Shown here: one piece after another, positions 1 through 64,000 of the stretch
How the letters are laid out: each line of letters opens with the position of its first letter
How positions within the stretch are numbered: position 1 is the first letter of the stretch
From: Luteibacter rhizovicinus DSM 16549
Lineage (GTDB): Bacteria > Pseudomonadota > Gammaproteobacteria > Xanthomonadales > Rhodanobacteraceae
Length of the DNA: 64,000 nt
Direction: 5' to 3'
Assembly (NCBI RefSeq): GCF_001887595.1
Contig: NZ_CP017480.1
Span: 1,364,001 to 1,428,000 of the forward strand
Program-made: the position numbers and the translations under genes
The notes under the pieces: model-generated
The model's input: only the letters and a program-made list of their open reading frames with translations
Database searches by the model: none
What the model was told of the DNA's origin: nothing

Positions 1-1
1 C

Positions 2-1783
2 TTCAACGATAACGTGATGCGCGTCTGCCTGGCCGGCGGAACCCTGGCCTACAAGGATCAGCAGCTCACGCTCGAGCGACACGGCAAGTCCGAGCCGGTA
101 TTCATGAACCTGGACTACTCGCCCGTCCTCGATGAAAGCGGCACGCCCGGCGGCGTTATCGCCTTCGTCGTGGAGACCACCGATCGCGTCCGCGCAGAAG
201 AGAACGTCCGCGAAGGCGAGCGTCGCTTTCGCGAACATCTCGAGGCGATGGTGGCCGAGCGCACGGTCGCGCTCGAGCGTAGTGAGGCCAACCTGCGCAC
301 GATTTTCGAGACGTCCCATCTGTATCAGTACCTGCTCTCGCCCGACGGCGGCGTCCTCTACGCGAACGCCACCGCACTGGCCGGCATCGAAGCCACACTG
401 GATGACGTGATCGGCCTGCCGTTCTGGCTCACGCCGTGGTTCGACGGCACACCAGGCATGCCCCAGGCCGTCGAAGCGGCAACGCGACGCGCCAGCACCG
501 GCCGGAGCGAGGACATGAGCATGGCCTTGAACCTGCCGACGGGCGTGCGCTCGTTCGACTTCTCGATGCGTCCCGTGATGAACGAGGCAGGCGATATCGT
601 CGCCATGGTTCCCGAAGCCGTCGAGAAGACAGCCCGCATCCAGGCCGAACAGGCGCTGCTTCAGGTGCAAAAAATGGAAGCGCTCGGCAATCTCACGGGT
701 GGGATCGCGCACGACTTCAACAACCTGCTGATGGCCGTGCAAGGCAGTCTCGAGCTGCTGCGTGAGAGCATGCCGGAGCAACCACGGCTGACGCGCCTGG
801 TGGCCAATGCCATCGCCGGCGCCGAGCGCGGCAGCGCACTGACACGCCGCATGCTCGCCTTCGCGCGGCGTCAGGACCTGACGACCGAGCGCATCGATCT
901 GCGTCGTCTCGTCGAGGACATGACCGAACTGCTGCGCCGTTCACTCGGACCGACGATCGCCCTGGAGACGTACTTCGGCGCGCGCGTTCCGCCCATCCAG
1001 GCGGACGCCAACCAACTGGAGACCGCGCTGCTCAATCTCGCGGTCAACGCGCGCGATGCGATGGACGGTGCGGGTCGGCTCGTGATCGCCACGGACGAAG
1101 CCTGGGTGCAGAACGGCCATGCGTCGCTTGCGCCAGGTCGCTATGTTCGCCTCTCCGTCTCCGATTCGGGTGCGGGCATGGACGACGCCATGCTCAAGCG
1201 GGCGATCGAACCCTTCTTCACGACCAAGGGCGTCGGCAAAGGGACGGGCCTCGGCTTGTCCATGGTGCATGGACTGTCCGAGCAACTCGGTGGCGCGCTG
1301 ATTCTGCGCAGTCGCGTGGACGAAGGCACGACGGCCGAGATCTGGTTGCCTGCGGCTCCGGAACATGCGGGCACCGCCCCAGGCGAACCGCGACACGAAC
1401 CGGTAATGGCGCGCTGTGCACCCGAATCGACCCTCAGCATCCTCATGGTGGACGACGACGACCTCGTTCGCACCACCACGGTCGACATGCTGGAAGCGCT
1501 CGGTTACCAGGTCATCCCCGCACGATCGGGCTACGAAGCGCTGCAGGTGCTCGAAGCAACATGCGTGGATCTCGTCATCACCGATCACGCGATGCCGCAG
1601 ATGACCGGTACCCAGCTCGCCGAGCGCATACGCGAGCGCTGGCCGGACCTGCCGATGATCATGGCGACCGGGTACGCCGACCTTCCCGCCGGCCCCCAGA
1701 TCGAGATACCGCGCTTGGCCAAGCCGTACTCCCAGGCCACCTTGGCCGACGCCGTGCAACGCGTGGTGTCGCGATCACGCTGA
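2..1783 (+). CDS. Hybrid histidine kinase, PAS-PAS-HisKA-HATPase-REC (5' end outside window)
   Basis: Sensor kinase of the hybrid class, carrying its own receiver. The frame is open to the window edge (Phe-Asn-Asp-Asn precede the GTG at 14), so the gene starts upstream and only 589 residues plus a few are visible. Counted from position 14: end of one PAS domain (1-60), a short coiled linker, a second PAS (about 90-205), the phospho-acceptor His233 in GGIAHDFNNLL, the N box NLAVNARDAM (341-350), the G boxes DSGAGM and GKGTGLGLS, and a C-terminal receiver with acidic pocket near 480-483 and phospho-acceptor Asp524 (VITDHAMP). No membrane segment is visible in this part. The signal is unknown. 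The stop lies 16 bp from the convergent sulfatase gene. Confidence 0.93.
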   Translation, partial: FNDNVMRVCLAGGTLAYKDQQLTLERHGKSEPVFMNLDYSPVLDESGTPGGVIAFVVETTDRVRAEENVREGERRFREHLEAMVAERTVALERSEANLRTIFETSHLYQYLLSPDGGVLYANATALAGIEATLDDVIGLPFWLTPWFDGTPGMPQAVEAATRRASTGRSEDMSMALNLPTGVRSFDFSMRPVMNEAGDIVAMVPEAVEKTARIQAEQALLQVQKMEALGNLTGGIAHDFNNLLMAVQGSLELLRESMPEQPRLTRLVANAIAGAERGSALTRRMLAFARRQDLTTERIDLRRLVEDMTELLRRSLGPTIALETYFGARVPPIQADANQLETALLNLAVNARDAMDGAGRLVIATDEAWVQNGHASLAPGRYVRLSVSDSGAGMDDAMLKRAIEPFFTTKGVGKGTGLGLSMVHGLSEQLGGALILRSRVDEGTTAEIWLPAAPEHAGTAPGEPRHEPVMARCAPESTLSILMVDDDDLVRTTTVDMLEALGYQVIPARSGYEALQVLEATCVDLVITDHAMPQMTGTQLAERIRERWPDLPMIMATGYADLPAGPQIEIPRLAKPYSQATLADAVQRVVSRSR

Positions 1784-1799
1784 CCGTGCAGGGAAAGCC

Positions 1800-3710
1800 T
1801 CAGGGCTTCCTGGCGGTCGCACCCGGCGGTAAGCGATAGCGCTGATTGCTGTACGCCCAGCTCGGCCACAGCGCATGCGCCAGCGCCTCCTTCTCCAGCG
1901 TGGGGTCGACCGGCTGAAGGTCGAGCTTCTCGCCGTCGATCAGGTAGTGGTACTGCGTGGCCGGCTGGTTCGGTCGAAGCACGATGAGGCGATCATTCTT
2001 GAGATAACCGTAGTTGTCGCCGTACTGCATGATCGCGCGGTCCGGGTAGCGCTGGGTCAGGTCGGCGCCGAGCATCGGGTGCTCGCTGCTGATGCCGATG
2101 AGCGACAGCAGGGTCGGCGCGAGATCGATCTGGCTGACGATGTGATCGTCCTTCTTCACCGGCACGCCGGCGCCGAGGATCAGCGCAGGAATGTGGAAGT
2201 GCGTGACGGGCACGAGGTTGGCGCCGAACACGCGCGCATCGTGATCGGCGACGATCAGGAATACCGTGTGGTTCCAGTACGGCGACTGCTTGGCACGCTC
2301 GAAGAACCGGCCGATGGACCAATCCGCATAGCGCACCGCGTTCGCATTGCTGGCAGGCTCGCCCTCGGGCTTGATCCGGCCCGCCGGGTATTCCCACGGT
2401 GTGTGGTTCGATACCGAGAAGGCCACGGTGAGGGTCGGCTTGTCGCCGTCGTCGAGCAGGCGCTGGTGCAGTTCGTTGAACATGTCCTCGTCGGACGCGC
2501 CCCAGGAACCGATGAAGGCCGGCTTGGTCTTGAAGCTCGCGCTGTCGACCACTTCGTTGAAGCCGTTGCCGAAGAAGAACGAACGCATGTTGTCGAAGTG
2601 CGCCTCACCGCCGTAGAGAAAGCGCGTGTGGTAGCCGAAGGTATCGAGCAGGGCGCCGAGCGTGAAGAAATCGCGCTGGCTGCGCGGCAGCTTGAGCACG
2701 GCCTCAGCCGGCGTCGGCATAAACCCCGTGGTGACCGCTTCCAGGCCACGCGCCGAGCGCGTACCCGTGGCGTAGGTGCGGGTCAGCCACCAGCCTTCGT
2801 TGGAAAGCTTGTCCAGCTCGGGCGTGTAGCCATCCCCGCCGAGGCTGCCGACGAACTGCGCGCCCAGGCTTTCTTCGAGGATGATGACGAGGTTGAGCGG
2901 CTTGCCGCCCTGGCGCGTCGCCTGCTGGCGATGCAGGCTCGGATACGTCGCATCCAGCGGCGGCCCTTCCAGACCGGCCGCCTGGCGCACGATCGACTGC
3001 ATCTCGTCATCGGGGAGCTTGCCGTACACCGCGGAAGCGGAACGCTCGTTACCCAACGCGAGTGCCGCGTTGAGCACGTTGTAGAGGGAGTTCAGCGGCA
3101 GCGTGTTGACCATGGCGTCGTTGGTGAAGGCCACCTGCGAGGCGTTGAGCGGGCGATGCTGCAAGGTGCCGCGACCGGCCAGGAAGAGCACGGCGAAGAG
3201 CACGACGCTGGCAACGGGACGCATCCATCCCCGCAGCGGTGCGCGATCCGGCCGGCGCGTCGGCAACAGCCGGAAACCCACCCAGCCGATCAACGCGAAG
3301 ACCACGAGGCCGGCCGCGACGGAGAGCTTGTAGCCGTTCCACAGCATGGAGGCCACTTCGTGCGGACTGGTCAGGTACTCGAAATACAGGCGATTGGGAC
3401 GCGTGTCGTATTCGACGATGAACTGCGGCGTGGAGACTTCCAGCAGGACGAAGGCCAGCCACCAGAAGCGCAGCCACCAGGCCGCGATGCGAGTAGGCCA
3501 CGCGCGGTGACCCAGCCAGGGCGACAGCAGGGCGGGCAGCGCGGCGATCATCGCGATAAGCGAGAGGTCGATACGCCAGCCCCCGGTCAGCACCGGCCAG
3601 AGACCACCGCCATCGTGAACACGCGACCATTGCCACAGGGACAGGCCGACGCGGGAAAGCGTCAGGAAGACGAGGGCGGCAACGATGAAACGCCAGGTGA
3701 GCTTGCGCAC
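1800..3710 (-). CDS. LtaS/phosphoethanolamine-transferase-like membrane sulfatase
   Basis: 636-residue inner-membrane protein of the alkaline-phosphatase/sulfatase superfamily, similar in layout to lipoteichoic acid synthase and Gram-negative phosphoglycerol or phosphoethanolamine transferases. The first 200 residues hold about five hydrophobic segments. The periplasmic catalytic domain follows, with the metal-binding start LVIILEESLG, the presumed nucleophile Thr within YATGTRSARGLEA, and the later metal ligands in VADHDARVFG. In a Gram-negative cell the product could decorate membrane glycans or lipid A, but the sequence does not tell the acceptor. The start is GTG, with no in-frame ATG nearby. 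Convergent with the upstream kinase. Confidence 0.85.
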   Translation of the reverse strand: MRKLTWRFIVAALVFLTLSRVGLSLWQWSRVHDGGGLWPVLTGGWRIDLSLIAMIAALPALLSPWLGHRAWPTRIAAWWLRFWWLAFVLLEVSTPQFIVEYDTRPNRLYFEYLTSPHEVASMLWNGYKLSVAAGLVVFALIGWVGFRLLPTRRPDRAPLRGWMRPVASVVLFAVLFLAGRGTLQHRPLNASQVAFTNDAMVNTLPLNSLYNVLNAALALGNERSASAVYGKLPDDEMQSIVRQAAGLEGPPLDATYPSLHRQQATRQGGKPLNLVIILEESLGAQFVGSLGGDGYTPELDKLSNEGWWLTRTYATGTRSARGLEAVTTGFMPTPAEAVLKLPRSQRDFFTLGALLDTFGYHTRFLYGGEAHFDNMRSFFFGNGFNEVVDSASFKTKPAFIGSWGASDEDMFNELHQRLLDDGDKPTLTVAFSVSNHTPWEYPAGRIKPEGEPASNANAVRYADWSIGRFFERAKQSPYWNHTVFLIVADHDARVFGANLVPVTHFHIPALILGAGVPVKKDDHIVSQIDLAPTLLSLIGISSEHPMLGADLTQRYPDRAIMQYGDNYGYLKNDRLIVLRPNQPATQYHYLIDGEKLDLQPVDPTLEKEALAHALWPSWAYSNQRYRLPPGATARKP

Positions 3711-3815
3711 GTTGGAGTATCCGGTATCAAGGGGCGGTAACGACCCGAAGACTTTACACTGTGCGCCCCTGGAACGACTTACGGCAGCCTTTCAGGCGCC
3801 GCACGAGGATCGACG

Positions 3816-4436
3816 ATGTTCAGACTGGCCGACGCCAAGCCGATCGCCAACGGCCACATCCGCGAGGTGTACCAGCACCCGGATGACCCCGACCTGCTGA
3901 TCAAGGTGATCACCAGCGCGTCGATCGAGGAACGCTGGAACCAGGCGCCATGGTACCGCCGCATCGCGCGAAGTGGGCCGTACAAGGACTTCGTGCGCGA
4001 GTTCAAGGAATACGTCACGAGCATCTACGTCGGCGCTTACGCCACCTCGCCACTTGCTCGCATCGTCGGTCTGGAGATGACCGATATCGGCATGGGCCAG
4101 ATCGTCGAGAAAGTGCGCCGGCCCGATGGTCAGCTCGCGCCGACCCTGCATGCCTGGGTCCAGGCCGAGGGTTTCAGCGAGAAAACCCGCCTCGAACTCG
4201 AGGAATTCTACGCACGTCTTCTAAGCCACAACGTGATCGCCGCGGACCTGCATGCATGGAATGTGGTGTACGGCGAGGACTCGCGCGGCGGTCCCCGGCT
4301 GGTGATGATCGACGGCTTTGGCGAGAAGAACATCGTGCCGCACTGCTCGATGAATCGCGCGCATAACGCGTCGCGCACGAAGAAGAAATACGAGCGGATG
4401 CTCAAGCGGACGATGGCCGAGGCGCCGAAGCGGTAG
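3816..4436 (+). CDS. yrbL: YrbL-like PhoP-network kinase-fold protein
   Basis: 206-residue cytoplasmic protein of the YrbL family, named for a PhoP/Mg2+-regulated E. coli gene of unknown activity. The fold is protein-kinase-like: LLIKVI (about residues 27-32) provides the lysine strand, and VIAADLHAWNVVYG with RLVMIDGFGEKN resembles the catalytic loop (Asp, Asn) and the metal-binding Asp. The basic C-terminus (RTKKKYERMLKR) is typical of the family. ATG at 3816 is preceded by an ACGAGGA ribosome site. It stands alone and is convergent with the glycosyltransferase across a REP pair. No substrate can be inferred. Confidence 0.8.
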   Translation: MFRLADAKPIANGHIREVYQHPDDPDLLIKVITSASIEERWNQAPWYRRIARSGPYKDFVREFKEYVTSIYVGAYATSPLARIVGLEMTDIGMGQIVEKVRRPDGQLAPTLHAWVQAEGFSEKTRLELEEFYARLLSHNVIAADLHAWNVVYGEDSRGGPRLVMIDGFGEKNIVPHCSMNRAHNASRTKKKYERMLKRTMAEAPKR

Positions 4437-4440
4437 AGCG

Positions 4441-4509
4441 ATCGCCGATGAATCGGCTCCTGCGGTAGAGCGGGCCGTCGCTCTTGGTAGGAGCCGATTC
4501 ATCGGCGAT
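4441..4509. repeat. REPIN: inverted pair of REP units (copy 1)
   Basis: The arms ATCGCCGATGAATCGGCTCCT (written to 20 bases: ATCGCCGATGAATCGGCTCC) at 4441 and its inverse ending at 4509 flank a 23-base spacer. Each arm holds the internal palindrome ATCGGCGAT/ATCGCCGAT. The same unit recurs at 11508, 18007 and 32371. This copy sits between two convergent genes, five bases from the glycosyltransferase stop. Confidence 0.9.
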
Positions 4510-4513
4510 GCCC

Positions 4514-6220
4514 TTACTCGGCAACAGGGGCAGCAGATAACGCCTCCGGCACACACCCCACCCGACTCCCGTCCCCCGGCAACAGCGCCGAGCGCACGCG
4601 ATTGGCGATCCCCACGTCGACGACCTTCTCGCGAATCACGCAGCTGTCCAGTGCGTCCTCGTTGAGCAGGATCCAGCGGTGGGCAGGGTCGGCACGCTGC
4701 CAGGCGCGGGCATCGGCCATCTGCAATGCGGCGTCGCGGACGAAGCCGAATTCGACCACCGGGCGGCGCGCCTGGTAGAGCACTTCCTCGCGCCATGAGA
4801 CCAGCGCGAGCTGGCCCTCGGGGCCGATGCGCGCGTCGGCCTCGCTCATCAGCTGGGCGGCGGACTGGTTGGCATTGAGCAATGGGTAGGTCGCGACCGG
4901 CCAGACGATCCATGCGAGGCCAACGCCGAGCATGAGCGCAAGGGCGCCGCGTCGCGGACGGCACACTGCGGCCGCCACCATGAAGGCGATCCCGGCCGCG
5001 ATGACGCACAACCACAGCGCCCGGCCGTTATCGGGCAATTCGTAGCCAGCAGCGATGCGGCGTGCCGCGGCCGGCGCGCCCATCCAGGCCCATGCGCCTA
5101 CGCCGACGAAGACCGCGCCGGTGACCAGCGTGATCGCGAAGGCCAGCCTCGGCATCCAGCGCGTTTTCAGCAGGTCGCCGATATAGGGCGCCATGGCCAG
5201 CGCCAGCATGGGCAAACCCGGCACGATATAGATCGCGCGCTTGCCGCTGGGGAGGGAAAAGAACACCAGGATCAGCACGAACCACACCAGCGGCATCCAT
5301 ACACGGGGTTCGCGCAGGCGAAGCGCCTCGCGCCAGCGCGGGACGAGAAACGGAATCAGCAGCCAGGTGGGCAGCCACAGGCGCAGGATCACCAGCAGGA
5401 AAAACCACGGGTCTTCCTCGTGCATCCATGAATTGGCATAGCGGTCGGCGGTCTGGTGAAACAGGATGTCCTGCACGTAGGCCAGGTACTCGGGCGTACG
5501 CAACCCGTAGGCGGTGATCAGCATCGGCGCCAGCCAGAGGGCGATCGCCAGCAGGAAGGCCAGGGCGCCACCGGCCCAGCGCCAGCCGTCGCCCTGGGTC
5601 CGGGTGAGGCCGGGCCACTGGCGAACGCGCATCACGGCATAAGGGATCAGCATGAGCAAGGCGATGACGCCGACCCCCTTGGTGATCACGCCCAGGCCGG
5701 CAGCGAAGCAGCCGAGCCAGTACATCTTCCAGTCGGGACCGCGCAGGCAATGCAGCAGCAGGCCGGTATTGGCCAGGGTGATCCAGAACAACGAAAGGGG
5801 ATCGATCTGGCCGTGCTTGACCATGTCGACGAAGGCCATCGTCGTCAGCACGATCGCCGCGGCGTAGAGACCGACCCGCGGGTGCCACAGCCGCCGGCCG
5901 AGATGGGCGACCAGGGCCAGCGTGCCCAGCCCGGAGAACAGGGACGTCAGCAGGAAGGCGCCGCGCCAGCCACCCGTGAGCCACATCCAGACCGCCTCGG
6001 TCCACATGAGCAGGGGCGGCTTGTCGGCGTAGAGTTCCATGCCGCGGTGGGGAAACAGCCACTGGCCGGATTCGAGCATCTGCCGGGCGACCAGTGCGAA
6101 ACGCGGTTCATCCGGCGGCCAGGGGTCTCGCATGCCGATACCGGCCGCGAGCACCACGAGGGCGAAGAGCATGAACCAGCCGAACGCGCGGCGAAGGTTT
6201 CGTTCGTCGGGGGAGATCAT
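4514..6220 (-). CDS. GT39/ArnT-like polyprenyl-sugar glycosyltransferase
   Basis: 568-residue integral membrane protein of the ArnT/PMT superfamily, which moves a sugar from undecaprenyl phosphate to an acceptor such as lipid A or a protein in the periplasm. An N-terminal membrane segment is followed by PPDEPRFALVARQM (about 33-46), the conserved acidic loop of this superfamily, then YADKPPLLMWT and a dozen hydrophobic segments, ending in a small periplasmic domain rich in charged residues. ATG at 6220. The sugar and acceptor are not evident and no arn genes are nearby. Gene stands alone. Confidence 0.85.
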   Translation of the reverse strand: MISPDERNLRRAFGWFMLFALVVLAAGIGMRDPWPPDEPRFALVARQMLESGQWLFPHRGMELYADKPPLLMWTEAVWMWLTGGWRGAFLLTSLFSGLGTLALVAHLGRRLWHPRVGLYAAAIVLTTMAFVDMVKHGQIDPLSLFWITLANTGLLLHCLRGPDWKMYWLGCFAAGLGVITKGVGVIALLMLIPYAVMRVRQWPGLTRTQGDGWRWAGGALAFLLAIALWLAPMLITAYGLRTPEYLAYVQDILFHQTADRYANSWMHEEDPWFFLLVILRLWLPTWLLIPFLVPRWREALRLREPRVWMPLVWFVLILVFFSLPSGKRAIYIVPGLPMLALAMAPYIGDLLKTRWMPRLAFAITLVTGAVFVGVGAWAWMGAPAAARRIAAGYELPDNGRALWLCVIAAGIAFMVAAAVCRPRRGALALMLGVGLAWIVWPVATYPLLNANQSAAQLMSEADARIGPEGQLALVSWREEVLYQARRPVVEFGFVRDAALQMADARAWQRADPAHRWILLNEDALDSCVIREKVVDVGIANRVRSALLPGDGSRVGCVPEALSAAPVAE

Positions 6221-6357
6221 CGAATCGCGGGGAAAGCCAGGTCGGAAGCCATCCTAGCCGCCGCGGCTGACAACTCCCTTACACGGGGCGGGGGGGCCTG
6301 CCGGTCATTCCCATTTCAATTTTCCGCTGCTGGGACGTCTAGGGTGTTCGCCGGTGC

Positions 6358-6398
6358 GGAAATCGGCGCTCGTTCTGCCCGTACGGGCGTCGATTTCC
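6358..6398. promoter_or_regulatory. Nested inverted repeat upstream of the ECF sigma gene
   Basis: GGAAATCG (6358) and CGATTTCC (6391) form an inverted repeat, and between them lies the perfect 12-bp palindrome GCCCGTACGGGC (6377-6388). A TATAGT that could serve as a -10 box follows at 6412, 18 bases before the sigma gene's ATG. The placement suits an operator for an iron or redox regulator, but the site is not the AT-rich classical Fur box. Functional assignment is inference. Confidence 0.35.
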
Positions 6399-6434
6399 CA
6401 CCGTGCGAACCTATAGTGAATCCTTTCCAGCCCC

Positions 6435-7001
6435 ATGAACGCGGTCACACACACCATGGATCCCTCCGAGGCGGCGGGCGCGCCAGCGGGCGGTAAACGT
6501 GCCGCGCAGGTGGTTGCCCTCTTCCGTGAACACAATGCGGCACTTGTGGCGTTCCTTCGTGCACGCCTGAATTCGCTCGCCGATGCCCAGGAGGTAGCAC
6601 AAGAGGTTTATCTCAAGCTGCTCTCGCTGGACGAGGCGACCCGGATCGACTCGCCCCGCGCCTTCCTGTTCCGTGCCGCCTCCAACCTCGCCGTGGACCG
6701 CCTGCGCATGCGTAACGTGCGCGCCCTGGCACCGGCGGATCCGGACAGCGACGACTGGCACGTCACCCCGATTCCCGAACAGCACGCGTCGGCGGTCGAG
6801 CAATGGCAGGGCCTCCGCCAGTCCCTCGACGAACTGCCACCCAAGACCAGCCGGGCCTTCGTCATGCATGTGGTCGACGGACGCGACTTCGCCACGATCG
6901 CCCGGGACATGAAACTGAGTGAGCGCATGGTCCGATACCACGTGGCCAACGCCCTTGCACACTGCCGCGAACGCCGCGATCGCGCGGAGAATCCCCAATG
7001 A
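6435..7001 (+). CDS. ECF sigma factor, FecI-like
   Basis: 188-residue extracytoplasmic-function sigma-70 factor. Region 2 (about 25-90, FREHNAALVAFLRARL and SPRAFLFRAASNLAVDRLR) binds the -10 element and core polymerase. Region 4 (about 125-180, LDELPPKTSRAFVMHVVDGRDFATIARDM with LSERMVRYHVANAL) is the -35-binding helix-turn-helix. Followed directly by a fecR-like gene and a TonB receptor with a signalling domain, so it very likely drives the receptor when substrate is sensed. A second ATG at 6456 is possible. Its stop overlaps the next start by four bases (ATGA), which suggests translational coupling to the anti-sigma gene. Confidence 0.93.
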   Translation: MNAVTHTMDPSEAAGAPAGGKRAAQVVALFREHNAALVAFLRARLNSLADAQEVAQEVYLKLLSLDEATRIDSPRAFLFRAASNLAVDRLRMRNVRALAPADPDSDDWHVTPIPEQHASAVEQWQGLRQSLDELPPKTSRAFVMHVVDGRDFATIARDMKLSERMVRYHVANALAHCRERRDRAENPQ

Positions 7002-8008
7002 GCACCGCATCCATCGGTCATCGCCATATCGACAACACCGCTGCGGACTGGTGGTCGCGCCTGCGTGACCCCGCCCTGCCCGAACAGGCCATGCTGCAGT
7101 GGAGCGAATGGCTCGAAGCCGATCCGCGCCATGCGGTGGCTTTCGATCGGGCCTGCGCCCTGGCGGAGAGCGCGGCAGCCATGGATGGCGCCACGCGTGA
7201 GGCCTTCGTGGCGCGCTACGCGCCGCTGGCCGTGCGCCGGTCACCACCGCGGCTCGCGCTCGGCCTGGCCGCTGGCGTGGCCCTGGTCATGCTCGGCGCG
7301 GGCCTGTTCCTGGCCATGCGCCACTCAGGCCCGGAATCCCCGCGACAGTACGCCAGCGAGCGGGCGGGGCACCGCGACGTCGCCCTGCCCGATGGTTCGA
7401 GCATCGAACTGGGCGGCGCGACCCTGATCACCGCGAGGTACGGTCGCGACGAACGGGCCGTCGATCTCGAAGCCGGGGAAGCCTTTTTCCGCGTCGCGCA
7501 CGCTGAACGGCCCTTCGTCGTGACGGCCGGCCCCCTGCGCATCCGCGACCTGGGTACCGCGTTCAACGTCCGCCGGACGGGCAACCGTGTCACCGTGGCG
7601 GTCACGGAAGGCCGGGTGCGCGTGTCGCCGTCCGCCACCGACGGCGATGCCGCCACCGTGGAACTCGGTGCCGGCCGTGAAGTTTCGTTCGATCCCGAGA
7701 CCCAGGCCATGCGCATCCTCGACGTGACGCCGGCCTCGGCGACGGCGTGGCGCAGCCATCGACTGGAGTTCGTCAACGAGCCGCTGGCCTCGGTCGTCGA
7801 GAACGTGAATCGCTACAGCGCGCGGCCGATCCGGCTAGCCGACGCCGACCTGGGCCGGCTGACGTTTACCGGCACCGTCGAGGTCGATACCATCGACAGT
7901 TGGGTGTCCGCGTTGCCGCGGGTGTTCCCGGTCCGGGTAGACAGCTACGCCGACCGGTTGGAGCTGGCTCGCCAGACATCGATGACGCGGAGTCAGAAGC
8001 CGCGCTGA
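6998..8008 (+). CDS. FecR-family anti-sigma/sigma regulator
   Basis: 336-residue inner-membrane regulator. The cytoplasmic N-terminus (1-80) has the FecR motif AADWWSRLRDP and WLEADPRHAVAFD, which contact the sigma factor. One membrane segment (about 82-105) leads to the periplasmic FecR domain (DVALPDGSSIELGGATLITARY, 120-240), followed by a C-terminal STN-like domain (about 255-325, LEFVNEPLASVVENVNRYS) that would meet the receptor's signalling domain. Overlaps the sigma gene by four bases. The family transmits occupancy of an outer-membrane receptor to the sigma factor. Confidence 0.92.
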   Translation: MSTASIGHRHIDNTAADWWSRLRDPALPEQAMLQWSEWLEADPRHAVAFDRACALAESAAAMDGATREAFVARYAPLAVRRSPPRLALGLAAGVALVMLGAGLFLAMRHSGPESPRQYASERAGHRDVALPDGSSIELGGATLITARYGRDERAVDLEAGEAFFRVAHAERPFVVTAGPLRIRDLGTAFNVRRTGNRVTVAVTEGRVRVSPSATDGDAATVELGAGREVSFDPETQAMRILDVTPASATAWRSHRLEFVNEPLASVVENVNRYSARPIRLADADLGRLTFTGTVEVDTIDSWVSALPRVFPVRVDSYADRLELARQTSMTRSQKPR

Positions 8009-8018
8009 AACTCATCCT

Positions 8019-10514
8019 TTGGGACGGCAGATCTTGCAGTACTCGCTTCGCGGGCGCCGGCGCGCACTCACCGGCGCTCTCGCGCTTGCGTGGGCGGTCC
8101 ATGTCGCCTGCGCCGCGGACGCTCCGGCCGAGGGTTCCGCGAACGTCGTCATCCCGTTCGACATTGCTCCGCAGCCCCTGGCGACCGCGCTGCTGGCCTG
8201 GGGCAAGCAGAGCAACGTCCAGGTACTGACGGCCTCGGGAACGATCGCCAACTGGCGGTCGTCCGGCGCCAGTGGCGTGCTCACGCCGAACGCGGCACTG
8301 GATGAACTGCTCGCCGGTACCGACCTCGAGAGCGAGGCGTACGACGCGCGCACCGTGGTCGTGCGCCAACGGCAGAAGACCGGTAACGCGACGCCGCTGC
8401 CGCTCGATCCCTCCGTCGCCTTCGATCCGGGCAGCGTCGTGCCGCTCGCCACCGTGGACGTCCAGGGCCTGGTCCAGGACAACGGCTTCAAGGCCGATAC
8501 CACGCGCACGGTGACGCGCACGGAAGCGCGCCTGGCTGACGTTCCGCAATCAGTCACCGTCGTCACCCGCGATGTGATCGAAGCACAGCAGGCCCTGGAT
8601 ATCGGCGACGTGGCGCGTTACGTCGCCGGCGTGCAGTACGTGGACGGCTACGGCGGCTCGCCGATCTTCCTGATTCGTGGCTTCGATGCCGGGCACGGCA
8701 TGACCGACGGCATGCCCAACGGTATCGCTCGCACGGAAGACCTCCCCCCTTTGATCGGCATCGAGCGGGTGGAAGTCCTCCGTGGCCCCGAGGCGATCCT
8801 CGGTGACGCGTCGCAGAACAATAATTTCGGCGGTTCGATCAACGTCGTGATGAAGCGGCCACAGGCCGAGACCGTACGCACGATCGACTACTCGGTCGGC
8901 AAGTACGACGGTGCACGGCTCGGTGTCGACCTGGCTGGCAGCGCCTCGAAAGACGGATCGCTCACCTACCGCGTCGTCGCCTCGGGCCAGCGTGGTGAAA
9001 AAACGCCGCAAGGTGACGGCGGCGGGCGCGGCGCCTATGTCGCCCCCTCGCTGGCCTGGCAGGGCGACCGCACGCGTGTGATGGGTGGCGTGGAATTCGT
9101 CGACAACCGCGTGCCCGGCCCGGAACACACGGTGCTGCTCGGTCCATCGCTGTCTGCGGCGTCGCCGACGCGCTCGGTGCCCGGCAGCCCGGGCGATATC
9201 TCCACCTACCGGACGGTGCGCGGCGTGTTCGAAGTCGATCACGATTTCGCCGACGACTGGGCATGGCACAGCCGCGGGCAGTATGTACGCCAGCACAGCA
9301 ACGGCAGCAGCTGGTCGTATCTTTCCTCGACGCCGTTCACCGCCTTCGGGAGCGGGGCGTCGGCCGTGGCGAGGACTTTTCGCTACTCCGGCACGTACTG
9401 GACCTGGCAGAACGACCTCACACGAACCTTCCGCACGGGTGACGTCACCCACACCGTGCTGATCGGCGTGGACCTCGCCCGTACCCACGCCGGCGACAGC
9501 GGTGGTGGCAGCATCACCGAGGGAACGTCGGTCGACGAGGCCGACCGCAGTGCCGTGATCGTCACCCGGCCGCTGGCTTACGACCTGCGCACCGGAAGCA
9601 CCGTGTCGGCGAAATACAACGCCCTGGTCACGCCGGTGAATACCACCGTGCAAACCCTGGGTGGTTCCTGGCAGACGAATTCAGGCGTCTACTTCCAGGA
9701 CCAGATCTCCCTGGGCGATCGCTGGAACATTCTCGCTGCCCTGCGCCGCACCCGCTACGAACTCGATACCCGGTGGTCCGACGGCTCACCGCGAAAGGTC
9801 CGCAAGGAGCGGTGGGTGCCCAAGCTCGGCGTGGTCTACAAGCTGACGCACGACGTATCGCTCTATGCGGACACGTCCACCGGCTTCCAGCCGGATCCGG
9901 CGCTCGGCAAGGATGGCCAGCCCTTGCCAGTCGCGACATCACGCCAGCTGGAAGTGGGCACGAAGGTCGATCTCTTCGATCAGCGGGCACGCCTGACCGT
10001 CGCGGCCTATCGCATCCGCGTCGATCACAGCGTGGACCTGGTGTCGCCGGAGCCGCCCTTCTTCGCCACGCCGGGCCCCGGACAGACCAATCGCGGCCTC
10101 GAGCTCGAGTTTACCGGGCGCATCGCGCCCGGTTTAGATCTGCTCGCCAGCCTGACCGAGTCACGCATTCGCAATCACGACGACACCCGCCCCACCGGCG
10201 CACCGAAACACCAGGCGGCGACGTGGGCCAGCTATCGCTTCGGCGATGGTTCGATGAAACCCTGGGGCGTCGCCGCCGGCATCGTCGCGCGCAGCCGCAG
10301 CGAGGGCCGCACGACGAACGATGGGCAGTATTTCGGCATCCCCGGGCAGGCGAGTGTCGAGACCAACGTATCGCGTTACGGCGAGAACTGGCGCGTCACC
10401 CTGGGCGTGAAGAATCTCTTCTCGCGCACGCTGTACGCCGTGAACTTCGACGAGACCTTCGTCCCCATACGGCAAGGTCGCGTGGTCCTGCTCACCGGCA
10501 CCTACGACTTCTAG
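8019..10514 (+). CDS. TonB-dependent siderophore receptor with N-terminal STN signalling domain
   Basis: Outer-membrane transducer of 831 residues. A signal peptide (ALTGALALAWAVHVACAA) is followed by an STN domain (about 45-110, FDIAPQPLATALLAWGKQSNVQVL), a plug with the siderophore-receptor signature LADVPQSVTVVTRDVI, and a 22-strand barrel ending in Phe (VLLTGTYDF). The STN domain and the preceding fecI/fecR genes mark it as a cell-surface signalling receptor for a ferric siderophore; which one is unknown. No ATG is available: TTG at 8019 or TTG at 8034, the latter with GGGACGG seven bases upstream. Its TAG stop shares a CTAG tetranucleotide with the stop of the convergent VirK-like gene. 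Confidence 0.93.
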   Translation: MGRQILQYSLRGRRRALTGALALAWAVHVACAADAPAEGSANVVIPFDIAPQPLATALLAWGKQSNVQVLTASGTIANWRSSGASGVLTPNAALDELLAGTDLESEAYDARTVVVRQRQKTGNATPLPLDPSVAFDPGSVVPLATVDVQGLVQDNGFKADTTRTVTRTEARLADVPQSVTVVTRDVIEAQQALDIGDVARYVAGVQYVDGYGGSPIFLIRGFDAGHGMTDGMPNGIARTEDLPPLIGIERVEVLRGPEAILGDASQNNNFGGSINVVMKRPQAETVRTIDYSVGKYDGARLGVDLAGSASKDGSLTYRVVASGQRGEKTPQGDGGGRGAYVAPSLAWQGDRTRVMGGVEFVDNRVPGPEHTVLLGPSLSAASPTRSVPGSPGDISTYRTVRGVFEVDHDFADDWAWHSRGQYVRQHSNGSSWSYLSSTPFTAFGSGASAVARTFRYSGTYWTWQNDLTRTFRTGDVTHTVLIGVDLARTHAGDSGGGSITEGTSVDEADRSAVIVTRPLAYDLRTGSTVSAKYNALVTPVNTTVQTLGGSWQTNSGVYFQDQISLGDRWNILAALRRTRYELDTRWSDGSPRKVRKERWVPKLGVVYKLTHDVSLYADTSTGFQPDPALGKDGQPLPVATSRQLEVGTKVDLFDQRARLTVAAYRIRVDHSVDLVSPEPPFFATPGPGQTNRGLELEFTGRIAPGLDLLASLTESRIRNHDDTRPTGAPKHQAATWASYRFGDGSMKPWGVAAGIVARSRSEGRTTNDGQYFGIPGQASVETNVSRYGENWRVTLGVKNLFSRTLYAVNFDETFVPIRQGRVVLLTGTYDF

Positions 10515-11440
10515 GCGGCCGCGCGCGCGAACGACTTCAACGTCACTTCGCAGGCCTCGCGGCGGAAGGCATCGCGCTCCGCACGTCCACTGGATAAGCC
10601 CAGGCAGGGAATCTCGTAGCAGCCGCCCTCTCCTGGCGTGCCACCGTGGCGCCGCCAGAACCGGTCGTACGACGCCGTGGTGACGCCGGCCCGACGGTCG
10701 AGCGGATGCGCGCTGCGCGATACACCGCGCACCCGGTCGATCCCGTAATAGGTCGCCAGCGCCCGCACCACGGCCAGCAGCAGGTCACGCGGGCGCAGCC
10801 CGGCCGTGGCACGCGTGAAGCGCGCGATGGCACCACGACCCAGGTACGCCCACGACCCGCGCATCGCACCGACGATGACGCCCTCCACGCCGCCGAACGT
10901 GATGGCGCAGGACGAGATCACTTCCTTGTCGGCATTGAGCAGGTACAGTCCCATCTCGCCGGTGGCTTCGCTCTCCGGCGCACGTGCATGGAGATACGCT
11001 ATCTCGCCACCACCGAGGGGAAGCGTGGCGAGACGGACGTCGTGACCCCGGAGCAGGCGATTGCGCAGGCGTTCGGGAAACTCGCGGGCGATGAAGCGAT
11101 AGTGCGACTCGACGACCCGCGCGCGCATGGGCAGGTCGAACTTGCGGGAGAGGTAATGGGTCTGCCAGCGCTCGTAGACCCGGGGATTCATCTCAGCCGC
11201 ATCGCGCATGGCTCGCGACGCGCCCACCAGGCCAAGCCAAGTGGCCTGGCGACGGAAGGCGACCAGGCTGCGTAGCAGGTAAGGCAGCCTTCGTTCCCGC
11301 ACCGCCCCCTGCCGTCGCAACGTCGCACGCCGGCGGGCATGATCGAGAAGAAGCGCCAGCGAACCTCGTGCCGGCCGGACGGGTGCCCAGCCAAGCTTGG
11401 CGTCGGGGACCGTGATGGGATCGGGGTAGTGCGGATGCAT
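10511..11440 (-). CDS. VirK/YbjX family protein (DUF535)
   Basis: 309-residue cytoplasmic protein of the VirK/YbjX (DUF535) family, linked in enterobacteria to virulence and envelope-stress resistance but of unknown biochemistry. Family-typical stretches are HYRFIAREF (about 112), RLATLPLGGGEIAYLHA, GEMGLYLLNADKEVISSCAITFG and the C-terminal YDRFWRRHGG. No signal peptide or membrane segment. Basic N-terminal third. ATG at 11440. Convergent and abutting with the TonB receptor: the two stop codons overlap in CTAG at 10511-10514. Confidence 0.85.
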   Translation of the reverse strand: MHPHYPDPITVPDAKLGWAPVRPARGSLALLLDHARRRATLRRQGAVRERRLPYLLRSLVAFRRQATWLGLVGASRAMRDAAEMNPRVYERWQTHYLSRKFDLPMRARVVESHYRFIAREFPERLRNRLLRGHDVRLATLPLGGGEIAYLHARAPESEATGEMGLYLLNADKEVISSCAITFGGVEGVIVGAMRGSWAYLGRGAIARFTRATAGLRPRDLLLAVVRALATYYGIDRVRGVSRSAHPLDRRAGVTTASYDRFWRRHGGTPGEGGCYEIPCLGLSSGRAERDAFRREACEVTLKSFARAAA

Positions 11441-11507
11441 ACCCTAAAGACGTTCGACGCCCGGGAAATTGAAATCGGCCGCTCCACATGTGGGAGGCGG
11501 CTCCAAG

Positions 11508-11576
11508 GTAGGAGCCGATTTATCGGCGATGGGTGCTCGCGACGCGGTTAGGCATCGCCGATAAATCGGCTCCTAC
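11508..11576. repeat. REPIN: inverted pair of REP units (copy 2), carries the SURF1 stop codon
   Basis: GTAGGAGCCGATTTATCGGC begins at 11508 and its inverse ends at 11576, with a spacer of about 23 bases. The element runs into the 3' end of the SURF1 gene, whose TAG stop (11573-11575) lies inside the terminal GTAGGAG. A further small inverted repeat GCCGCTCCACATGTGGGAGGC (core GCTCCACATGTGGG) sits just before it at about 11478. Confidence 0.88.
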
Positions 11577-12355
11577 CGTGGCGCGCCCGCCACCCGGGAC
11601 GTCTTCCAGACCACCCAGGCACCGACCAGGGTCAGCAAGGCCAGCGCATACCAGGTGAGGGCGTAGCTCAGGTGGTTGTCCGGAAACGCGATGACCGTCA
11701 GCCCACCCACCGGACCGTCGTTACCCTCACCACGTCCGGGCGACGAGGCCGCATCGGCGTCGACGAAGTAGGGAGCCACGTCGCCCAGACCCTTCGCCGC
11801 CGCGATCGCGGCCACATCGCGGGAGAACCAGCGGTCCCCGGCCGGGTCGTTCTTCTGCAGGAAGGCGCCCTTCGGCTCGCTGATCCGCAACAGCCCCGAC
11901 ACCGCCGCCGGCCCCGACGGGCCCGGCGTGCAGTCGGCCTTGCCGGCACACCACGTCGGCGACACGAAGCCGCGATTCACGATCACGACATCGCCCGAGG
12001 CCAGACGCAACGGCGTCAGCAACCAGGAGCCCATGCCGAGCTCGGTGCTCGCGCGAACGCGGACGCTCTTGTCCTGCAGGAAGCTACCGCTCAGTTTCAC
12101 GCGGCGGTATTCGTCGTTCGCTGCACTCACCTGCGGCCACTGGCCACGACCGGGTGCGTCCACGGGCGCGGCATGCACGCGAGCGTCCACGCGAGCGATC
12201 AGGTCGTGCTTCCACGCGCGCCGGTGGACCTGCCATGTACCGAGCGCAACGAAACCCGCAAAGACCACCGCGCCCAACACGGCGAGCAGGCCCAGAACGA
12301 AGACGCCGCGCGGTGAGCGCGGCGTCCTTGTCTCGTTTGGCACCTTCACGCTCAA
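11573..12355 (-). CDS. SURF1 family oxidase-assembly protein
   Basis: About 260 residues. One membrane segment near the N-terminus (FVLGLLAVLGAVVFAGFVALGTWQ, about 19-42) carries the SURF1 signature GTWQVHRRAWK, and a second ends the protein (ALTWYALALLTLVGAWVVW) after the motif FPDNHLSYALTWY. SURF1 proteins assist assembly or heme insertion in heme-copper oxidases. Last gene of the cyo operon: TTG start at 12355 overlaps the cyoD stop; GTG at 12349 is an alternative. It occupies the place where many operons carry cyoE (heme O synthase). The stop is inside a REP element. Confidence 0.88.
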   Translation of the reverse strand: MSVKVPNETRTPRSPRGVFVLGLLAVLGAVVFAGFVALGTWQVHRRAWKHDLIARVDARVHAAPVDAPGRGQWPQVSAANDEYRRVKLSGSFLQDKSVRVRASTELGMGSWLLTPLRLASGDVVIVNRGFVSPTWCAGKADCTPGPSGPAAVSGLLRISEPKGAFLQKNDPAGDRWFSRDVAAIAAAKGLGDVAPYFVDADAASSPGRGEGNDGPVGGLTVIAFPDNHLSYALTWYALALLTLVGAWVVWKTSRVAGAPR

Positions 12356-12759
12356 GGCAGGTTCTTGACCTGCTGCTCGGTCATGTCGTGGGACATGCCC
12401 GGCATCATGTTCGAATTGAGATGGAACATGACCCAGATCGAACCGGTGAGCGTGATCACCACCAGGATCAGCGTGAACATCAGCGCCAGCATGTTCCAGC
12501 CGCCCTGCGACTTCGTATCCATGTGCAGGAAGTAGATCATGTGCACGACGATCTGGATCGCCGCGAAGGTGAGGATCACGATCGCCAGCGTCTGTGGGTT
12601 CGGGATGACCTTGCCCATGACGAGCCAGAACGGGATCGCCGTCAGCACCACGGCGAGGAAGAACCCCATCATGTAGCCCTTCAGGGTGCTGTGGCTGACT
12701 TCTTCTTCACCATGACCGTGGTCGTCGTGGTGGTCGTGCGATTCGATGTGCGCGCTCAC
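12352..12759 (-). CDS. cyoD: Cytochrome bo3 quinol oxidase subunit IV
   Basis: 135-residue small membrane subunit. His-rich N-terminus ([14 protein letters not shown]) then three membrane segments: [43 protein letters not shown] and [21 protein letters not shown]. The motif VHMIYFLHM is typical of CyoD. The longer frame starting at 12840 would run into cyoC; GTG at 12759 overlaps the cyoC stop (GTGA) and gives the normal length, so that start is chosen. Assists assembly of the CuB site in the family. Confidence 0.92.
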
Positions 12760-13394
12760 GGCAGCACCCCCATCAGGTAAACAAAGGTGAACACGCCGAT
12801 CCAGACCACGTCGAGGAAGTGCCAGAACATGGACAGGCACATGATGCGACGCTTGTTGGCCGGGGTAAGGCCGAAGCGCCCCACCTGCACCAGCAAGGTG
12901 ATCAGCCAGATGATGCCGAAGGTCACGTGCAGGCCGTGGGTGCCGACCAGGGTGAAGAACGACGACAGGAAGGCGCTGCGCTGCGGGCCCGCGCCCTCAT
13001 GGATGAGGTTCGCGAACTCGTACAGCTCGATGCCGAGGAAGGTGGCGCCGAACAGGCCGGTGATGATCAGCCAGGCCATCATCGTGCCGCGGCGGTTCTT
13101 CTGCATCTCCAGCACGGCGAAGCCGTAGGTGATGGAAGACAGCAGCAGCATCGTGGTGTTGATGGCCACCAGCGGCAGCTCGAACAGGTCGGCGCCCGAA
13201 GGGCCGCCCGCGTAGCTGCGGCCGAGGACGCCATAGGTGGCGAACAGGCAGGCGAAGATGAGGCAATCGCTCATCAGGTAGATCCAGAACCCGAGCAACG
13301 TGCCGTTTTCCGGGTGGTGGTCTTCCTTCATCCAGAACTGAAGGTCCTGCTGGTCCGCGACAGCGGCGGTAGAGGTGGCTTGGATATCAGACAT
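12756..13394 (-). CDS. cyoC: Cytochrome bo3 quinol oxidase subunit III
   Basis: 212-residue polytopic subunit with five hydrophobic segments. The sequence is characteristic of Cyo[22 protein letters not shown], the segment [24 protein letters not shown] and the C-terminal [25 protein letters not shown] at 13394 overlaps the cyoB stop by eight bases; a TTG nine bases upstream gives a longer frame and is less likely. Part of the proton-pumping terminal oxidase that takes electrons from ubiquinol. Confidence 0.95.
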
Positions 13395-15387
13395 GGGCGG
13401 CAAGCTCTTCCGTGCGGGCGGATTCGGTCCGGGCCACGACGTCGGCGGGGATGTAGTAGTCGCGCTTGTAGTTGAAGGTGTGGCCGATCGCGGTCACCAG
13501 CAGGCCGAGGAAGGCGAGACCGGCAATGATGAACATGTGCCAGATCATCGCGAAGCCGATGACGAAGGCGAACCCGGCGATGTACACGCCAGCCGCGGTG
13601 TTCTTCGGCATATGGATCGGCAGGTAGCCTTCCGTGCGGCGCGCGGCGTTGCGCTCCTTCATCTGCCACCAGGCATCCGCTTCATGGATAACCGGGGTGA
13701 AGGCGAAGTTGTACGACGGCGGCGGCGACGAAGTCGACCACTCGAGCGTGCGGCCGTGCCACGGATCGCCCGTCACGTCGCGCAGCGCTTCGCGGCGCTT
13801 GATGCTGACGAAGATCTGGATGAGGAACGCAGCGATACCACCGGCGATGAGCACCGCACCGAACGCGGCGATGATGAACCAGATCTGCAACGACGGGTCT
13901 TCGAAGTGGTTCATGCGGCGGGTGACGCCCATGAAGCCCAGCACGTAGAGCGGCATGAAGGCGAAGTAGAAGCCGGTCAGCCAGAGCCAGAACGACCACT
14001 TGCCCCAGTACGAATCCAGCTTGAAGCCGAAGGCCTTCGGGAACCAGTAGTTGATGCCGGCGAAGACGCCGAAGATCACGCCACCGATGATGACGTTATG
14101 GAAATGCGCGATCAGGAACAGGCTGTTGTGCAGCAGGAAGTCGGCCGGGGGCACGGCCAGCATGACGCCGGTCATGCCGCCGATCACGAAGGTGACCATG
14201 AAGCCCATCGTCCATAGCATCGGCACTTCGAACTGGATGCGGCCACGGTACATCGTGAACAGCCAGTTGAAGATCTTCGCGCCCGTGGGGATCGAGATGA
14301 TCATCGTGGTGATGCCGAAGAACGAGTTGACGCTCGCGCCGGAACCCATGGTGAAGAAGTGATGCAGCCAGACCAGGTACGAGAGCACCGTGATCACGAC
14401 GGTCGCGTAGACCATGGACGCGTAACCGAACAGGCGCTTGCGGCTGAAGGTGGCGACGACTTCGGAGAACACGCCGAACAGCGGCAGCACGAGGATGTAG
14501 ACCTCGGGATGGCCCCAGATCCAGATCAGGTTCACGTACATCATGGCGTTGCCGCCGAAGTCGTTCGTGAAGAAGTTGGTACCGATGTAGCGATCGAGCG
14601 AGAGCAGTACCAGCACGGCCGTCAGCACCGGGAAGGCGGCGACGATCAGCACGTTGGTGCACAGCGAGGTCCAGGTGAAGACGGGCATCTTCATCATGGT
14701 CATGCCGGGCGCACGCATCTTGATGATGGTGGCGAGCAGGTTGATGCCGGAGAGGGTCGTTCCCACGCCGGCCACCTGTAGTGACCATATGTAGTAGTCG
14801 ACCCCGACATCGGGACTGGCCGCCAACCCGGAAAGCGGCGGATACGCCAGCCAGCCCGTACGGGCGAACTCACCGACGAACAGCGAGGCCATCACCAGCA
14901 TGCCGCCAGCGACGGTCATCCAGAAGCTGAAGTTGTTGAGGAACGGGAACGCCACGTCGCGCGCGCCGATCTGCAATGGCACGACGAAGTTCATCAGGCC
15001 GGTGACGAAAGGCATCGCCACGAAGAAGATCATGATCACGCCGTGGGCGGTGAAGACCTGGTCGTAGTGATGCGGTGGCAGGAAGCCGGGGTTGCCGTTG
15101 AAGGCCATGGCCTGCTGGGCACGCATCATGATGGCGTCGGAGAAACCACGCAGCAGCATCACGATACCGAGCACCATGTACATGATGCCGATCTTCTTGT
15201 GATCGATGCTGGTGAACCACTCGCTCCAGAGGTAACCCCAGAGTTTGTACTTGGTCAGCACGGCCAGCAGCGCGATGCCGCCGAGGGCGACAGCCGCGAA
15301 CGTGCCGATCAGGATCGGCTCGTGGTAGGGAATCGCCTCGATAGTGAGGCGTCCAAAGATCAGTTTGACTAGATCGGGTGTGTTCAT
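13387..15387 (-). CDS. cyoB: Cytochrome bo3 quinol oxidase subunit I
   Basis: 666-residue catalytic subunit with about 15 membrane segments, the usual length for CyoB. Heme and CuB ligands are visible: His in [12 protein letters not shown] (low-spin heme), [13 protein letters not shown] (CuB His with cross-linked Tyr), the HH pair in [12 protein letters not shown], and [13 protein letters not shown] (His for CuB/high-spin heme and low-spin heme). Reduces oxygen to water with proton pumping. Located 40 bases after cyoA and overlapping cyoC. Confidence 0.98.
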
Positions 15388-15427
15388 TACCGGACTCGGC
15401 GAGGCTTGAATCGGAAAAGGCGGCCGC

Positions 15428-16501
15428 TCAGAGCGGACGTCCGGCAGGTGTCATCGCTGCGCCGGTGGCGCCGCGGGCAGCGCAAAGCGCACCCACGTAG
15501 CGCTTGCCGTCGTCGGCGACACCCAGGCGCGAGCGGGTGGCGGCATCGAGCGAAGTGACGTTGTAGGTGCCCACCACGCCCTGACCGCCCTGCTGGTCGA
15601 TCGCCATCATGTCGCTCTGGCACATGCGGTTCGATTCGACGCACCGGTTGAGAATGGCGTTGTACAGGCCAGGCGCCACGGTCTTGTAGTAGTGCACCGG
15701 TTCGCGCTCGCTGGGCTGCTCGAGCTTGAGGTAGTCCTCACGGCTCAGGGTGTTGCCATCGGCGCGGGCCTTGGCCACCCAGGCGTCGAAGTCACCATCG
15801 GACAGGCTATGGAGGCGGAAACGCATGTCCGAGAATCCGGCGCCGCTGTAGTTGGCGGAAATTCCTTCGAAGTCACCGGTCTTGTTCATCACCGCGTGGA
15901 GCTTGGTCTCCATGCCCGGCATGGCATAGATCATGCCCGCCATGGCGGGAACGAAGAACGCGTTCATGACGTTGGAGGCGGTGATGTGGAACTCGATCGG
16001 GCGGTCGACCGGCGCGGCCATTTCATTGACCGTGGCGATGCCCTGCTCCGGATAGAGGAACAGCCACTTCCAGTCCAGCGCCACGACTTCGACCACGAGG
16101 GGCTTGACGCCCTCGGCGACCGGGCGGGAGGCGCCGATCTGGTCCAGCGGGCGATACGGATCCAGCTTGTGGGTGCTGGTCCAGGTGATGGCGCCCAACG
16201 CGATGATGATCAGCAGCGGGGCCGACCAGATCAGCAGCTCCAGGACGGTGGAGTGGTTCCAGTCCGGGGCGTAGTCGTCGTGGTTCTTGTTCTTTTCCCG
16301 GTACTTCCAGGCGAACAGGAAGGTCATCGCGATCACCGGGATGATGATGATCAACATCAGCACCACGGAAATAATGATGAGATCACGCTGCTGGCGGGCA
16401 ATGTCGCCGGAGGGCGAGAACAGCACGGCATCGCAGCCCGACAAGAGCAGGATCAGGGCGGGGATAAGCAATCCGCGCAACATCTTCATGGACATTCGCA
16501 T
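15428..16501 (-). CDS. cyoA: Cytochrome bo3 quinol oxidase subunit II (lipoprotein)
   Basis: 357 residues from ATG 16501. Signal peptide with lipobox LLLSGC (Cys23), two membrane segments (about 45-70 and 90-112), then a cupredoxin-fold periplasmic domain ([24 protein letters not shown], about 130) that lacks the CuA ligands, as expected for a quinol rather than cytochrome c oxidase. The C-terminus is extended with several Cys ([12 protein letters not shown] and ALCAARG). An in-frame extension to 16627 would cross the palindrome and promoter region and has no lipoprotein signal at its start; other ATGs at 16495 and 16489 are possible. Confidence 0.95.
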
Positions 16502-16548
16502 GATGGAGGCAACCGTGGGGACACGAAAAAGTACGCCTATCCGGCTTT

Positions 16549-16581
16549 TAAGGCCATAGGACACATTGTCCCATGGCCTTA
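16549..16581. promoter_or_regulatory. 33-bp near-perfect palindrome between cyoA and the MFS gene
   Basis: Arms TAAGGCCATAGGACA and TGTCCCATGGCCTTA are separated by CAT, with a single mismatched pair (58/72 within 16500s). It lies 47 bases upstream of the cyoA start and 61 bases upstream of the divergent transporter start, so a dimeric regulator bound here could control both. Not part of the REP family. Regulator unknown. Confidence 0.6.
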
Positions 16582-16642
16582 CAAGCCGAGTGCTGCGATT
16601 TTTGGCTATCCTGTCATCCATCTCCAAGACCGGCCGAATACG

Positions 16643-17995
16643 ATGTCGAGCATTTCACACGCCCATCACAATGCCGCGGAAGGCGCCGAACAGGATGTCC
16701 GCCGCCAGCACGAAACCAGCCACGCCCCCGTCGCCCCCGGCGAAATCGCGGTGGGCGTCGTCATTGGCCGTGCCTCGGAATACTTCGACTTCTTCACGTA
16801 CGGCATCGCGTCCGTCCTCGTCTTTCCGTCGGTGTTCTTTCCGTTTTTGAGCCAGCTGGACGGCATCCTCGCCGCCTTCGCCATCTTCTCGCTCGCGTTC
16901 ATCGCCCGCCCGCTCGGCACCACGCTGTTCATGGCCATCCAGCGCAACTGGAGCCGGAGCACCAAGCTGACCGCGGCCCTGTTCCTGCTGGGCACGTCCA
17001 CGGTCTGTATTGCGTTCCTGCCGGCGAACACGTCGCACGGCTACGCGGTCATTGTGATTCTCTCGGTGCTGCGCTTCTTGCAGGGCATTGCGCTCGGCGG
17101 CTCCTGGGACGGCCTGCCGTCCCTGCTTTCGCTGAACGCCCCGAAGGACCGCCGGGGCTGGTACGCCATGCTCGGCCAGCTGGGCGCGCCGATCGGCTTC
17201 CTGATCGCCGCCTCCCTGTTCCTGTTCCTGCATACCCAGCTGTCGACGGAAGATTTCTTCAGCTGGGGCTGGCGCTATCCCTTCTTCGTCGCCTTCGCCA
17301 TCAACGTGGTGGCCCTTTTCGCCCGCCTGCGCCTGGTCGTGACCGAGGAATACACCCAGCTGCTGGAAGAGCGCGAGCTCGAGCCCATCGGCATCATCGA
17401 AATGGTGACGGCCCAGGGTTACAACCTGTTTATCGGCGCCTTTGCGGCCCTGGCCAGCTATGCCCTGTTCCACCTGGTCACGATCTTCCCGCTGTCATGG
17501 ATCGCCCTGAACCGCTCGCAGGACATCAACGATGTCCTGGTAGTGCAGCTGATCGGCGCCTTCCTGGCGATTCTGGGCACCATGGCGTCGGGCGTCATCG
17601 CCGACAAGTTCGGTCGCCGCAACACCCTGGGCAGCATGGCCGTGCTGATTGCCCTGTTCGCCATCGCCTCGCCCTGGCTGCTCGGTGGCGCCAAGGTGGC
17701 ACAGGACGCCTTCCTGCTGATCGGCTTCGCCCTGCTCGGCCTGTCTTACGGCCAGGCGGCGGGTACGGTCACGGCGAATTTCGCCAAGCGCTACCGCTAC
17801 ACCGGTGCCGCCCTGACCTCCGACTTCGCCTGGCTGTTCGGCGCGGCCTTCGCCCCGCTGGTGGCCCTGGGCCTGTCGACCCGCTTCGGTCTGGGCGCGG
17901 TGAGCGTTTACCTGCTCTCGGGCGCGGCCTGCACCCTGCTGGCCCTGCGTATCAACAAGGCGCTGGAGACGGACCGGTCCAAGCCGGCCGTCTGA
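16643..17995 (+). CDS. MFS transporter, metabolite:H+ symporter (MHS) type
   Basis: 450-residue major facilitator with 12 membrane segments. The N-terminal motif ASEYFDFFTYGIASVLVFPSVFFP is typical of the MHS (citrate/shikimate/proline-betaine) family; GIALGGSWDGLPSLL and IADKFGRRNTLG are the conserved loop motifs. A much longer open frame exists upstream (from 15692) but it runs antisense through cyoA; ATG at 16643 gives the normal family start. Divergent from cyoABCD with a shared palindromic control region, so its substrate may be linked to respiration, but this is inference. Confidence 0.9.
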   Translation: MSSISHAHHNAAEGAEQDVRRQHETSHAPVAPGEIAVGVVIGRASEYFDFFTYGIASVLVFPSVFFPFLSQLDGILAAFAIFSLAFIARPLGTTLFMAIQRNWSRSTKLTAALFLLGTSTVCIAFLPANTSHGYAVIVILSVLRFLQGIALGGSWDGLPSLLSLNAPKDRRGWYAMLGQLGAPIGFLIAASLFLFLHTQLSTEDFFSWGWRYPFFVAFAINVVALFARLRLVVTEEYTQLLEERELEPIGIIEMVTAQGYNLFIGAFAALASYALFHLVTIFPLSWIALNRSQDINDVLVVQLIGAFLAILGTMASGVIADKFGRRNTLGSMAVLIALFAIASPWLLGGAKVAQDAFLLIGFALLGLSYGQAAGTVTANFAKRYRYTGAALTSDFAWLFGAAFAPLVALGLSTRFGLGAVSVYLLSGAACTLLALRINKALETDRSKPAV

Positions 17996-18006
17996 TCGGC
18001 GCGAGA

Positions 18007-18104
18007 GCATCGCCGCTGAAGCGGCTCCCACACAGGGCACCGCAGCCCTGTGGGAGCCACTTCAGCGGCGATGCCTTTTGTGGGAGCCGATTTATCGGCG
18101 ATGG
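18007..18104. repeat. REP cluster (copy 3): long hairpin plus an extra REP half
   Basis: GCATCGCCGCTGAAGCGGCT at 18007 is matched by its inverse ending at 18074 (near-perfect arms of about 30 bases, with small indels). A third unit TGTGGGAGCCGATTTATCGG follows at about 18080-18104. The hairpin version has the variant core GCCGCTGAAGCGGC instead of GCCGATxAATCGGC. Lies between the convergent MFS and epimerase genes. Confidence 0.88.
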
Positions 18105-18110
18105 AGCCCC

Positions 18111-19097
18111 TCAACCCACCACCGGATAAGGCCCCTCATCAAACACCGCATCGTGATACCCCTTCACCCCGATCGCCCGGGCCATCTCGCTGCGGAAATC
18201 CTCCCCGCGACGCAGGCAGTCGAGCACGAAGGCGAAGTCGCGACGGGGTGTCCAGCCCAGCGCCCGTGACGCCCGACCGCTGTCGTACACACGGTCCAGG
18301 CTCGGCAGCAGCTTCCAGCCCCGTGCGCCGTAGAGCGCATCGACATCCGGGAACAGCCTGCGCACCACGGCGGCAGCATCGGTCCGCAAGGCGGCGACGT
18401 CGTTCCGCGTGAACGGAGGCGTGGCCGAGACGATGTACCGGCCAAAACGGATGTCCGGCGCCCGGGTCACCGCGAGCAGATGCGCTTCGACGATGTCGTC
18501 GATGTCCGCGCGGCGGTAGAGCAGCTCGTTCGCCTGCATGTTCGACGTGTCGAACTCGGCACGAACGCCGGCATTGTCGTCATCTTCAGGGAAGAAGCGC
18601 GACGTTCGCAGCACGATGACGGGAAGGCCATCCTTCCGCGCGACCAGTTCGCCCATGCCCTCGGCGGCGATCTTGGTCGCCCCGTAGATGTTCTTCGGGA
18701 TCGGCATCACGTCTTCGTCGATCCAGGCCGCCGGCTCATCCGGCCGCGGCGACAGCGCCGCGCCGAAGGCGCTCGTCGTGCTGGTGAAGACGAAGGCCTT
18801 CACACCGTGCGCCACGGCGGCTTCGAGCAAGGCGACCGTGCCGGCCACGTTGGTATCCACGAACTCGCGCTTGGAGTGGGTGGCAACGTGTGGCTTGTGC
18901 AAGGTGGCGCTATGGATGACCGACGTGGCACCCGACATGGCGTCGCGCACGAAGGCCTCGTCGGTGATCGAACCCACCTGATCGGTGAATGCCGAGGCCT
19001 TGATGTCGATCCCGCGGACCTCGCGCCCCTCGGCGCGAAGACGGCGGACGATCGCCTCGCCCAGGTGTCCGGCGCTGCCGGTGACCAGAACGCTCAT
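18111..19097 (-). CDS. NAD-dependent epimerase/dehydratase (extended SDR)
   Basis: 328-residue Rossmann-fold sugar-nucleotide epimerase/dehydratase or related reductase. Cofactor motif TGSAGHLGEAIVRRL (about 6-20), acidic residue IDIKAS for NAD(H), active-site Ser/Thr in FTSTTSAFG and catalytic YGATKIAAE (YxxxK). ATG at 19097 has an AAGGAG site in good position; the TTG at 19103 is less likely. Substrate unknown. Followed by REP elements; the DUF2058 gene lies 13 bases upstream on the same strand and may be cotranscribed. Confidence 0.88.
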   Translation of the reverse strand: MSVLVTGSAGHLGEAIVRRLRAEGREVRGIDIKASAFTDQVGSITDEAFVRDAMSGATSVIHSATLHKPHVATHSKREFVDTNVAGTVALLEAAVAHGVKAFVFTSTTSAFGAALSPRPDEPAAWIDEDVMPIPKNIYGATKIAAEGMGELVARKDGLPVIVLRTSRFFPEDDDNAGVRAEFDTSNMQANELLYRRADIDDIVEAHLLAVTRAPDIRFGRYIVSATPPFTRNDVAALRTDAAAVVRRLFPDVDALYGARGWKLLPSLDRVYDSGRASRALGWTPRRDFAFVLDCLRRGEDFRSEMARAIGVKGYHDAVFDEGPYPVVG

Positions 19098-19110
19098 CGG
19101 CAACCGCTCC

Positions 19111-19653
19111 TTACCAGATCAGGTCGTCCGGAACGACGAACTGCTTGTAGTAGTCGTCATCGTCATCGGCTGGAAGGGGCGCACTGTCCTTGCGGCCGTG
19201 GTCGGAGACGACCACGTCGGACACGCGCATGTGAATCTTGTCCGCCGCAGCGCGCGGCACGAGCTCGTAACGGTCGTCGAGCTTCGCGATGGCCAGTACG
19301 CCGGCGGCGAGTTGGGCACGAAGCGGTTCGCTCACCAGCAGGCTGGTGATCTTCTCGCCGTCGGTGAAGCGATAGGCGATCTCACCGTCGCGCTTCACCC
19401 GGGTGGTTTCGACGATCTGCCGGACCTGCGCCCGGATTTCCTTCTTACGTGCGTCGGCATTGCGTTCGGCGGCGATGGCGCGATCGCGCTCTGCACGCTC
19501 GGCCTGCAACTTGCGCGCATCGACCTGGGCCTCGTCGGCAACGACGGGCGCCTTGCCCTGGCGCTGCTTGGCCTGTTCGCGCACGACCTTGGCGATCTTG
19601 TCCTTCTTGACCAGACCGGCCTTGAGCAACTGTTCCTGCAATGGATTACGCAT
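19111..19653 (-). CDS. DUF2058 family protein (YaiL-like)
   Basis: 180 residues. Matches the DUF2058/YaiL family: starts MRNPLQEQLLKAGLVKKDKI, continues with a long charged coiled region rich in Arg, Ala, Lys and Glu (about 20-80), then the conserved YRFTDGEKITSLLVSEPLRAQL and a short Asp-rich tail (DDDDDYYKQF). Cytoplasmic, ribosome- or RNA-associated in some reports on the family; activity unknown. ATG at 19653. Confidence 0.88.
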   Translation of the reverse strand: MRNPLQEQLLKAGLVKKDKIAKVVREQAKQRQGKAPVVADEAQVDARKLQAERAERDRAIAAERNADARKKEIRAQVRQIVETTRVKRDGEIAYRFTDGEKITSLLVSEPLRAQLAAGVLAIAKLDDRYELVPRAAADKIHMRVSDVVVSDHGRKDSAPLPADDDDDYYKQFVVPDDLIW

Positions 19654-19759
19654 ATCGGGGCATTCGTAGGGTCGCGAGGCTACCGATTCTAGCGCCGAAG
19701 ACTTGGTTACATGGCGTTACGTGCCTAGGCTTGGTGACCTCCCCGGAGGTAGATCCCGC

Positions 19760-22700
19760 ATGTCCCCTTACCGCAGCCTGCGCGTCACGCGCCTGACCCT
19801 CGCCCTCCTCGGGCTGGTGGCCACCCCCACGTTCGCCGCCGATACGCTGCCACCCCGCAGTGAATGGCGGGCCAGCAGCTCCTCGCAGCAGGTACCGGCA
19901 CTGGCGCCGGCCCACGCGATCGACACCGATGAGACGACGCGTTGGGGCGGTTCGTTCAGCCCGGGGCAGTGGTTCCAGGTGGATCTGGGCAAGGTCGCCC
20001 GGATCGGCGGCGTACGCATTCATTGGGACAGCGGCTTTGCCGCCTCGTACTCGATCCAGGCGTCCACCGATGGCCGGACCTTCCACACGGTGTACAGCGT
20101 GACCGACTCTCCGGGCGGCACCGAGTACCTCGTGTTTCCCGCCGCCGAGGCCCGCTACGTGCGACTGGCCGCGCCGGCGCGGACGGCCGACTGGGGCGTG
20201 TCGGTCTTTGAATTCGAACCCTTCGCTGCCAGTGACTCGGCGCGCATCGCCGGGCTGGACGGTGCGGGCGACGGCGCCGCGCTGTGGGCGGATGGCAATG
20301 CCCGCCGTATTGTCGGCAAGGGCCCGAGCGGTACGCGGCAACTGGATATCGCCCTGCCCCGGCCGGTGAACATCGCTGGCCTCGAGATCGAGTGGGCCGG
20401 CCCGCGCGATGGCGCCCGGCTTGAGGGACGCGACACGCACGCACGCTGGACAACCTTCGACAGCGATCCCGGCAGCCTGGGCGACAGTTCGTACCTCGCA
20501 GCACGCGAACCGCACGACGTCGACGCACTTCGCCTGGTAGTCGGCCCGAAAGACGGGGCGCCGCCTACCGTGAGGCGGCTGCGACTGCTTGGCCCGCTGC
20601 GGGTGATGACGCCGATGAAGCGTTATCAGGTGCTCGCCTCCCGCGCCAACGCCGCGCTGTTCCCCTCCTCCCTGCACATGCAGCAGGTGTACTGGACGGC
20701 CGTCGGCGTCCCGGCTGGCCTGCAGAAATCCATCTTCGACGAGTACGGCAACATCGAACCATACAAGGGCGGCCCGCAGGTGCAGGCCATCTGGCGCGAT
20801 GCGTCCGGGCGCACGAGCGTTTCCGACACCTCGGAGCGCACGCATGCGCTGCGCGATGGATGGAAACCGATGCCCTCCGTTGGCTGGACGGCCCAGTCCG
20901 GACTCGCGGTGACCAGCGAGGCGTTCGCCACGCAAGACGGATCGCAGCCCGTCGTGATGCTTCGTCACCGGCTTCGCAACACCGGTGCCACCACCGTCGA
21001 TGGCGTCCTGTCGCTCGTCGTGCGACCCATCCAGGTCAATCCGCCATGGCAGAACGGTGGCGCCTCGCCTATCCACGACATCGCCATCGTCGGCGATGCA
21101 TCGAACACGAACGTACGCGTGGAGAACCGCACGCTGCTCGCCTCGTTGACACCGGTGGATGCCGCTGGCGCGGCACCGTTCGGCGAACATGGCGAGACGG
21201 AGATCACCGCCATGGTCGCCAACGGAACATCGCCTTCCACGCGTGGGGCGCATGACGGCGACGGTCTCGCGGCGGCCGTGCTCGATTACAAGGTGCATCT
21301 TGCCGCGGGCGAACAGCGAGACGTCGTGCTCGCGTTTCCGCTAGGCAACGCCGCGACGGAAGCGAGCGGTCGCCTACCGGAGCCGCCGTCGATCGATCGC
21401 GGCACGCTCCGCGCCGATAGCTTCGACACCCTTTCCGCGCACGTTTCCGACGAATGGCAGCAGCGTTTGGGCGGCGTCGGCATCTCGCTGCCTGACGAGA
21501 GCCTGGTGAACATCCTGCGTTCCCAGGCGGCCTACATGCTGGTGAACCAGACCGGTCACGCCATGCAGGCGGGACCACGCAACTACAACCGCTCCTTCAT
21601 ACGCGACGGCGCGGCGACGGCCTCGATCCTGCTGCGCATGGGCGAGACGAAGACGGCACGCGACTACCTGGACTGGTACGCGACGCACGCCGTGCACGAG
21701 AACGGACTGGTGTCGCCCATCCTGAATGCCGACGGCAGCATCAATCGTGGCTTCGGTTCCGACATCGAGTACGACAGCCAGGGCGAATTCATCAACCTGG
21801 TAGCCGATGTGGCGCGCTTCGGCGGCGGAACGGAAAGCGTGCGCTCCTACGAGCCGAAAGTGCGCGCGGCGATGCATTTCATGCAGTTACTGCGCGAACG
21901 TACGATGGTTCCGGGGTATCTCGGCGACCTCCCGTCCCCCGAGCGCTTCCACGGCATCATCGCGCCCTCGATCAGCCACGAAGGGTATTCCAGTCCCACG
22001 CACAGCTACTGGGACGACTATTGGGCACTGAAGGGCTGGCACGACGGCGCGTGGCTGGCCGAGCAATGGGGTGACAAGGACCTCGCCACGTATGCGCACG
22101 AGCAGTACGCTGCCCTGCGCGAGTCGCTGCGCAAATCCATCGAGACCACGATGGCCTGGAAAGGCGTCGACACGATTCCCGCTGCAGCGGACCTGGGTGA
22201 CGGCGACCCGACGAGTGTTTCGATCGCGCTCGATCCGGCAGGGCAGATGGACGTCCTTCCGGCTGACGCGCTGCGCCGCACGTTCGATCGCTACATCGCC
22301 GACGTGCGCCAGCGCGAGACTCCGGGTGAACTGTTCGCCTATACGCCGTACGAACTTCGCAACGTACTTACCTATGTCTACCTCGACCGCCCGAAGGACG
22401 CCGAAGAGCTGCTGATGGACGTCGTGCGCGACCGGCGACCGCCCGAGTGGAACATGTGGGCCGAAGTCGTCCATTCGCGGCTTCGCCATCCGGGATACCT
22501 CGGTGACATGCCGCATACGTGGATCGGATCGGAGTACGCGCGAACGCTCTTCGGCATGTTGATGCGCGAGGCCGACGACGGGCTCTATCTGTTGCCGGGG
22601 ACGCCGCCCTCCTGGGTCGCCGGCAAGGGCTTGTCCGTGACGCGCCTGCCGGTGGCCTATGGGTCGTTGAGCATGACGGCGAGGCGCGATGGAAAGCGCC

Positions 22701-22870
22701 TGACCGTCACTCTCGGTGAGGGGATCCGGCCGGGCACCGCGTTGCGTGTGTTCTGGCCGGATCGGACGAAGCCAGCCAAGGTGACGGTCGATGGCAAGAC
22801 GATATCCGTCTACGACACCGACGGGCTACGGTTGGCGAAGCCGTTCCACACCCTCGTCGCGGACTATTGA
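19760..22870 (+). CDS. Secreted discoidin-domain protein with (alpha/alpha)6 glycosidase-like domain
   Basis: 1036 residues from ATG 19760, which has GGAGGT nine bases upstream; an in-frame extension to 19703 is not needed. A signal peptide (TLALLGLVATPTFAA) is followed by an F5/8 type C (discoidin) domain of about 25-180 (WGGSFSPGQWFQVDLGKVARIGGVRIHWD), a second beta-rich region, and a catalytic-like domain from about 560 (YNRSFIRDGAATASILLRMG, then SYWDDYWALKGWHDGAWLAEQWGD) resembling six-hairpin glycosidases. Aspartates and glutamates in RDGA and WDDYW are candidates for catalysis. Likely a periplasmic or secreted carbohydrate hydrolase; the GH family and substrate are not clear. Tail-to-tail with the fimbrial remnant. 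Confidence 0.8.
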   Translation: MSPYRSLRVTRLTLALLGLVATPTFAADTLPPRSEWRASSSSQQVPALAPAHAIDTDETTRWGGSFSPGQWFQVDLGKVARIGGVRIHWDSGFAASYSIQASTDGRTFHTVYSVTDSPGGTEYLVFPAAEARYVRLAAPARTADWGVSVFEFEPFAASDSARIAGLDGAGDGAALWADGNARRIVGKGPSGTRQLDIALPRPVNIAGLEIEWAGPRDGARLEGRDTHARWTTFDSDPGSLGDSSYLAAREPHDVDALRLVVGPKDGAPPTVRRLRLLGPLRVMTPMKRYQVLASRANAALFPSSLHMQQVYWTAVGVPAGLQKSIFDEYGNIEPYKGGPQVQAIWRDASGRTSVSDTSERTHALRDGWKPMPSVGWTAQSGLAVTSEAFATQDGSQPVVMLRHRLRNTGATTVDGVLSLVVRPIQVNPPWQNGGASPIHDIAIVGDASNTNVRVENRTLLASLTPVDAAGAAPFGEHGETEITAMVANGTSPSTRGAHDGDGLAAAVLDYKVHLAAGEQRDVVLAFPLGNAATEASGRLPEPPSIDRGTLRADSFDTLSAHVSDEWQQRLGGVGISLPDESLVNILRSQAAYMLVNQTGHAMQAGPRNYNRSFIRDGAATASILLRMGETKTARDYLDWYATHAVHENGLVSPILNADGSINRGFGSDIEYDSQGEFINLVADVARFGGGTESVRSYEPKVRAAMHFMQLLRERTMVPGYLGDLPSPERFHGIIAPSISHEGYSSPTHSYWDDYWALKGWHDGAWLAEQWGDKDLATYAHEQYAALRESLRKSIETTMAWKGVDTIPAAADLGDGDPTSVSIALDPAGQMDVLPADALRRTFDRYIADVRQRETPGELFAYTPYELRNVLTYVYLDRPKDAEELLMDVVRDRRPPEWNMWAEVVHSRLRHPGYLGDMPHTWIGSEYARTLFGMLMREADDGLYLLPGTPPSWVAGKGLSVTRLPVAYGSLSMTARRDGKRLTVTLGEGIRPGTALRVFWPDRTKPAKVTVDGKTISVYDTDGLRLAKPFHTLVADY

Positions 22871-22877
22871 TCGCGGC

Positions 22878-23314
22878 TCAAAGGAAATCCACGCGAATGG
22901 TCACCGGGCGGACGAACGCGCCGCCCCCGACATTAGGCACCGACTCGCGAAGACGCACGTAGAACTCGAAGTTCTCGCCAGTGGCCAGCGCATTGGCCTG
23001 GTACGGCCGTCCTGGCCTGATCGTGCGCTTTGCTTCGTTGGCGATTTCCAGGCCGACGTGGGTCGGCCCGCCACTGAACATGCGAAACAGGTCATTCGCC
23101 AGCGGGTCCGCATCGGACGTGGCCCCGAAGGTAAATTGTGCGACCAGGCCGATGGGATCCTTGCACTCGCTCACCTTGAGCTTGAAGTTAAGACGAAGCG
23201 CGTGCCATTCATCACGACCGTCGCCACGGCTGGGCTAGCGCAGGCGACGACGCCGAGCAGGCCCACGGTGAGGCGAAGCCACCGCATGCGGAAGCTGGAA
23301 GACTGTTCTGTCAT
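22878..23314 (-). pseudogene. Fimbrial operon remnant: chaperone N-terminus joined out of frame to a pilin/adhesin C-terminus
   Basis: Two reading frames meet near 23195-23200. The first (ATG 23314, with AGGAA upstream, stop 23171) encodes a signal peptide (LTVGLLGVVACASPAVA) followed by TVVMNGTRFV, which resembles the first strand of PapD-type periplasmic chaperones (the family's xxTRVIYP strand), and then ends. The second frame, open from about 23232 to the stop at 22878, reads NFKLKVSECKDPIGL and continues for about 100 residues as the C-terminal half of a type 1-like fimbrial subunit or tip adhesin (NFEFYVRLRESVPN, PVTIRVDF). No usher is present. The simplest reading is an internal deletion of a chaperone-usher operon. 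A single frameshifted minor pilin is the alternative. Confidence 0.65.
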
Positions 23315-23368
23315 GACGTTCCTGAGGGCGGGTCGGTCGCCAATGGAGGCCGGCGACCGACGTTTCAT

Positions 23369-23917
23369 TTACGGCTCGAAACGAATCGTGTACTTCACCG
23401 AACCGCCCGCCTTACCGGGAGCGACCGAGCTATCGGTCTGCTCGAAAGCGACGACGTGTGCCAGGATCGCCTGGTTGTCCGTCACCGTTTTCTTGATGGC
23501 CTTCTGGTCGCCCCAGATATCGATCGGATCCTGGTTTTCGTTCATGAGACGGAACTGGATACCCCTCGCGGTACCGGAGGTGACTTTCACCATGCCCGTC
23601 GCGCTATCGACCAGGGCACTGTCCGGATCGAACGACGCCCACACCTTCGTCGTGTTGGTGCAGGTGGTCTCACCGACCTTGCCGACATAGATACGGAAGC
23701 CCGTTTCGCCGACACGCGTACCGATGCCCCCGAACTTCGAGGCATCGACACCGGCGAGGTTGACGGTGAAGTCCGGACCGACGCCGCCTTCTCCGCTGAT
23801 GCTGCAGGTGACGTTAGTGATTTCACCGGCGAAGGTGATCGTTCCGTCGGACGCGAATGCCGCCGGTGCGGCCAGCCCTGCCATGAGCAGGGCGGAAAGT
23901 GTTGCCTTGAGGTTCAT
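23369..23917 (-). CDS. Type 1-like fimbrial major pilin
   Basis: 182-residue secreted pilin of the chaperone-usher class. Signal peptide (LSALLMAGLAAPAAFA), mature N-terminus SDGTITFAGEITNVTCSI with the conserved first Cys, second Cys in ETTCTNTTKVW, and the C-terminal beta-strand GGSVKYTIRFEP with the penultimate aromatic signature. ATG at 23917 has AAAGG upstream. Intact on sequence, but the chaperone and usher it would need are missing or truncated downstream, so assembly would require another system in the genome. Confidence 0.9.
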   Translation of the reverse strand: MNLKATLSALLMAGLAAPAAFASDGTITFAGEITNVTCSISGEGGVGPDFTVNLAGVDASKFGGIGTRVGETGFRIYVGKVGETTCTNTTKVWASFDPDSALVDSATGMVKVTSGTARGIQFRLMNENQDPIDIWGDQKAIKKTVTDNQAILAHVVAFEQTDSSVAPGKAGGSVKYTIRFEP

Positions 23918-24034
23918 CCAATTAACCTTTCAGTGTTTGTGTTGATCAACGACCGGAGCGGCCGTCGGCCTTGGGGAGACACGGGTTCATCCCCGCGCAT
24001 CACGCAGCCGAGCTCGACCAACGCGAGCGCGAAA

Positions 24035-24106
24035 GAGAGTGTGTAAGATTTTCCCTTCCATCCATATGGAAAAATACTCAAAAGAAGGGTTTTCTTACAC
24101 ACTCTC
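24035..24106. repeat. AT-rich inverted-repeat element, possible MITE or IS-end scar
   Basis: Perfect 14-bp inverted repeats GAGAGTGTGTAAGA (24035) and TCTTACACACTCTC (ending 24106), with imperfect continuation over CCCTTC/GAAGGG, enclose a 44-base AT-rich interior that contains the palindrome TCCATATGGA. No target-site duplication is visible. Its base composition differs sharply from the flanks. It sits in the 263-base gap between hmp and the pilin gene, so it may carry or disrupt the pilin promoter. Confidence 0.6.
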
Positions 24107-24180
24107 CAGGTCGATGCCGCCCCAGTTAGGCGATCCTTCTCAAGACATAAGGACCAACACAGTGATAAGCGTTGTCTCGT

Positions 24181-25362
24181 TCAGTCCAGCGACGATGCCG
24201 GTCCGAAGAACTCGAACTTCGCCCGCGCATCGGGCACACCGAGATCGCGCAAGGCACGGCGAACCGCTTTCATGAAGGGCTTCGGCCCGAGGTAGTAAGC
24301 ATCCATCGCATCGGAAGCCGGCAACCATGCGGCGAGCAGGTCCTTGTCGAGGAAACCGGTCGCGTCGGGTTCGGCATCACCGGTTCGCGGTGTTTCATAG
24401 CAGTAATAGCGACGCAGTCGCGGGTGTTTCGCCGCCAATCCGTCGATGACGTCGCGGAAGGCGTGCACGCCACCGTGGCGAGCCGAGTGAATGAAGTGGA
24501 TGGGACGTTCGGTGGCCAGCGCCGCCTGCAACATGGCGAGGGTCGGTGTGATGCCGACGCCGCCACTGATCAGCACCAGGGCACGATCGTTGTGCTCGAG
24601 CACGAAGTGGCCGGATGGCGGAAAGAGCTCGACGGAGTCACCGACGCTGACCCGGTCATGCAGGTAGTTAGACACGAGGCCACCGGGCACGCGCTTGACG
24701 CTGATTCGGTAACCCCTTTCGTCGGAGGCCGCCGATAGCGAATAGTTTCGACGTGCATCCTGATCGCCGACCTGGAGCCGCAGGCCGATGTACTGGCCTG
24801 GCTCGTGGACGATCACCGTGCCACCGTCGGCCGGAACGAAGTGGAAGGACGTGATTTCCTCGCTCTCCTGCACCTTGTGGGCGACAACGAAGGCGCGACC
24901 GTCGCGCCAGCCACCGGGGCTCGATGCCACGCGGTCATAGATGACCTCTTCGGCATCGCCGAGGATATCGGCGAGCTGTTGGTAAGCGACGCCCCAGGCC
25001 TCGAGCACGGCGTCCGTAGCGATATCGGCGCCAAGCACCTCGCGGATGGCGCGAAGGAGCGACGCACCCACGAGCGGATAGTGTTCGCGACGAATGCGCA
25101 GCGACACATGCTTGCTGATGATGGCGCCGACGAGATCGCCCAACGCCTCGAGCCGGTCGATGTGCCGCGCGTACATCAGCACGCCATTGGCCAGGGCGCG
25201 CGGTTGCTCACCGGTCGCCTGGTTGGCCTGGTTGAAGTAGGGGCGCACTTCAGGATGCTCGTCGAGAAGGATGCGGTAGAAGTGTGTCGTCAGCGCCTCG
25301 CCGCCCTGTTCGAGAAGGGGGACGGTCGAACGGACGATGGCGCGGTGTTCGGCGGAAAGCAT
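24181..25362 (-). CDS. hmp: Flavohemoglobin (nitric oxide dioxygenase)
   Basis: 393 residues, full length for Hmp. N-terminal globin domain (1-140) with LLEQGGEALTTHFYRIL, the proximal-His region SKHVSLRIRREHYPLVGASLL and LGDAEEVIYD. FAD domain (about 150-255) with ARRNYSLSAA and GGLVSNYLHDRV. NAD(P)H domain (from 260) with LISGGVGITPTLAMLQAAL and the C-terminal KFEFFGPASSLD. Oxidises NO to nitrate in the cytoplasm. Divergent from norR, with NorR boxes and a sigma-54-like promoter in between, so NO-induced expression is likely. ATG at 25362. Confidence 0.97.
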   Translation of the reverse strand: MLSAEHRAIVRSTVPLLEQGGEALTTHFYRILLDEHPEVRPYFNQANQATGEQPRALANGVLMYARHIDRLEALGDLVGAIISKHVSLRIRREHYPLVGASLLRAIREVLGADIATDAVLEAWGVAYQQLADILGDAEEVIYDRVASSPGGWRDGRAFVVAHKVQESEEITSFHFVPADGGTVIVHEPGQYIGLRLQVGDQDARRNYSLSAASDERGYRISVKRVPGGLVSNYLHDRVSVGDSVELFPPSGHFVLEHNDRALVLISGGVGITPTLAMLQAALATERPIHFIHSARHGGVHAFRDVIDGLAAKHPRLRRYYCYETPRTGDAEPDATGFLDKDLLAAWLPASDAMDAYYLGPKPFMKAVRRALRDLGVPDARAKFEFFGPASSLD

Positions 25363-25398
25363 GCGGTCGGTCTCTCGTGTTTAGGAATGCCTTCTTTA

Positions 25399-25415
25399 TC
25401 CACATCCCATGCCAA
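25399..25415 (-). promoter_or_regulatory. Candidate sigma-54 promoter of hmp
   Basis: Read on the minus strand, TTGGCATGGGATGTGGA matches the -24/-12 consensus (TTGGCA, then G and A at the ends) with GG-N10-GG in place of GG-N10-GC. It would start transcription about 26 bases before the hmp ATG, and it lies downstream of the NorR boxes as expected for an enhancer-dependent promoter. The -12 mismatch lowers confidence. Confidence 0.5.
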
Positions 25416-25455
25416 GACCGACACGCGTGCAACTTCATGGAGTTAGAATACGGAA

Positions 25456-25515
25456 GGGTCGAAATGACTCATGGAGTAGATGGGTCATAATGACCCTGAT
25501 GAGGTCGATATGACT
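25456..25515. promoter_or_regulatory. Three NorR enhancer boxes (GT-N7-AC)
   Basis: GGTCGAAATGACT, GGTCATAATGACC and GGTCGATATGACT have their GT at 25458, 25484 and 25504. Each fits the GT-(N7)-AC core of NorR binding sites, and the middle one is part of the perfect palindrome GGGTCATAATGACCC (25482-25496). E. coli norV likewise has three sites. The third box overlaps the ribosome site and start codon of norR, which points to autorepression. Confidence 0.85.
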
Positions 25516-27060
25516 GCACTGATACCCGAGCTGACGGCGCTTCTGCCCCTGGTCGACGACCTGTCGCGCGAGCTGCCCGAGGCCGAACGCTACCGGCGAC
25601 TGCTCGGTGCCCTCCGCTCCCTCGTACCCTGCGATGCCAGCGCCCTGCTCCGTCTCGAGGGCCGGGAGCTCGTGCCCCTCGCGGTCGACGGACTGACCGA
25701 GGACACGCTCGGTCGCCGCTTCCTTGTCGCCGACCATCCGCGCTTCGCCGCCTTGCTGGCGCATGAGGGGCCGACGCTGTTTCCACCCGACAGCGACCTC
25801 CCCGACCCTTACGACGGCCTGGTCGAGGCGCATCTGCCGCTCGATGTGCACGACTGCATGGGCTGCCCGTTGGTGATCGACGGCAAGCCCTGGGGCCTGG
25901 TGACCCTCGACGCACTGGAGGCCGGTCGCTTCGAACCGTCCGACCTTGCCACGGTGCGCGCCTTCGCCAGCCTGGCCGCGGCCACGGTTTCCGTCGCCGA
26001 GCGCATGCGTGGCCTGGAGCGATCCGCCGAGCACGAGCGCGCACGCGCCGAGGGATTTCGCCTTGCCGCCGGTCAGGCACCGGACCGCGTGCTGGCAGGC
26101 CGCAGCCCAGCCTTCCGCCACCTGACCGACGACATCCGCACGGTCGCCGGCAGCGACCTCACCGTACTGATCCGCGGCGAGACCGGTGTCGGCAAGGAGC
26201 TGGTGGCCCAGGCGATCCATGCGGCGTCACCGCGCGCGGACCGGCCGCTGATCGCCGTCAACTGCGCAGCACTTCCGGAACATCTCGTGGAGAGCGAGCT
26301 TTTCGGCCATGTGCGCGGCGCCTTTTCCGGCGCGATGACCGACCGGCGCGGCAAGTTCGAGCTCGCCGATCACGGCACGCTGTTCCTGGACGAAGTGGCC
26401 GACCTCTCCCTTGCGGCACAGGCAACGCTTCTCCGCGTGATGCAGAGCGGCCAGCTACAACGCGTCGGCTCCGACCGCGAGCATCGCGTCGACGTGCGGA
26501 TCATCGCCGCGAGCAATCGCGATCTGGCCGACGAGGTGCGGGCCGGACGTTGCCGCGCGGATTTCTACCACCGCATCAGCGTGTACCCGCTACGGGTGCC
26601 GGCCCTTCGTGAGCGCGGCAACGACGTGCTCCTTCTGGCCGGTACGTTTCTCGAAGAGAACCGCAGTCGGCTCGGCCTGGCGGGCCTGCGCCTGGCCAGT
26701 GACGCGCAGGCCGCCCTGCTCGCGTGGACATGGCCAGGCAATGTGCGGGAGCTCGAACACACCATCGGCCGCAGCGCACTGAAGGCGCTATCGCGGCTGG
26801 GCGGCAAGGCACGCTCGTTGACCCTGTCGGCCGCCGATCTGGATCTGCCTGTGACCCCGACAGCGCCGGCTTCGTCACCCGAGCCCTCGAGCGAGACGAC
26901 CGGCCTGTCCATGCGCGCCGATCTCGATCGCTACGAGCGCTCCCTTATCGAGCGCAGCCTGCAAAAAAACGCGCAGAACTGGGCGGCGGCAGCGCGCGAG
27001 CTCGGGATGGACCGCGCCAACCTGCGGCGCTCCGCGGCACGGCTCGGCATCTCAAAATAA
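25510..27060 (+). CDS. norR: NorR, NO-responsive sigma-54 activator
   Basis: 516 residues from ATG 25510, with GATGAGG upstream; an ATG at 25480 would read through two NorR boxes. The GAF domain (1-170) holds the likely iron-site region DSDLPDPYDG, VHDCMGCPL and VTLDAL. The AAA+ domain (about 185-410) has Walker A GETGVGKE, Walker B GTLFLDEVAD and the sigma-54 loop as GAFSGA rather than GAFTGA. A C-terminal Fis-type helix-turn-helix follows (NWAAAARELGMDRANLRR). Activates hmp when NO binds the GAF iron. The Thr-to-Ser change in the loop is conservative. Confidence 0.95.
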   Translation: MTALIPELTALLPLVDDLSRELPEAERYRRLLGALRSLVPCDASALLRLEGRELVPLAVDGLTEDTLGRRFLVADHPRFAALLAHEGPTLFPPDSDLPDPYDGLVEAHLPLDVHDCMGCPLVIDGKPWGLVTLDALEAGRFEPSDLATVRAFASLAAATVSVAERMRGLERSAEHERARAEGFRLAAGQAPDRVLAGRSPAFRHLTDDIRTVAGSDLTVLIRGETGVGKELVAQAIHAASPRADRPLIAVNCAALPEHLVESELFGHVRGAFSGAMTDRRGKFELADHGTLFLDEVADLSLAAQATLLRVMQSGQLQRVGSDREHRVDVRIIAASNRDLADEVRAGRCRADFYHRISVYPLRVPALRERGNDVLLLAGTFLEENRSRLGLAGLRLASDAQAALLAWTWPGNVRELEHTIGRSALKALSRLGGKARSLTLSAADLDLPVTPTAPASSPEPSSETTGLSMRADLDRYERSLIERSLQKNAQNWAAAARELGMDRANLRRSAARLGISK

Positions 27061-27298
27061 TCCCTACATACAAGATCGTGCGCGGATTCGGCAAAGTCAC
27101 CAAGCGAGCCGACGGCGACAGGCGAGTGCGGTCATGATCGGGCGAACGTCATCGCATCCGTGACAGAAAATCGCGTCATTAACGCGTCGCCGCGTGTGTT
27201 TTCCGACGTTGACCACCGAAAGACGCAAGCCTCGCCAAGCGAGACAAGCGTTGGCCTGTGTTAGCGTCAAGCCGTTCACCCTTACGTACGTTGCCGCC

Positions 27299-28060
27299 TT
27301 GGTCATTCAGCCCATCCCACCTATAAACGACGATCCCACGCTCACGACGCGAGACGCCGCGCGCCTCCTCGGCATTTCCGTCAGCACGGCGCAGAAATGG
27401 ATCGAGAGCGGTGCGCTCGAATCCTGGAAAACGCCCGGTGGGCACCGCCGCATGCGGCAAAGCGCCGTTATCGCGCTGCTCGAGGAACGCACGGCGATGT
27501 CGTCCGACACCGCGCTGTCCATGCCGCAGGAGCTCCGCGCCGAACGTTCTCCCAGCTATCCGGTGCCTCCCGACGAGGCGGCGCGCCTGCGAATGGTCGG
27601 ACGCACGGGTCTGCTCGACACGCCCGCGGATCCCGCCTTCGACCGCATCACCACACTGGCGCGACTGATCGCCGGCACGCCGATGTCCGTCATTTCACTG
27701 CTGACAGCCCGACGCCAATGGTTCAAGTCGGCCCTCGGCACCAGCATGAAGGAAACGCCGCGCGACCAGGCCTTCTGCAATCACGTCATCCTCAGCGATG
27801 AGATCCTGACGATCGAGGATGCACGGGAGGACACGCGCTTCAGGCACAATCCACTGGTCACGGGCGAGCCCCACATTCGCTTCTACGCCGGTTGCCCGCT
27901 GCGCGGTCCGGACGGTCATACGCTCGGCTCGCTGTGCGTCGTCGATCGCGCGCCGCGCCGACTGGACGCCATGCAGAAGGAAGGCCTCCGTGCGCTGGCG
28001 GACATCGCCGAAGACGAGATCCGCCTGTACATGCTGGAACGCGGTCGCCGCTGGAGCTAA
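27299..28060 (+). CDS. Excisionase/MerR-type HTH fused to a GAF domain
   Basis: About 253 residues. The N-terminal DNA-binding domain (about 10-60: LTTRDAARLLGISVSTAQKW, then GGHRRMRQSAVIALLEER) is of the excisionase/BldC-MerR type. A linker leads to a GAF domain (about 100-245: LDTPADPAFDRITTLARLIA, RQWFKSALG, RDQAFCNHVI, IRFYAGCPLRG, SLCVVDR) of the type usually attached to GGDEF or kinase proteins. No effector other than the HTH is present, so it may be a one-component sensor-regulator. The start is uncertain: TTG 27299 fits the domain border, GTG 27194 is further upstream; no in-frame ATG exists between them. Its TAA overlaps the convergent VOC stop. Confidence 0.75.
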   Translation: MVIQPIPPINDDPTLTTRDAARLLGISVSTAQKWIESGALESWKTPGGHRRMRQSAVIALLEERTAMSSDTALSMPQELRAERSPSYPVPPDEAARLRMVGRTGLLDTPADPAFDRITTLARLIAGTPMSVISLLTARRQWFKSALGTSMKETPRDQAFCNHVILSDEILTIEDAREDTRFRHNPLVTGEPHIRFYAGCPLRGPDGHTLGSLCVVDRAPRRLDAMQKEGLRALADIAEDEIRLYMLERGRRWS

Positions 28061-28482
28061 GCCGGCGGTGGGGCCCACGGGTCGTAACTGCCGAAGTACC
28101 AGAGGTGACCCTCGGGATCCCGCGCGGAATAGCCGGCGCCGCCGTATGCCTTCTCTTCGTACTCGTCGACGATACGCGCGCCGTGCGACCTGGCCACGTC
28201 GTAGTGCGCCTTGACGTCACCGACGATGACGCACGGGCACTGGGTCTCCCGGCCGCCCGCCTCGTCGGGCTGGATCATGTGCTGACTGAAAGGTGTGTCG
28301 TCGCGCACGGAGCCGAGCATGACCATGCCTCCGCCCAGCGTCAGCTGGGCATGATCGACCAGGTGAGGCTGCTCCGCATTGACGTAAACCGCGTTCCGCT
28401 CGAAGCCGAAGGCGGTACAGAGGAAATCGATCGCATCGAGCGCGTTCCGGTAACGCAGACAGGGAATGATCGTGCTGTTCAT
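28057..28482 (-). CDS. VOC family (glyoxalase/bleomycin-resistance fold) protein
   Basis: 141-residue cytoplasmic protein of the vicinal-oxygen-chelate fold, PhnB-like subtype: PCLRYRNALDAIDFLCTAFG at the start, VDHAQLTLGGGMVMLGS in the middle, and the C-terminal ARDPEGHLWYFGSYDPW. His and Glu of the two beta-alpha-beta-beta-beta halves could bind a metal. Substrate unknown. ATG at 28482 with GAGGAG upstream. Stands alone between the HTH-GAF gene and the chemoreceptor. Confidence 0.85.
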   Translation of the reverse strand: MNSTIIPCLRYRNALDAIDFLCTAFGFERNAVYVNAEQPHLVDHAQLTLGGGMVMLGSVRDDTPFSQHMIQPDEAGGRETQCPCVIVGDVKAHYDVARSHGARIVDEYEEKAYGGAGYSARDPEGHLWYFGSYDPWAPPPA

Positions 28483-28513
28483 GCCGCAGGCTCCTCGTCA
28501 GGGAGCCCATACG

Positions 28514-29836
28514 TTACGCCAATTCCGCGACCGCGCGGCGCACATTGTCGATGCCGCCGGCCTGCGAGTTCGTCGCTCGGGCCACATCGGACACGCGATC
28601 CAGAAGGGCGCTGACCGACGCGAGGATATCGCGCATCGCCGCGCCGGCCTCGCCACTGCGTTCGCTGCCTTCGCGAACGCGATCGAGGGTGCTCTCGATC
28701 AGCGTGCGGATATCCTTCGCGGAGTCGGCACTGCGTTGCGAGAGCATGCGCACTTCCTGCGCGACGACAGCGAAGCCCTTGCCATGACTTCCGGAGCGTG
28801 CCGCCTCGATGGCCGCATTGAGCGCGAGGATATTCGTCTGGAACGCGATGGAGTCGATCAGGCCGACGATCTCGGCGATGTCCTGCGCGCCACCCTGGAT
28901 CGCCGCCATCGTTGCAATGACGGCCTCGACCATCGCGCCGCCGTCCGCAGCGGAACGGCTGGCGTCGTTGGCCAGTGCATTCGTCACGCGTGCCTGCTCC
29001 GCGATGGCCGGCACGGTGTCCGCCAGCTCGGTAAGCGAGGCATGCAGTGTTCGCGTGGCGCGCGTCTGCGCCGACACGTCCGTGGCGTACTTGACGACCT
29101 TGAACGGACGGCCAGCCATGTCGAAGATCGGGTTGTAGCTACCTTGAATCCATACCTCCCGACCACGCCGGTCGACGCGTCGATACAGTGACGAGTCATA
29201 CTCGCCACGTCCCAGCTTCGCCCAGAAGGCCAGGTACTCCGCGCTTTCACGATCCGCGCGATCGACGAACATGCGGTGGTGCTGACCGATGACTTCGTCG
29301 CGTACGTAACCCATGGTCGCGAGAAAGTTATCGTTTGCATCAAGGATGATGCCGTCGAGGCTGAAGCTGATCACGGCCTGGGCCTTGTCGATCGCGGCGA
29401 GGCGACCCTCCATATCCGCGGCCCGTAGGCGCTGCTCGGTCACGTCGGTGGCGAACTTGACCACCTTGACAGGGCGTCCGCGACGATCGAGTACCGGGTT
29501 ATAGCTGGCCTGGATCCAGACTTCACGTCCCTCGGCACCGAACCGGCGGTACAGGCCGACATCGGGCTCACCCCTGCCCAGGCGCGTCCAGAAGTCCGCG
29601 TAGGCCGCACTACCCGCCTCCGCCGCATCGACGAAGATACGGTGATGCCGACCGACGATGTCGCCACGCGCATAACCCAGCGCGGCGAGGAAGTTGGCGT
29701 TCGCATCGAGGATCGTGCCATCGAGCGCGAACTCGATGACCGCCTGCGTCCGGTCGATCGCCGCGATCTTGCCGCGCATGTCCGTGCGCGAACTCCCGAA
29801 GAAGTGACGAAGACGCGTGAGGATGTCGATGCGCAT
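28514..29836 (-). CDS. Soluble methyl-accepting chemotaxis protein with two PAS domains
   Basis: 440 residues from ATG 29836; an in-frame extension to 29974 adds a Pro/Cys-rich tail without homology. Two PAS domains (about 20-120 and 142-242) are near-duplicates: each has a [12 protein letters not shown] or [12 protein letters not shown] motif, GR/GQHHRxFVD and SYNP(V/I)xDxxGRPxKVVK. The signalling domain follows (about 250-430) with the hairpin tip [21 protein letters not shown] (given here in part) and [20 protein letters not shown]. No membrane segment and no heme-binding His clearly conserved. Likely a cytoplasmic redox or ligand sensor feeding CheA. The methylation region is short. No other che gene in the window. 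Confidence 0.92.
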
Positions 29837-29984
29837 GATGTGTGCCTGCCCGGTGGCGATGGTTCGCACATCGTTATCGACGCCCGGAAGGGAAGGCTTG
29901 ATGCAGACTGCCGAATTCGCGCAGCGGTTGCGTGTGATCGCCGCTGAAGGGGCGCCCGCATTTGGCAGGTTCAACGGATCTGGT

Positions 29985-32351
29985 TTATTCGACGACGCCG
30001 ATACTCAGATTGCGCGAATCCGTGCGTCCGTGATCGTCGACGACACGAATGAGAAAGCGCCCTGTACGCTCGGGTACCCACATCAGCGACTGCCCACTGG
30101 CCACACTGCCGAGATAGGCATCATCGACAAACCAGTACAACGTGTGTGATCCGGCATCGGTCGTCGCCGCGAAGCCGATACGTTCGTTGCCCAGGTGAGA
30201 CACGCGAATCTGGTAGGTGCTTCCCTTCAGAGGCGACGTGATCCTGGGCGGATCGCCCGCCAACTGACCGCCGCCCTGGCAATCGGGCAAGGGCGGCGGT
30301 GTGCGGCGCGCCATGCCGGCCTGTGCGAACACGCGGGCGAGATCGGAAGGCCAGTATTCGTAGACTTCCGTGCGCGTGTGTTCGGGGTCGTAGGGCGGGC
30401 ATGCCGGCTTTCCGCTGTCCTTGTCCACGACGACGGGTCGATGGATCGTGCTGACACGGATCGGCGACTTGCCCGGGATGAACCAGGTGCTGCCGACCTG
30501 GGGGCACCATGCGTTCGGCAGGTCGCCGCTGGCCAGGCAGATTGGCACGCGACGGAGGTTGGGTGGATTTCGCCGGATGGGTTCGGCCAGCCCCGGACGT
30601 TCGGCACGCAGGGCATCGGCGATGCGGAAAAACAGCGGCGCGGCCGCATCCACGCCGACGAAGGCGGGATTGCCGCTGCCGTCGAAGTTGCCGATCCACA
30701 CCACGAGAACGTAAGGGCCGAAGCTACCCGCCGTCCACGCATCCCGAAAACTCCACGAGGTACCGGTTTTCCAGTAGAGCGGCAACCGCGACGGCTGCGC
30801 CGCCACCACATCGTCCGGCCGTGGATTCTGCCGAAGCATGTCCATGACCATGAAGCTCGCCTCCTCGCTGAGCATGCGCGTACCTTTCGTGCGCGGCTGA
30901 CCGGCCAACGTACGCAGAGGGCGCAGCTCACCGCGATTGGCAAGCATGGCGTACAGGCCACCCAGCTCCTGCATGGTTACCTCACCGCCACCGAGAACGA
31001 GTGCGAGCCCGTAGTGCTTTTCGCTGGCCATGCGTGAGATGCCGGCATCGTGCAGGAACTGGTAGAGATTCGGATCGGCGAGCTTTGCCGCGATCTGCAC
31101 GGCGGGGATGTTCCGACTGCGCACCAATGCCTGCGTCGCCGTTACCGGACCGAGGAAGTGGCCGTCGAAATTCTCCGGCGTGTACGGTCCGAAGGACGAG
31201 GGTACGTCGCGCAGCACCGTCTCCGGATGAAGAAGACCCTGGTCGAAGCCGAGGGCGTAGATGAACGGCTTGAGCGTGGAGCCCGGGGACCGCTTGGCCT
31301 GCGTGCCGTTCACTTGTCCGTAGATCGACGAGTCGAAATAGTCGGCGGAGCCGACCATCGCCTTGATGCCCATGTCCCGGGTGTCGATGAGGATCGCGGC
31401 GGCGTTGCGGATGCCGCGATCGCCACTGCGTTGCACGTACTGGTGTACCTGACGTTCCAGACTGTGCTGTAGCCCGAGATCGAGCGTGGTCGTGACACGC
31501 ATGTCGTCGCCGCCATCGAGCCGCCGTTCCGCGAGCACCTGCTCGACGAAGTGCGGCGCTTCGAACGGCAGGCGCGATAGCGGGCGGAGTCGCAGCGGAA
31601 GCTCGAACAACGGTGCGGCGCTCGCGTCCGTCGGATGCTTCATCACCCAGCGGCTGAAGAGACGGTCACGTGATGCCTTCAGGGCGGTATCGATCACGGC
31701 ACTGCCGTTGACGTTGCCAGGCAGTCCGCGCGACGGCTCCTGCGGGATCACCGCCAGGGTCAGCGCCTCCGGAAGACTCAACCGCGACGGGGCCTTGCCG
31801 AAGTAGGCGAGGCTTGCCGCGCCGACGCCCTCCACATTGCGACCGTAAGGAGCGGCGTTGAGATAGGCCTCGAGGATGTCGTGCTTGGAGTAGAACGCTT
31901 CCAGCTGGAGGGCACGCAGCGCCTGCACGAACTTGCCACCGGGATGGCGTGTGTCGAGGTGCCAGATCAATCGTGCCAGCTGCATCGTGATGGTCGAACC
32001 ACCTTGCGGATTGCCATGCCTCACGTACGTCACCCAGGCGCCGCGCACGAGGCCCCAGGCGCTTACGCCGGGATGCCAGCGAAACCAGCGGTCCTCGTGC
32101 AGCAACACGCCATCGACCAGGGCGGGCGAGATGTCCTCGAGCGGCACCCAGAGGCGATAACGCTCGTCACTGGCAAGGGTGAGTCGAAGGAGGCGTCCAT
32201 CCGCGTCGTAGACGGCCGTCGACGACGGGAACCACGCGCGGAGTGGCGCGTGTGGCCAGAGCCGTATACCCACCGGCACGGCGACAAGCAGCAGCAACGC
32301 GACGAGCGCGTTGTGCCACTTGATCCGGCGGAGGCGGGAAATAAGTCTCAT
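29985..32351 (-). CDS. pbpC: Penicillin-binding protein 1C (glycosyltransferase/transpeptidase)
   Basis: 788-residue bifunctional peptidoglycan synthase. One N-terminal membrane segment (about 12-28), the GT51 domain with catalytic Glu in [12 protein letters not shown] and [15 protein letters not shown], the transpeptidase domain with SPGSTLKPF (SxxK), VRSRNIPA (SxN) and WKTGTSW (KTG), and a C-terminal BiPBP-type beta domain ([14 protein letters not shown] to the end). Placed just downstream of the alpha-2-macroglobulin gene, with a REP pair between them, as in the E. coli yfhM-pbpC pair. ATG at 32351. Confidence 0.96.
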
Positions 32352-32370
32352 CGTTACTGCACGTCGTCAT

Positions 32371-32451
32371 GTAGGAGCCGATTCATCGGCGAAAGGGTGC
32401 TCGCCAAATCCTCGCCCGCTGCCGCGGGATCGCCGATGAGTCGGCTCCTAC
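32371..32451. repeat. REPIN: inverted pair of REP units (copy 4)
   Basis: GTAGGAGCCGATTCATCGGC starts at 32371 and the inverse unit GATCGCCGATGAGTCGGCTC ends at about 32451 as ...TCCTAC. The spacer is about 33 bases and has its own GC-rich hairpin (GCCCGCTGCCGCGGG). Unlike copies 1 and 3 it lies between two codirectional genes of a probable operon, so it may tune pbpC expression relative to the macroglobulin. Confidence 0.88.
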
Positions 32452-32466
32452 GCAAAGCGTGATGGC

Positions 32467-35400
32467 CTAGGGCTTGCGCTCCACGGTCATGATGCCGCCA
32501 CCGGGCGCGCGTGCCTGAACACCTCGGTTGTAGAGCGATTCGATCAGGGCCGGCGGGATCACGAACTTGCCGGCATTGGTCGCCTTGATGCGATAGATGA
32601 ACTCCTGTACGTCGGTCCGTGCCACACCGTAAACCACGACACGATCCTCGCGAACGTCCGCATACTCGGGTTTCCAGGTGGACTCCGGATTGCCGATGGG
32701 CGAGTGCCACGCAGGCGTATTGTCCTCTTCACTCTCGGCGGCGCCGTCGCTGTCGGCACCAGCGTCACTACCTTCCTGCGTCCCCGAGTCGTCCGACGTC
32801 GCCTCATCCGACGACGGCGTCGCTTCCGTCGCATCCGCCGGCGCAGCCGTCGACAGCACGGGTTCGAAGCCACCCGGCAGGAGATCGACGATGGCGATGT
32901 TGTAAGCGTCGTGATCGCTCGTGGAACGGACCCTCACGTGCACGTCGATCTCGTCACCGGTCTCGACCTTGTCGACGGATTTCCCCTTGGTGTCCGTATA
33001 CGTACGGGTAATCTCCAGACCGTCCTTGCGCGTATCGGTCGAAGGCTTGCGGTCGAAGCCGGTCTGCGCAACGCCGTACCATGCGGTTGCATCGGCGTCG
33101 TTCACCAGGCGCAGGCGTTGCGCGCCGGCTGTCCAGTGGGCGTCGACCAACGAGCCCTTCGCGGCGCCGATCGGCGTGACCGCGCCGCTCGCGGCGACCG
33201 AGCCGATCGACAGCTTGCTCACGTCACCACCGGCCTGCGTCGCCCACGCATCCAGCGCCATGATGATCATGCCGGAGGACAGCGTGTTGTAGTTGCCCCT
33301 GGCGAGCGGGCGAACAAGGTTCTCGATCGTTTCCGGCGGCAAGGCCTTTGCCTGCTCCGGAAAGTGCTTGGCCAACAGGTAGAGTACCGACGCGTCACGG
33401 ATCGGCGCGTCGTAGTAGTCCTCGTAGCGATAGGCCTCGTCCGCGGGTTTGCGCGTAAGCAGCTTGCGCGGACGAGCCATGAGGTCACTGGCCAGCTTGT
33501 CCTGATGGAGCAACTGGTACGACGCGGCGAGCCACGCCGCGGCAAGGTCGTCACGCCACTGCTTGGGATAGACCTCGTCGAGACGACGCTGCACCGAAGC
33601 GAGGTCATTCGTGGTGACATTGCCCTGGCGCGTCAGCAGGTAGATCGCATACGCGCGCTGGCGCATCTCCACCAGGGAATCGCCGCTGTCGTCGGCGGCG
33701 ATCTGGCGCAGGGCGTTGTCCGCCGAGGCCAGGAGGTCGGCCGGCACGGCCACGCCATGATCGCCTGCCTCGACGAGGTAATGGACCGCGTAGTCCGTGG
33801 CGAACACATGCGTGTCCGGCGTGGCGGTCCACAGTCCGAAGCCGCCCTGGCCGTTCTGTCGAGCGCGAAGCACGTCGAACAGCGCCGCGACCGGATCGGC
33901 TGGCGGCGTCTCGTCGTCCATCATGCGCGCCGGCTTGATGTCGCCGAACTCCGGGCGCTTGCCGAGGATCAGGGCCGGCATCGCGGCGCTGATCACCTGC
34001 TCGGTACAGTAGTGCGGGAAGTCGATCAGGTACGTGGCAAGCCCACGCGCCAGCACGACGGGCACGGTGGAGAACGAGGCGTCGCGCCTGGCGTACTCGT
34101 CATGCATGTCGCGCAGTGACGTCACGTCGGCACGACCGTGGGCGTCGACACGACCAAAGGCGAGGTCGGTCCGTAGCGGCGAGGCAGGCCGGACGGAAAG
34201 GTCGACGCTCTGCTTCGCCGACTTCCCGTTGAAGCCCGCGGTGAATGTCATGTTGCCCGAACCCAGCTTATCCGTGGCGCGTACGCGGAAGATCGCCACG
34301 CCCTCGCGCATCTCGCCGAGGTTGAGCGTGCTCGTTGCGTCGCCGACGATCTGCAACTGCGGGCCAGGCTTGAGGCTTACCGCCACCGGCACCTCCTTGC
34401 CACCCAGACCGGTGAGGTTGTTCGCCACCCCCACACTGATCTCGGCCTCGTCACCCGGGGCGAGCGTCGTCGGCACATTGGGCGAGAGCACGAAGTCGCC
34501 GCGGACCGTGGTCTGGCCTTCGAACGTGCCGATCTTCTCCGGCGAGACACTCACCGCCATGACGCGCAGCTTGCCGTTGAAGTAGTCGGGCACTTTGTAC
34601 GTGAGGTCGCGCGAGCCATCGATGTCGACGATGCCGGACCAGTAGGCCACCGGCTTGTCACGCTTCCGACGGAAGGGGTTGAGCTGGCGGCCGATGGCAC
34701 CGTCCGCATCGCCGCCGGGCGCGGCCATCGTCATCAGCTTCTGGAAGTCCGGAATGATCAGGTCGAGGATCTGCGACGTGGAGACCTCGAGCATGCGCTT
34801 GCGGAAGAAGTACTGCAGCGGATCACCCAGCTTGTAATGCGCGACCTGGAGGATGCCTTCGTCCACGGCGAAGACCACCGCGCGCGTCGGCGTCGTCGAG
34901 GTCACGTGGAAAGTGACGGTATCGCCAGGCTTGACCAGCTGCGGTGACTCCACGGCCAGGACGTTACGCCGCGCATCCATGTTCACCGAGAACGGCACGA
35001 CGCCGAACGACAGCGGGCTCATGAAGATCTCGTCGGACGACGGGTCGCGCACGTACTGCACGTTGATGTAACCGTTGCCTTCGAAGTCGGCCGGCACCGT
35101 GATGTGCTGGACCGTGCTCGTCGACTCGGCGTGAAACCAGGCGTGGGCGTACACCTTGTCACGCTCGATGGTGATCAGGCCACTGCCCGCATACGGCGCC
35201 CGGATGGCAATATCCACTGCTTCACCGGGCGCATAGTCCTTCTTCGACAAGGTCAGCTGCAGCTCGGCATTGCGCTCGAGCGAGCGCGAGACATTGCCTT
35301 CGCCGGCGACCGACCAGGCGACGCGATTGACTTCCTTGCCCTCGGCGTTCTTGAGCACGAGTGCGAAATTGCCCGGCTTGTCCGTCGGTAGCGCCACCTC

Positions 35401-38400
35401 GAGGCCAGCCGACGGAATCGTCAGCGGCGTTTCGGACACGGTGGTCTCGCGCGCCTTCGACTCGTACTTGAAGACGCCCGAATCCTGCTTGGTCAACACG
35501 GAAACGAATCGCGTTTCGACGATCGCCTGTTTCAGCCCCTTGAGATCGATGCGTTTGGCAGACGGATCGATCGCCACGAGGTTGACACTGCGTTTCGCAT
35601 CGCGGCTGACATAGTCGAGATTGTCGACGGCCTTGTAGCCGACGAGCCAGTCGTTCGACGACACCATGCCCTGCGTGGCGGCGGCGACGCTTCGGCCACC
35701 TTCCGCTTCGTAGGCCTTGGCGAGGAAATACAGCTGGTAGGTTGCGTCGGCGTACTTGGAAAGGTCCAGCGCAAACTCCGCATGGCCCTTGGCGTCGGTT
35801 TTCGCGTCGGCGAGCTTTTCTTCGAAGCCTTCTTTCGCGCGGCGCACGTCGTAGAAGTGGTAGTCCTTGTAACTGGGGAACGAGGGGAAGGCAGGACGCA
35901 GGACCAGCGAGCCTTCCACGCGTCGATCGGCCGCTGGCGTGCCGAACAGGTTCTGCACGTCGACCAGGGCCTTCAGCTGCGCCGGCTTCACCCAGCCTTC
36001 GGTGACCGCCGTGGACAGCTTGGCCGTGACCTTCATGCGATCGGGCTGGAACTCCTTGACCTGCACCGTGGTGCTGCCGATTTGCGAGTACGGCTTACCG
36101 TCCTTGGCGATGTACAGGTTCACGGTCCAGTTGCCGGTCGGCGAGGTTTCGGCCGTGGTGTGGTCGAGCTCGGCGAAGCCGGCTGCGTCCATCGAGACGA
36201 TCTGCTGGCGCACCGTCGTACCCCGCGGGTCGACCACCTCGGCGATCAGCGGCATGCCCGCAACGCTACGTGTCCAGCTGTTCGCGCGGACGATCATGCC
36301 GATGTGGAAGAGATCGCCCGGACGGTAGATGCCGCGGTCGGAGAACAGGTAGCCGGACAGCTGGCCCTGGCTATGTGCGTTGGGCTCGCCGCCGATATCG
36401 AAGCGCGAGAAATCCAGTATGCGATCGTACGACGTCACCGGCAGGAAGGAGAGGTCCTCGCCCTGGCGCACCACGTACATCGCCGGCGCCTTCTCCTGCG
36501 TGAAGCCCTTGAGATTGGCGAAGTGCGCGCGACCATCCGCGCCAGTGTTCTGGGTGAACAGGGTGCTGCCGTTCTTCGCGATCACCGCAACCGAGGCACC
36601 GGATACCGGCGAGCCGGTGCGAATGGACTGGACGAAGATGTCCTGGCTGCCATCCATGGATTTCTTGGCGATCACACCGAGGTCGGTAATGACGACGAGG
36701 CGCTCATCCTTCGGCCAGTCGTACGGCGCGCTGGCGCTGTCGTCATCGTCCTTCGCGGCCTCCGCCGCGGCAGCATCGGCATCGGCGCCGGCATCGCGGG
36801 CCGCGGCTTCACGGGCTGCCTTGACCCGGCGATCCCGCGCTTCCTGCACGGCCTTTTCGTCATACCCCGAGAGCTTGAGCAGGAACACGCCGCGCTTGCC
36901 GGCAGCGAGGTACTGGCCGAGGTCGAAACCTTCGTAATGCGCCTTGCCCGGGCCCTCATCAGGAAAGGAGACCGTCTTCACGAAGCGGTCGACGATATGG
37001 TCCGAGGTAAAGCCATACATCTCGGGCTTGGCGTAGCTGCCGGAGTTGAGTGACACCAGGTGCTGCAACTGGTCCGGCAGAACACGGCCGACTTCGACAC
37101 GCATGCCCGGGATGTTCCGCGAGACGACCGAGATGCGCTTGTCACCGCTGAGCGAAAGCAGGGAGCCATCCGCCATGAAGCGAAGCAGGCGCGGGTAGTC
37201 GGGCACGGTCAGCAGGTCGACGCGCGGCTTGGCCATCACGTAGCCACCGAACGAGGTCATCCCCTTGTCGACGCGCACGTAGATCCGCTGGCCCGGCTGG
37301 GCGTGGTAGCGGAAGCTCTGGGCCGCCGACCAGTCGTTCTCGGTCGGGACGATGTCCGGCTTGATCTGGGCGAAGGAACGCAGGTCGCTGTCGCCGATCG
37401 TGGAGACCGACCAGGCATGCGTGCCGTCCTCCGGCACGACCCAGACATGCAGGTGCTTCGCCAGTTCGGCATCGCTGACCGGGCCGCCGAAGTTCATCAC
37501 CACGACCTGCTCCGGCTCGAAACGGGCGTTATCGACGAGCGTCGCCGAGACCTCGTCGAGGGCGAGGCTGTAGAGACCCGGTACGCGCACCGCGGTTTCG
37601 AGTGCCTTGTCGGTGCCGTCGCCGCCACGACTGCTGCGCACGCCATCGTCCATCTTGAGGCCGACCGAGCCGTCGTCGCGCGGTAGCTGCAGGGGCTGGG
37701 AGTGGACGAAGGCGTTGAGGTGGTGCTCGTCGTAGGTGACGCTGAACTTGAGCTCCGCACCACGCTTTTCGTTGCGATTGCGCAGGTCGAGCGCGAGGCG
37801 CTTTTCCAGTTGCGCGGCATCCACCGGATAGTTGAAGCCCAGCTGGACGATCGTTTTCTTCTTGGTGGGGTCCTGCGGATCCTGGTAGAACTCGCCGTTG
37901 ACCACACGCGCCGTAAAGGGCGCCGTGGCGACCGTGAACTGGTCATCCGCCAGGAGCACGTGCGGCGCGAAGACCTTGGCCTTGTCGAAACGGACCTCGA
38001 TCTTTCGGCCCACCGGCCAGTCGGCGGCGGGGACGAAGGTCAGCACGCGGTCGTTTTCCCAATGCCACTGGCCGGGCAGCTTCGGATCCATGGCGATGCC
38101 GTCGGTGACCGGCTTGCCCAGCGACTCGAGCTTCGCTGCGGACGCGGAGAACGTGACCGTGAGCGGATGGATGGTCACCGGGGCGTGCTCGTAATCGCTG
38201 ACCTCCGGCGCCGGTGCTTCGAACGTGATCCGGTTTGGCTCGACCGGCTTCGGTCGGTTCTCCCACCAGTGCCAGCCCAACCATCCGGCGGCGACCAGGA
38301 TGAGCACCCCGGCAATCGTCCCGGTGAACTTCAGTGGGTGCTGGCGGGCGGCCTGGCCGGTGGCCGGTACCCAGGCGGGGGCAGACCAGGACATGTTCCC

Positions 38401-38490
38401 GAAGACAGGGCGCAGGGCCGTCCCGAGCAGCCAGAGCAGGCCGCGCAGCAGGCGCACGGGCAACGACGCGATGAAACGAAGCAGATCCAT
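32467..38490 (-). CDS. Bacterial alpha-2-macroglobulin (YfhM/COG2373), thioester type
   Basis: 2007 residues from ATG 38490 (AAGGGAAAC upstream), longer than E. coli YfhM at about 1650. A membrane segment near residue 57-75 (IAGVLILVAAGWLGWHWW) anchors it; no lipobox. Macroglobulin domains follow, with FSRFDIGGEP and YLFSDRGIYRPGDLFHIGMI typical of the family. The thioester motif CTEQ lies at Cys1495-Gln1498, within FPHYCTEQVISAAMP, so the protein should trap proteases covalently. Two low-complexity acidic/Ala segments: one near residue 570 (DAGADADAAAAEAAKDDDD) and one near 1910-1940 rich in Ser, Asp and Glu. Guards the periplasm when the wall is breached, with PbpC repairing it. Confidence 0.95.
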   Translation of the reverse strand: MDLLRFIASLPVRLLRGLLWLLGTALRPVFGNMSWSAPAWVPATGQAARQHPLKFTGTIAGVLILVAAGWLGWHWWENRPKPVEPNRITFEAPAPEVSDYEHAPVTIHPLTVTFSASAAKLESLGKPVTDGIAMDPKLPGQWHWENDRVLTFVPAADWPVGRKIEVRFDKAKVFAPHVLLADDQFTVATAPFTARVVNGEFYQDPQDPTKKKTIVQLGFNYPVDAAQLEKRLALDLRNRNEKRGAELKFSVTYDEHHLNAFVHSQPLQLPRDDGSVGLKMDDGVRSSRGGDGTDKALETAVRVPGLYSLALDEVSATLVDNARFEPEQVVVMNFGGPVSDAELAKHLHVWVVPEDGTHAWSVSTIGDSDLRSFAQIKPDIVPTENDWSAAQSFRYHAQPGQRIYVRVDKGMTSFGGYVMAKPRVDLLTVPDYPRLLRFMADGSLLSLSGDKRISVVSRNIPGMRVEVGRVLPDQLQHLVSLNSGSYAKPEMYGFTSDHIVDRFVKTVSFPDEGPGKAHYEGFDLGQYLAAGKRGVFLLKLSGYDEKAVQEARDRRVKAAREAAARDAGADADAAAAEAAKDDDDSASAPYDWPKDERLVVITDLGVIAKKSMDGSQDIFVQSIRTGSPVSGASVAVIAKNGSTLFTQNTGADGRAHFANLKGFTQEKAPAMYVVRQGEDLSFLPVTSYDRILDFSRFDIGGEPNAHSQGQLSGYLFSDRGIYRPGDLFHIGMIVRANSWTRSVAGMPLIAEVVDPRGTTVRQQIVSMDAAGFAELDHTTAETSPTGNWTVNLYIAKDGKPYSQIGSTTVQVKEFQPDRMKVTAKLSTAVTEGWVKPAQLKALVDVQNLFGTPAADRRVEGSLVLRPAFPSFPSYKDYHFYDVRRAKEGFEEKLADAKTDAKGHAEFALDLSKYADATYQLYFLAKAYEAEGGRSVAAATQGMVSSNDWLVGYKAVDNLDYVSRDAKRSVNLVAIDPSAKRIDLKGLKQAIVETRFVSVLTKQDSGVFKYESKARETTVSETPLTIPSAGLEVALPTDKPGNFALVLKNAEGKEVNRVAWSVAGEGNVSRSLERNAELQLTLSKKDYAPGEAVDIAIRAPYAGSGLITIERDKVYAHAWFHAESTSTVQHITVPADFEGNGYINVQYVRDPSSDEIFMSPLSFGVVPFSVNMDARRNVLAVESPQLVKPGDTVTFHVTSTTPTRAVVFAVDEGILQVAHYKLGDPLQYFFRKRMLEVSTSQILDLIIPDFQKLMTMAAPGGDADGAIGRQLNPFRRKRDKPVAYWSGIVDIDGSRDLTYKVPDYFNGKLRVMAVSVSPEKIGTFEGQTTVRGDFVLSPNVPTTLAPGDEAEISVGVANNLTGLGGKEVPVAVSLKPGPQLQIVGDATSTLNLGEMREGVAIFRVRATDKLGSGNMTFTAGFNGKSAKQSVDLSVRPASPLRTDLAFGRVDAHGRADVTSLRDMHDEYARRDASFSTVPVVLARGLATYLIDFPHYCTEQVISAAMPALILGKRPEFGDIKPARMMDDETPPADPVAALFDVLRARQNGQGGFGLWTATPDTHVFATDYAVHYLVEAGDHGVAVPADLLASADNALRQIAADDSGDSLVEMRQRAYAIYLLTRQGNVTTNDLASVQRRLDEVYPKQWRDDLAAAWLAASYQLLHQDKLASDLMARPRKLLTRKPADEAYRYEDYYDAPIRDASVLYLLAKHFPEQAKALPPETIENLVRPLARGNYNTLSSGMIIMALDAWATQAGGDVSKLSIGSVAASGAVTPIGAAKGSLVDAHWTAGAQRLRLVNDADATAWYGVAQTGFDRKPSTDTRKDGLEITRTYTDTKGKSVDKVETGDEIDVHVRVRSTSDHDAYNIAIVDLLPGGFEPVLSTAAPADATEATPSSDEATSDDSGTQEGSDAGADSDGAAESEEDNTPAWHSPIGNPESTWKPEYADVREDRVVVYGVARTDVQEFIYRIKATNAGKFVIPPALIESLYNRGVQARAPGGGIMTVERKP

Positions 38491-38839
38491 GTTTCCCTTC
38501 CGATCCGGTTGACTCGTGTGACGGCGTGATGCCGTACCTGCGGATACATCGATGCCGTCCACGCGCCCGAGGCGGTGTTCCGGCAGTGTGATGGCGATCC
38601 CCAGGGTGATGCTGCGCGCGACCCCTGTCGCAGCGGCGTCCGGATTCTGACATGGCGGCGCCAGGGTTCGGGTGTTTTCGAGGCGCTTGCGTGCAGCAAT
38701 CAATCCGCAATAGAAGAAATCGGAATAATTCAGCGAATCCGCCAGCCCGTGACGGGTCTCACGACGGTCGCAAAACGACGTTCAATCGAGCCTCGACTTG
38801 CGATATCGTCGGCCGGCAGGGGAAGCGAAGGGGAAAGGG
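38491..38839. other. 349-bp divergent intergenic region
   Basis: Separates the alpha-2-macroglobulin gene (minus) from the HWE kinase gene (plus). No open frame with convincing composition, no REP unit and no strong palindrome was found. A locally AT-rich stretch at about 38695-38740 is the likeliest promoter site. The short frame upstream of 38490 on the minus strand reads as random GC-rich sequence. Confidence 0.6.
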
Positions 38840-39874
38840 ATGTACGACGAGGCGAAAAGTCCTTACGAGCGGTCGCTCATCGCAGGTGACCGGGAATTCC
38901 GGGAATTGGCCGATTTCGCGCCCGTCATGATCTGGCGCTCGGGTACGGATCAGCTTTGCGACTGGTTCAACTTGCCGTGGCTCAGCTACACCGGCCGCTC
39001 GATGCAGGACGAGGTCGGCCATGGCTGGGCCACGGGGGTCCACCCGGAAGATATCGATCGCTGCCTGGCTACCTACGTGGGCGCCTTCAAGGCACGTGAG
39101 CCCTTTTCCATGGAGTACCGCCTGCGTCGTCACGATGGCGAGTACCGCTGGTTGCTCGATAACGGCAAGCCGTTCTATCGCGACGACCGCTTCGCCGGTT
39201 ACTGGGGGAGCTGCATCGATGTCACGGCCCACCGGGATGCGGCCCGTGCACAGCGGATCCTGGTCAACGAACTGAGCCACCGGGTGAAGAACACCCTTGC
39301 CGTGGTCCAGGCCATGGCGACCCAGAGCTTCGGCGAGGATCGTCCGGTCGGCGCATCCCTGGAGACCTTCGAAAGCCGGTTGCGGGCATTGGCCGGCGCG
39401 CACGACCTGCTCGTCACCTACGCCTGGGAAGACGTCGCCTTGCGCAACGTGGTGGAGGCGACCGTCGCTCCCCATGACCCCGGGCATGACCGCGTCACCA
39501 TCGATGGCCCTCCCTTGATGCTGGCCTCGGCCACGGCCGTCGCGATCGCCATGGCGGTACACGAGCTGCTGACCAACGCCGCCAAGTACGGGGCGTTGGC
39601 GGTCGGTTCCGGGCAGGTATCCCTGTGCTGGCGCTTCGACCCCGACCTGGAACGCGTCCAGATCACCTGGAAAGAGACCGGGGGACGACCTGTAGAGCCA
39701 CCCGCCCATCTCGGTTTCGGCGTCCGCTTCATCGAGCGCGTCCTGGCGGGTCAGGCCGGCGGCGAGGCCGCCGTCACCTTCGAGGAAGACGGCGTTCGCT
39801 GCCGTTTCGAGGCACCGGCCCGCTCCTGGCGCCACGCGACTGAAAATATTCGTACGCCCGTGTCGATTGGCTGA
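38840..39874 (+). CDS. HWE-family histidine kinase with PAS domain
   Basis: 344-residue soluble sensor kinase. A PAS_3-type domain (about 15-130: PVMIWRSGTDQLCDWFN, MEYRLRRHDGEYRWLLDNG, FAGYWGSCIDVTAHR) is followed by the kinase core with phospho-acceptor His in LVNELSHRVKNTLAVVQAM, the N box HELLTNAAKYGAL with the HE signature, and ITWKETGG, the WxE motif that defines the HWE class. The G box is reduced to GFGVRFIERVL. Start chosen at ATG 38840 with GGGGAAAGGG upstream. No partner regulator is adjacent, as is common for this class. Confidence 0.92.
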   Translation: MYDEAKSPYERSLIAGDREFRELADFAPVMIWRSGTDQLCDWFNLPWLSYTGRSMQDEVGHGWATGVHPEDIDRCLATYVGAFKAREPFSMEYRLRRHDGEYRWLLDNGKPFYRDDRFAGYWGSCIDVTAHRDAARAQRILVNELSHRVKNTLAVVQAMATQSFGEDRPVGASLETFESRLRALAGAHDLLVTYAWEDVALRNVVEATVAPHDPGHDRVTIDGPPLMLASATAVAIAMAVHELLTNAAKYGALAVGSGQVSLCWRFDPDLERVQITWKETGGRPVEPPAHLGFGVRFIERVLAGQAGGEAAVTFEEDGVRCRFEAPARSWRHATENIRTPVSIG

Positions 39875-39898
39875 GGGCACAATCGACGTAGTCATGAA

Positions 39899-39919
39899 GG
39901 CCGGGAACCCGTCCCGGCC
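39899..39919. terminator. GC hairpin after the HWE kinase gene
   Basis: GGCCGGGA and TCCCGGCC form a perfect 8-bp stem around a 5-base loop, 24 bases after the kinase stop and 19 bases before the DGPF gene. No T-run follows, so it is at best a weak or Rho-assisted terminator, or an attenuator. Confidence 0.35.
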
Positions 39920-39938
39920 ATGACGACGGAGAAGGCGC

Positions 39939-40370
39939 ATGCGTTTCATGGTGATCCTTAAGGCGACGAAGGCGTCGGAAGCCGGCGACATGCCCAGCGA
40001 GGCCTTGATGACGGCGATGATCAAGTTCAACGAGGACATGGTGAAGGCAGGCGTGCTTCTCGCCGCCGACGGGCTGCGTCCGAGCAGCGACGGCGCGCGT
40101 GTCCGCTTCGACGGCGACCGCCGGGAAGTCATCGATGGCCCGTTCGCCGAGACCCGTGAACTGGTCGCCGGCTACTGGCTGATCCAGGTTCGCTCGCTCG
40201 ACGAGGCCATCGAGTGGATGAAGCGTGCGCCCAATCCGATGGAGGGCGAAGCCTCGGAAATTGAGATTCGTCGCATGTTCGAAATGGACGACTTCGGTGA
40301 AGAGTCCCTGACGGCCGAGGCTCGCGCCACGGTTGAACGCATGCACGCGGAAGTCGCGGCAAAATCCTGA
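39939..40370 (+). CDS. YCII/DGPF-domain protein
   Basis: 143-residue protein of the YCII-related (DGPF) family. The hallmark IDGPFAETRELVAGYWLIQV is at about 66-85; the start MRFMVILKATKASEAG and the end ASEIEIRRMFEMDDF are typical. Members of this family occur next to ECF42 sigma factor genes, as here (41662). Biochemical role unknown; YciI-like folds have a His/Asp pair that could act on small electrophiles. ATG at 39939 with GGAGAAGG upstream. Confidence 0.9.
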   Translation: MRFMVILKATKASEAGDMPSEALMTAMIKFNEDMVKAGVLLAADGLRPSSDGARVRFDGDRREVIDGPFAETRELVAGYWLIQVRSLDEAIEWMKRAPNPMEGEASEIEIRRMFEMDDFGEESLTAEARATVERMHAEVAAKS

Positions 40371-40395
40371 CCCCCATTCCGACGAGGAAAGCACC

Positions 40396-40827
40396 ATGAC
40401 CGTCACTCCTTACCTCTCGTACAACGGCAACTGCGAGGAAGCCTTCGAGTTCTACGCGAAAGTGCTTGGCGCGAAGATCATCATGATGGCCCGCTACAAG
40501 GACATGCCGGCGCAGCCGGGGCAGCCCTCGATGCCTCCGGGAACCGAAGAAAAAGTGATGCATGCCCGCCTGCAGATCGGCGAGCAGTGGCTCATGGCCT
40601 CCGACAGCCCGCCGCACATGCCTTACCAGGGGATGCACGGTGTGTCGGTCGCCCTGGGCTTCGACAAGGCTGCCGATGCCGATCGCGTCTTCGCCGGCCT
40701 GTCCGAGGGCGGCAGCGTGCACATGCAGATCGCCGAGACCTTCTGGGCCGAACGGTTCGGGATGTTCACCGACCGATTCGGCGTCAGCTGGATGATCAAC
40801 GGCGCTGAAAAGCGCCCCAACCCCTGA
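40396..40827 (+). CDS. PhnB-like VOC family protein
   Basis: 143 residues. VOC fold of the PhnB/3-demethylubiquinone-methyltransferase-like group: YLSYNGNCEEAFEFYAKVLG, then HARLQIGEQWLMASDSPP and the C-terminal FWAERFGMFTDRFGVSWMIN. ATG at 40396 follows GAGGAAAG; the frame opens earlier at 40333 but inside the DGPF gene. Located between two DGPF genes, 25 bases after the first and 12 before the second, so almost certainly cotranscribed with the ECF42 module. Confidence 0.9.
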   Translation: MTVTPYLSYNGNCEEAFEFYAKVLGAKIIMMARYKDMPAQPGQPSMPPGTEEKVMHARLQIGEQWLMASDSPPHMPYQGMHGVSVALGFDKAADADRVFAGLSEGGSVHMQIAETFWAERFGMFTDRFGVSWMINGAEKRPNP

Positions 40828-40839
40828 CCGGAGACGCCC

Positions 40840-41610
40840 ATGCGCTTCCTGATCGTACGTAAGGCCGATGCCGACAGCGAAGCCGGCGCCGCGCCGAGCC
40901 GTGAGCTGGTCGACGCCATGGCCGAGCATCTCGACACGCTGGCCGCGGATGGCCGCTTTCTCGCGGGCGAGGGTCTCAAGCCGAGCCGCGACGGCGTCCG
41001 CCTTCATTTCGTCGACGGCCGCCAGCCCGTTGTCGTGGACGGTCCGTTTGCCGAGACCAAGGAACTGGTCGCCGGCTTCAGCATCATCGAGGCCGACTCG
41101 ATGGAGCAGGCGGTGTCCTGGGTATCGGGATGGCCCGAGGAAGACGCGCACGGCGCGGCCGAGGTAGAAATCCGGCCGATCGGCTGCCCTGGCGGCCTCT
41201 CGGGCTTCGGCGACCCCGCCGAGGGGGACTCGGAGCAGCCGCGCTACATGGTGATGCTGAAGGCCAACGTCCGCAGCGAAACGGATTTCGATCCGGGTCC
41301 CGAGGTGCTCGGCAAGATGATGGAAGCGAACAAGGCCGGCCACGAGGCCGGGTTCCTCATCGCCGGCTTCGGGCTTTCCTCCAGCCGGCACGCGAAACGG
41401 GTGCATTTCGGCAAGGGCCACGCTGCCGTGATCGACGGACCGTTCGCCGAGATCAAGGAGATGATCGCGGGGTTCTGGGTGCTGCGCGTGGACTCGATCG
41501 ACGAGGTCATCGCCTGGACGCAGACCTATCCCTTCCCCGATGGTGACGCAGCCCGTCTCGAGATACGCCCCCTCTACGCCATGCGTGAGTTGCTGGCCAC
41601 CCTCGACTGA
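40840..41610 (+). CDS. Tandem YCII/DGPF-domain protein
   Basis: 256 residues made of two DGPF domains in one chain. Domain 1 (about 1-112) has VVDGPFAETKELVAGFSIIE, domain 2 (about 132-245) has VIDGPFAEIKEMIAGFWVLR. Each repeats the family start (RFLIVRKADADSEAG; YMVMLKANVRSETD). Most family members have one domain; the fusion may form a pseudo-dimer. ATG at 40840 with CCGGAGA upstream. Upstream of, and probably cotranscribed with, the ECF42 sigma gene 51 bases away. Confidence 0.9.
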   Translation: MRFLIVRKADADSEAGAAPSRELVDAMAEHLDTLAADGRFLAGEGLKPSRDGVRLHFVDGRQPVVVDGPFAETKELVAGFSIIEADSMEQAVSWVSGWPEEDAHGAAEVEIRPIGCPGGLSGFGDPAEGDSEQPRYMVMLKANVRSETDFDPGPEVLGKMMEANKAGHEAGFLIAGFGLSSSRHAKRVHFGKGHAAVIDGPFAEIKEMIAGFWVLRVDSIDEVIAWTQTYPFPDGDAARLEIRPLYAMRELLATLD

Positions 41611-41661
41611 TGCGGCAGCGCGGCTTGCCTGGCATGACGTCGGGTGCTTTGATCCGACGTC

Positions 41662-43330
<1,669 letters not shown>

Positions 43331-43408
43331 ACTCCCGCAACCGCCTGGGTGACAGGGAAGATCGAAGCGCGCTATGCTGCATCGCAAATGCAATGCAGGA
43401 GTAAGCCC

Positions 43409-43681
43409 ATGAAGTCCGCCACGATTCCTTCGATCCGCGTTGAGCCGGCCTTTCGCCAGCAGGCCGAGAGTGTCCTCCGCGAAGACGAAACGCTTTCTTC
43501 GTTCGTCGAAACCGCCATGTCCGAAGCGATAGATCGTCGCCGGATGCAGAGTGAATTCATCGCCCGGGGCATTGCCTCACGTGACGAAGCAGCACGCACA
43601 GGCGTTTATCACGCGGCGGCGGATGTACATAAGGATATCGTCGAGCGCCTTGCTCGGTCACGAAAAGCAAAGGGCAAGTAA
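43409..43681 (+). CDS. Antitoxin-like protein (YlcI/YnfO-type ribbon-helix-helix)
   Basis: 90 residues from ATG 43409, which has AGGAGTAAG upstream. N-terminal strand PSIRVEPAFRQQAESVL and following helices (TLSSFVETAMSEAIDRRRMQ) match ribbon-helix-helix antitoxins of the YlcI/YnfO group. The C-terminus (VYHAAADVHKDIVERLARSR) would wrap the toxin. Its TAA stop overlaps the toxin ATG by one base, typical of translationally coupled toxin-antitoxin pairs. Confidence 0.85.
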   Translation: MKSATIPSIRVEPAFRQQAESVLREDETLSSFVETAMSEAIDRRRMQSEFIARGIASRDEAARTGVYHAAADVHKDIVERLARSRKAKGK

Positions 43682-43980
43682 TGAGCTACGAGGTCCGCTA
43701 CACGGATACAGCGCTAGAGGACCTTCACCGCCTCATGGACTTCATCGAGGGAGTCGACTCGACCTTGGCCGACCGCGCGCTCGATGCGATTGTCCGTGCC
43801 TCAGCGCTACTCGAATCATTTCCTTTCACTTGCCGCAAGGCGTCTCCCGACAATCCGTTTCTGCGCGAACTGGTCGTGTCGTTTGGTGCGACCGGTTACG
43901 TCGCCCTTTTCGACATCGCGGGCAGCTGGGTGACGATCGTCGCACTGCGTCATCAACGCGAAGACGATTTCCTCTATTGA
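43681..43980 (+). CDS. RelE/ParE family toxin
   Basis: 99 residues. ParE/RelE fold: YEVRYTDTALEDLHRLMDFI, then RASALLESFPFTCRKASPDN and the C-terminal GYVALFDIAGSWVTIVALRHQREDDF, where the RHQRED motif is conserved in the family. Whether it cleaves mRNA on the ribosome or inhibits gyrase is not decidable from sequence. Overlaps the antitoxin gene by one base. Convergent with the Tdi1-like gene six bases away. Confidence 0.9.
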   Translation: MSYEVRYTDTALEDLHRLMDFIEGVDSTLADRALDAIVRASALLESFPFTCRKASPDNPFLRELVVSFGATGYVALFDIAGSWVTIVALRHQREDDFLY

Positions 43981-43986
43981 TCGAGG

Positions 43987-44463
43987 TCAGTGCTTGACCT
44001 CGATGTCCACGTCCGCGCCATCGGGCAGATCGTCGAGTTGACGAAGGATCGAACCGGTGAGTTCGAAGTGCTCCTTCGCGGGAACCGGATTCAAGTTCTC
44101 CACCGTGTACTCGCCTTCGACGAAGATCGGCAGCGTGACGTAGGTGTAGCACTCGCCTTCCGCGCGCGTCTTGCCTGCCTCGAGCAGCGCTTCGATGAGA
44201 CCCGGCAAAAGCCAGTCATCGGCAATCTCTTCACGCAGCAGGGCGTTGAACGCATCCACATTGTCCGCGACACGCTCGACTTCGGCGGTGCCGGTATTGA
44301 GCCAGAAGACGCCACCGGCGTCGGCCTCGAAAAACATGTCGCCCAGGGCCGTGAACAGCAGGGGCGTGAAGGTGTCGCCGATGAGCCAGTTCCAGGACTC
44401 GGCAAGCGCATCGATCGCTTCCTTGTCCGGCGTGCTGATGAGGTCGTTCCAGGTAAGCGCCAT
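43987..44463 (-). CDS. Tdi1-like immunity protein (DUF1851)
   Basis: 158 residues from ATG 44463; a longer frame to 44514 adds a Pro/Lys tail. Acidic cytoplasmic protein resembling the T6SS immunity protein Tdi1/DUF1851: ESWNWLIGDTFTPLLFTALGDMFFEADAGGVFWLNTGTAEVE and, near the C-terminus, TYVTLPIFVEGEYTVENLNPVPAKEHF (cited in parts only). In other bacteria such proteins neutralise a paired DNase effector. No effector gene is visible in the window, so it is an orphan or has another role. Confidence 0.7.
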   Translation of the reverse strand: MALTWNDLISTPDKEAIDALAESWNWLIGDTFTPLLFTALGDMFFEADAGGVFWLNTGTAEVERVADNVDAFNALLREEIADDWLLPGLIEALLEAGKTRAEGECYTYVTLPIFVEGEYTVENLNPVPAKEHFELTGSILRQLDDLPDGADVDIEVKH

Positions 44464-44532
44464 GGGGCTGGCCTTCGTACGTATCGGGGGAGGGTCCGGG
44501 CATTTTAGGCCCAATCCCTCTGCCGGGTCGCC

Positions 44533-45678
44533 TCAGCGATCCAGGCCGGCGATGACGGCATCGACGAAGGCCGTGCGCGCCCGGGCCTGTTCGTCATTGG
44601 TGGCCACCGGCCACGCGGCCATTTGCGCGATCACGAGATGGCGGGCGGGATCGATGTAAAGCAGCTGCCCGAAGATACCGATGCCAGCGAAAGCGCCGCT
44701 GTCGTACGTCCACCACTGGTAGCCGTAGCCGCGTCCGGGCACGCCGATATCGGCGTGCTTGTGCGTCGCGTCGCCAAGCCAGCCGTCCGCCAGCACGGGC
44801 TTGCCACCCGCGATACCGCCTTCGAGAAGGAACTGTCCAAGGCGGGCATAATCCGCCAGCGTGGCCGAGACGCCCGACCCACCCGCTTCCGTGCCGTCGA
44901 CGTCATCCTTCAGCCATAACGCATCCGACGCCATGCCGTACGGCTTCCAGATCTTTTCGGACAGATACGCGGCCAGGGTCTTGTGTGTCGCGCGGGTGAC
45001 CAGGATGCCGATCAGGTCGGTCTCGCCGGTCTTGTAGACCCAGCGTTCGCCCGGCGCGAACTCACGCGGCAGCGGCGCCATGTAAGTGACCAGCAAGGGC
45101 ACACCGGGCTGGCGCGCGCCTTCGTACATCATGGCGACGTCGGACTTCGGATCGACGTAGTCCTCGTTCCAACGGACGCCCGAGGTCATCGTCAGCAGCT
45201 GGCGCACGGTGACGTCGCGATACGCGCCCGCCGCGAGCTCGGGAAGATAGCGCGTGACCTTGTCATCGAGGCTGTGGATCGAACCATCGCGCAGTGCCGC
45301 ACCGACCAGGGTCGAGGTGAACGACTTCGCGACGGAGAACGATGTCCAGCGCGTTTCCGGCGTTGCGCCCAGACCATAGCGCTCGAGACGCACGCGACCG
45401 TTCTGCACGACCATCACCCCGGCGACATGATGTGCCGTCATGTAGGTGTCGAGTGTGCCGCCATCGGCGAAGCGAGGCTGCAGCGCGTCGCCCGCCGGGA
45501 GCGGATGAGCGACGCCGTGGTGGACGACGTTACTGGCGTAGTGCGTTTCCATCGCGCGGAACGCGGCATCGCGCTCCGGCTGGTTCCAGAACAACACATC
45601 GGTACGCCGGGCGTGCGGCGTGGCGCACGCGGCCAGGACGAGGGTGGCGGCGAGAAGAAGCCCGCGTACCGCCGTCAT
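44533..45678 (-). CDS. Beta-lactamase-fold serine hydrolase lipoprotein (class C/NylB-like)
   Basis: 381 residues. Lipobox LAAC (Cys18) after a signal peptide. The SxxK motif is in WTSFSVAKSFTSTLVGAAL (about 118-121). GVRWNEDYVDPKSDVAMMY and WVYKTGETDLIG resemble 6-aminohexanoate-dimer hydrolase and EstB rather than a true beta-lactamase; the Tyr of YKTG is the likely general base. GYGYQWWTYDSG near the C-terminus matches the third motif region. Substrate unknown. ATG at 45678 overlaps the stop of the preceding membrane-protein gene (ATGA). Confidence 0.87.
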   Translation of the reverse strand: MTAVRGLLLAATLVLAACATPHARRTDVLFWNQPERDAAFRAMETHYASNVVHHGVAHPLPAGDALQPRFADGGTLDTYMTAHHVAGVMVVQNGRVRLERYGLGATPETRWTSFSVAKSFTSTLVGAALRDGSIHSLDDKVTRYLPELAAGAYRDVTVRQLLTMTSGVRWNEDYVDPKSDVAMMYEGARQPGVPLLVTYMAPLPREFAPGERWVYKTGETDLIGILVTRATHKTLAAYLSEKIWKPYGMASDALWLKDDVDGTEAGGSGVSATLADYARLGQFLLEGGIAGGKPVLADGWLGDATHKHADIGVPGRGYGYQWWTYDSGAFAGIGIFGQLLYIDPARHLVIAQMAAWPVATNDEQARARTAFVDAVIAGLDR

Positions 45679-46664
45679 GCCGTCTTCCTCGCACGGCGAC
45701 GCACTTCATAAGCACCTAGCGCAAGCGAGGCCAACACGAAGGGACCCAAGCCATAAATCGCGCGATAGGCCAGCAAGGCGGCAAGCACCTGCGCACGCTG
45801 CTCCTGTGGGAACGCGGCGAGCGTGATCGCCTCGAACGCACCGATACCACCGGGCGTGTTGCTGACGATGCCAGCGAGGATCGCGCCGACGTAGATCGGT
45901 GCGAAGTCGAGGAAGCTTCCGGCGATGTCCGTCGGTAACAAGAGGTACATCGCGGTGATCGCACCGATCATCTCGACCACACCGATCACGATCTGCGCAC
46001 CGGCCGACCGGGCCGATGGCACCGGCGTGGTGAACTTCCACAGTTTCAGTTCGTCGTGCTTGCCCGCCAGCCAGCGCAGCAGCAGGACGAAGAGAATGAT
46101 CAGGCCCATGCCGAGCCATCGACCCCAGCCGTGGGCGATGGCCGGCTCGAGCATCAACGCGATCGCGGTGACACCCGCGAAACCCATGCCCACCGCAAAG
46201 CCGACCAGACCGACGACGCGGGCGACATCCGGCGCGCTGACGCCTTGCGTGGAAAGCATGCGGTAGCGCAAGGCGGTCCCGGTGATCGCATGAAAGCCGA
46301 GCGCGTTACAGACCGCGTGCGTGGTCACCCCGGAGAAGATCTTCATCCGCATCGACACCTTGCCGGGCACGACGGTTTCCACGGCGAAGACGTCATAGGC
46401 GGTGAGGCAGGCCCAGCTGACCAGGGTCGCCAGAATCGAGCCGACGACATGCCACCGGGGAATCCGCTCGATCGCGGCCAGCACGTCGTGCCACGCCATC
46501 CTCGCGATATACCGATGCAGCAGGAAGATCGCGCCGCCGACGATGGCCGCGGTAAGCAGGTACTTGATGGCATGGGTCGCGATGACCCTGCCGCCCTGGT
46601 TGTCATGCCCTGCCGTCACTGCGTTGCCTGGTTCGCCGGGTGGTGGTTCACGAAAGGCGGGCAT
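45675..46664 (-). CDS. UPF0104/YbhN-like membrane protein (LPG-synthase TM domain)
   Basis: 329 residues with about eight membrane segments, from the family that includes YbhN and the flippase part of MprF. Typical motifs: SGVTTHAVCNALGFHAITGTALRYRML (in parts), GFAGVTAIAL, and SNTPGGIGAFEAITLAA. May flip or bind a lipid. A longer frame to 46748 lies wholly inside modC; ATG 46664 or 46667 is chosen, giving a 17-base overlap with modC. Its stop overlaps the downstream hydrolase start. Confidence 0.83.
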   Translation of the reverse strand: MPAFREPPPGEPGNAVTAGHDNQGGRVIATHAIKYLLTAAIVGGAIFLLHRYIARMAWHDVLAAIERIPRWHVVGSILATLVSWACLTAYDVFAVETVVPGKVSMRMKIFSGVTTHAVCNALGFHAITGTALRYRMLSTQGVSAPDVARVVGLVGFAVGMGFAGVTAIALMLEPAIAHGWGRWLGMGLIILFVLLLRWLAGKHDELKLWKFTTPVPSARSAGAQIVIGVVEMIGAITAMYLLLPTDIAGSFLDFAPIYVGAILAGIVSNTPGGIGAFEAITLAAFPQEQRAQVLAALLAYRAIYGLGPFVLASLALGAYEVRRRARKTA

Positions 46665-47355
46665 CATCCCACGAGCCGGGGGCGGCCGGGGCGCCGACGA
46701 CCCGGCCATCGCGGATTTCGAAGGTGTGGCCATCCAGCGCATCGACATCGGCGGGGTCGTGGGTGATCACCATGAGCTGGAGATCGTGGCGCGCCTGCAG
46801 CGCCAGCAGTTCGGCGCGCATACGTCCCCTCAACGCGGGATCGAGGGCGGCGAAGGGCTCGTCGAGGACGACGATCCGCGGCTCGGTCGCCAGGGCCCGT
46901 GCCAGGGCGACGCGTTGGCGCTGGCCACCGGAGATGCGCGACGGGTAGCTGTCGGCGATGTTTCCAAGCTCGAGGCTATCGATCCAGCGCTGTACGCGCG
47001 CATCCCTTCGACGCCGTCCCGGATTCAGCCAGCCACGGTCCAGGCCGAAGCCGATGTTCTGCGCCACGGTGAGATGCGGGAACAGGGCGTAGTCCTGGTA
47101 GACGTACGCGACGTCACGCAGACGGGTGGGGAGATCGACGCGGGACGCCGCGTCGTACAGGACACGGCCATCGATGAGCACGTGACCCGCATCCGGCGTG
47201 AGCAACCCGGCCACCGCACGAAGCGTGAGGCTCTTGCCCGAGCCCGACGGACCGAACAGGACGATGCGTCGTTGCTGCGAAACGATCGTCACGTCGAGTT
47301 CGAAATGACGCTCATCCGAGCGCAGCGTCTTGCGTATCGCGATATCCACGCTCAC
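46648..47355 (-). CDS. modC: Molybdate ABC transporter ATPase
   Basis: 235 residues, shorter than ModC proteins with the C-terminal molybdate-binding domain (about 350), so only the ATPase is present. Walker A LFGPSGSGKSLTLRA, Q-loop YVYQDYALFPHLTV, signature ISGGQRQRVALARAL, Walker B RIVVLDEPFAALD and switch His VITHDPADVD are all intact. GTG start overlaps the modB stop (GTGA). The signature and gene order identify it as ModC. Confidence 0.93.
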   Translation of the reverse strand: MSVDIAIRKTLRSDERHFELDVTIVSQQRRIVLFGPSGSGKSLTLRAVAGLLTPDAGHVLIDGRVLYDAASRVDLPTRLRDVAYVYQDYALFPHLTVAQNIGFGLDRGWLNPGRRRRDARVQRWIDSLELGNIADSYPSRISGGQRQRVALARALATEPRIVVLDEPFAALDPALRGRMRAELLALQARHDLQLMVITHDPADVDALDGHTFEIRDGRVVGAPAAPGSWDDARLS

Positions 47356-48026
47356 GGCCGCGACCTCCGCAGGTGATCCGGCGCCAGCCAGCCGGCGAGC
47401 AGCAAGGCGATCACGCAGGTCACCGAGGTCACGGCGACCATCACGCCCGCCGTCCCGTCGTCACCCGCCTGCACCGCGGCGTAGATCGCGACAGACAAGG
47501 TCTGCGTCCGGCCCGGCAGGTTGCCGGCGATCATCAGCGTAGCGCCGAACTCGCCCAACGCCCTCGCGAACGCCAGCAGCGCACCGGCCGTGATGCCGCG
47601 TGCCGCCAACGGCAGGGAGACACGAAAAAACACGGCCGCCTCGCGCAGGCCGAGGACGCGCGCGGCGCTCTCCAGTTGAGGGTCCACCGCTTCGAAGGCT
47701 GCGCGTGCGGCTTTCTGCACCAGCGGAAAAGCCACCAGGGTCGAGGCGATCACCGCGCCCTGCCAGGTGAACACCAGTTCGATACCGAGCCGGTCCAGCC
47801 AGGCACCGAAGACGCCACGTCGGCCCAGCAGGACAAGGAGGTAGTAGCCGAGCACCGTCGGCGGCAGCACGAGCGGCAGGGTGAGGATGGAATCGACCAC
47901 CTCGCGCGCCGGCGAGCGCCATCGCGACAGACCGAACGCCACGGCGACACCCAGCAGCAGGTTGATGGCCGTCGCCCACAGCGCGACCTTGAGCGTGAGC
48001 GCGAGCGGTACCCAGATGGCGCCCAC
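47352..48026 (-). CDS. modB: Molybdate ABC transporter permease
   Basis: 224-residue inner-membrane permease with five to six hydrophobic segments and the EAA loop as ESAARVLGLREAAVFFRVSLP. LTLPLVLPPTVLGYYLLVLLG is typical of ModB. GTG start at 48026, six bases after modA; stop overlaps modC. Imports molybdate for molybdopterin enzymes. Confidence 0.94.
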   Translation of the reverse strand: MGAIWVPLALTLKVALWATAINLLLGVAVAFGLSRWRSPAREVVDSILTLPLVLPPTVLGYYLLVLLGRRGVFGAWLDRLGIELVFTWQGAVIASTLVAFPLVQKAARAAFEAVDPQLESAARVLGLREAAVFFRVSLPLAARGITAGALLAFARALGEFGATLMIAGNLPGRTQTLSVAIYAAVQAGDDGTAGVMVAVTSVTCVIALLLAGWLAPDHLRRSRP

Positions 48027-48032
48027 CGGAAC

Positions 48033-48779
48033 TCAGGGGGCCTGGAAGCCGAACCCGGCGAGGATGCCGCGCCCTTCGGGCGACTGCACGAAGGCCTCGA
48101 ACGAGGCCGCCTCCCTGGCCTGCTTCGAAGCGGCAACGACGGCGATCGGGTAGGTGATCGGCTTCGGCGTCGGGACGGTGGCGGCCACCTCGACCTTGTC
48201 CTTCACGATGCTCGCGTCGGTGGCGAAGACAAAACCCGCGTCCACTTCGCCACGGGCCACGTAATCGAGGCTCTGGCGGACATTCTGTGCCAGGACGCCC
48301 TTGGCCGACACGACGTCCCACAGGCCTTGCTGCTCGAGGGCCGCCTTGGTGTAGCGGCCCACGGGCACCGAGGCGGGGTCGCCATAGGCGACGCGCTTGA
48401 TGGTGTCGGCCTTGAGGTCGACCGGCGAGGTCACCCGCGCCTTGCTGCCTTTGGGCACGATCAGGACCAGGCGATTGCTGGCGAAATCCTGGCGCGTGGC
48501 TGGCTCGATGGCCTTCGCCTCCACCGCCTTGTCCATGGCCGTCTGGTCCGCCGAGGCGAAGACATCGGCCGGCGCGCCGCTGGCGATCTGTCGCAGGAGG
48601 ACGTCGGAGGCGGCGAAATTGAGCAGCACGTGTGTACCGGGATGCTTGCCCTCGTAGGCCTTGCCGACGGCCTGGAAGGCGTCGGTCAGGCTGGAAGCGG
48701 CCGAGACCACGAGGTCGGCGGCCGCGGCGCCGCCGGAACCGATGATCAGTATGAGCGCGACAAGGGGACGAAGGCGCAT
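48033..48779 (-). CDS. modA: Molybdate-binding periplasmic protein
   Basis: 248 residues from ATG 48779; an upstream in-frame extension would cover the promoter. Signal peptide (LVALILIIGSGGAAAA), then DLVVSAASSLTDAFQAVGKAYE with the oxyanion-binding Ser residues, NFAASDVLLRQIASGAPADVFASADQ and the C-terminal PITYPIAVVAASKQAREAASF, all diagnostic for ModA. First gene of modABC; a sigma-70-type promoter lies just upstream. Confidence 0.95.
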   Translation of the reverse strand: MRLRPLVALILIIGSGGAAAADLVVSAASSLTDAFQAVGKAYEGKHPGTHVLLNFAASDVLLRQIASGAPADVFASADQTAMDKAVEAKAIEPATRQDFASNRLVLIVPKGSKARVTSPVDLKADTIKRVAYGDPASVPVGRYTKAALEQQGLWDVVSAKGVLAQNVRQSLDYVARGEVDAGFVFATDASIVKDKVEVAATVPTPKPITYPIAVVAASKQAREAASFEAFVQSPEGRGILAGFGFQAP

Positions 48780-48806
48780 GGGGTCGGTCCCGGCGGAAGG
48801 TCTCGC

Positions 48807-48836
48807 AATATAGGTACGCCTGCGTCGCAGGGTCAA
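48807..48836 (-). promoter_or_regulatory. Candidate sigma-70 promoter of modA
   Basis: On the minus strand TTGACC (48836-48831) and TATATT (48812-48807) are 18 bases apart, and would start transcription about 20 bases before the modA ATG. The -10 region TCGCAATATAG (plus strand) resembles one half of a ModE operator, but the second half is not apparent and no modE gene is in the window. Confidence 0.55.
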
Positions 48837-48844
48837 CGCTGCGC

Positions 48845-50947
48845 TTACCCCGCGGCAAGCACCACGAAGCTGCGCGGCGGTGCGATCAGCTTGCCATCCT
48901 CGGCCGGTGTATCGACAGCCAGGTCCAGATCGGTCGAGAACGCGACGGTCCAGGCCCCCTCGGGCAAGGTGAACTCGACGCCTCCATCGAAAGCATTGAT
49001 GAGGATCAGCACGGTCTGGTCGTTCCCGCGCTCACGCACACCCGATGCCTGGCTGCGGCCGTCGAGCAGGATGCCGATCGAACGGGCACGCGGATCCTCC
49101 CAGTGTTCCTGCTGCATCTCGCCACCGCCCGGGTTCAGCCAGACGATGTCGCGTACCTCGGCCACATCGTCGTAACGACCGTCGAGGAAACGTCCGCGCC
49201 GAAGAATCGGGAAACGATCGCGGATGGCGACCAGCTCGCGCACCGCCGTGGCCAGGCCGCCCTGGGTCGGATCGTCGCTCCAGTCGATCCAGCTGATCTC
49301 GTTGTCCTGGCAGTACGCGTTGTTGTTGCCGTTCTGTGTGTTTCCGCGTTCGTCACCGGCCAACAGCATCGGCGTGCCCTGGGCGAGGAACAGCGTGGCC
49401 AGAAGGTTGCGCGACTGTCGCTGGCGCATGGCGCGGATGCCCGCGTCCTTCGTATTGCCTTCGGCGCCGTGGTTGAACGAGTGGTTGTTGCTCGAACCGT
49501 CCTGGTTGTCCTCGCCGTTGGCCTCGTTGTGCTTGTCGTTGTAGCTGACCAGGTCGCGGAGCGTGAAACCATCGTGCGCGGTGATGAAGTTGAGCGATGC
49601 GTACGGGCGACGACCGCGCTTGTCGAACAGGTCGGCGGAGCCGGTGAAACGGCGCGCGAACTCGGCGAGCGTGCCGCCCTCACCCTTCCAGAACGCACGC
49701 ACGGTATCGCGGAATTTGTCGTTCCACTCGACCCAGCCCGGCGGGAACTCACCGACCTGATAGCCACCCGGGCCACAGTCCCAGGGCTCGGCGATCAGCT
49801 TCACCTGGTTGAGTACGGGATCTTGGGTGCAGGAATCGAGGAAGCCGCCGTTTTCGTCGAAGCCGTAGGGCTCACGGCCAAGGATCGTGGCCAGGTCGAA
49901 GCGGAAGCCATCGACGTTCATCTCGGTGGCCCAGTAACGCAGCGAGTCGTTGACCATCTGCAGCACGCGCGCATTGCTGAGGTTCACCGTGTTACCGGTG
50001 CCGGTGTCGTTGATGTAGTAGCGCTTGTCATCGGCGAGCCGGTAATAGCTGGCGTTGTCGATACCCTTGAACGAGAGGGTCGGACCCATCTCGTTGCCTT
50101 CGGCGGTGTGGTTGTAAACCACGTCGAGGATGATCTCGAGGCCGGCGCGATGGTACGCCGCGACCATGTCCTTGAACTCGCGGGGATCGCCGCCGGACAT
50201 GTATCGCGTCTTCAGCGCGAAGAAGCCGATGGTGTTGTAGCCCCAGTAATTGCGAAGCTCTTTTTCCTGCAGGTAGTGGTCGTCGAGATAGGCGTGCACC
50301 GGAAGCAGCTCGACCGAGGTCACGCCGAGGTCACGGACGTAGTCGATGACCGCCGGCGTAGCCATGCCGGCAAACGTGCCGCGCAGGTGCTCGGGCACGT
50401 CGGGATGCAACATCGTGAAGCCACGCACGTGCGCCTCGTAGATCGCCGTGCGTGTCCACGGCACCGATGGCTTGCCGTGTTCAACCCACTTGTACGAGGG
50501 ATCGATCACCATCGCCTTGGGCATGAAGGGTGCGCTGTCACGTTCGTCGAAGCTGAGATCGCCATCGGGATGGCCGACGGTGTACCCATAGAGTTCGTCG
50601 GCCCAGATCAGGTCGCCGACGATCTGCTTCGCATAGGGATCGAGCAGGAGCTTGTTCGGGTTGAAGCGGTGGCCGTTCTCGGGCTCGTAGGGCCCATGGA
50701 CGCGGTAGCCGTAGAGCTGGCCGGGACCCACGCCGGGGACGTAACCGTGCCAGACCTCGTCGGTGTACTCGGGCAGGTCGATCCGCCCGGTCTCGTTGCC
50801 GGATTCGTCATAAAAGCACACTTCCACCCGCGTACCGTGCGCGGTAAACAGCGCGAAGTTGGTGCCCTTGCCGTCCCAGGTGGCACCACGCGGAAAGGGG
50901 GAACCTTCGCGCACGGGCGAGGCGGCATCGTAACGGGCGTCAGGCAT
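48845..50947 (-). CDS. glgX: Glycogen debranching enzyme
   Basis: 700 residues from ATG 50947; the longer frame to 51085 lies in the divergent promoter region. N-terminal CBM48 (about 15-120: FPRGATWDGKGTNFALFTAH), GH13 barrel with VTSVELLPVHAYLDD, nucleophile region NVDGFRFDLATILGRE, acid/base Glu in LIAEPWDCGPGGYQVG and NFITAHDGFTLRDLVSY, then a C-terminal beta domain. Cleaves alpha-1,6 branches of glycogen limit dextrins. No other glg genes adjoin it. Divergent from the efflux operon. Confidence 0.95.
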   Translation of the reverse strand: MPDARYDAASPVREGSPFPRGATWDGKGTNFALFTAHGTRVEVCFYDESGNETGRIDLPEYTDEVWHGYVPGVGPGQLYGYRVHGPYEPENGHRFNPNKLLLDPYAKQIVGDLIWADELYGYTVGHPDGDLSFDERDSAPFMPKAMVIDPSYKWVEHGKPSVPWTRTAIYEAHVRGFTMLHPDVPEHLRGTFAGMATPAVIDYVRDLGVTSVELLPVHAYLDDHYLQEKELRNYWGYNTIGFFALKTRYMSGGDPREFKDMVAAYHRAGLEIILDVVYNHTAEGNEMGPTLSFKGIDNASYYRLADDKRYYINDTGTGNTVNLSNARVLQMVNDSLRYWATEMNVDGFRFDLATILGREPYGFDENGGFLDSCTQDPVLNQVKLIAEPWDCGPGGYQVGEFPPGWVEWNDKFRDTVRAFWKGEGGTLAEFARRFTGSADLFDKRGRRPYASLNFITAHDGFTLRDLVSYNDKHNEANGEDNQDGSSNNHSFNHGAEGNTKDAGIRAMRQRQSRNLLATLFLAQGTPMLLAGDERGNTQNGNNNAYCQDNEISWIDWSDDPTQGGLATAVRELVAIRDRFPILRRGRFLDGRYDDVAEVRDIVWLNPGGGEMQQEHWEDPRARSIGILLDGRSQASGVRERGNDQTVLILINAFDGGVEFTLPEGAWTVAFSTDLDLAVDTPAEDGKLIAPPRSFVVLAAG

Positions 50948-50978
50948 GGTGGCGTTCTCGGTGTTGGTCCTGAAGGAT

Positions 50979-51014
50979 GGCCAGCCCGACGACAGGAAAA
51001 CGTGAGGGCTGGCC
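50979..51014. promoter_or_regulatory. Inverted repeat between glgX and the efflux operon
   Basis: GGCCAGCCC (50979) and GGGCTGGCC (ending 51014) are perfect 9-bp arms with an 18-base spacer, within the 152-bp divergent region. It could be an operator for the efflux operon or a hairpin in a leader. No regulator gene of MarR or TetR type is adjacent. Confidence 0.35.
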
Positions 51015-51099
51015 CGGCACGGCGAGCCCCGCAGGATTCGCCAAGCAAGTTGACCGGGCCGGTGGCAGCGTGGCGCCGTATTCATGGAGGTTGGCGGGG

Positions 51100-52089
51100 A
51101 TGAAACACGCGTTACGCATCATTGGAGGCCTGCTGGTGATCGGCACGCTCGTCATCGTGCTGTTTTTCTGGCTGGATCGTACCGAGACCACGACGGATGC
51201 CTATATCACCGGACGCCTCCACCCCATCGCCCCGCGCGTCACCGGTACCGTGGTCGCCCTGCACGTGGACGACAACCAGCATGTGAAGGCGGGCGACGTG
51301 CTGCTGGAACTGGACACCCGCGACTTCGATGTCCGCGTGGAGCAGGCAAGGGCGGACATCGATCGCGCCAAGGGACAAGTGGCCAGTGCCGAGGCGCAGA
51401 TCGTCGAGGCCAACGCCTCGATCGTCGCCGCGCAGGCCAGCGTGGAAAAGACGGCCCTCGACCTGAAACGCAACAGCGAACTGGTCCATGAAACGCCACG
51501 GGGCGTGTCCCAGCAGGAATACGACGCCGCCAAGGCCGCCTCCGACTCGGCGCGCGCCAACAAGGCCAGCGCCGAGGCGCGCAAGGTGGCGGCCACCGCC
51601 GCCGCCGAGTCGGCCCGGGCACAGGTCGCGACGGCCGAGGCGTCGCTGCACGACGCCAACCTGGCCTACGGGTACACCAAGGTCCTGGCCCCGGTCGGTG
51701 GCTATGTCGGCCGGCGGTCCGTCGAGGTGGGCGCGCGGGTCAACGCCGGGCAGACCCTGCTCTCGATCGTCTCCGACCAGGTCTGGGTGGTGGCCAACTT
51801 CAAGGAGACCCAGCTGCATGGCATGAAACGAGGCACGGAGGCGAAGATGACCATCGATGCCTTGCCGGACGTCACCTTCGTCGGCCACGTGGACAGCCTG
51901 TCGCCGGCCTCGGGCTCGCAATTCGCCCTGTTGCCGCCTGACAACGCCACCGGCAACTTCACCAAGGTCGTCCAGCGCGTGCCGGTGAAGATCCTCTTCG
52001 GCGACGACGACCTGCGTCGCTACCGCGAACGGCTGGCACCAGGCCTGTCGACGATCGTGAAGATCCACGCGACGGACGGCGGCCCATGA
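51100..52089 (+). CDS. EmrA/HlyD-type membrane fusion protein
   Basis: 329 residues. One N-terminal membrane segment (LVIGTLVIVLFFWLD), then TTDAYITGRLHPIAPRVTGTVVALHVDDNQHVKAGDVLLELD (in parts), a long Ala-rich coiled hairpin (about 75-190) and LAYGYTKVLAPVGGYVGRRSVEVG typical of EmrA. ATG at 51100 with GGCGGGG upstream. First gene of a three-gene tripartite efflux operon: stop overlaps the outer-membrane gene by four bases. Confidence 0.93.
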   Translation: MKHALRIIGGLLVIGTLVIVLFFWLDRTETTTDAYITGRLHPIAPRVTGTVVALHVDDNQHVKAGDVLLELDTRDFDVRVEQARADIDRAKGQVASAEAQIVEANASIVAAQASVEKTALDLKRNSELVHETPRGVSQQEYDAAKAASDSARANKASAEARKVAATAAAESARAQVATAEASLHDANLAYGYTKVLAPVGGYVGRRSVEVGARVNAGQTLLSIVSDQVWVVANFKETQLHGMKRGTEAKMTIDALPDVTFVGHVDSLSPASGSQFALLPPDNATGNFTKVVQRVPVKILFGDDDLRRYRERLAPGLSTIVKIHATDGGP

Positions 52090-53513
52090 GAGCGCGGGTC
52101 CTGGTGCTGGCACTATGCGTCACTGGCCTGGGCGGCTGCGTGCTCGGTCCGGACTACCAGCGCCCGGACACGCCCCTGCCCGCCGCCTGGAAAGAGCCCT
52201 CCGCCTCGACGGCAGCGATTCCGGACGCCTGGTGGAAACTGTTCGGCGACGACGAACTGGATCACCACGTCACCGCGACCCTGGCCGCCAACCAGGATCT
52301 CGCCGGTGCACTCGCGCGCTTCGACCAGAGCCGGGCCCTGCTCGGTGTGGCGCGGGCGGACCAATACCCGGATGTGAGCTTCGCGCCCGGTTACTCGCGG
52401 GCCCGGACCTCCGGAAGTATCGATAACCGGTTCCCCGTCCTCGAGACCACGGTGTGGCAGGCGCCGGTGGAACTCGCCTACGAGGTGGACCTGTGGGGCC
52501 GCGTGCGCCGGAGCGTCGAGGCCGCCGGTGCGGACCTCCAGGGCAGCGCCGACGCGATTGCCGCGGTACGCCTGAGCCTCGCCGCGGCCACCGTGTCGAC
52601 CTATCTGTCCCTGCGTAGCAGCGATCGCGAGATCGATGTGCTGGCGCGTACGGTGGGTGTGCGCGAGGATGAGCTCAAGCTTGCCGATCGCCGTGCCCGC
52701 GCCGGCGTGGTGGGCGATCTCGATGTCCTGCGCGCCCGCGCCGACCTGAGCCAGACACGTGCCGACCTTGCCGATGCGCGGCGCCGCCGCGACAACCTCG
52801 AACACGCGCTGGCTGTCCTCGAAGCACGTAACGCCGCGGAATTCAGCGTGGCAACCGTGGCCTGGACACCCCACGTGCCCGACGTACCGGCCGGCCTGCC
52901 TTCGACCCTGCTCGAACACCGCCCCGATGTCGCCAGCGACGAGCGTGCGCTCGCGGCGGCAAGCGCGCGCATCGGCGTGGCGAAGACCGCTTTCTTTCCC
53001 TCGGTGAGCCTCACTGCCTCGGGCGGCTTCGTCAGTCCTCGCCTCAGCGATCTCACGAATAGCCAGAGCGAGGTCTGGTCCTTCGGCCCGGTAGTCAACC
53101 TGCCGATCTTCGAGGGCGGGCGCAATCGCGCAAGGCTTGAAGGCGCGGAAGCCGCTTACCGTGGCGCCGAGGCCAAATGGCGGCAGACCGGCATCACCGC
53201 CTTCCAGGAGGTGCAGGACGCGCTCACCGATACCACGTGGTTGCGCGAACGCGGCACCGCGCTCGATGCCACGGTCGATGCCTCCACGGCGGCGGCGAAG
53301 TTGTCTCGCTCACGCTATGACCGTGGATTGGCCGGCTACTTCGAGGTGGTCGATTCCGAGCGTCAGGCGCTGAATACCCAGCGCGCCGCCATCGAGAACG
53401 ACCAGCAACGGCTGCTCGCCGCGGTCTCGCTGATCAAGGCGCTCGGCGGTGGGTGGAAGGAAGGCGATGCGGTCCCACGCCAGCCCGAGGCCACGGCGGC
53501 GGCATCGCCATGA
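52086..53513 (+). CDS. NodT/OprM-family outer-membrane efflux lipoprotein
   Basis: 475 residues. Lipobox LGGC (Cys18) followed by GPDYQRPDTPLPAAW, the usual NodT start. Two OEP repeats: long helices around 60-240 (ALLGVARADQYPDVSFAPGY, YEVDLWGRVRRSVEAAGADL) and 270-450 (LLEHRPDVASDERALAAASARIGVAKTAFFPSVSLTASGG in parts). Forms the outer-membrane channel. Starts within the preceding stop (ATGA) and its own stop overlaps the MFS start likewise. Confidence 0.94.
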   Translation: MRARVLVLALCVTGLGGCVLGPDYQRPDTPLPAAWKEPSASTAAIPDAWWKLFGDDELDHHVTATLAANQDLAGALARFDQSRALLGVARADQYPDVSFAPGYSRARTSGSIDNRFPVLETTVWQAPVELAYEVDLWGRVRRSVEAAGADLQGSADAIAAVRLSLAAATVSTYLSLRSSDREIDVLARTVGVREDELKLADRRARAGVVGDLDVLRARADLSQTRADLADARRRRDNLEHALAVLEARNAAEFSVATVAWTPHVPDVPAGLPSTLLEHRPDVASDERALAAASARIGVAKTAFFPSVSLTASGGFVSPRLSDLTNSQSEVWSFGPVVNLPIFEGGRNRARLEGAEAAYRGAEAKWRQTGITAFQEVQDALTDTTWLRERGTALDATVDASTAAAKLSRSRYDRGLAGYFEVVDSERQALNTQRAAIENDQQRLLAAVSLIKALGGGWKEGDAVPRQPEATAAASP

Positions 53514-55144
53514 ATGCGACGGCACCCGCAGCAAGCGCCGCCCCCGCCCCTCCGACCAACCTGCCCTGGCTGGGCATCGTCGCCGTACTTATCGGCGCGC
53601 TGGCGACCACGCTGACGTCACGGCTGACGTCCATCGGCCTGGCCGACGTACGCGGTGCGGTCGGTGCCGGCTTCGACGAGGGCGCATGGATTCCTACCGC
53701 GTTCTCCGCGTCGCAGATGATGATCGGGCCGTTGTCCGTGTTCCTCGGTCGCGCCTTCACGCCACGTCGCGTGCTGCTGGTCGGTTGCGTCGTCTACGGC
53801 CTGGCGGAATTCCTGATTCCTTTCTCGCCCGACCTGCGCATCCTGCTCATGCTGCAGTGCCTCGCGGGGCTCGGCTCGGGCACGTTCATTCCGCTGACCG
53901 CGGCCTTCATCCTCACCGCGCTGCCCAAGAGTCTCTGGCCATGGGGCCTGGCGGCCTATGCGATGAATATCGTCCTCGGCCTCAACATCGCGTCCACGCT
54001 GGAAGGCTGGTACGCGAACCACGTCAACCTGGACTGGATCTTCTGGCAGAACACGGTCGTAGCCGTGCCTTTGTTCGTACTTTACTGGTTTGGCCTGCGA
54101 CGCCTGCCCATCGATCGCGATTACCTGCGCAACGGCGATTTCCGCGGCATGTTCACCGGCGGCGCGGCCTTCACCTTCATCTTCATCGCGCTCGATCAGG
54201 GCGACCGTCTCGACTGGTTCTCGTCCACGCTGATCGTCACCTTGTTCGCCCTGGGCGTCATCTGCCTGGGCCTGTTCCTTCTCCACGAGTCGACGCTCGA
54301 CGCGCCGAGCGTGGACTTCACCCTGCTCCTTCGCCGCAACGTGTTCCTGTTGATCCTGCTGGTGACGGCGACGCGCTTCCTGGTGACGGCGAGCAACACC
54401 CTGGTGGCCAACTACCTGATCCAGGTGCGCGGCTTGCGTCCCGAAGAGGTCGGAAACGCGGCGCTGTGGGTGGCGCTTCCCCAATTGGTCATCGCGCCGA
54501 TCGTCGCGTGGCTGCTCAATCGCGCCGATGCGCGCTTCGCGATCGGCACGGGCTTCGCCATCGCGACCGCCGGCTTCCTGCTGGCCACCGGCATCACCTC
54601 CGAATGGGCGGAGCCGAACTTCAGCCTTGCCCTGCTGCTCCAGGCCGTGGGGGAGACGCTGGAGCTGACGGCGGTGATTTATTTCTTCGGCCATCACGTC
54701 GGCCCGGCCGATGGCATCACCTTCGGCGCGATCATCCAGACCGCCCGACTCTTCGGCGGCGAGCTGGGCACCTCGGTCCTGGTCATGTTCACGCGCAAGG
54801 CCGAACAGGTGCATTCCTATTGGATCGGCCAACACATCGTCGCCGGCGACCCGATGACCGACGAGCGCATCCTCGCCTACACACAGCTCATCGGCGCCTC
54901 GACCCAGGGTGCCGGCGGGCCGGCGGCCCGAGGGACCGGCCTGCTGTCCGCCGCCGTGCGAGAGCAGGCCTATACCCTGTCGATCCTGGACGGCTTCCTG
55001 CTCGCCGCCGTGGTCGGCACGCTGGCAGTCGCCCTGGTGCTGTGCCTGCGTGAACCGCCGGTACTCGTCAATCCGCCCGCCGTCCCGGCGCTGCCACCCG
55101 ACGACCGTGACACCGCGCCGCATCCCGTTCACTCCACTTCGTGA
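53510..55144 (+). CDS. EmrB/QacA-type MFS drug transporter (DHA2)
   Basis: 544 residues with about 14 membrane segments. LPWLGIVAVLIGALATTLTSRLTSIGLADVRG, AFSASQMMIGPLSVFLGRAF, and LQCLAGLGSGTFIPLTAAFIL (in parts) match the DHA2 family although motif C is less canonical. ATG 53510 overlaps the previous stop (ATGA); an upstream extension lies within the NodT gene. With the two preceding genes it forms an Emr-like pump across both membranes. Confidence 0.93.
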   Translation: MNATAPAASAAPAPPTNLPWLGIVAVLIGALATTLTSRLTSIGLADVRGAVGAGFDEGAWIPTAFSASQMMIGPLSVFLGRAFTPRRVLLVGCVVYGLAEFLIPFSPDLRILLMLQCLAGLGSGTFIPLTAAFILTALPKSLWPWGLAAYAMNIVLGLNIASTLEGWYANHVNLDWIFWQNTVVAVPLFVLYWFGLRRLPIDRDYLRNGDFRGMFTGGAAFTFIFIALDQGDRLDWFSSTLIVTLFALGVICLGLFLLHESTLDAPSVDFTLLLRRNVFLLILLVTATRFLVTASNTLVANYLIQVRGLRPEEVGNAALWVALPQLVIAPIVAWLLNRADARFAIGTGFAIATAGFLLATGITSEWAEPNFSLALLLQAVGETLELTAVIYFFGHHVGPADGITFGAIIQTARLFGGELGTSVLVMFTRKAEQVHSYWIGQHIVAGDPMTDERILAYTQLIGASTQGAGGPAARGTGLLSAAVREQAYTLSILDGFLLAAVVGTLAVALVLCLREPPVLVNPPAVPALPPDDRDTAPHPVHSTS

Positions 55145-55150
55145 CATCAT

Positions 55151-55170
55151 CCCTGGACCCACGTCCAGGG
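55151..55170. terminator. Hairpin after the efflux operon
   Basis: CCCTGGAC and GTCCAGGG form a perfect 8-bp stem with a CCAC loop, six bases after the MFS stop and 23 bases before the DUF2946 start. The following bases are TTGCAAA, not a T-run, so it may be a weak terminator or an operator for the next gene. Confidence 0.4.
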
Positions 55171-55193
55171 TTGCAAACATAGGGGACGCCGAC

Positions 55194-55577
55194 GTGCGTC
55201 GTGGTCTGGCACGAAACCGCTGGTTGGGATGGATGGCGCTGGTCGCCGTCTGGCTCACCGTGCTGGCGCCGTCGGTCTCGCGGACCGTGTCGGCCGCCTT
55301 CGTGTTCCCGGACCTCGGTGCCTGGTGCGAGACCTCGCCGGGCGAGCACCACGGCGCCGCGACCGGCCATGACGCGGATGCCCCTGGCGACGGTGCGGCT
55401 TGCGGGTACTGCACGCTGTTCGCGCAGATGCCGGCCCTGGATAGCGCCTTCTACATCGGCCATGCCTTGCCGTCGCCGGCGCACGTGCCTGCCACGCTTC
55501 CGCCCACCCGTGCCCATGTGCCGGTGGCCATCCTGTACGCCCCGCCACGAGGTCCGCCGGTCGACACGCACGCCTGA
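55194..55577 (+). CDS. DUF2946 family protein, putative metal-related
   Basis: 127 residues from GTG 55194, with AGGGGA upstream; the longer frame to 54909 lies in the MFS gene. One hydrophobic signal or anchor (LGWMALVAVWLTVLAPSVS), then a short His/Cys-bearing segment (SPGEHHGAATGHDAD and ACGYC) typical of DUF2946, and a Pro-rich tail. DUF2946 genes often precede TonB receptors with links to copper; here a receptor gene follows 46 bases later. Function inferred only from context. Confidence 0.72.
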   Translation: MRRGLARNRWLGWMALVAVWLTVLAPSVSRTVSAAFVFPDLGAWCETSPGEHHGAATGHDADAPGDGAACGYCTLFAQMPALDSAFYIGHALPSPAHVPATLPPTRAHVPVAILYAPPRGPPVDTHA

Positions 55578-55623
55578 TCGATTCCGATCCCGCCGTACGC
55601 CACCGACCCACGGACTTATCGCC

Positions 55624-57921
55624 ATGACCCTGTTCCCCACGAATGGACGCGCCCTCGCGCGTGCCGTCGCCTGCGCCCTCGGCGCCGCCTGCCTGCCACT
55701 GCACGCCGCCGATGGTCCCGACGACCCCCAACACGCGACCACCTTGCGCGAGGTGCGCGTTTCCGCAGCCGGTCGTGGTGCGCCGGTCGATCCGGACCTG
55801 CCGGCCGCGGTCGAAACGATCACCGCCGAGCAACTCGACCGGTTCAACGTGATCAATGCCGAGGATGCCTTGAAGTACCTGCCCTCCTTCGGCATCCGCA
55901 AACGCTTCACCGGCGATGAGAACGCCACGTTTTCCGTGCGTGGCACGAGCAACCAGCAAAGTGCACGCGGCCTGGTCTATCTCGACGGTCTGCTGCTGTC
56001 GAACCTCCTCGGTAACAACTGGGCCAACCCGCCACGCTGGTCGATGGCCTTTCCCGAGAACCTGTCGCGCGTCGACGTGATCTACGGTGCGTATTCCGCG
56101 CTCTATCCCGGCAACGCGATCGGCGCGACCGTGCTGATGACGACGCGCATGCCGGAGAAGCTGGAGGTGACCGGTGACGTGCAGGCCTTCACCCAGCATG
56201 TGCACACCTACGGTGTCGATCGCGACTACGGCGGCAGCCGGCAGACCGCGACTATTGGCGATCGTGACGGCCGCTTTGCCTTCCTGATCGGCGTATCGCA
56301 CCTGCAGGCGAACGGCCAGCCCCTCGTCTACGGCACGCAGAACCGGTCGACGGTGGCGGGCGCACGCAATCCGGTCACCGGGGCCATCGGCGACACCGGG
56401 GCGACCGGCGTGCCACGCGAAGTGCTCGGCATCAACAGCGAGGGCCAGGAAGCGAGCAGCCAGGACGAAGCGCATGCCCGACTTACCTATGACGTGACGC
56501 CCGACCTTACGGCGGCGCTCACCGCCGGCTACTGGAAACAGGACCTGTCTCACCGTACGGAGACGTTCCTGCGCGATGCCAACGGCCAGCCCGTATGGTC
56601 CGGACCGGTGACGATCGATGGACGCCAGTACACCGTGCCGGCGAATTTCTTCGCACCGAGCACCCGGCAAAGCCGAAACTATCTCTACGGCATCTCGCTG
56701 GGCACGCACCGCGATAGCGGATGGAACATCGAGGGCGATGCCTCGTACTTCGACATGGATCGCAATCGCGACCGTGTCGCCAACGCGGTGACCGACAACG
56801 GCGCGGGCCTGCTCACCGCCGGCGACGGCAGTCGCTGGCGCACGTTCGACCTGCGCGCCAGCCACACGCCCGACAACCTCGGCCCCCATACGCATACGGT
56901 GAGCTTCGGTTATCACTTCGACGGCTACGCGCTGGACAACGCGACTTACAACCTGGCGAACTGGCGCAATGGGGAAGCCGGCTCGCTCACCACCGCGAAC
57001 GGCGGCAGCACGCAGACCCAGGCCGTGTACCTGCAGGATGCGTGGCAGCTGATCGAGCGCTGGCGACTCACCGTGGGCGCGCGCTACGAGCAATGGCGTG
57101 CCTTCGGCGGCTCGCGTTCCACCTCGACAGCCACGGTTGGCTATCCCGAGCGAAAGGAATCGCATACCTCGCCCAAGGCATCGCTGGCTTACGACGCCAG
57201 CGACACGGTGACCCTGCGCCTGTCCGGCGCACGCGCCTATCGATTCCCCACGGTGAACGAGCTGTTCCAGGGAACGTTCAACGGCATCGCGCTGATCAAC
57301 AACGATCCCAACCTGAAACCGGAGAAGGACCTCTCCCGCGAATTCTCCACGGAGTGGTATCGCCCGAACGGCGTGGCGCGCTTCACGATCTACCGCAGCG
57401 ATACGCGCAATACGCTCTTCAGCCAGACCGATACGACGGTGTTCCCGAATGTGACCAGCGTGCAGAACGTCGGTCTGGTTCGCACGCGGGGCGCCGAGGC
57501 GAGCTATGACGGTACCGGCGTCTGGTGGCCGATGTTCGATCTCACCGCCAATGCGGCTTACACCCAGGCGACGACGGTGAGCAATGCGCGCAACCCCACT
57601 TCCGAAGGCAAGCAGTTCTATCGGATCCCGCGCTGGCGCGCGAACGTCATCGGCACGTATCACGCCAGCGAGCGTGTCGCATTAACGCTCGCCGGGCGCT
57701 ATTCCGGCCGGCAGTACAATACGCTCGATCACAGCGATATCCACCCGGACACGTTCGGCGGTGCCAGCGCCTTCCTCACCTTCGATGCCAAGCTGACCTG
57801 GAAAGTGAGCGACCACGTGGAGCTGGGCGCCGGTGTCGACAACCTGACCAACCGCCGCTACTACGTGTATTACCCGTACCCGTCGCGCAGCTATCTGGTG
57901 GAGGCGAAGTTCCGGCTTTGA
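55624..57921 (+). CDS. TonB-dependent receptor, possibly metal (copper) related
   Basis: 765 residues. Signal peptide (AVACALGAACLPLHA), TonB-box region TLREVRVSAAGRG, plug (VETITAEQLDRFNVINAEDALKYLPS, GNAIGATVLMTTRMPEKLEV in parts) and a barrel ending in Leu after YLVEAKFRL, near the usual aromatic terminus. No STN domain. The upstream DUF2946 gene suggests a metal or metallophore substrate, which is inference. ATG at 55624. Its 3' end overlaps the synthetase gene on the other strand by 31 bases. Confidence 0.9.
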   Translation: MTLFPTNGRALARAVACALGAACLPLHAADGPDDPQHATTLREVRVSAAGRGAPVDPDLPAAVETITAEQLDRFNVINAEDALKYLPSFGIRKRFTGDENATFSVRGTSNQQSARGLVYLDGLLLSNLLGNNWANPPRWSMAFPENLSRVDVIYGAYSALYPGNAIGATVLMTTRMPEKLEVTGDVQAFTQHVHTYGVDRDYGGSRQTATIGDRDGRFAFLIGVSHLQANGQPLVYGTQNRSTVAGARNPVTGAIGDTGATGVPREVLGINSEGQEASSQDEAHARLTYDVTPDLTAALTAGYWKQDLSHRTETFLRDANGQPVWSGPVTIDGRQYTVPANFFAPSTRQSRNYLYGISLGTHRDSGWNIEGDASYFDMDRNRDRVANAVTDNGAGLLTAGDGSRWRTFDLRASHTPDNLGPHTHTVSFGYHFDGYALDNATYNLANWRNGEAGSLTTANGGSTQTQAVYLQDAWQLIERWRLTVGARYEQWRAFGGSRSTSTATVGYPERKESHTSPKASLAYDASDTVTLRLSGARAYRFPTVNELFQGTFNGIALINNDPNLKPEKDLSREFSTEWYRPNGVARFTIYRSDTRNTLFSQTDTTVFPNVTSVQNVGLVRTRGAEASYDGTGVWWPMFDLTANAAYTQATTVSNARNPTSEGKQFYRIPRWRANVIGTYHASERVALTLAGRYSGRQYNTLDHSDIHPDTFGGASAFLTFDAKLTWKVSDHVELGAGVDNLTNRRYYVYYPYPSRSYLVEAKFRL

Positions 57922-60599
57922 CGAATCGGCGTCGGCAGGTGTTCGTCGAGCATGAACGCGGCCGGCGCGGCGCGTCCCAGTCGATCGAAGAATGAGCCGA
58001 CACCCACGCCGCCGGTGGCCAGGTCGCAACTGATACGCAACAGTTCGGTGCCGGGCACGGCCAGCCCTTCCTTGCGCGGGATGAGGAAGGGCTCGATGCC
58101 GCGCGCCACGCGAAGTGCTCCTTCGCGGTACAGGTTGGCGCGCTCCGGCAGAAACTGTGCGAGATCGAGCAGCGTCTCGCCGATACCTGCAAGGCCGTCG
58201 AACAAACCCGGGCTGATTGCGTGGATGCGCAGCAGGTCGCCTTCGCTGTCGAGCAGCACGTCGCGGTAACGAACCTCTCCGGTGCAGGCGAGGAAGCGGG
58301 CCACCACGGCGACGATCCCCGCCGTACCCTGGCGCAGATAGGGCACGGAGGGAAACGGACCAACGGACATCGGCCACGTCGCGGCGCCGTCCGCGTTATC
58401 GCGACGTTGTGCCAGGTCGAAGGCCAGTGCCGCCGTGGCTCCACTCAGGAAGCGCGGCTCGCCGGTGGCGACGTGCAGATGAAGCAGGAAGAGCGCGATA
58501 CCCGCCGCGCCGTATGCAAGACCGACAGGTTGCTGGCCGCCGTCCGGCCAGCGCAAGGTGTCGTCGTCCCCGGCAATCGCGGCAATCAGCAGCTCGTCTC
58601 CCGCCTGCCTGGCCGCTTTCAGAAAATCAGCGTCCGCCGTTTCGTGCCACGCCTTGATCCGGGCGAGGCCCCAGCCCGCGAGGCCCTCATGCAGCCCCGG
58701 CGCGTGCCGGATGCCATCGTCCAGCGGTCCCGACCGGATGAGGGTCGCCGCGCGCTCGGCTTCACCCGCGTCGAAAAGCACCCATGCGATGCCGGCATCG
58801 CCGGACATCAGGCTCACGCCACGCGGGGTGGATGCGTCGAGGCCGGCAAGCAGGTAGTCGCGCAGTCCGGCAGGTGGTTCACGCCCGCCGCGCAGGTATG
58901 CATGCAAGACACCCGCGGCACCGTGAGCCACGCCCCAGGGATGGCTTTCGAACACCTCGGGCGCGGCCGGCACGAAACGATCGGGACGCGCACGAGTTGC
59001 CTGCGCCGTGACGTAGCCGAACAGCGCGTCCGCGTGGTCGGGTAGTCGCGGAACGGCAGCGAGGCGGTGCGGTACCGGCTCGCTTCCGGTTTCCACCTCG
59101 GCCAGGGACAGGCGCAAGGCCGCCATGACTTCCGGTGGTGACGGGCGCCTTGAACCGCTGGTATCCAGCAATCGAGCGATGACGTCCGTCACGGCGGCGG
59201 GATAGCCCATGTCCTCGCTCATCCGGCAGGCGAAACGCATGGCCGCCGCCCGATCCAGCGGAAGCATCGCGTTGATCGGGATCATGGCGGCCAGGAGGTT
59301 CGCGCCAAAGGCGTAGCTGTCTTCCTTCCGCGCCCCCGCGTGATCGCGTGACGGCGGATTTCCCGATGCAAAGCCCGGCGTGCGAAGCCCTATGGGCGCA
59401 TCCATGCCCTCCTCGACGGCCGCTTCCAGGTCGATCAGGCGCACGTCATCGTCGGCACCGACGATGATGTTGTGGAATGAAAGGTCCCCCAGCGACACGC
59501 CCACCGCATGCACGCGCTCGACGGCATCGGCGATACGGCTGTACACCGTCACGACGTCGATGAGAAAACGCGCGACGTCGTCCCGTGTCGCCCGCGTCTT
59601 CAGCCAGGGATAGCGGCGTCCCAGCCACAGCCGCAAGGTGTCGCCACGCAGGTACTCCTCAACGAGGAAGCTGTGTTCCCACTCCTCGAAATGCGCGATC
59701 GGCATGGGCGCGATACGCAGCGGCGCAAGGCAACGCAGCAACCGGAACTCCTTGCGCAGACTCTCTTTGGCAGTTTCGCCCGCGCCGACGAACGGGCGCG
59801 CTTCCTTGATGACGACACGTCGCCCCTCGTCGAGGTCGTCGGCAAGGTAGACACCGCCTGCGGAAGAAAAGGCCAGGGCTTCGTAGACGCGATAACGGCC
59901 GCCACCCAGAAGCACCGGCGATGCCGGCGCCGCCGGAGCGTCGGTCCCGAAAGGATCGCGCAGCCAGTCGGGTAGACGGAATCGCGGCGACCGATCATCC
60001 GCCTCGACACGATCGTCGGGCCGACGCAGCAGCCATTCGTGGCGTCCGCCTGGCGAAATACGGAAGTCTGAAACGATCCCGCCATAACGGTAATAGAGCA
60101 CACGAGAATCGTCATAACGCCGATCCGTGAGTACGTACGGCCCGACGTAGCCCGATAAGGCAGCGTGCAGATCGGCGATCACCTGGCGGAAGTCGTCGAC
60201 ATCGCGCGGATATACGGTGATGAACTTGCCGGATCCGCCGCGCGGCCAGCGTTTGCCATTGATGGCGGAGAGCATGACCCGATCCGCCGCGAATTTGAAC
60301 GCGGTACCTGACGCGGCCAGGGTTGCCGCGGCGATCGAAAGCACGATATGAGCGGTGGCGGCGATCGAGGACACATGGATCTTCCAGCCTTGCATCGGCA
60401 GCACGGCATTCGCCGGCCGGCAATGCATCCAGATACCCGATCGATGAACGGTCCAGTGAGTCGGCAGCACCCGCTTTGCCGGGGCGACGAAATCGTCTTC
60501 CCGAATAATGCGGCTGGCGTAGGGCTCGAAAAATTCGCGATCGACCGAGGTGTACTGCAACAGCTGTGCGCGTCGCTCCATGATGTCCCGTTGCTCCAT
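57891..60599 (-). CDS. LanKC: class III lanthipeptide synthetase
   Basis: 902 residues from ATG 60599; an in-frame extension to 60752 would overlap the precursor gene and the hairpin. Three parts: an N-terminal lyase-like region (1-215, YTSVDREFFEPYASR, WKIHVSSIAATAHIVLS), a Ser/Thr kinase-like domain (about 230-500) with Lys265 (VVIKEARPF), catalytic Asp372 and Asn377 (LGDLSFHNIIVG) and Asp390 (LIDLEAAVE), and a C-terminal LanC-like domain (about 560-902) with repeated GxAG motifs (GVAHGAAGVLHAYL, GLHEGLAGWGLARI, GLAYGAAGIALFLL, ISPGLFDGLAGIGE). The Cys-Cys-His zinc ligands of LanC are absent, which points to class III rather than IV. It should phosphorylate, eliminate and cyclise Ser/Thr of the adjacent precursor. 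Confidence 0.92.
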   Translation of the reverse strand: MEQRDIMERRAQLLQYTSVDREFFEPYASRIIREDDFVAPAKRVLPTHWTVHRSGIWMHCRPANAVLPMQGWKIHVSSIAATAHIVLSIAAATLAASGTAFKFAADRVMLSAINGKRWPRGGSGKFITVYPRDVDDFRQVIADLHAALSGYVGPYVLTDRRYDDSRVLYYRYGGIVSDFRISPGGRHEWLLRRPDDRVEADDRSPRFRLPDWLRDPFGTDAPAAPASPVLLGGGRYRVYEALAFSSAGGVYLADDLDEGRRVVIKEARPFVGAGETAKESLRKEFRLLRCLAPLRIAPMPIAHFEEWEHSFLVEEYLRGDTLRLWLGRRYPWLKTRATRDDVARFLIDVVTVYSRIADAVERVHAVGVSLGDLSFHNIIVGADDDVRLIDLEAAVEEGMDAPIGLRTPGFASGNPPSRDHAGARKEDSYAFGANLLAAMIPINAMLPLDRAAAMRFACRMSEDMGYPAAVTDVIARLLDTSGSRRPSPPEVMAALRLSLAEVETGSEPVPHRLAAVPRLPDHADALFGYVTAQATRARPDRFVPAAPEVFESHPWGVAHGAAGVLHAYLRGGREPPAGLRDYLLAGLDASTPRGVSLMSGDAGIAWVLFDAGEAERAATLIRSGPLDDGIRHAPGLHEGLAGWGLARIKAWHETADADFLKAARQAGDELLIAAIAGDDDTLRWPDGGQQPVGLAYGAAGIALFLLHLHVATGEPRFLSGATAALAFDLAQRRDNADGAATWPMSVGPFPSVPYLRQGTAGIVAVVARFLACTGEVRYRDVLLDSEGDLLRIHAISPGLFDGLAGIGETLLDLAQFLPERANLYREGALRVARGIEPFLIPRKEGLAVPGTELLRISCDLATGGVGVGSFFDRLGRAAPAAFMLDEHLPTPIRQSRNFASTR

Positions 60600-60615
60600 G
60601 TGGGGGTGTAACCCC

Positions 60616-60651
60616 GGTGCACGAGACGACCCGGACGTCGCCTCGTGCACC
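60616..60651 (-). promoter_or_regulatory. Strong hairpin between precursor and synthetase genes
   Basis: GGTGCACGAGGCGAC and GTCGTCTCGTGCACC form a 15-bp stem (one G-T pair) around a six-base loop in the 65-base gap between the precursor stop and the synthetase start. No T-run follows. Such hairpins between lanA and the modification gene are known to give partial termination or transcript protection, raising precursor over enzyme. A second small hairpin GGGGTGTAACCCC (plus strand) lies at 60603-60615. Confidence 0.75.
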
Positions 60652-60664
60652 ATCGTCGTCCCGG

Positions 60665-60796
60665 CTATTCCACGAAACCGTCCATGTGGTAGATCGAGCA
60701 ACTCCCCGTGCTGCAGGTCGTTCCCCATTCGCCACCGTCGTTGCGATCCCACGCCATATCGGTCGCCAGGTCTTGCAGGTCGAGTACGCTTGGCAT
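60665..60796 (-). CDS. Lanthipeptide precursor peptide (class III LanA candidate)
   Basis: 43-residue peptide. ATG 60796 is preceded by the near-ideal ribosome site AAAGGAGGG (60808-60800). The leader has LDLQDL at residues 5-10, matching the (I/L)LDLQ motif that class III synthetases recognise. The C-terminal part holds Thr26, Thr27, Cys28, Ser29, Thr30, Ser32, Cys33 and Ser34, then an uncharged-to-acidic tail ending in Phe-Val-Glu. Thr26-x2-Ser29-x3-Cys33 and Thr27-x2-Thr30-x2-Cys33 both fit the Ser-x2-Ser-x(2-5)-Cys pattern for a labionin ring. Located 63 bases after the kinase gene and 65 bases before lanKC, all on one strand. Confidence 0.85.
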   Translation of the reverse strand: MPSVLDLQDLATDMAWDRNDGGEWGTTCSTGSCSIYHMDGFVE

Positions 60797-60859
60797 AAGC
60801 CCTCCTTTGGTTAAGCGCTCGGACGTGCGCGTCGCCGAAATGCGAAGCGCGAGGCGAAT

Positions 60860-62353
60860 CTAGGACGCCTGCGTATCGCCGGACAGTGGCGCAGGGGTAC
60901 CGTTCCGGGGTTTACACCCGGATAGGGTGGCTTCTTGCGCTGGCTGACCGGTTTCGGTCACCCGATCTGTCCGGAATCGGACACCGCCGTCCGAGTCCGG
61001 ATGCATGGGCAGCCGGACCGTCGCAACGGCTCCCTTACGGTCGCTGCGTGCGGCGAGGTCCACCGTGCCCGCATGCGCCTCGACGATGAGGCGCGTCAGG
61101 CTCAGTCCGATGCCCGAGCCCTCGGGCTTTGTGGTGAAGAAGGGAACGAAGATGCCGTCGCTTGGGGGCAATCCAACGCCCTCGTCCTCGATCGTCACGC
61201 GCACGAATCCGGCTTCGGCACGCCAGTCGATGCGCACGCCACCTTCCGTCTCCAGCGTCGCCTCGACCGCGTTGCGTATCAGGTTGATGAAGGCCTGCCC
61301 AAGCTGATCTTCATCGCCGTTTACCGTGACCGCTGCACGGCCCGTCACGTCGACCGCCTTGCGCCTCTCGAGCAGCGCCAGGCGACGCAGGGCGATATCC
61401 AGGCGAAACGGCCGTGATTGCAGGGGCGGCAGTCGCGCCAGCCGGCCGTAGCCGGAAAGGAAACGTGTCAGTGAGTGCGCGCGTCGACCGATCACTTCCA
61501 GGCCGAGACGCAGCTCGTCCTGAATCGCACCGATGTCATCGGCGTCCAGCAGGGTCGATAGACTTCCCGCCAACGAGCCGATGGGCCCCAGCGAGTTGTT
61601 CAACTCATGGCTGAGCACGCGGATCAGGCGCTGCCACGCGCGCCTCTCCTCTTCACTCAACGCCGCGCTCAGGTCGTGCAGCATCACCATCGTGTGCTCG
61701 CGCCCTTCGCTGTACCAGACCGCGCGGCGCACGGCCCAGCGGCCGCTCATCGAAGCGAAACGGTAGTTGAGGATGGCACCGTCTGCCGCGCGCAGGGGCT
61801 CGCCCAGGCCGAGCGACGTCATGTCACGGCCGATCACGGCAGCACGCTCCGCCCCGATCAGGCGCCGCGCGGCGGGATTGATGAATGCCAGGCACTCGCG
61901 ATCATCGATAACAAAGACAGCACTGTGCAAGGCGACCAGGGTCTTGCCGAGGAAGCGGGACGTCTCGGTGCGTTTTCGCCTGCCACTGCGCAGATCGTCG
62001 GTCAGCAGGTTCACATCGCCAATCAGGCCCTGGAGAGGATCCCGACCGGGGCGCACACGTCCCCGCATGCTGTAGTCACCTTCACGGATGGCGAACAGAA
62101 GGTCGAGGACCGTTCCCAGCGTCGCCACCAGACGGCCTCCGCCGATCCAGCCGAGGAGTCCGCTGAGCGCAAGCCCGGCAGCGAAGATGGCGCCGCGGAC
62201 CGCCAGCGAAAGGCCACTGACCACGACCAGGAGTGCGCCACTCGCGACGAGCGGCGTGACGAACATCAACGCCCAAAGGACGGCGTCGATCCGAAGCATC
62301 ACGGAGCGGTCGTGGGTCGCTGTCGCATCATGCGATCGGTAACGAAGGCTCAT
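60860..62353 (-). CDS. NtrY/PilS-like membrane histidine kinase
   Basis: 497 residues from ATG 62353; an upstream extension to 62440 overlaps the regulator gene. Two N-terminal membrane segments (about 24-75: MFVTPLVASGALLVVVSGLS, GAIFAAGLALSGLLGWIGGG), a PAS-like region (about 155-235: LVALHSAVFVIDDRECLAFI), His phospho-acceptor in RVLSHELNNSLGPIGSLAG, N box INLIRNAVEATL, G boxes DEGVGLPP and GSGIGLSLTR. Almost no periplasmic loop, so it probably senses within the membrane, as peptide-antibiotic kinases do. Ten bases after the response-regulator gene; probably its partner. Confidence 0.92.
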   Translation of the reverse strand: MSLRYRSHDATATHDRSVMLRIDAVLWALMFVTPLVASGALLVVVSGLSLAVRGAIFAAGLALSGLLGWIGGGRLVATLGTVLDLLFAIREGDYSMRGRVRPGRDPLQGLIGDVNLLTDDLRSGRRKRTETSRFLGKTLVALHSAVFVIDDRECLAFINPAARRLIGAERAAVIGRDMTSLGLGEPLRAADGAILNYRFASMSGRWAVRRAVWYSEGREHTMVMLHDLSAALSEEERRAWQRLIRVLSHELNNSLGPIGSLAGSLSTLLDADDIGAIQDELRLGLEVIGRRAHSLTRFLSGYGRLARLPPLQSRPFRLDIALRRLALLERRKAVDVTGRAAVTVNGDEDQLGQAFINLIRNAVEATLETEGGVRIDWRAEAGFVRVTIEDEGVGLPPSDGIFVPFFTTKPEGSGIGLSLTRLIVEAHAGTVDLAARSDRKGAVATVRLPMHPDSDGGVRFRTDRVTETGQPAQEATLSGCKPRNGTPAPLSGDTQAS

Positions 62354-62363
62354 GCCCCGGCCC

Positions 62364-63740
62364 TCACTCGATGGGTTCGAATCCGTAGCGGGCGCGGTGC
62401 TTGTCGAGCCTGCGATACAAGGACTGGCGTGAGATGCCAAGCGCGTCGGAGGCGCGCTGGAGATTATGGTCGTTACGCTCCAGGGCGCTCCGTATGATCA
62501 TTTCTTCCGCTTCCGGCAGTGTCAGCCGGTCCAGCACGAGGGCCGACGCCGTCGACTTGCACAGGTTCAGCCCGTCCACATCGATCTCGTCGCCATCGGC
62601 CAGCAGCACCGCGCGTTCGACGGCGTGTTCCAGTTCCCGAATGTTTCCCGGCCACTCGTACGCACGCATGGCGCGTTCGGTGGACACCGAAAGGAACATG
62701 CTGCCGCGTCCGCGGCGACGGCATTCGCGCAGGATGAAATGCCGCGCGAGAGGAATGATGTCTTCCGACCGGTCACGCAGGGAAGGCATCCGTATCTGCA
62801 TCGCGTTCAGACGGTAGAGCAGGTCCCGGCGGAACCGGTCGGCCCTTACCGACGCATCCAGATCCGCATTGGTCACGGAGATGACGCGAACGTCGACCCG
62901 GTGCGTGCGGGCCGAGCCCGACCTTTCCAGCTCGCCTTCTTCCAGAACACGCAACAGCTTCACCTGCTGGGCGATCGGTATGTGACCGATTTCCTCGAGG
63001 ATCAGGCTACCGCCTTGTGCCAGCTCGAAGCGTCCCGGACGCGGGTGCCGATCGTCGTCGCCAAACATCTCATCGACGAAACGCGATTCGGGGAGGCTGC
63101 CCATGTCGACGCGGATGACCGGTCCATCGGCACGAGAGGACATGGTATGGATCTCACGCGCCAGCAGGGACTTGCCTGTGCCGTTCTCGCCCAGAATGAG
63201 TACGTTCGCATCGCTGGCGGCGATACGCGACGCCAGCTTCGTGACTTCGCGCATGGCCGACGACTCCCATGCGCGAAGAACGTCGGGAATTTCCCTGCCG
63301 AGGGCGTTCTCGGCGCGAAGTCGCCGGTTCTCCTCGCGAATTTCGCGAAGGGCGATCTGGCTACGCACGGTATGCAGCATTCGCTCGTTGTTCCACGGCT
63401 TCTCGATGAAATCGGCGGCACCCCGACGCATCGCCTGGACAGCCAGGTCGACGCTTCCCCAGGCCGTCATCGCCACTAACGGGAGTTCGGGAAAGTCCTC
63501 GCGGAGTTGACCGATGAGCTCGAGCCCTTCGTGTCCCGACGTCGTGTCGGCGCTGTAGTTGAGGTCGAGCAGGGCACAGGCGAAGTCGGCGCGGGACGCC
63601 GCATCGAGCGCCGCCTCCGGCGAGGTGACCTGCACGGAAGGGATGTCCAGGGAGCGAAAGAGCAGACGAAGCGATACGAGTACATCCGCCTGGTCGTCGA
63701 CGATGAGCACGGGAAGGGCAAGAAGGGGGCGCGGGATCAT
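62364..63740 (-). CDS. NtrC-family response regulator lacking the GAFTGA loop
   Basis: 458 residues. Receiver (1-120) with Asp15/Asp16, phospho-acceptor Asp59 (ALLDLNYS) and Lys114. AAA+ domain with Walker A GENGTGKS (184-191), Walker B GGSLILEEIG (Glu in place of the usual Asp) and the arginine-finger region RRDLLYRLNAMQ. Where GAFTGA should be, residues 218-236 read PESRFVDEMFGDDDRHPRP, so the sigma-54 contact is missing. A Fis-type HTH follows (NLQRASDALGISRQSLYRRL). It may act on sigma-70 promoters or as a repressor. ATG overlaps the permease stop (ATGA). Confidence 0.92.
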   Translation of the reverse strand: MIPRPLLALPVLIVDDQADVLVSLRLLFRSLDIPSVQVTSPEAALDAASRADFACALLDLNYSADTTSGHEGLELIGQLREDFPELPLVAMTAWGSVDLAVQAMRRGAADFIEKPWNNERMLHTVRSQIALREIREENRRLRAENALGREIPDVLRAWESSAMREVTKLASRIAASDANVLILGENGTGKSLLAREIHTMSSRADGPVIRVDMGSLPESRFVDEMFGDDDRHPRPGRFELAQGGSLILEEIGHIPIAQQVKLLRVLEEGELERSGSARTHRVDVRVISVTNADLDASVRADRFRRDLLYRLNAMQIRMPSLRDRSEDIIPLARHFILRECRRRGRGSMFLSVSTERAMRAYEWPGNIRELEHAVERAVLLADGDEIDVDGLNLCKSTASALVLDRLTLPEAEEMIIRSALERNDHNLQRASDALGISRQSLYRRLDKHRARYGFEPIE

Positions 63741-64000
63741 CGGGGTATCCCTTCACGATGGCGCGACCCGCGCGGCGACATCAGTTCGCCGCGCAGGATC
63801 GTCGCCGGGCGCACCGCGGCGGCGTGCAAGGACGGCAATGCTACGGCAGCCAATGCCGCGGCAATCATCAATAGCGCGACGGCGGCAACCACGCCGACAT
63901 CGATGACGCCTCGCTCGAGCGCCGGATGCACGACGACCCGGCCGAGGACGACGGCGACCACCAGGCCGACAGCGACACCGGGCATCGCCATGCCGAGGCC
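63737..64000 (-). CDS. FtsX/MacB-type ABC transporter permease (C-terminal part; 5' end outside window)
   Basis: Only the last 88 codons are in the window; the frame is open to the edge (Gly-Leu-Gly precede the Met at 63991). The visible part is a membrane segment (VAVGLVVAVVLGRVVVHPAL), a short loop (ERGVIDVGVV) and another (AAVALLMIAAALAAVALPSL), followed by HAAAVRPATILRGE, the typical end of MacB/FtsX permeases. Overlap with the regulator start means translational coupling. It suggests a MacB-like exporter or a BceB-like peptide sensor-exporter upstream. Confidence 0.85.
   Translation of the reverse strand, partial: GLGMAMPGVAVGLVVAVVLGRVVVHPALERGVIDVGVVAAVALLMIAAALAAVALPSLHAAAVRPATILRGELMSPRGSRHREGIPR

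Follow-up and report, generated by a model that had tools for sequence, protein, structure and literature searches.

Loci for class III lanthipeptides of the SapB/AmfS type encode a Ram-type exporter and a LuxR-type regulator. Together with the LanKC enzymes of Streptomyces and with ThurKC, CuvL, SalKC and PneKC, these systems have in common with the Luteibacter locus described here what is predicted to be a three-domain LanKC with a metal-free cyclase, acting on a precursor whose leader contains LxLQ and whose core contains S-x2-S-x3-C. The Luteibacter locus differs from the SapB/AmfS type in its Gram-negative host, in its single core motif, and in a type VII ABC pair and an NtrC-like two-component system that stand in the place of exporter and regulator. 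A second point of comparison is the Bce module of Bacillota (BceAB-BceRS), for which the OmpR-family regulator BceR is defining. Both modules combine a type VII permease and a separate ATPase with a kinase that has no extracellular domain, whereas the Bce permease carries a single large extracellular domain and the Luteibacter permease two periplasmic domains like YbbP; furthermore, the Luteibacter regulator is NtrC-like (AAA+, HTH_8), unlike the OmpR-like regulator of Bce, and its module, unlike Bce modules, is linked to genes for peptide synthesis. Regulators of comparable build are the NtrC proteins of Caulobacter and Rhodobacter capsulatus and VspR of Vibrio cholerae, AAA+ proteins with the sigma-54 loop deleted, from which the Luteibacter regulator is distinguished by being fixed within a lanthipeptide cassette.

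Class III clusters were already predicted in the genus before this analysis, since antiSMASH returned uncharacterized examples in four of five strains of Luteibacter mycovicinus (PMC11165876); as far as that account goes, they match the present locus in genus and class, which does not imply identity with it. Elsewhere, a class III cluster from Myxococcus fulvus yielded a modified peptide once refactored (PMC9576775), and in Lysobacter capsici the transcripts of lanA and lanKC rise on two media (PMC10380237). Both are LanKC-type clusters as in Luteibacter, but the available portions of the two reports do not mention a linked cassette of type VII ABC and two-component genes. In our own comparison of three Lysobacter loci, a similar ATPase and permease were found downstream in two (L068, L100), and no match to a similar regulator or kinase was obtained in any of the three. 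Among the openly licensed literature matches listed, no characterised gammaproteobacterial class III product was met, the nearest being the modified peptide of M. fulvus (PMC9576775). The earlier note on this DNA had read it as a gammaproteobacterial class III lanthipeptide locus to which two-component and ABC genes are linked, and this reading is borne out, the genes being conserved together in 21 of 21 loci.

Organization of the locus

The window, that is, the whole stretch of DNA analysed, comprises 64,000 nucleotides and spans bases 1364001-1428000 of one Luteibacter contig of 4.77 Mb. Six genes follow each other on the minus strand in the order ATPase, FtsX/MacB-type permease, response regulator, kinase, lanA and lanKC. 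The features are listed below in window coordinates, with strand and basis of assignment.

57891..60599, minus strand: lanKC, predicted class III lanthionine synthetase with lyase, kinase and cyclase domains (NCBIfam, Pfam, AlphaFold model)
60665..60796, minus strand: lanA, predicted 43-residue precursor with VLDLQ leader and T26-x2-S29-x3-C33 core (conserved slot, database relatives)
60827..60850, minus strand: dyad between the lanA promoter and start codon, GCGCTTCGC-ATTTCG-GCGACGCGC
60857..60886, minus strand: predicted sigma-70-like promoter of lanA, CTGTCC-N18-TAGATT (pattern counts against controls)
60860..62353, minus strand: membrane histidine kinase with two hydrophobic segments, PAS, HELNN box and HATPase; ATG start (Pfam, hydropathy)
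62364..63740, minus strand: NtrC-like response regulator with receiver, AAA+ and Fis-type HTH (Pfam, NtrC1 alignment)
63737..64000, minus strand: C-terminal part of an ADOP-like FtsX/MacB permease of 811 aa, whose gene runs to 66172 (NCBIfam, Pfam)
66169-66942, minus strand, beyond the window edge: ATPase gene (4-base overlap with the permease gene)
67205-69454, plus strand, beyond the window edge: glycoside hydrolase family 3 gene, divergent flank

Permease, regulator, kinase, LDLQ peptide and LanKC, the five elements that the earlier note had placed on one strand, all lie at their minus-strand places, and the gaps of at most 65 bases that it gave are confirmed: 65 bases between lanKC and lanA, 63 between lanA and the kinase gene and 10 between the kinase and regulator genes, followed by a 4-base overlap of the regulator and permease genes. 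The ATPase gene lies beyond position 64000, outside the sequence on which the note was based, so that the cassette is one of six genes, not five. Translation of lanKC probably starts at 60599 or at an internal ATG, 60581, which is as good a start or a better one, homology beginning at residue 6-7 in many relatives; with this ATG the gap to lanA would be 83 bases. On its upstream side lanA is preceded by AAAGGAGG. At the other end of the cassette the gene of a TonB receptor forms a convergent flank and shares 31 bases with the end of lanKC. As regards a possible leader protease in the neighbourhood, two genes for TAP-like hydrolases are located beyond the glycoside hydrolase gene.

Distribution and inheritance

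In a set of 233 Rhodanobacteraceae genomes, LanKC (E up to 1e-30) was detected in 21 of the 23 belonging to the genus, as against 4 of the 210 others in the family; leaving aside the window's own genome, 20 of 22 genus genomes carry lanKC, which in one draft is split in two pieces. The gene order, which had been proposed for mining in relatives, recurs as ATPase-permease-regulator-kinase-peptide-lanKC in every one of the 21 Luteibacter lan loci, and next to the cassette the TonB receptor was found in 19 and the glycoside hydrolase gene in 20 of them. A tree of the two flanking genes, rooted at its midpoint and with no outgroup, makes the two locus-free genomes, G015 and G020, a sister pair to the rest, and the LanKC tree recovers the same groups. 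Both genomes keep the TonB receptor; no ortholog of the permease was found in either, the best matches being at 34% or less and of partial length. In G015 a single PhzF-like gene stands between the two flanking genes, and in G020 several other genes do. Because the trees match and the cassette is jointly absent from this sister pair, it was either acquired a single time, at the root of the larger clade, or lost a single time, in the G015/G020 pair, and it has been inherited vertically as a block.

Class III synthetases had been described as mainly a matter of Actinobacteria and some Firmicutes, a view that needs correction: the enzymes are not rare elsewhere, as one scan across species genomes yielded 322 relatives, many proteobacteria being among the 80 retained. 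None of the 70 non-Luteibacter loci in this set of 80 showed the Luteibacter cassette order, but several do not extend far enough upstream to reveal it (e.g., L066, L073, L077, L084, L108, L117, L122, L130). In L071 (Candidatus Angelobacter) permease, regulator and kinase lie divergent from lanKC, in L091 a kinase and a regulator lie upstream of it, and nine of the 80 loci have an ATPase at least 48% identical downstream of lanKC. Class III precursors with an LxLQ leader, many of them proteobacterial, were present in 27 of 30 loci scanned (29 of the 80 relatives and a second copy, L053), a count that has no chance control.

Synthetase and precursor

The product of lanKC scores 709.5 bits against the NCBIfam class III model NF038151 (cut-off 575) and 535 bits against the class IV model, which is under the cut-off of 650. 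Pfam assigns a lyase domain (RamC_N, 207.9 bits, cut-off 27) and a cyclase domain (LANC_like, 49.5 bits, cut-off 23.2), and the kinase domain comes slightly below its cut-off (Pkinase, 28.2 bits, cut-off 31.7). An alignment of 20 LanKC enzymes, the 21st (L064) having been left out for a stop in its reference, shows the lyase residues K73, H75, K102 and K125 and the kinase residues K265, E284, D372, N377 and D390 to be invariant, all of which we take to be catalytic. The places in the cyclase that presumably correspond to the zinc-ligand motifs, assigned after NisC, read LAYGAAG and GLFDGLAG and contain no Cys or His, i.e., no zinc ligands. For cyclases of class III, a lack of zinc ligands is the rule (PMC7268733). 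An AlphaFold model of the enzyme (mean pLDDT 88.1, pTM 0.86) aligns over its full length with ThurKC, SalKC, CuvL and PneKC, its best PDB matches, and by sequence the solved relatives are class III synthetases, the best being the ThurKC entries 8sap, 8sao and 8sam. The enzyme is accordingly annotated here, on sequence and model, as a putative three-domain class III LanKC with a metal-free cyclase and conserved residues.

The small gene upstream of lanKC is predicted to encode a class III precursor, its leader carrying LxLQ and its core S/T-x2-S-x3-C; C28 of the window's peptide is an extra Cys that is not conserved. In known class III peptides, S-x2-S-x3-C motifs are reported to yield lanthionine or labionin (PMC7268733). 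The earlier note had, beforehand, tied its reading to conservation of the peptide frame in relatives that keep lanKC, and such conservation was found throughout: a frame of 40-45 residues stands between kinase and lanKC in all 21 Luteibacter lan loci (the window and 20 genomes), and database relatives conserve it as well. The leader LQ and a looser S/T-x2-S-x2-3-C core are kept in all 21 peptides, and the [ST]xxSxxxC core in 20, the 21st having SxxSxxC, compared with 2.3% of shuffled peptides. Only the start Met, the leader Leu-Gln, one core Ser and one core Cys are invariant in the peptide alignment, which took in 17 of the 21 sequences and omitted four close ones. Searching 5.8 billion proteins with this alignment gave 39 relatives, and the strict motif is present in 30 of 32 database peptides not identical to the study set, the two exceptions having a late start and a frame shift inside the core, respectively.

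One may ask whether the frame is a chance or relic ORF, with LanKC acting on another substrate. The peptide scores 18.8 bits against NF033212, the NCBIfam family of SapB/AmfS precursors, which is below the cut-off of 25, and its named relatives are just hypothetical or uncharacterized proteins (from Luteibacter wherever the organism is stated), as might be expected of such an ORF. However, the LQ and the core motif stay while other positions vary, and the strict motif recurs in the further database sequences; a chance origin is hardly credible. Since every one of the 21 loci has it in this slot and 20 of the 21 peptides bear the motif, against 2.3% of shuffles, the lanA frame can be regarded as a genuine candidate gene rather than a product of chance. 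The locus very probably makes a class III lanthipeptide that contains a ring.

ABC pair

The permease reaches 358.6 bits against the ADOP model TIGR03434, below the cut-off of 622.3, and carries the Pfam domains MacB_PCD and FtsX. Its structure was approached through a model of the ortholog from Luteibacter sp. OK325 (L058), the window's own gene being cut by the window edge; this model and hydropathy give two periplasmic domains, and the model comes closest to YbbP and then to BceB, at a high global rmsd of about 9-11 for the families of these two best entries. For the ATPase, the best NCBIfam match is the darobactin-export ATPase DarD (224.5 bits, below the cut-off of 375). The two proteins form an ABC pair of type VII (FtsX/MacB-like), with a permease and a separate ATPase. 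Transporters of this type are described as working in the periplasm, typically without carrying substrate across the inner membrane (PMC5985334, PMC12646458), and MacB/Bce-like systems are reported to confer resistance to lantibiotics and bacitracin (PMC5985334).

The same genome contains elsewhere a paralogous block of HlyD-family adaptor, ATPase, permease, regulator and kinase with no lanKC, and therefore such a module can exist without this peptide. When the genome's own HlyD-family adaptor was used as the one query for a MacA-like adaptor in the locus, no tblastn match (E up to 1e-3) was obtained in the 21 lan loci, a search which a highly divergent adaptor could escape. The earlier claim that the locus exports the lanthipeptide is thus not supported, given a type VII pair that would typically act without inner-membrane transport and a locus in which no MacA-like adaptor was found. 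Export would nevertheless be feasible if the pair worked together with a MacA-like adaptor and a TolC-like channel encoded elsewhere; the match to DarD (224.5 against 375 bits) points in this direction, and the HlyD-family adaptor of the paralogous block could serve in trans. We consider this quite improbable, as type VII transporters typically do not move their substrate across the inner membrane (PMC5985334, PMC12646458), that adaptor has no tblastn match in the lan loci, and the peptide has no hydrophobic segment by hydropathy.

Two-component system and upstream elements

Pfam describes the regulator as NtrC-like with AAA+ and HTH_8 domains, and its alignment to NtrC1 leaves a gap exactly over GAFTGA. 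This sigma-54-contacting loop is short or deleted in all 21 lan-locus regulators, every one of which has the receiver Asp; the paralogous regulator in the same genome retains GAYTDA, and the regulator beside lanKC in the acidobacterial genome of L071 retains GAFTDA. NtrC proteins lacking GAFTGA have been reported to act on sigma-70 promoters (PMC10274813). Hence the designation NtrC-like, as used in the earlier note, holds for the architecture of receiver, AAA+ and HTH, but not for the sigma-54 control that it implies, in view of the lost GAFTGA (21 of 21) and the sigma-70-like promoter of lanA. The kinase has two close hydrophobic segments with almost no periplasmic loop, as judged by hydropathy only, and matches HATPase_c and PAS in Pfam; its HELNN box is present in 20 of 21 orthologs and was not found in L050.

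Upstream of lanA, 19 of 21 loci have a -35 and a -10 box set 18 bases apart (17 in one locus), as against 1.2% of random 130-base windows from the same loci and 3.5% of shuffles, for a pattern that was defined after the sequences had been inspected; TAGATT occurs in 16 of 21, as against 0.6% in both controls. In the window, where the -10 box occupies 60857-60862, its TAG is also the stop codon of the kinase gene. We predict from these counts that lanA has its own conserved sigma-70-like promoter, in keeping with the sigma-70 action of GAFTGA-less NtrC proteins, and no conserved -24/-12 site of the sigma-54 type emerged when the regions in front of lanA and the ATPase gene were scanned.

The dyad between promoter and start codon could be either an RNA hairpin or a DNA operator. 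Its spacer, ATTTCG in the window, is ACTTCCC or close to it in 11 of the 21 loci, and 88% of cells pair and 8 cells changed on both sides in these 11, which were chosen for the spacer word and omit ten loci including the window's own. Over all 21 lanA leaders, hairpins are mildly above shuffles (7 of 21 at a score of at least 7, compared with 4.8%). The idea that the dyad with the ACTTCCC spacer is a regulator site used across the genome was rejected: the 23 genomes contain 14 copies of its core word, of which 4 are at lanA, compared with 28 for a reversed-pattern control. Near the ATPase gene it gave one loose match only, in L042. Likewise discarded was a cobalamin-like riboswitch at the end of the kinase gene, upstream of lanA, as Rfam returned no relevant RNA in 55000-64000. 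The ATPase gene is preceded by a TTTCCGGCAA-like element in 14 of the 21 loci, as against 3.2% of random windows and 1.0% of shuffles, and lanA in none of the 21, so no regulator site shared by the ATPase gene and lanA was found.

These observations bear on the idea that the ABC pair and the two-component system serve only immunity or detoxification, directed at own or foreign envelope-active peptides, and exert no control over production. A lanA gene with a sigma-70-like promoter of its own, and with no copy of the ATPase-upstream element, would agree with it, as would the reported resistance to lantibiotics and bacitracin given by MacB/Bce-like systems (PMC5985334). On the contrary, kinase and regulator remain linked to the locus in 21 of 21 cases, and the regulator has lost precisely the loop that ties it to sigma-54, which fits a regulator working at sigma-70 promoters, for instance the one of lanA; a role in immunity alone seems rather unlikely to us.

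Co-variation of the cassette proteins

Mean pairwise identity is 0.39 for the permease, 0.40 for the peptide, 0.60 for LanKC and kinase, 0.69 for the regulator and 0.71 for the ATPase; with values of 0.81 and 0.86 the flanking genes are far less variable than permease or peptide. Partial Mantel tests, performed on 19 of the 21 loci with TonB-receptor distance as control, gave the strongest correlation for permease and kinase (r=0.72, p=0.0005), followed by peptide and LanKC (r=0.59, p=0.0005), with r=0.46 (p=0.0005) for peptide and permease. Further values are 0.58 for permease-regulator, 0.52 for kinase-ATPase, 0.44 for peptide-regulator and 0.38 for both permease-ATPase and LanKC-kinase. Peptide and kinase are weakly correlated (0.26, p=0.036; 0.17, p=0.10 with the response regulator as control), and peptide and ATPase do not co-vary (-0.14). 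This pattern is as expected of a receptor-like permease, and changes of rate in a linked block could contribute to it.

Proposed function and significance

Because permease, nearly loopless kinase and peptide co-vary, we favour a Bce-like sense-and-handle module, and it seems to us fairly probable that the cassette is a class III lanthipeptide locus equipped with such a module of its own. LanKC would phosphorylate and eliminate Ser/Thr and add Cys, forming at least one lanthionine or labionin ring, and the leader would be cut off by a protease encoded elsewhere; that the locus has no protease gene is no objection, since lanthipeptide proteases are reported to be often unclustered (PMC8960859). 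The modified product would get to the envelope, where the type VII ABC complex, composed of the ATPase and the permease with two periplasmic domains, would recognise or remove it. This complex would control the nearly loopless kinase, as BceAB does with BceS, and the kinase would phosphorylate the GAFTGA-less NtrC-like regulator, whose targets would be sigma-70 promoters, perhaps including the one that serves lanA-lanKC. The peptide may thus be sensed by the two-component switch, for which the co-variation speaks indirectly.

From the proposed sense-and-handle module it follows that the peptide is more likely a signal or a narrow-range antagonist than a structural peptide. We offer more tentatively, as a possibility that we would not yet call probable, that every species produces a ring peptide of its own and senses it itself through a co-evolving YbbP-like permease, loopless kinase and sigma-70-acting regulator that feeds back on lanA. 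If true, such self-sensing would amount to a peptide communication circuit in a Gram-negative genus, with a mechanotransmission ABC complex as the receptor.

A regulator that has lost its sigma-54 loop and is encoded next to a sigma-70-like promoter makes a direct regulatory prediction, and the locus is suited to asking if Gram-negatives, too, sense in the Bce manner by means of a type VII ABC complex. With its genus-wide and vertical retention, small core, clear predicted promoter and matched ABC, kinase and regulator genes, it should be a good test case for the role of such a peptide in a Gram-negative cell.

Genes Surrounding the Cassette

The TonB receptor gene and the glycoside hydrolase gene that flank the lan cassette are themselves accompanied by the following genes.

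Window 50977-55144, genes for an HlyD-family adaptor, an outer membrane efflux protein and an MFS pump, adjoining the TonB receptor gene
L003 (the window genome's own region) 5535-8953, two neighbouring TAP-like alpha/beta hydrolase genes, past the glycoside hydrolase gene

The MFS pump gene was found beside the TonB receptor gene in six of nine named Luteibacter loci (L057-L065), and the TAP-like hydrolases are possibly aminopeptidases.

Related Loci and Precursors

L152 4559-11730 (G000:C1:4334558-4341729), paralogous block of the window genome, with an HlyD-family adaptor, an ATPase, an FtsX/MacB-type permease, an NtrC-like regulator and a kinase
L053 12001-14649, second LanKC of Luteibacter genome G018

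In the paralogous block, the NtrC-like regulator retains GAYTDA, the HAMP match of the kinase is weak, and no lanKC adjoins. The second LanKC is distant (35% identity) and sited elsewhere in its genome, the one Luteibacter genome concerned; a pattern scan found no LxLQ precursor adjoining it.

Outside Luteibacter, four class III loci carry two to three similar LxLQ precursors in tandem.

L067 6937-7600, Pyrinomonadaceae
L072 3055-3281, non-Luteibacter bacterium
L088 7194-7865, Stenotrophomonas
L121 6949-7326, Massilia

In the lanA-like gene of Luteibacter sp. NPDC031894 (P0038), the reading frame diverges from that of the others inside the core motif; the gene is either a naturally disrupted variant or the product of a sequencing error.

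Element Upstream of the ATPase Gene

L003 2943-3204, stretch of the window genome that precedes the ATPase gene

Upstream of lanA, a TTTCCGGCAA-like element occurs in none of the 21 lan loci, and in the 150 bases that precede the aligned ATPase start it is present in 14 of 21, compared with 3.2% of random windows; this element is a candidate regulator site.
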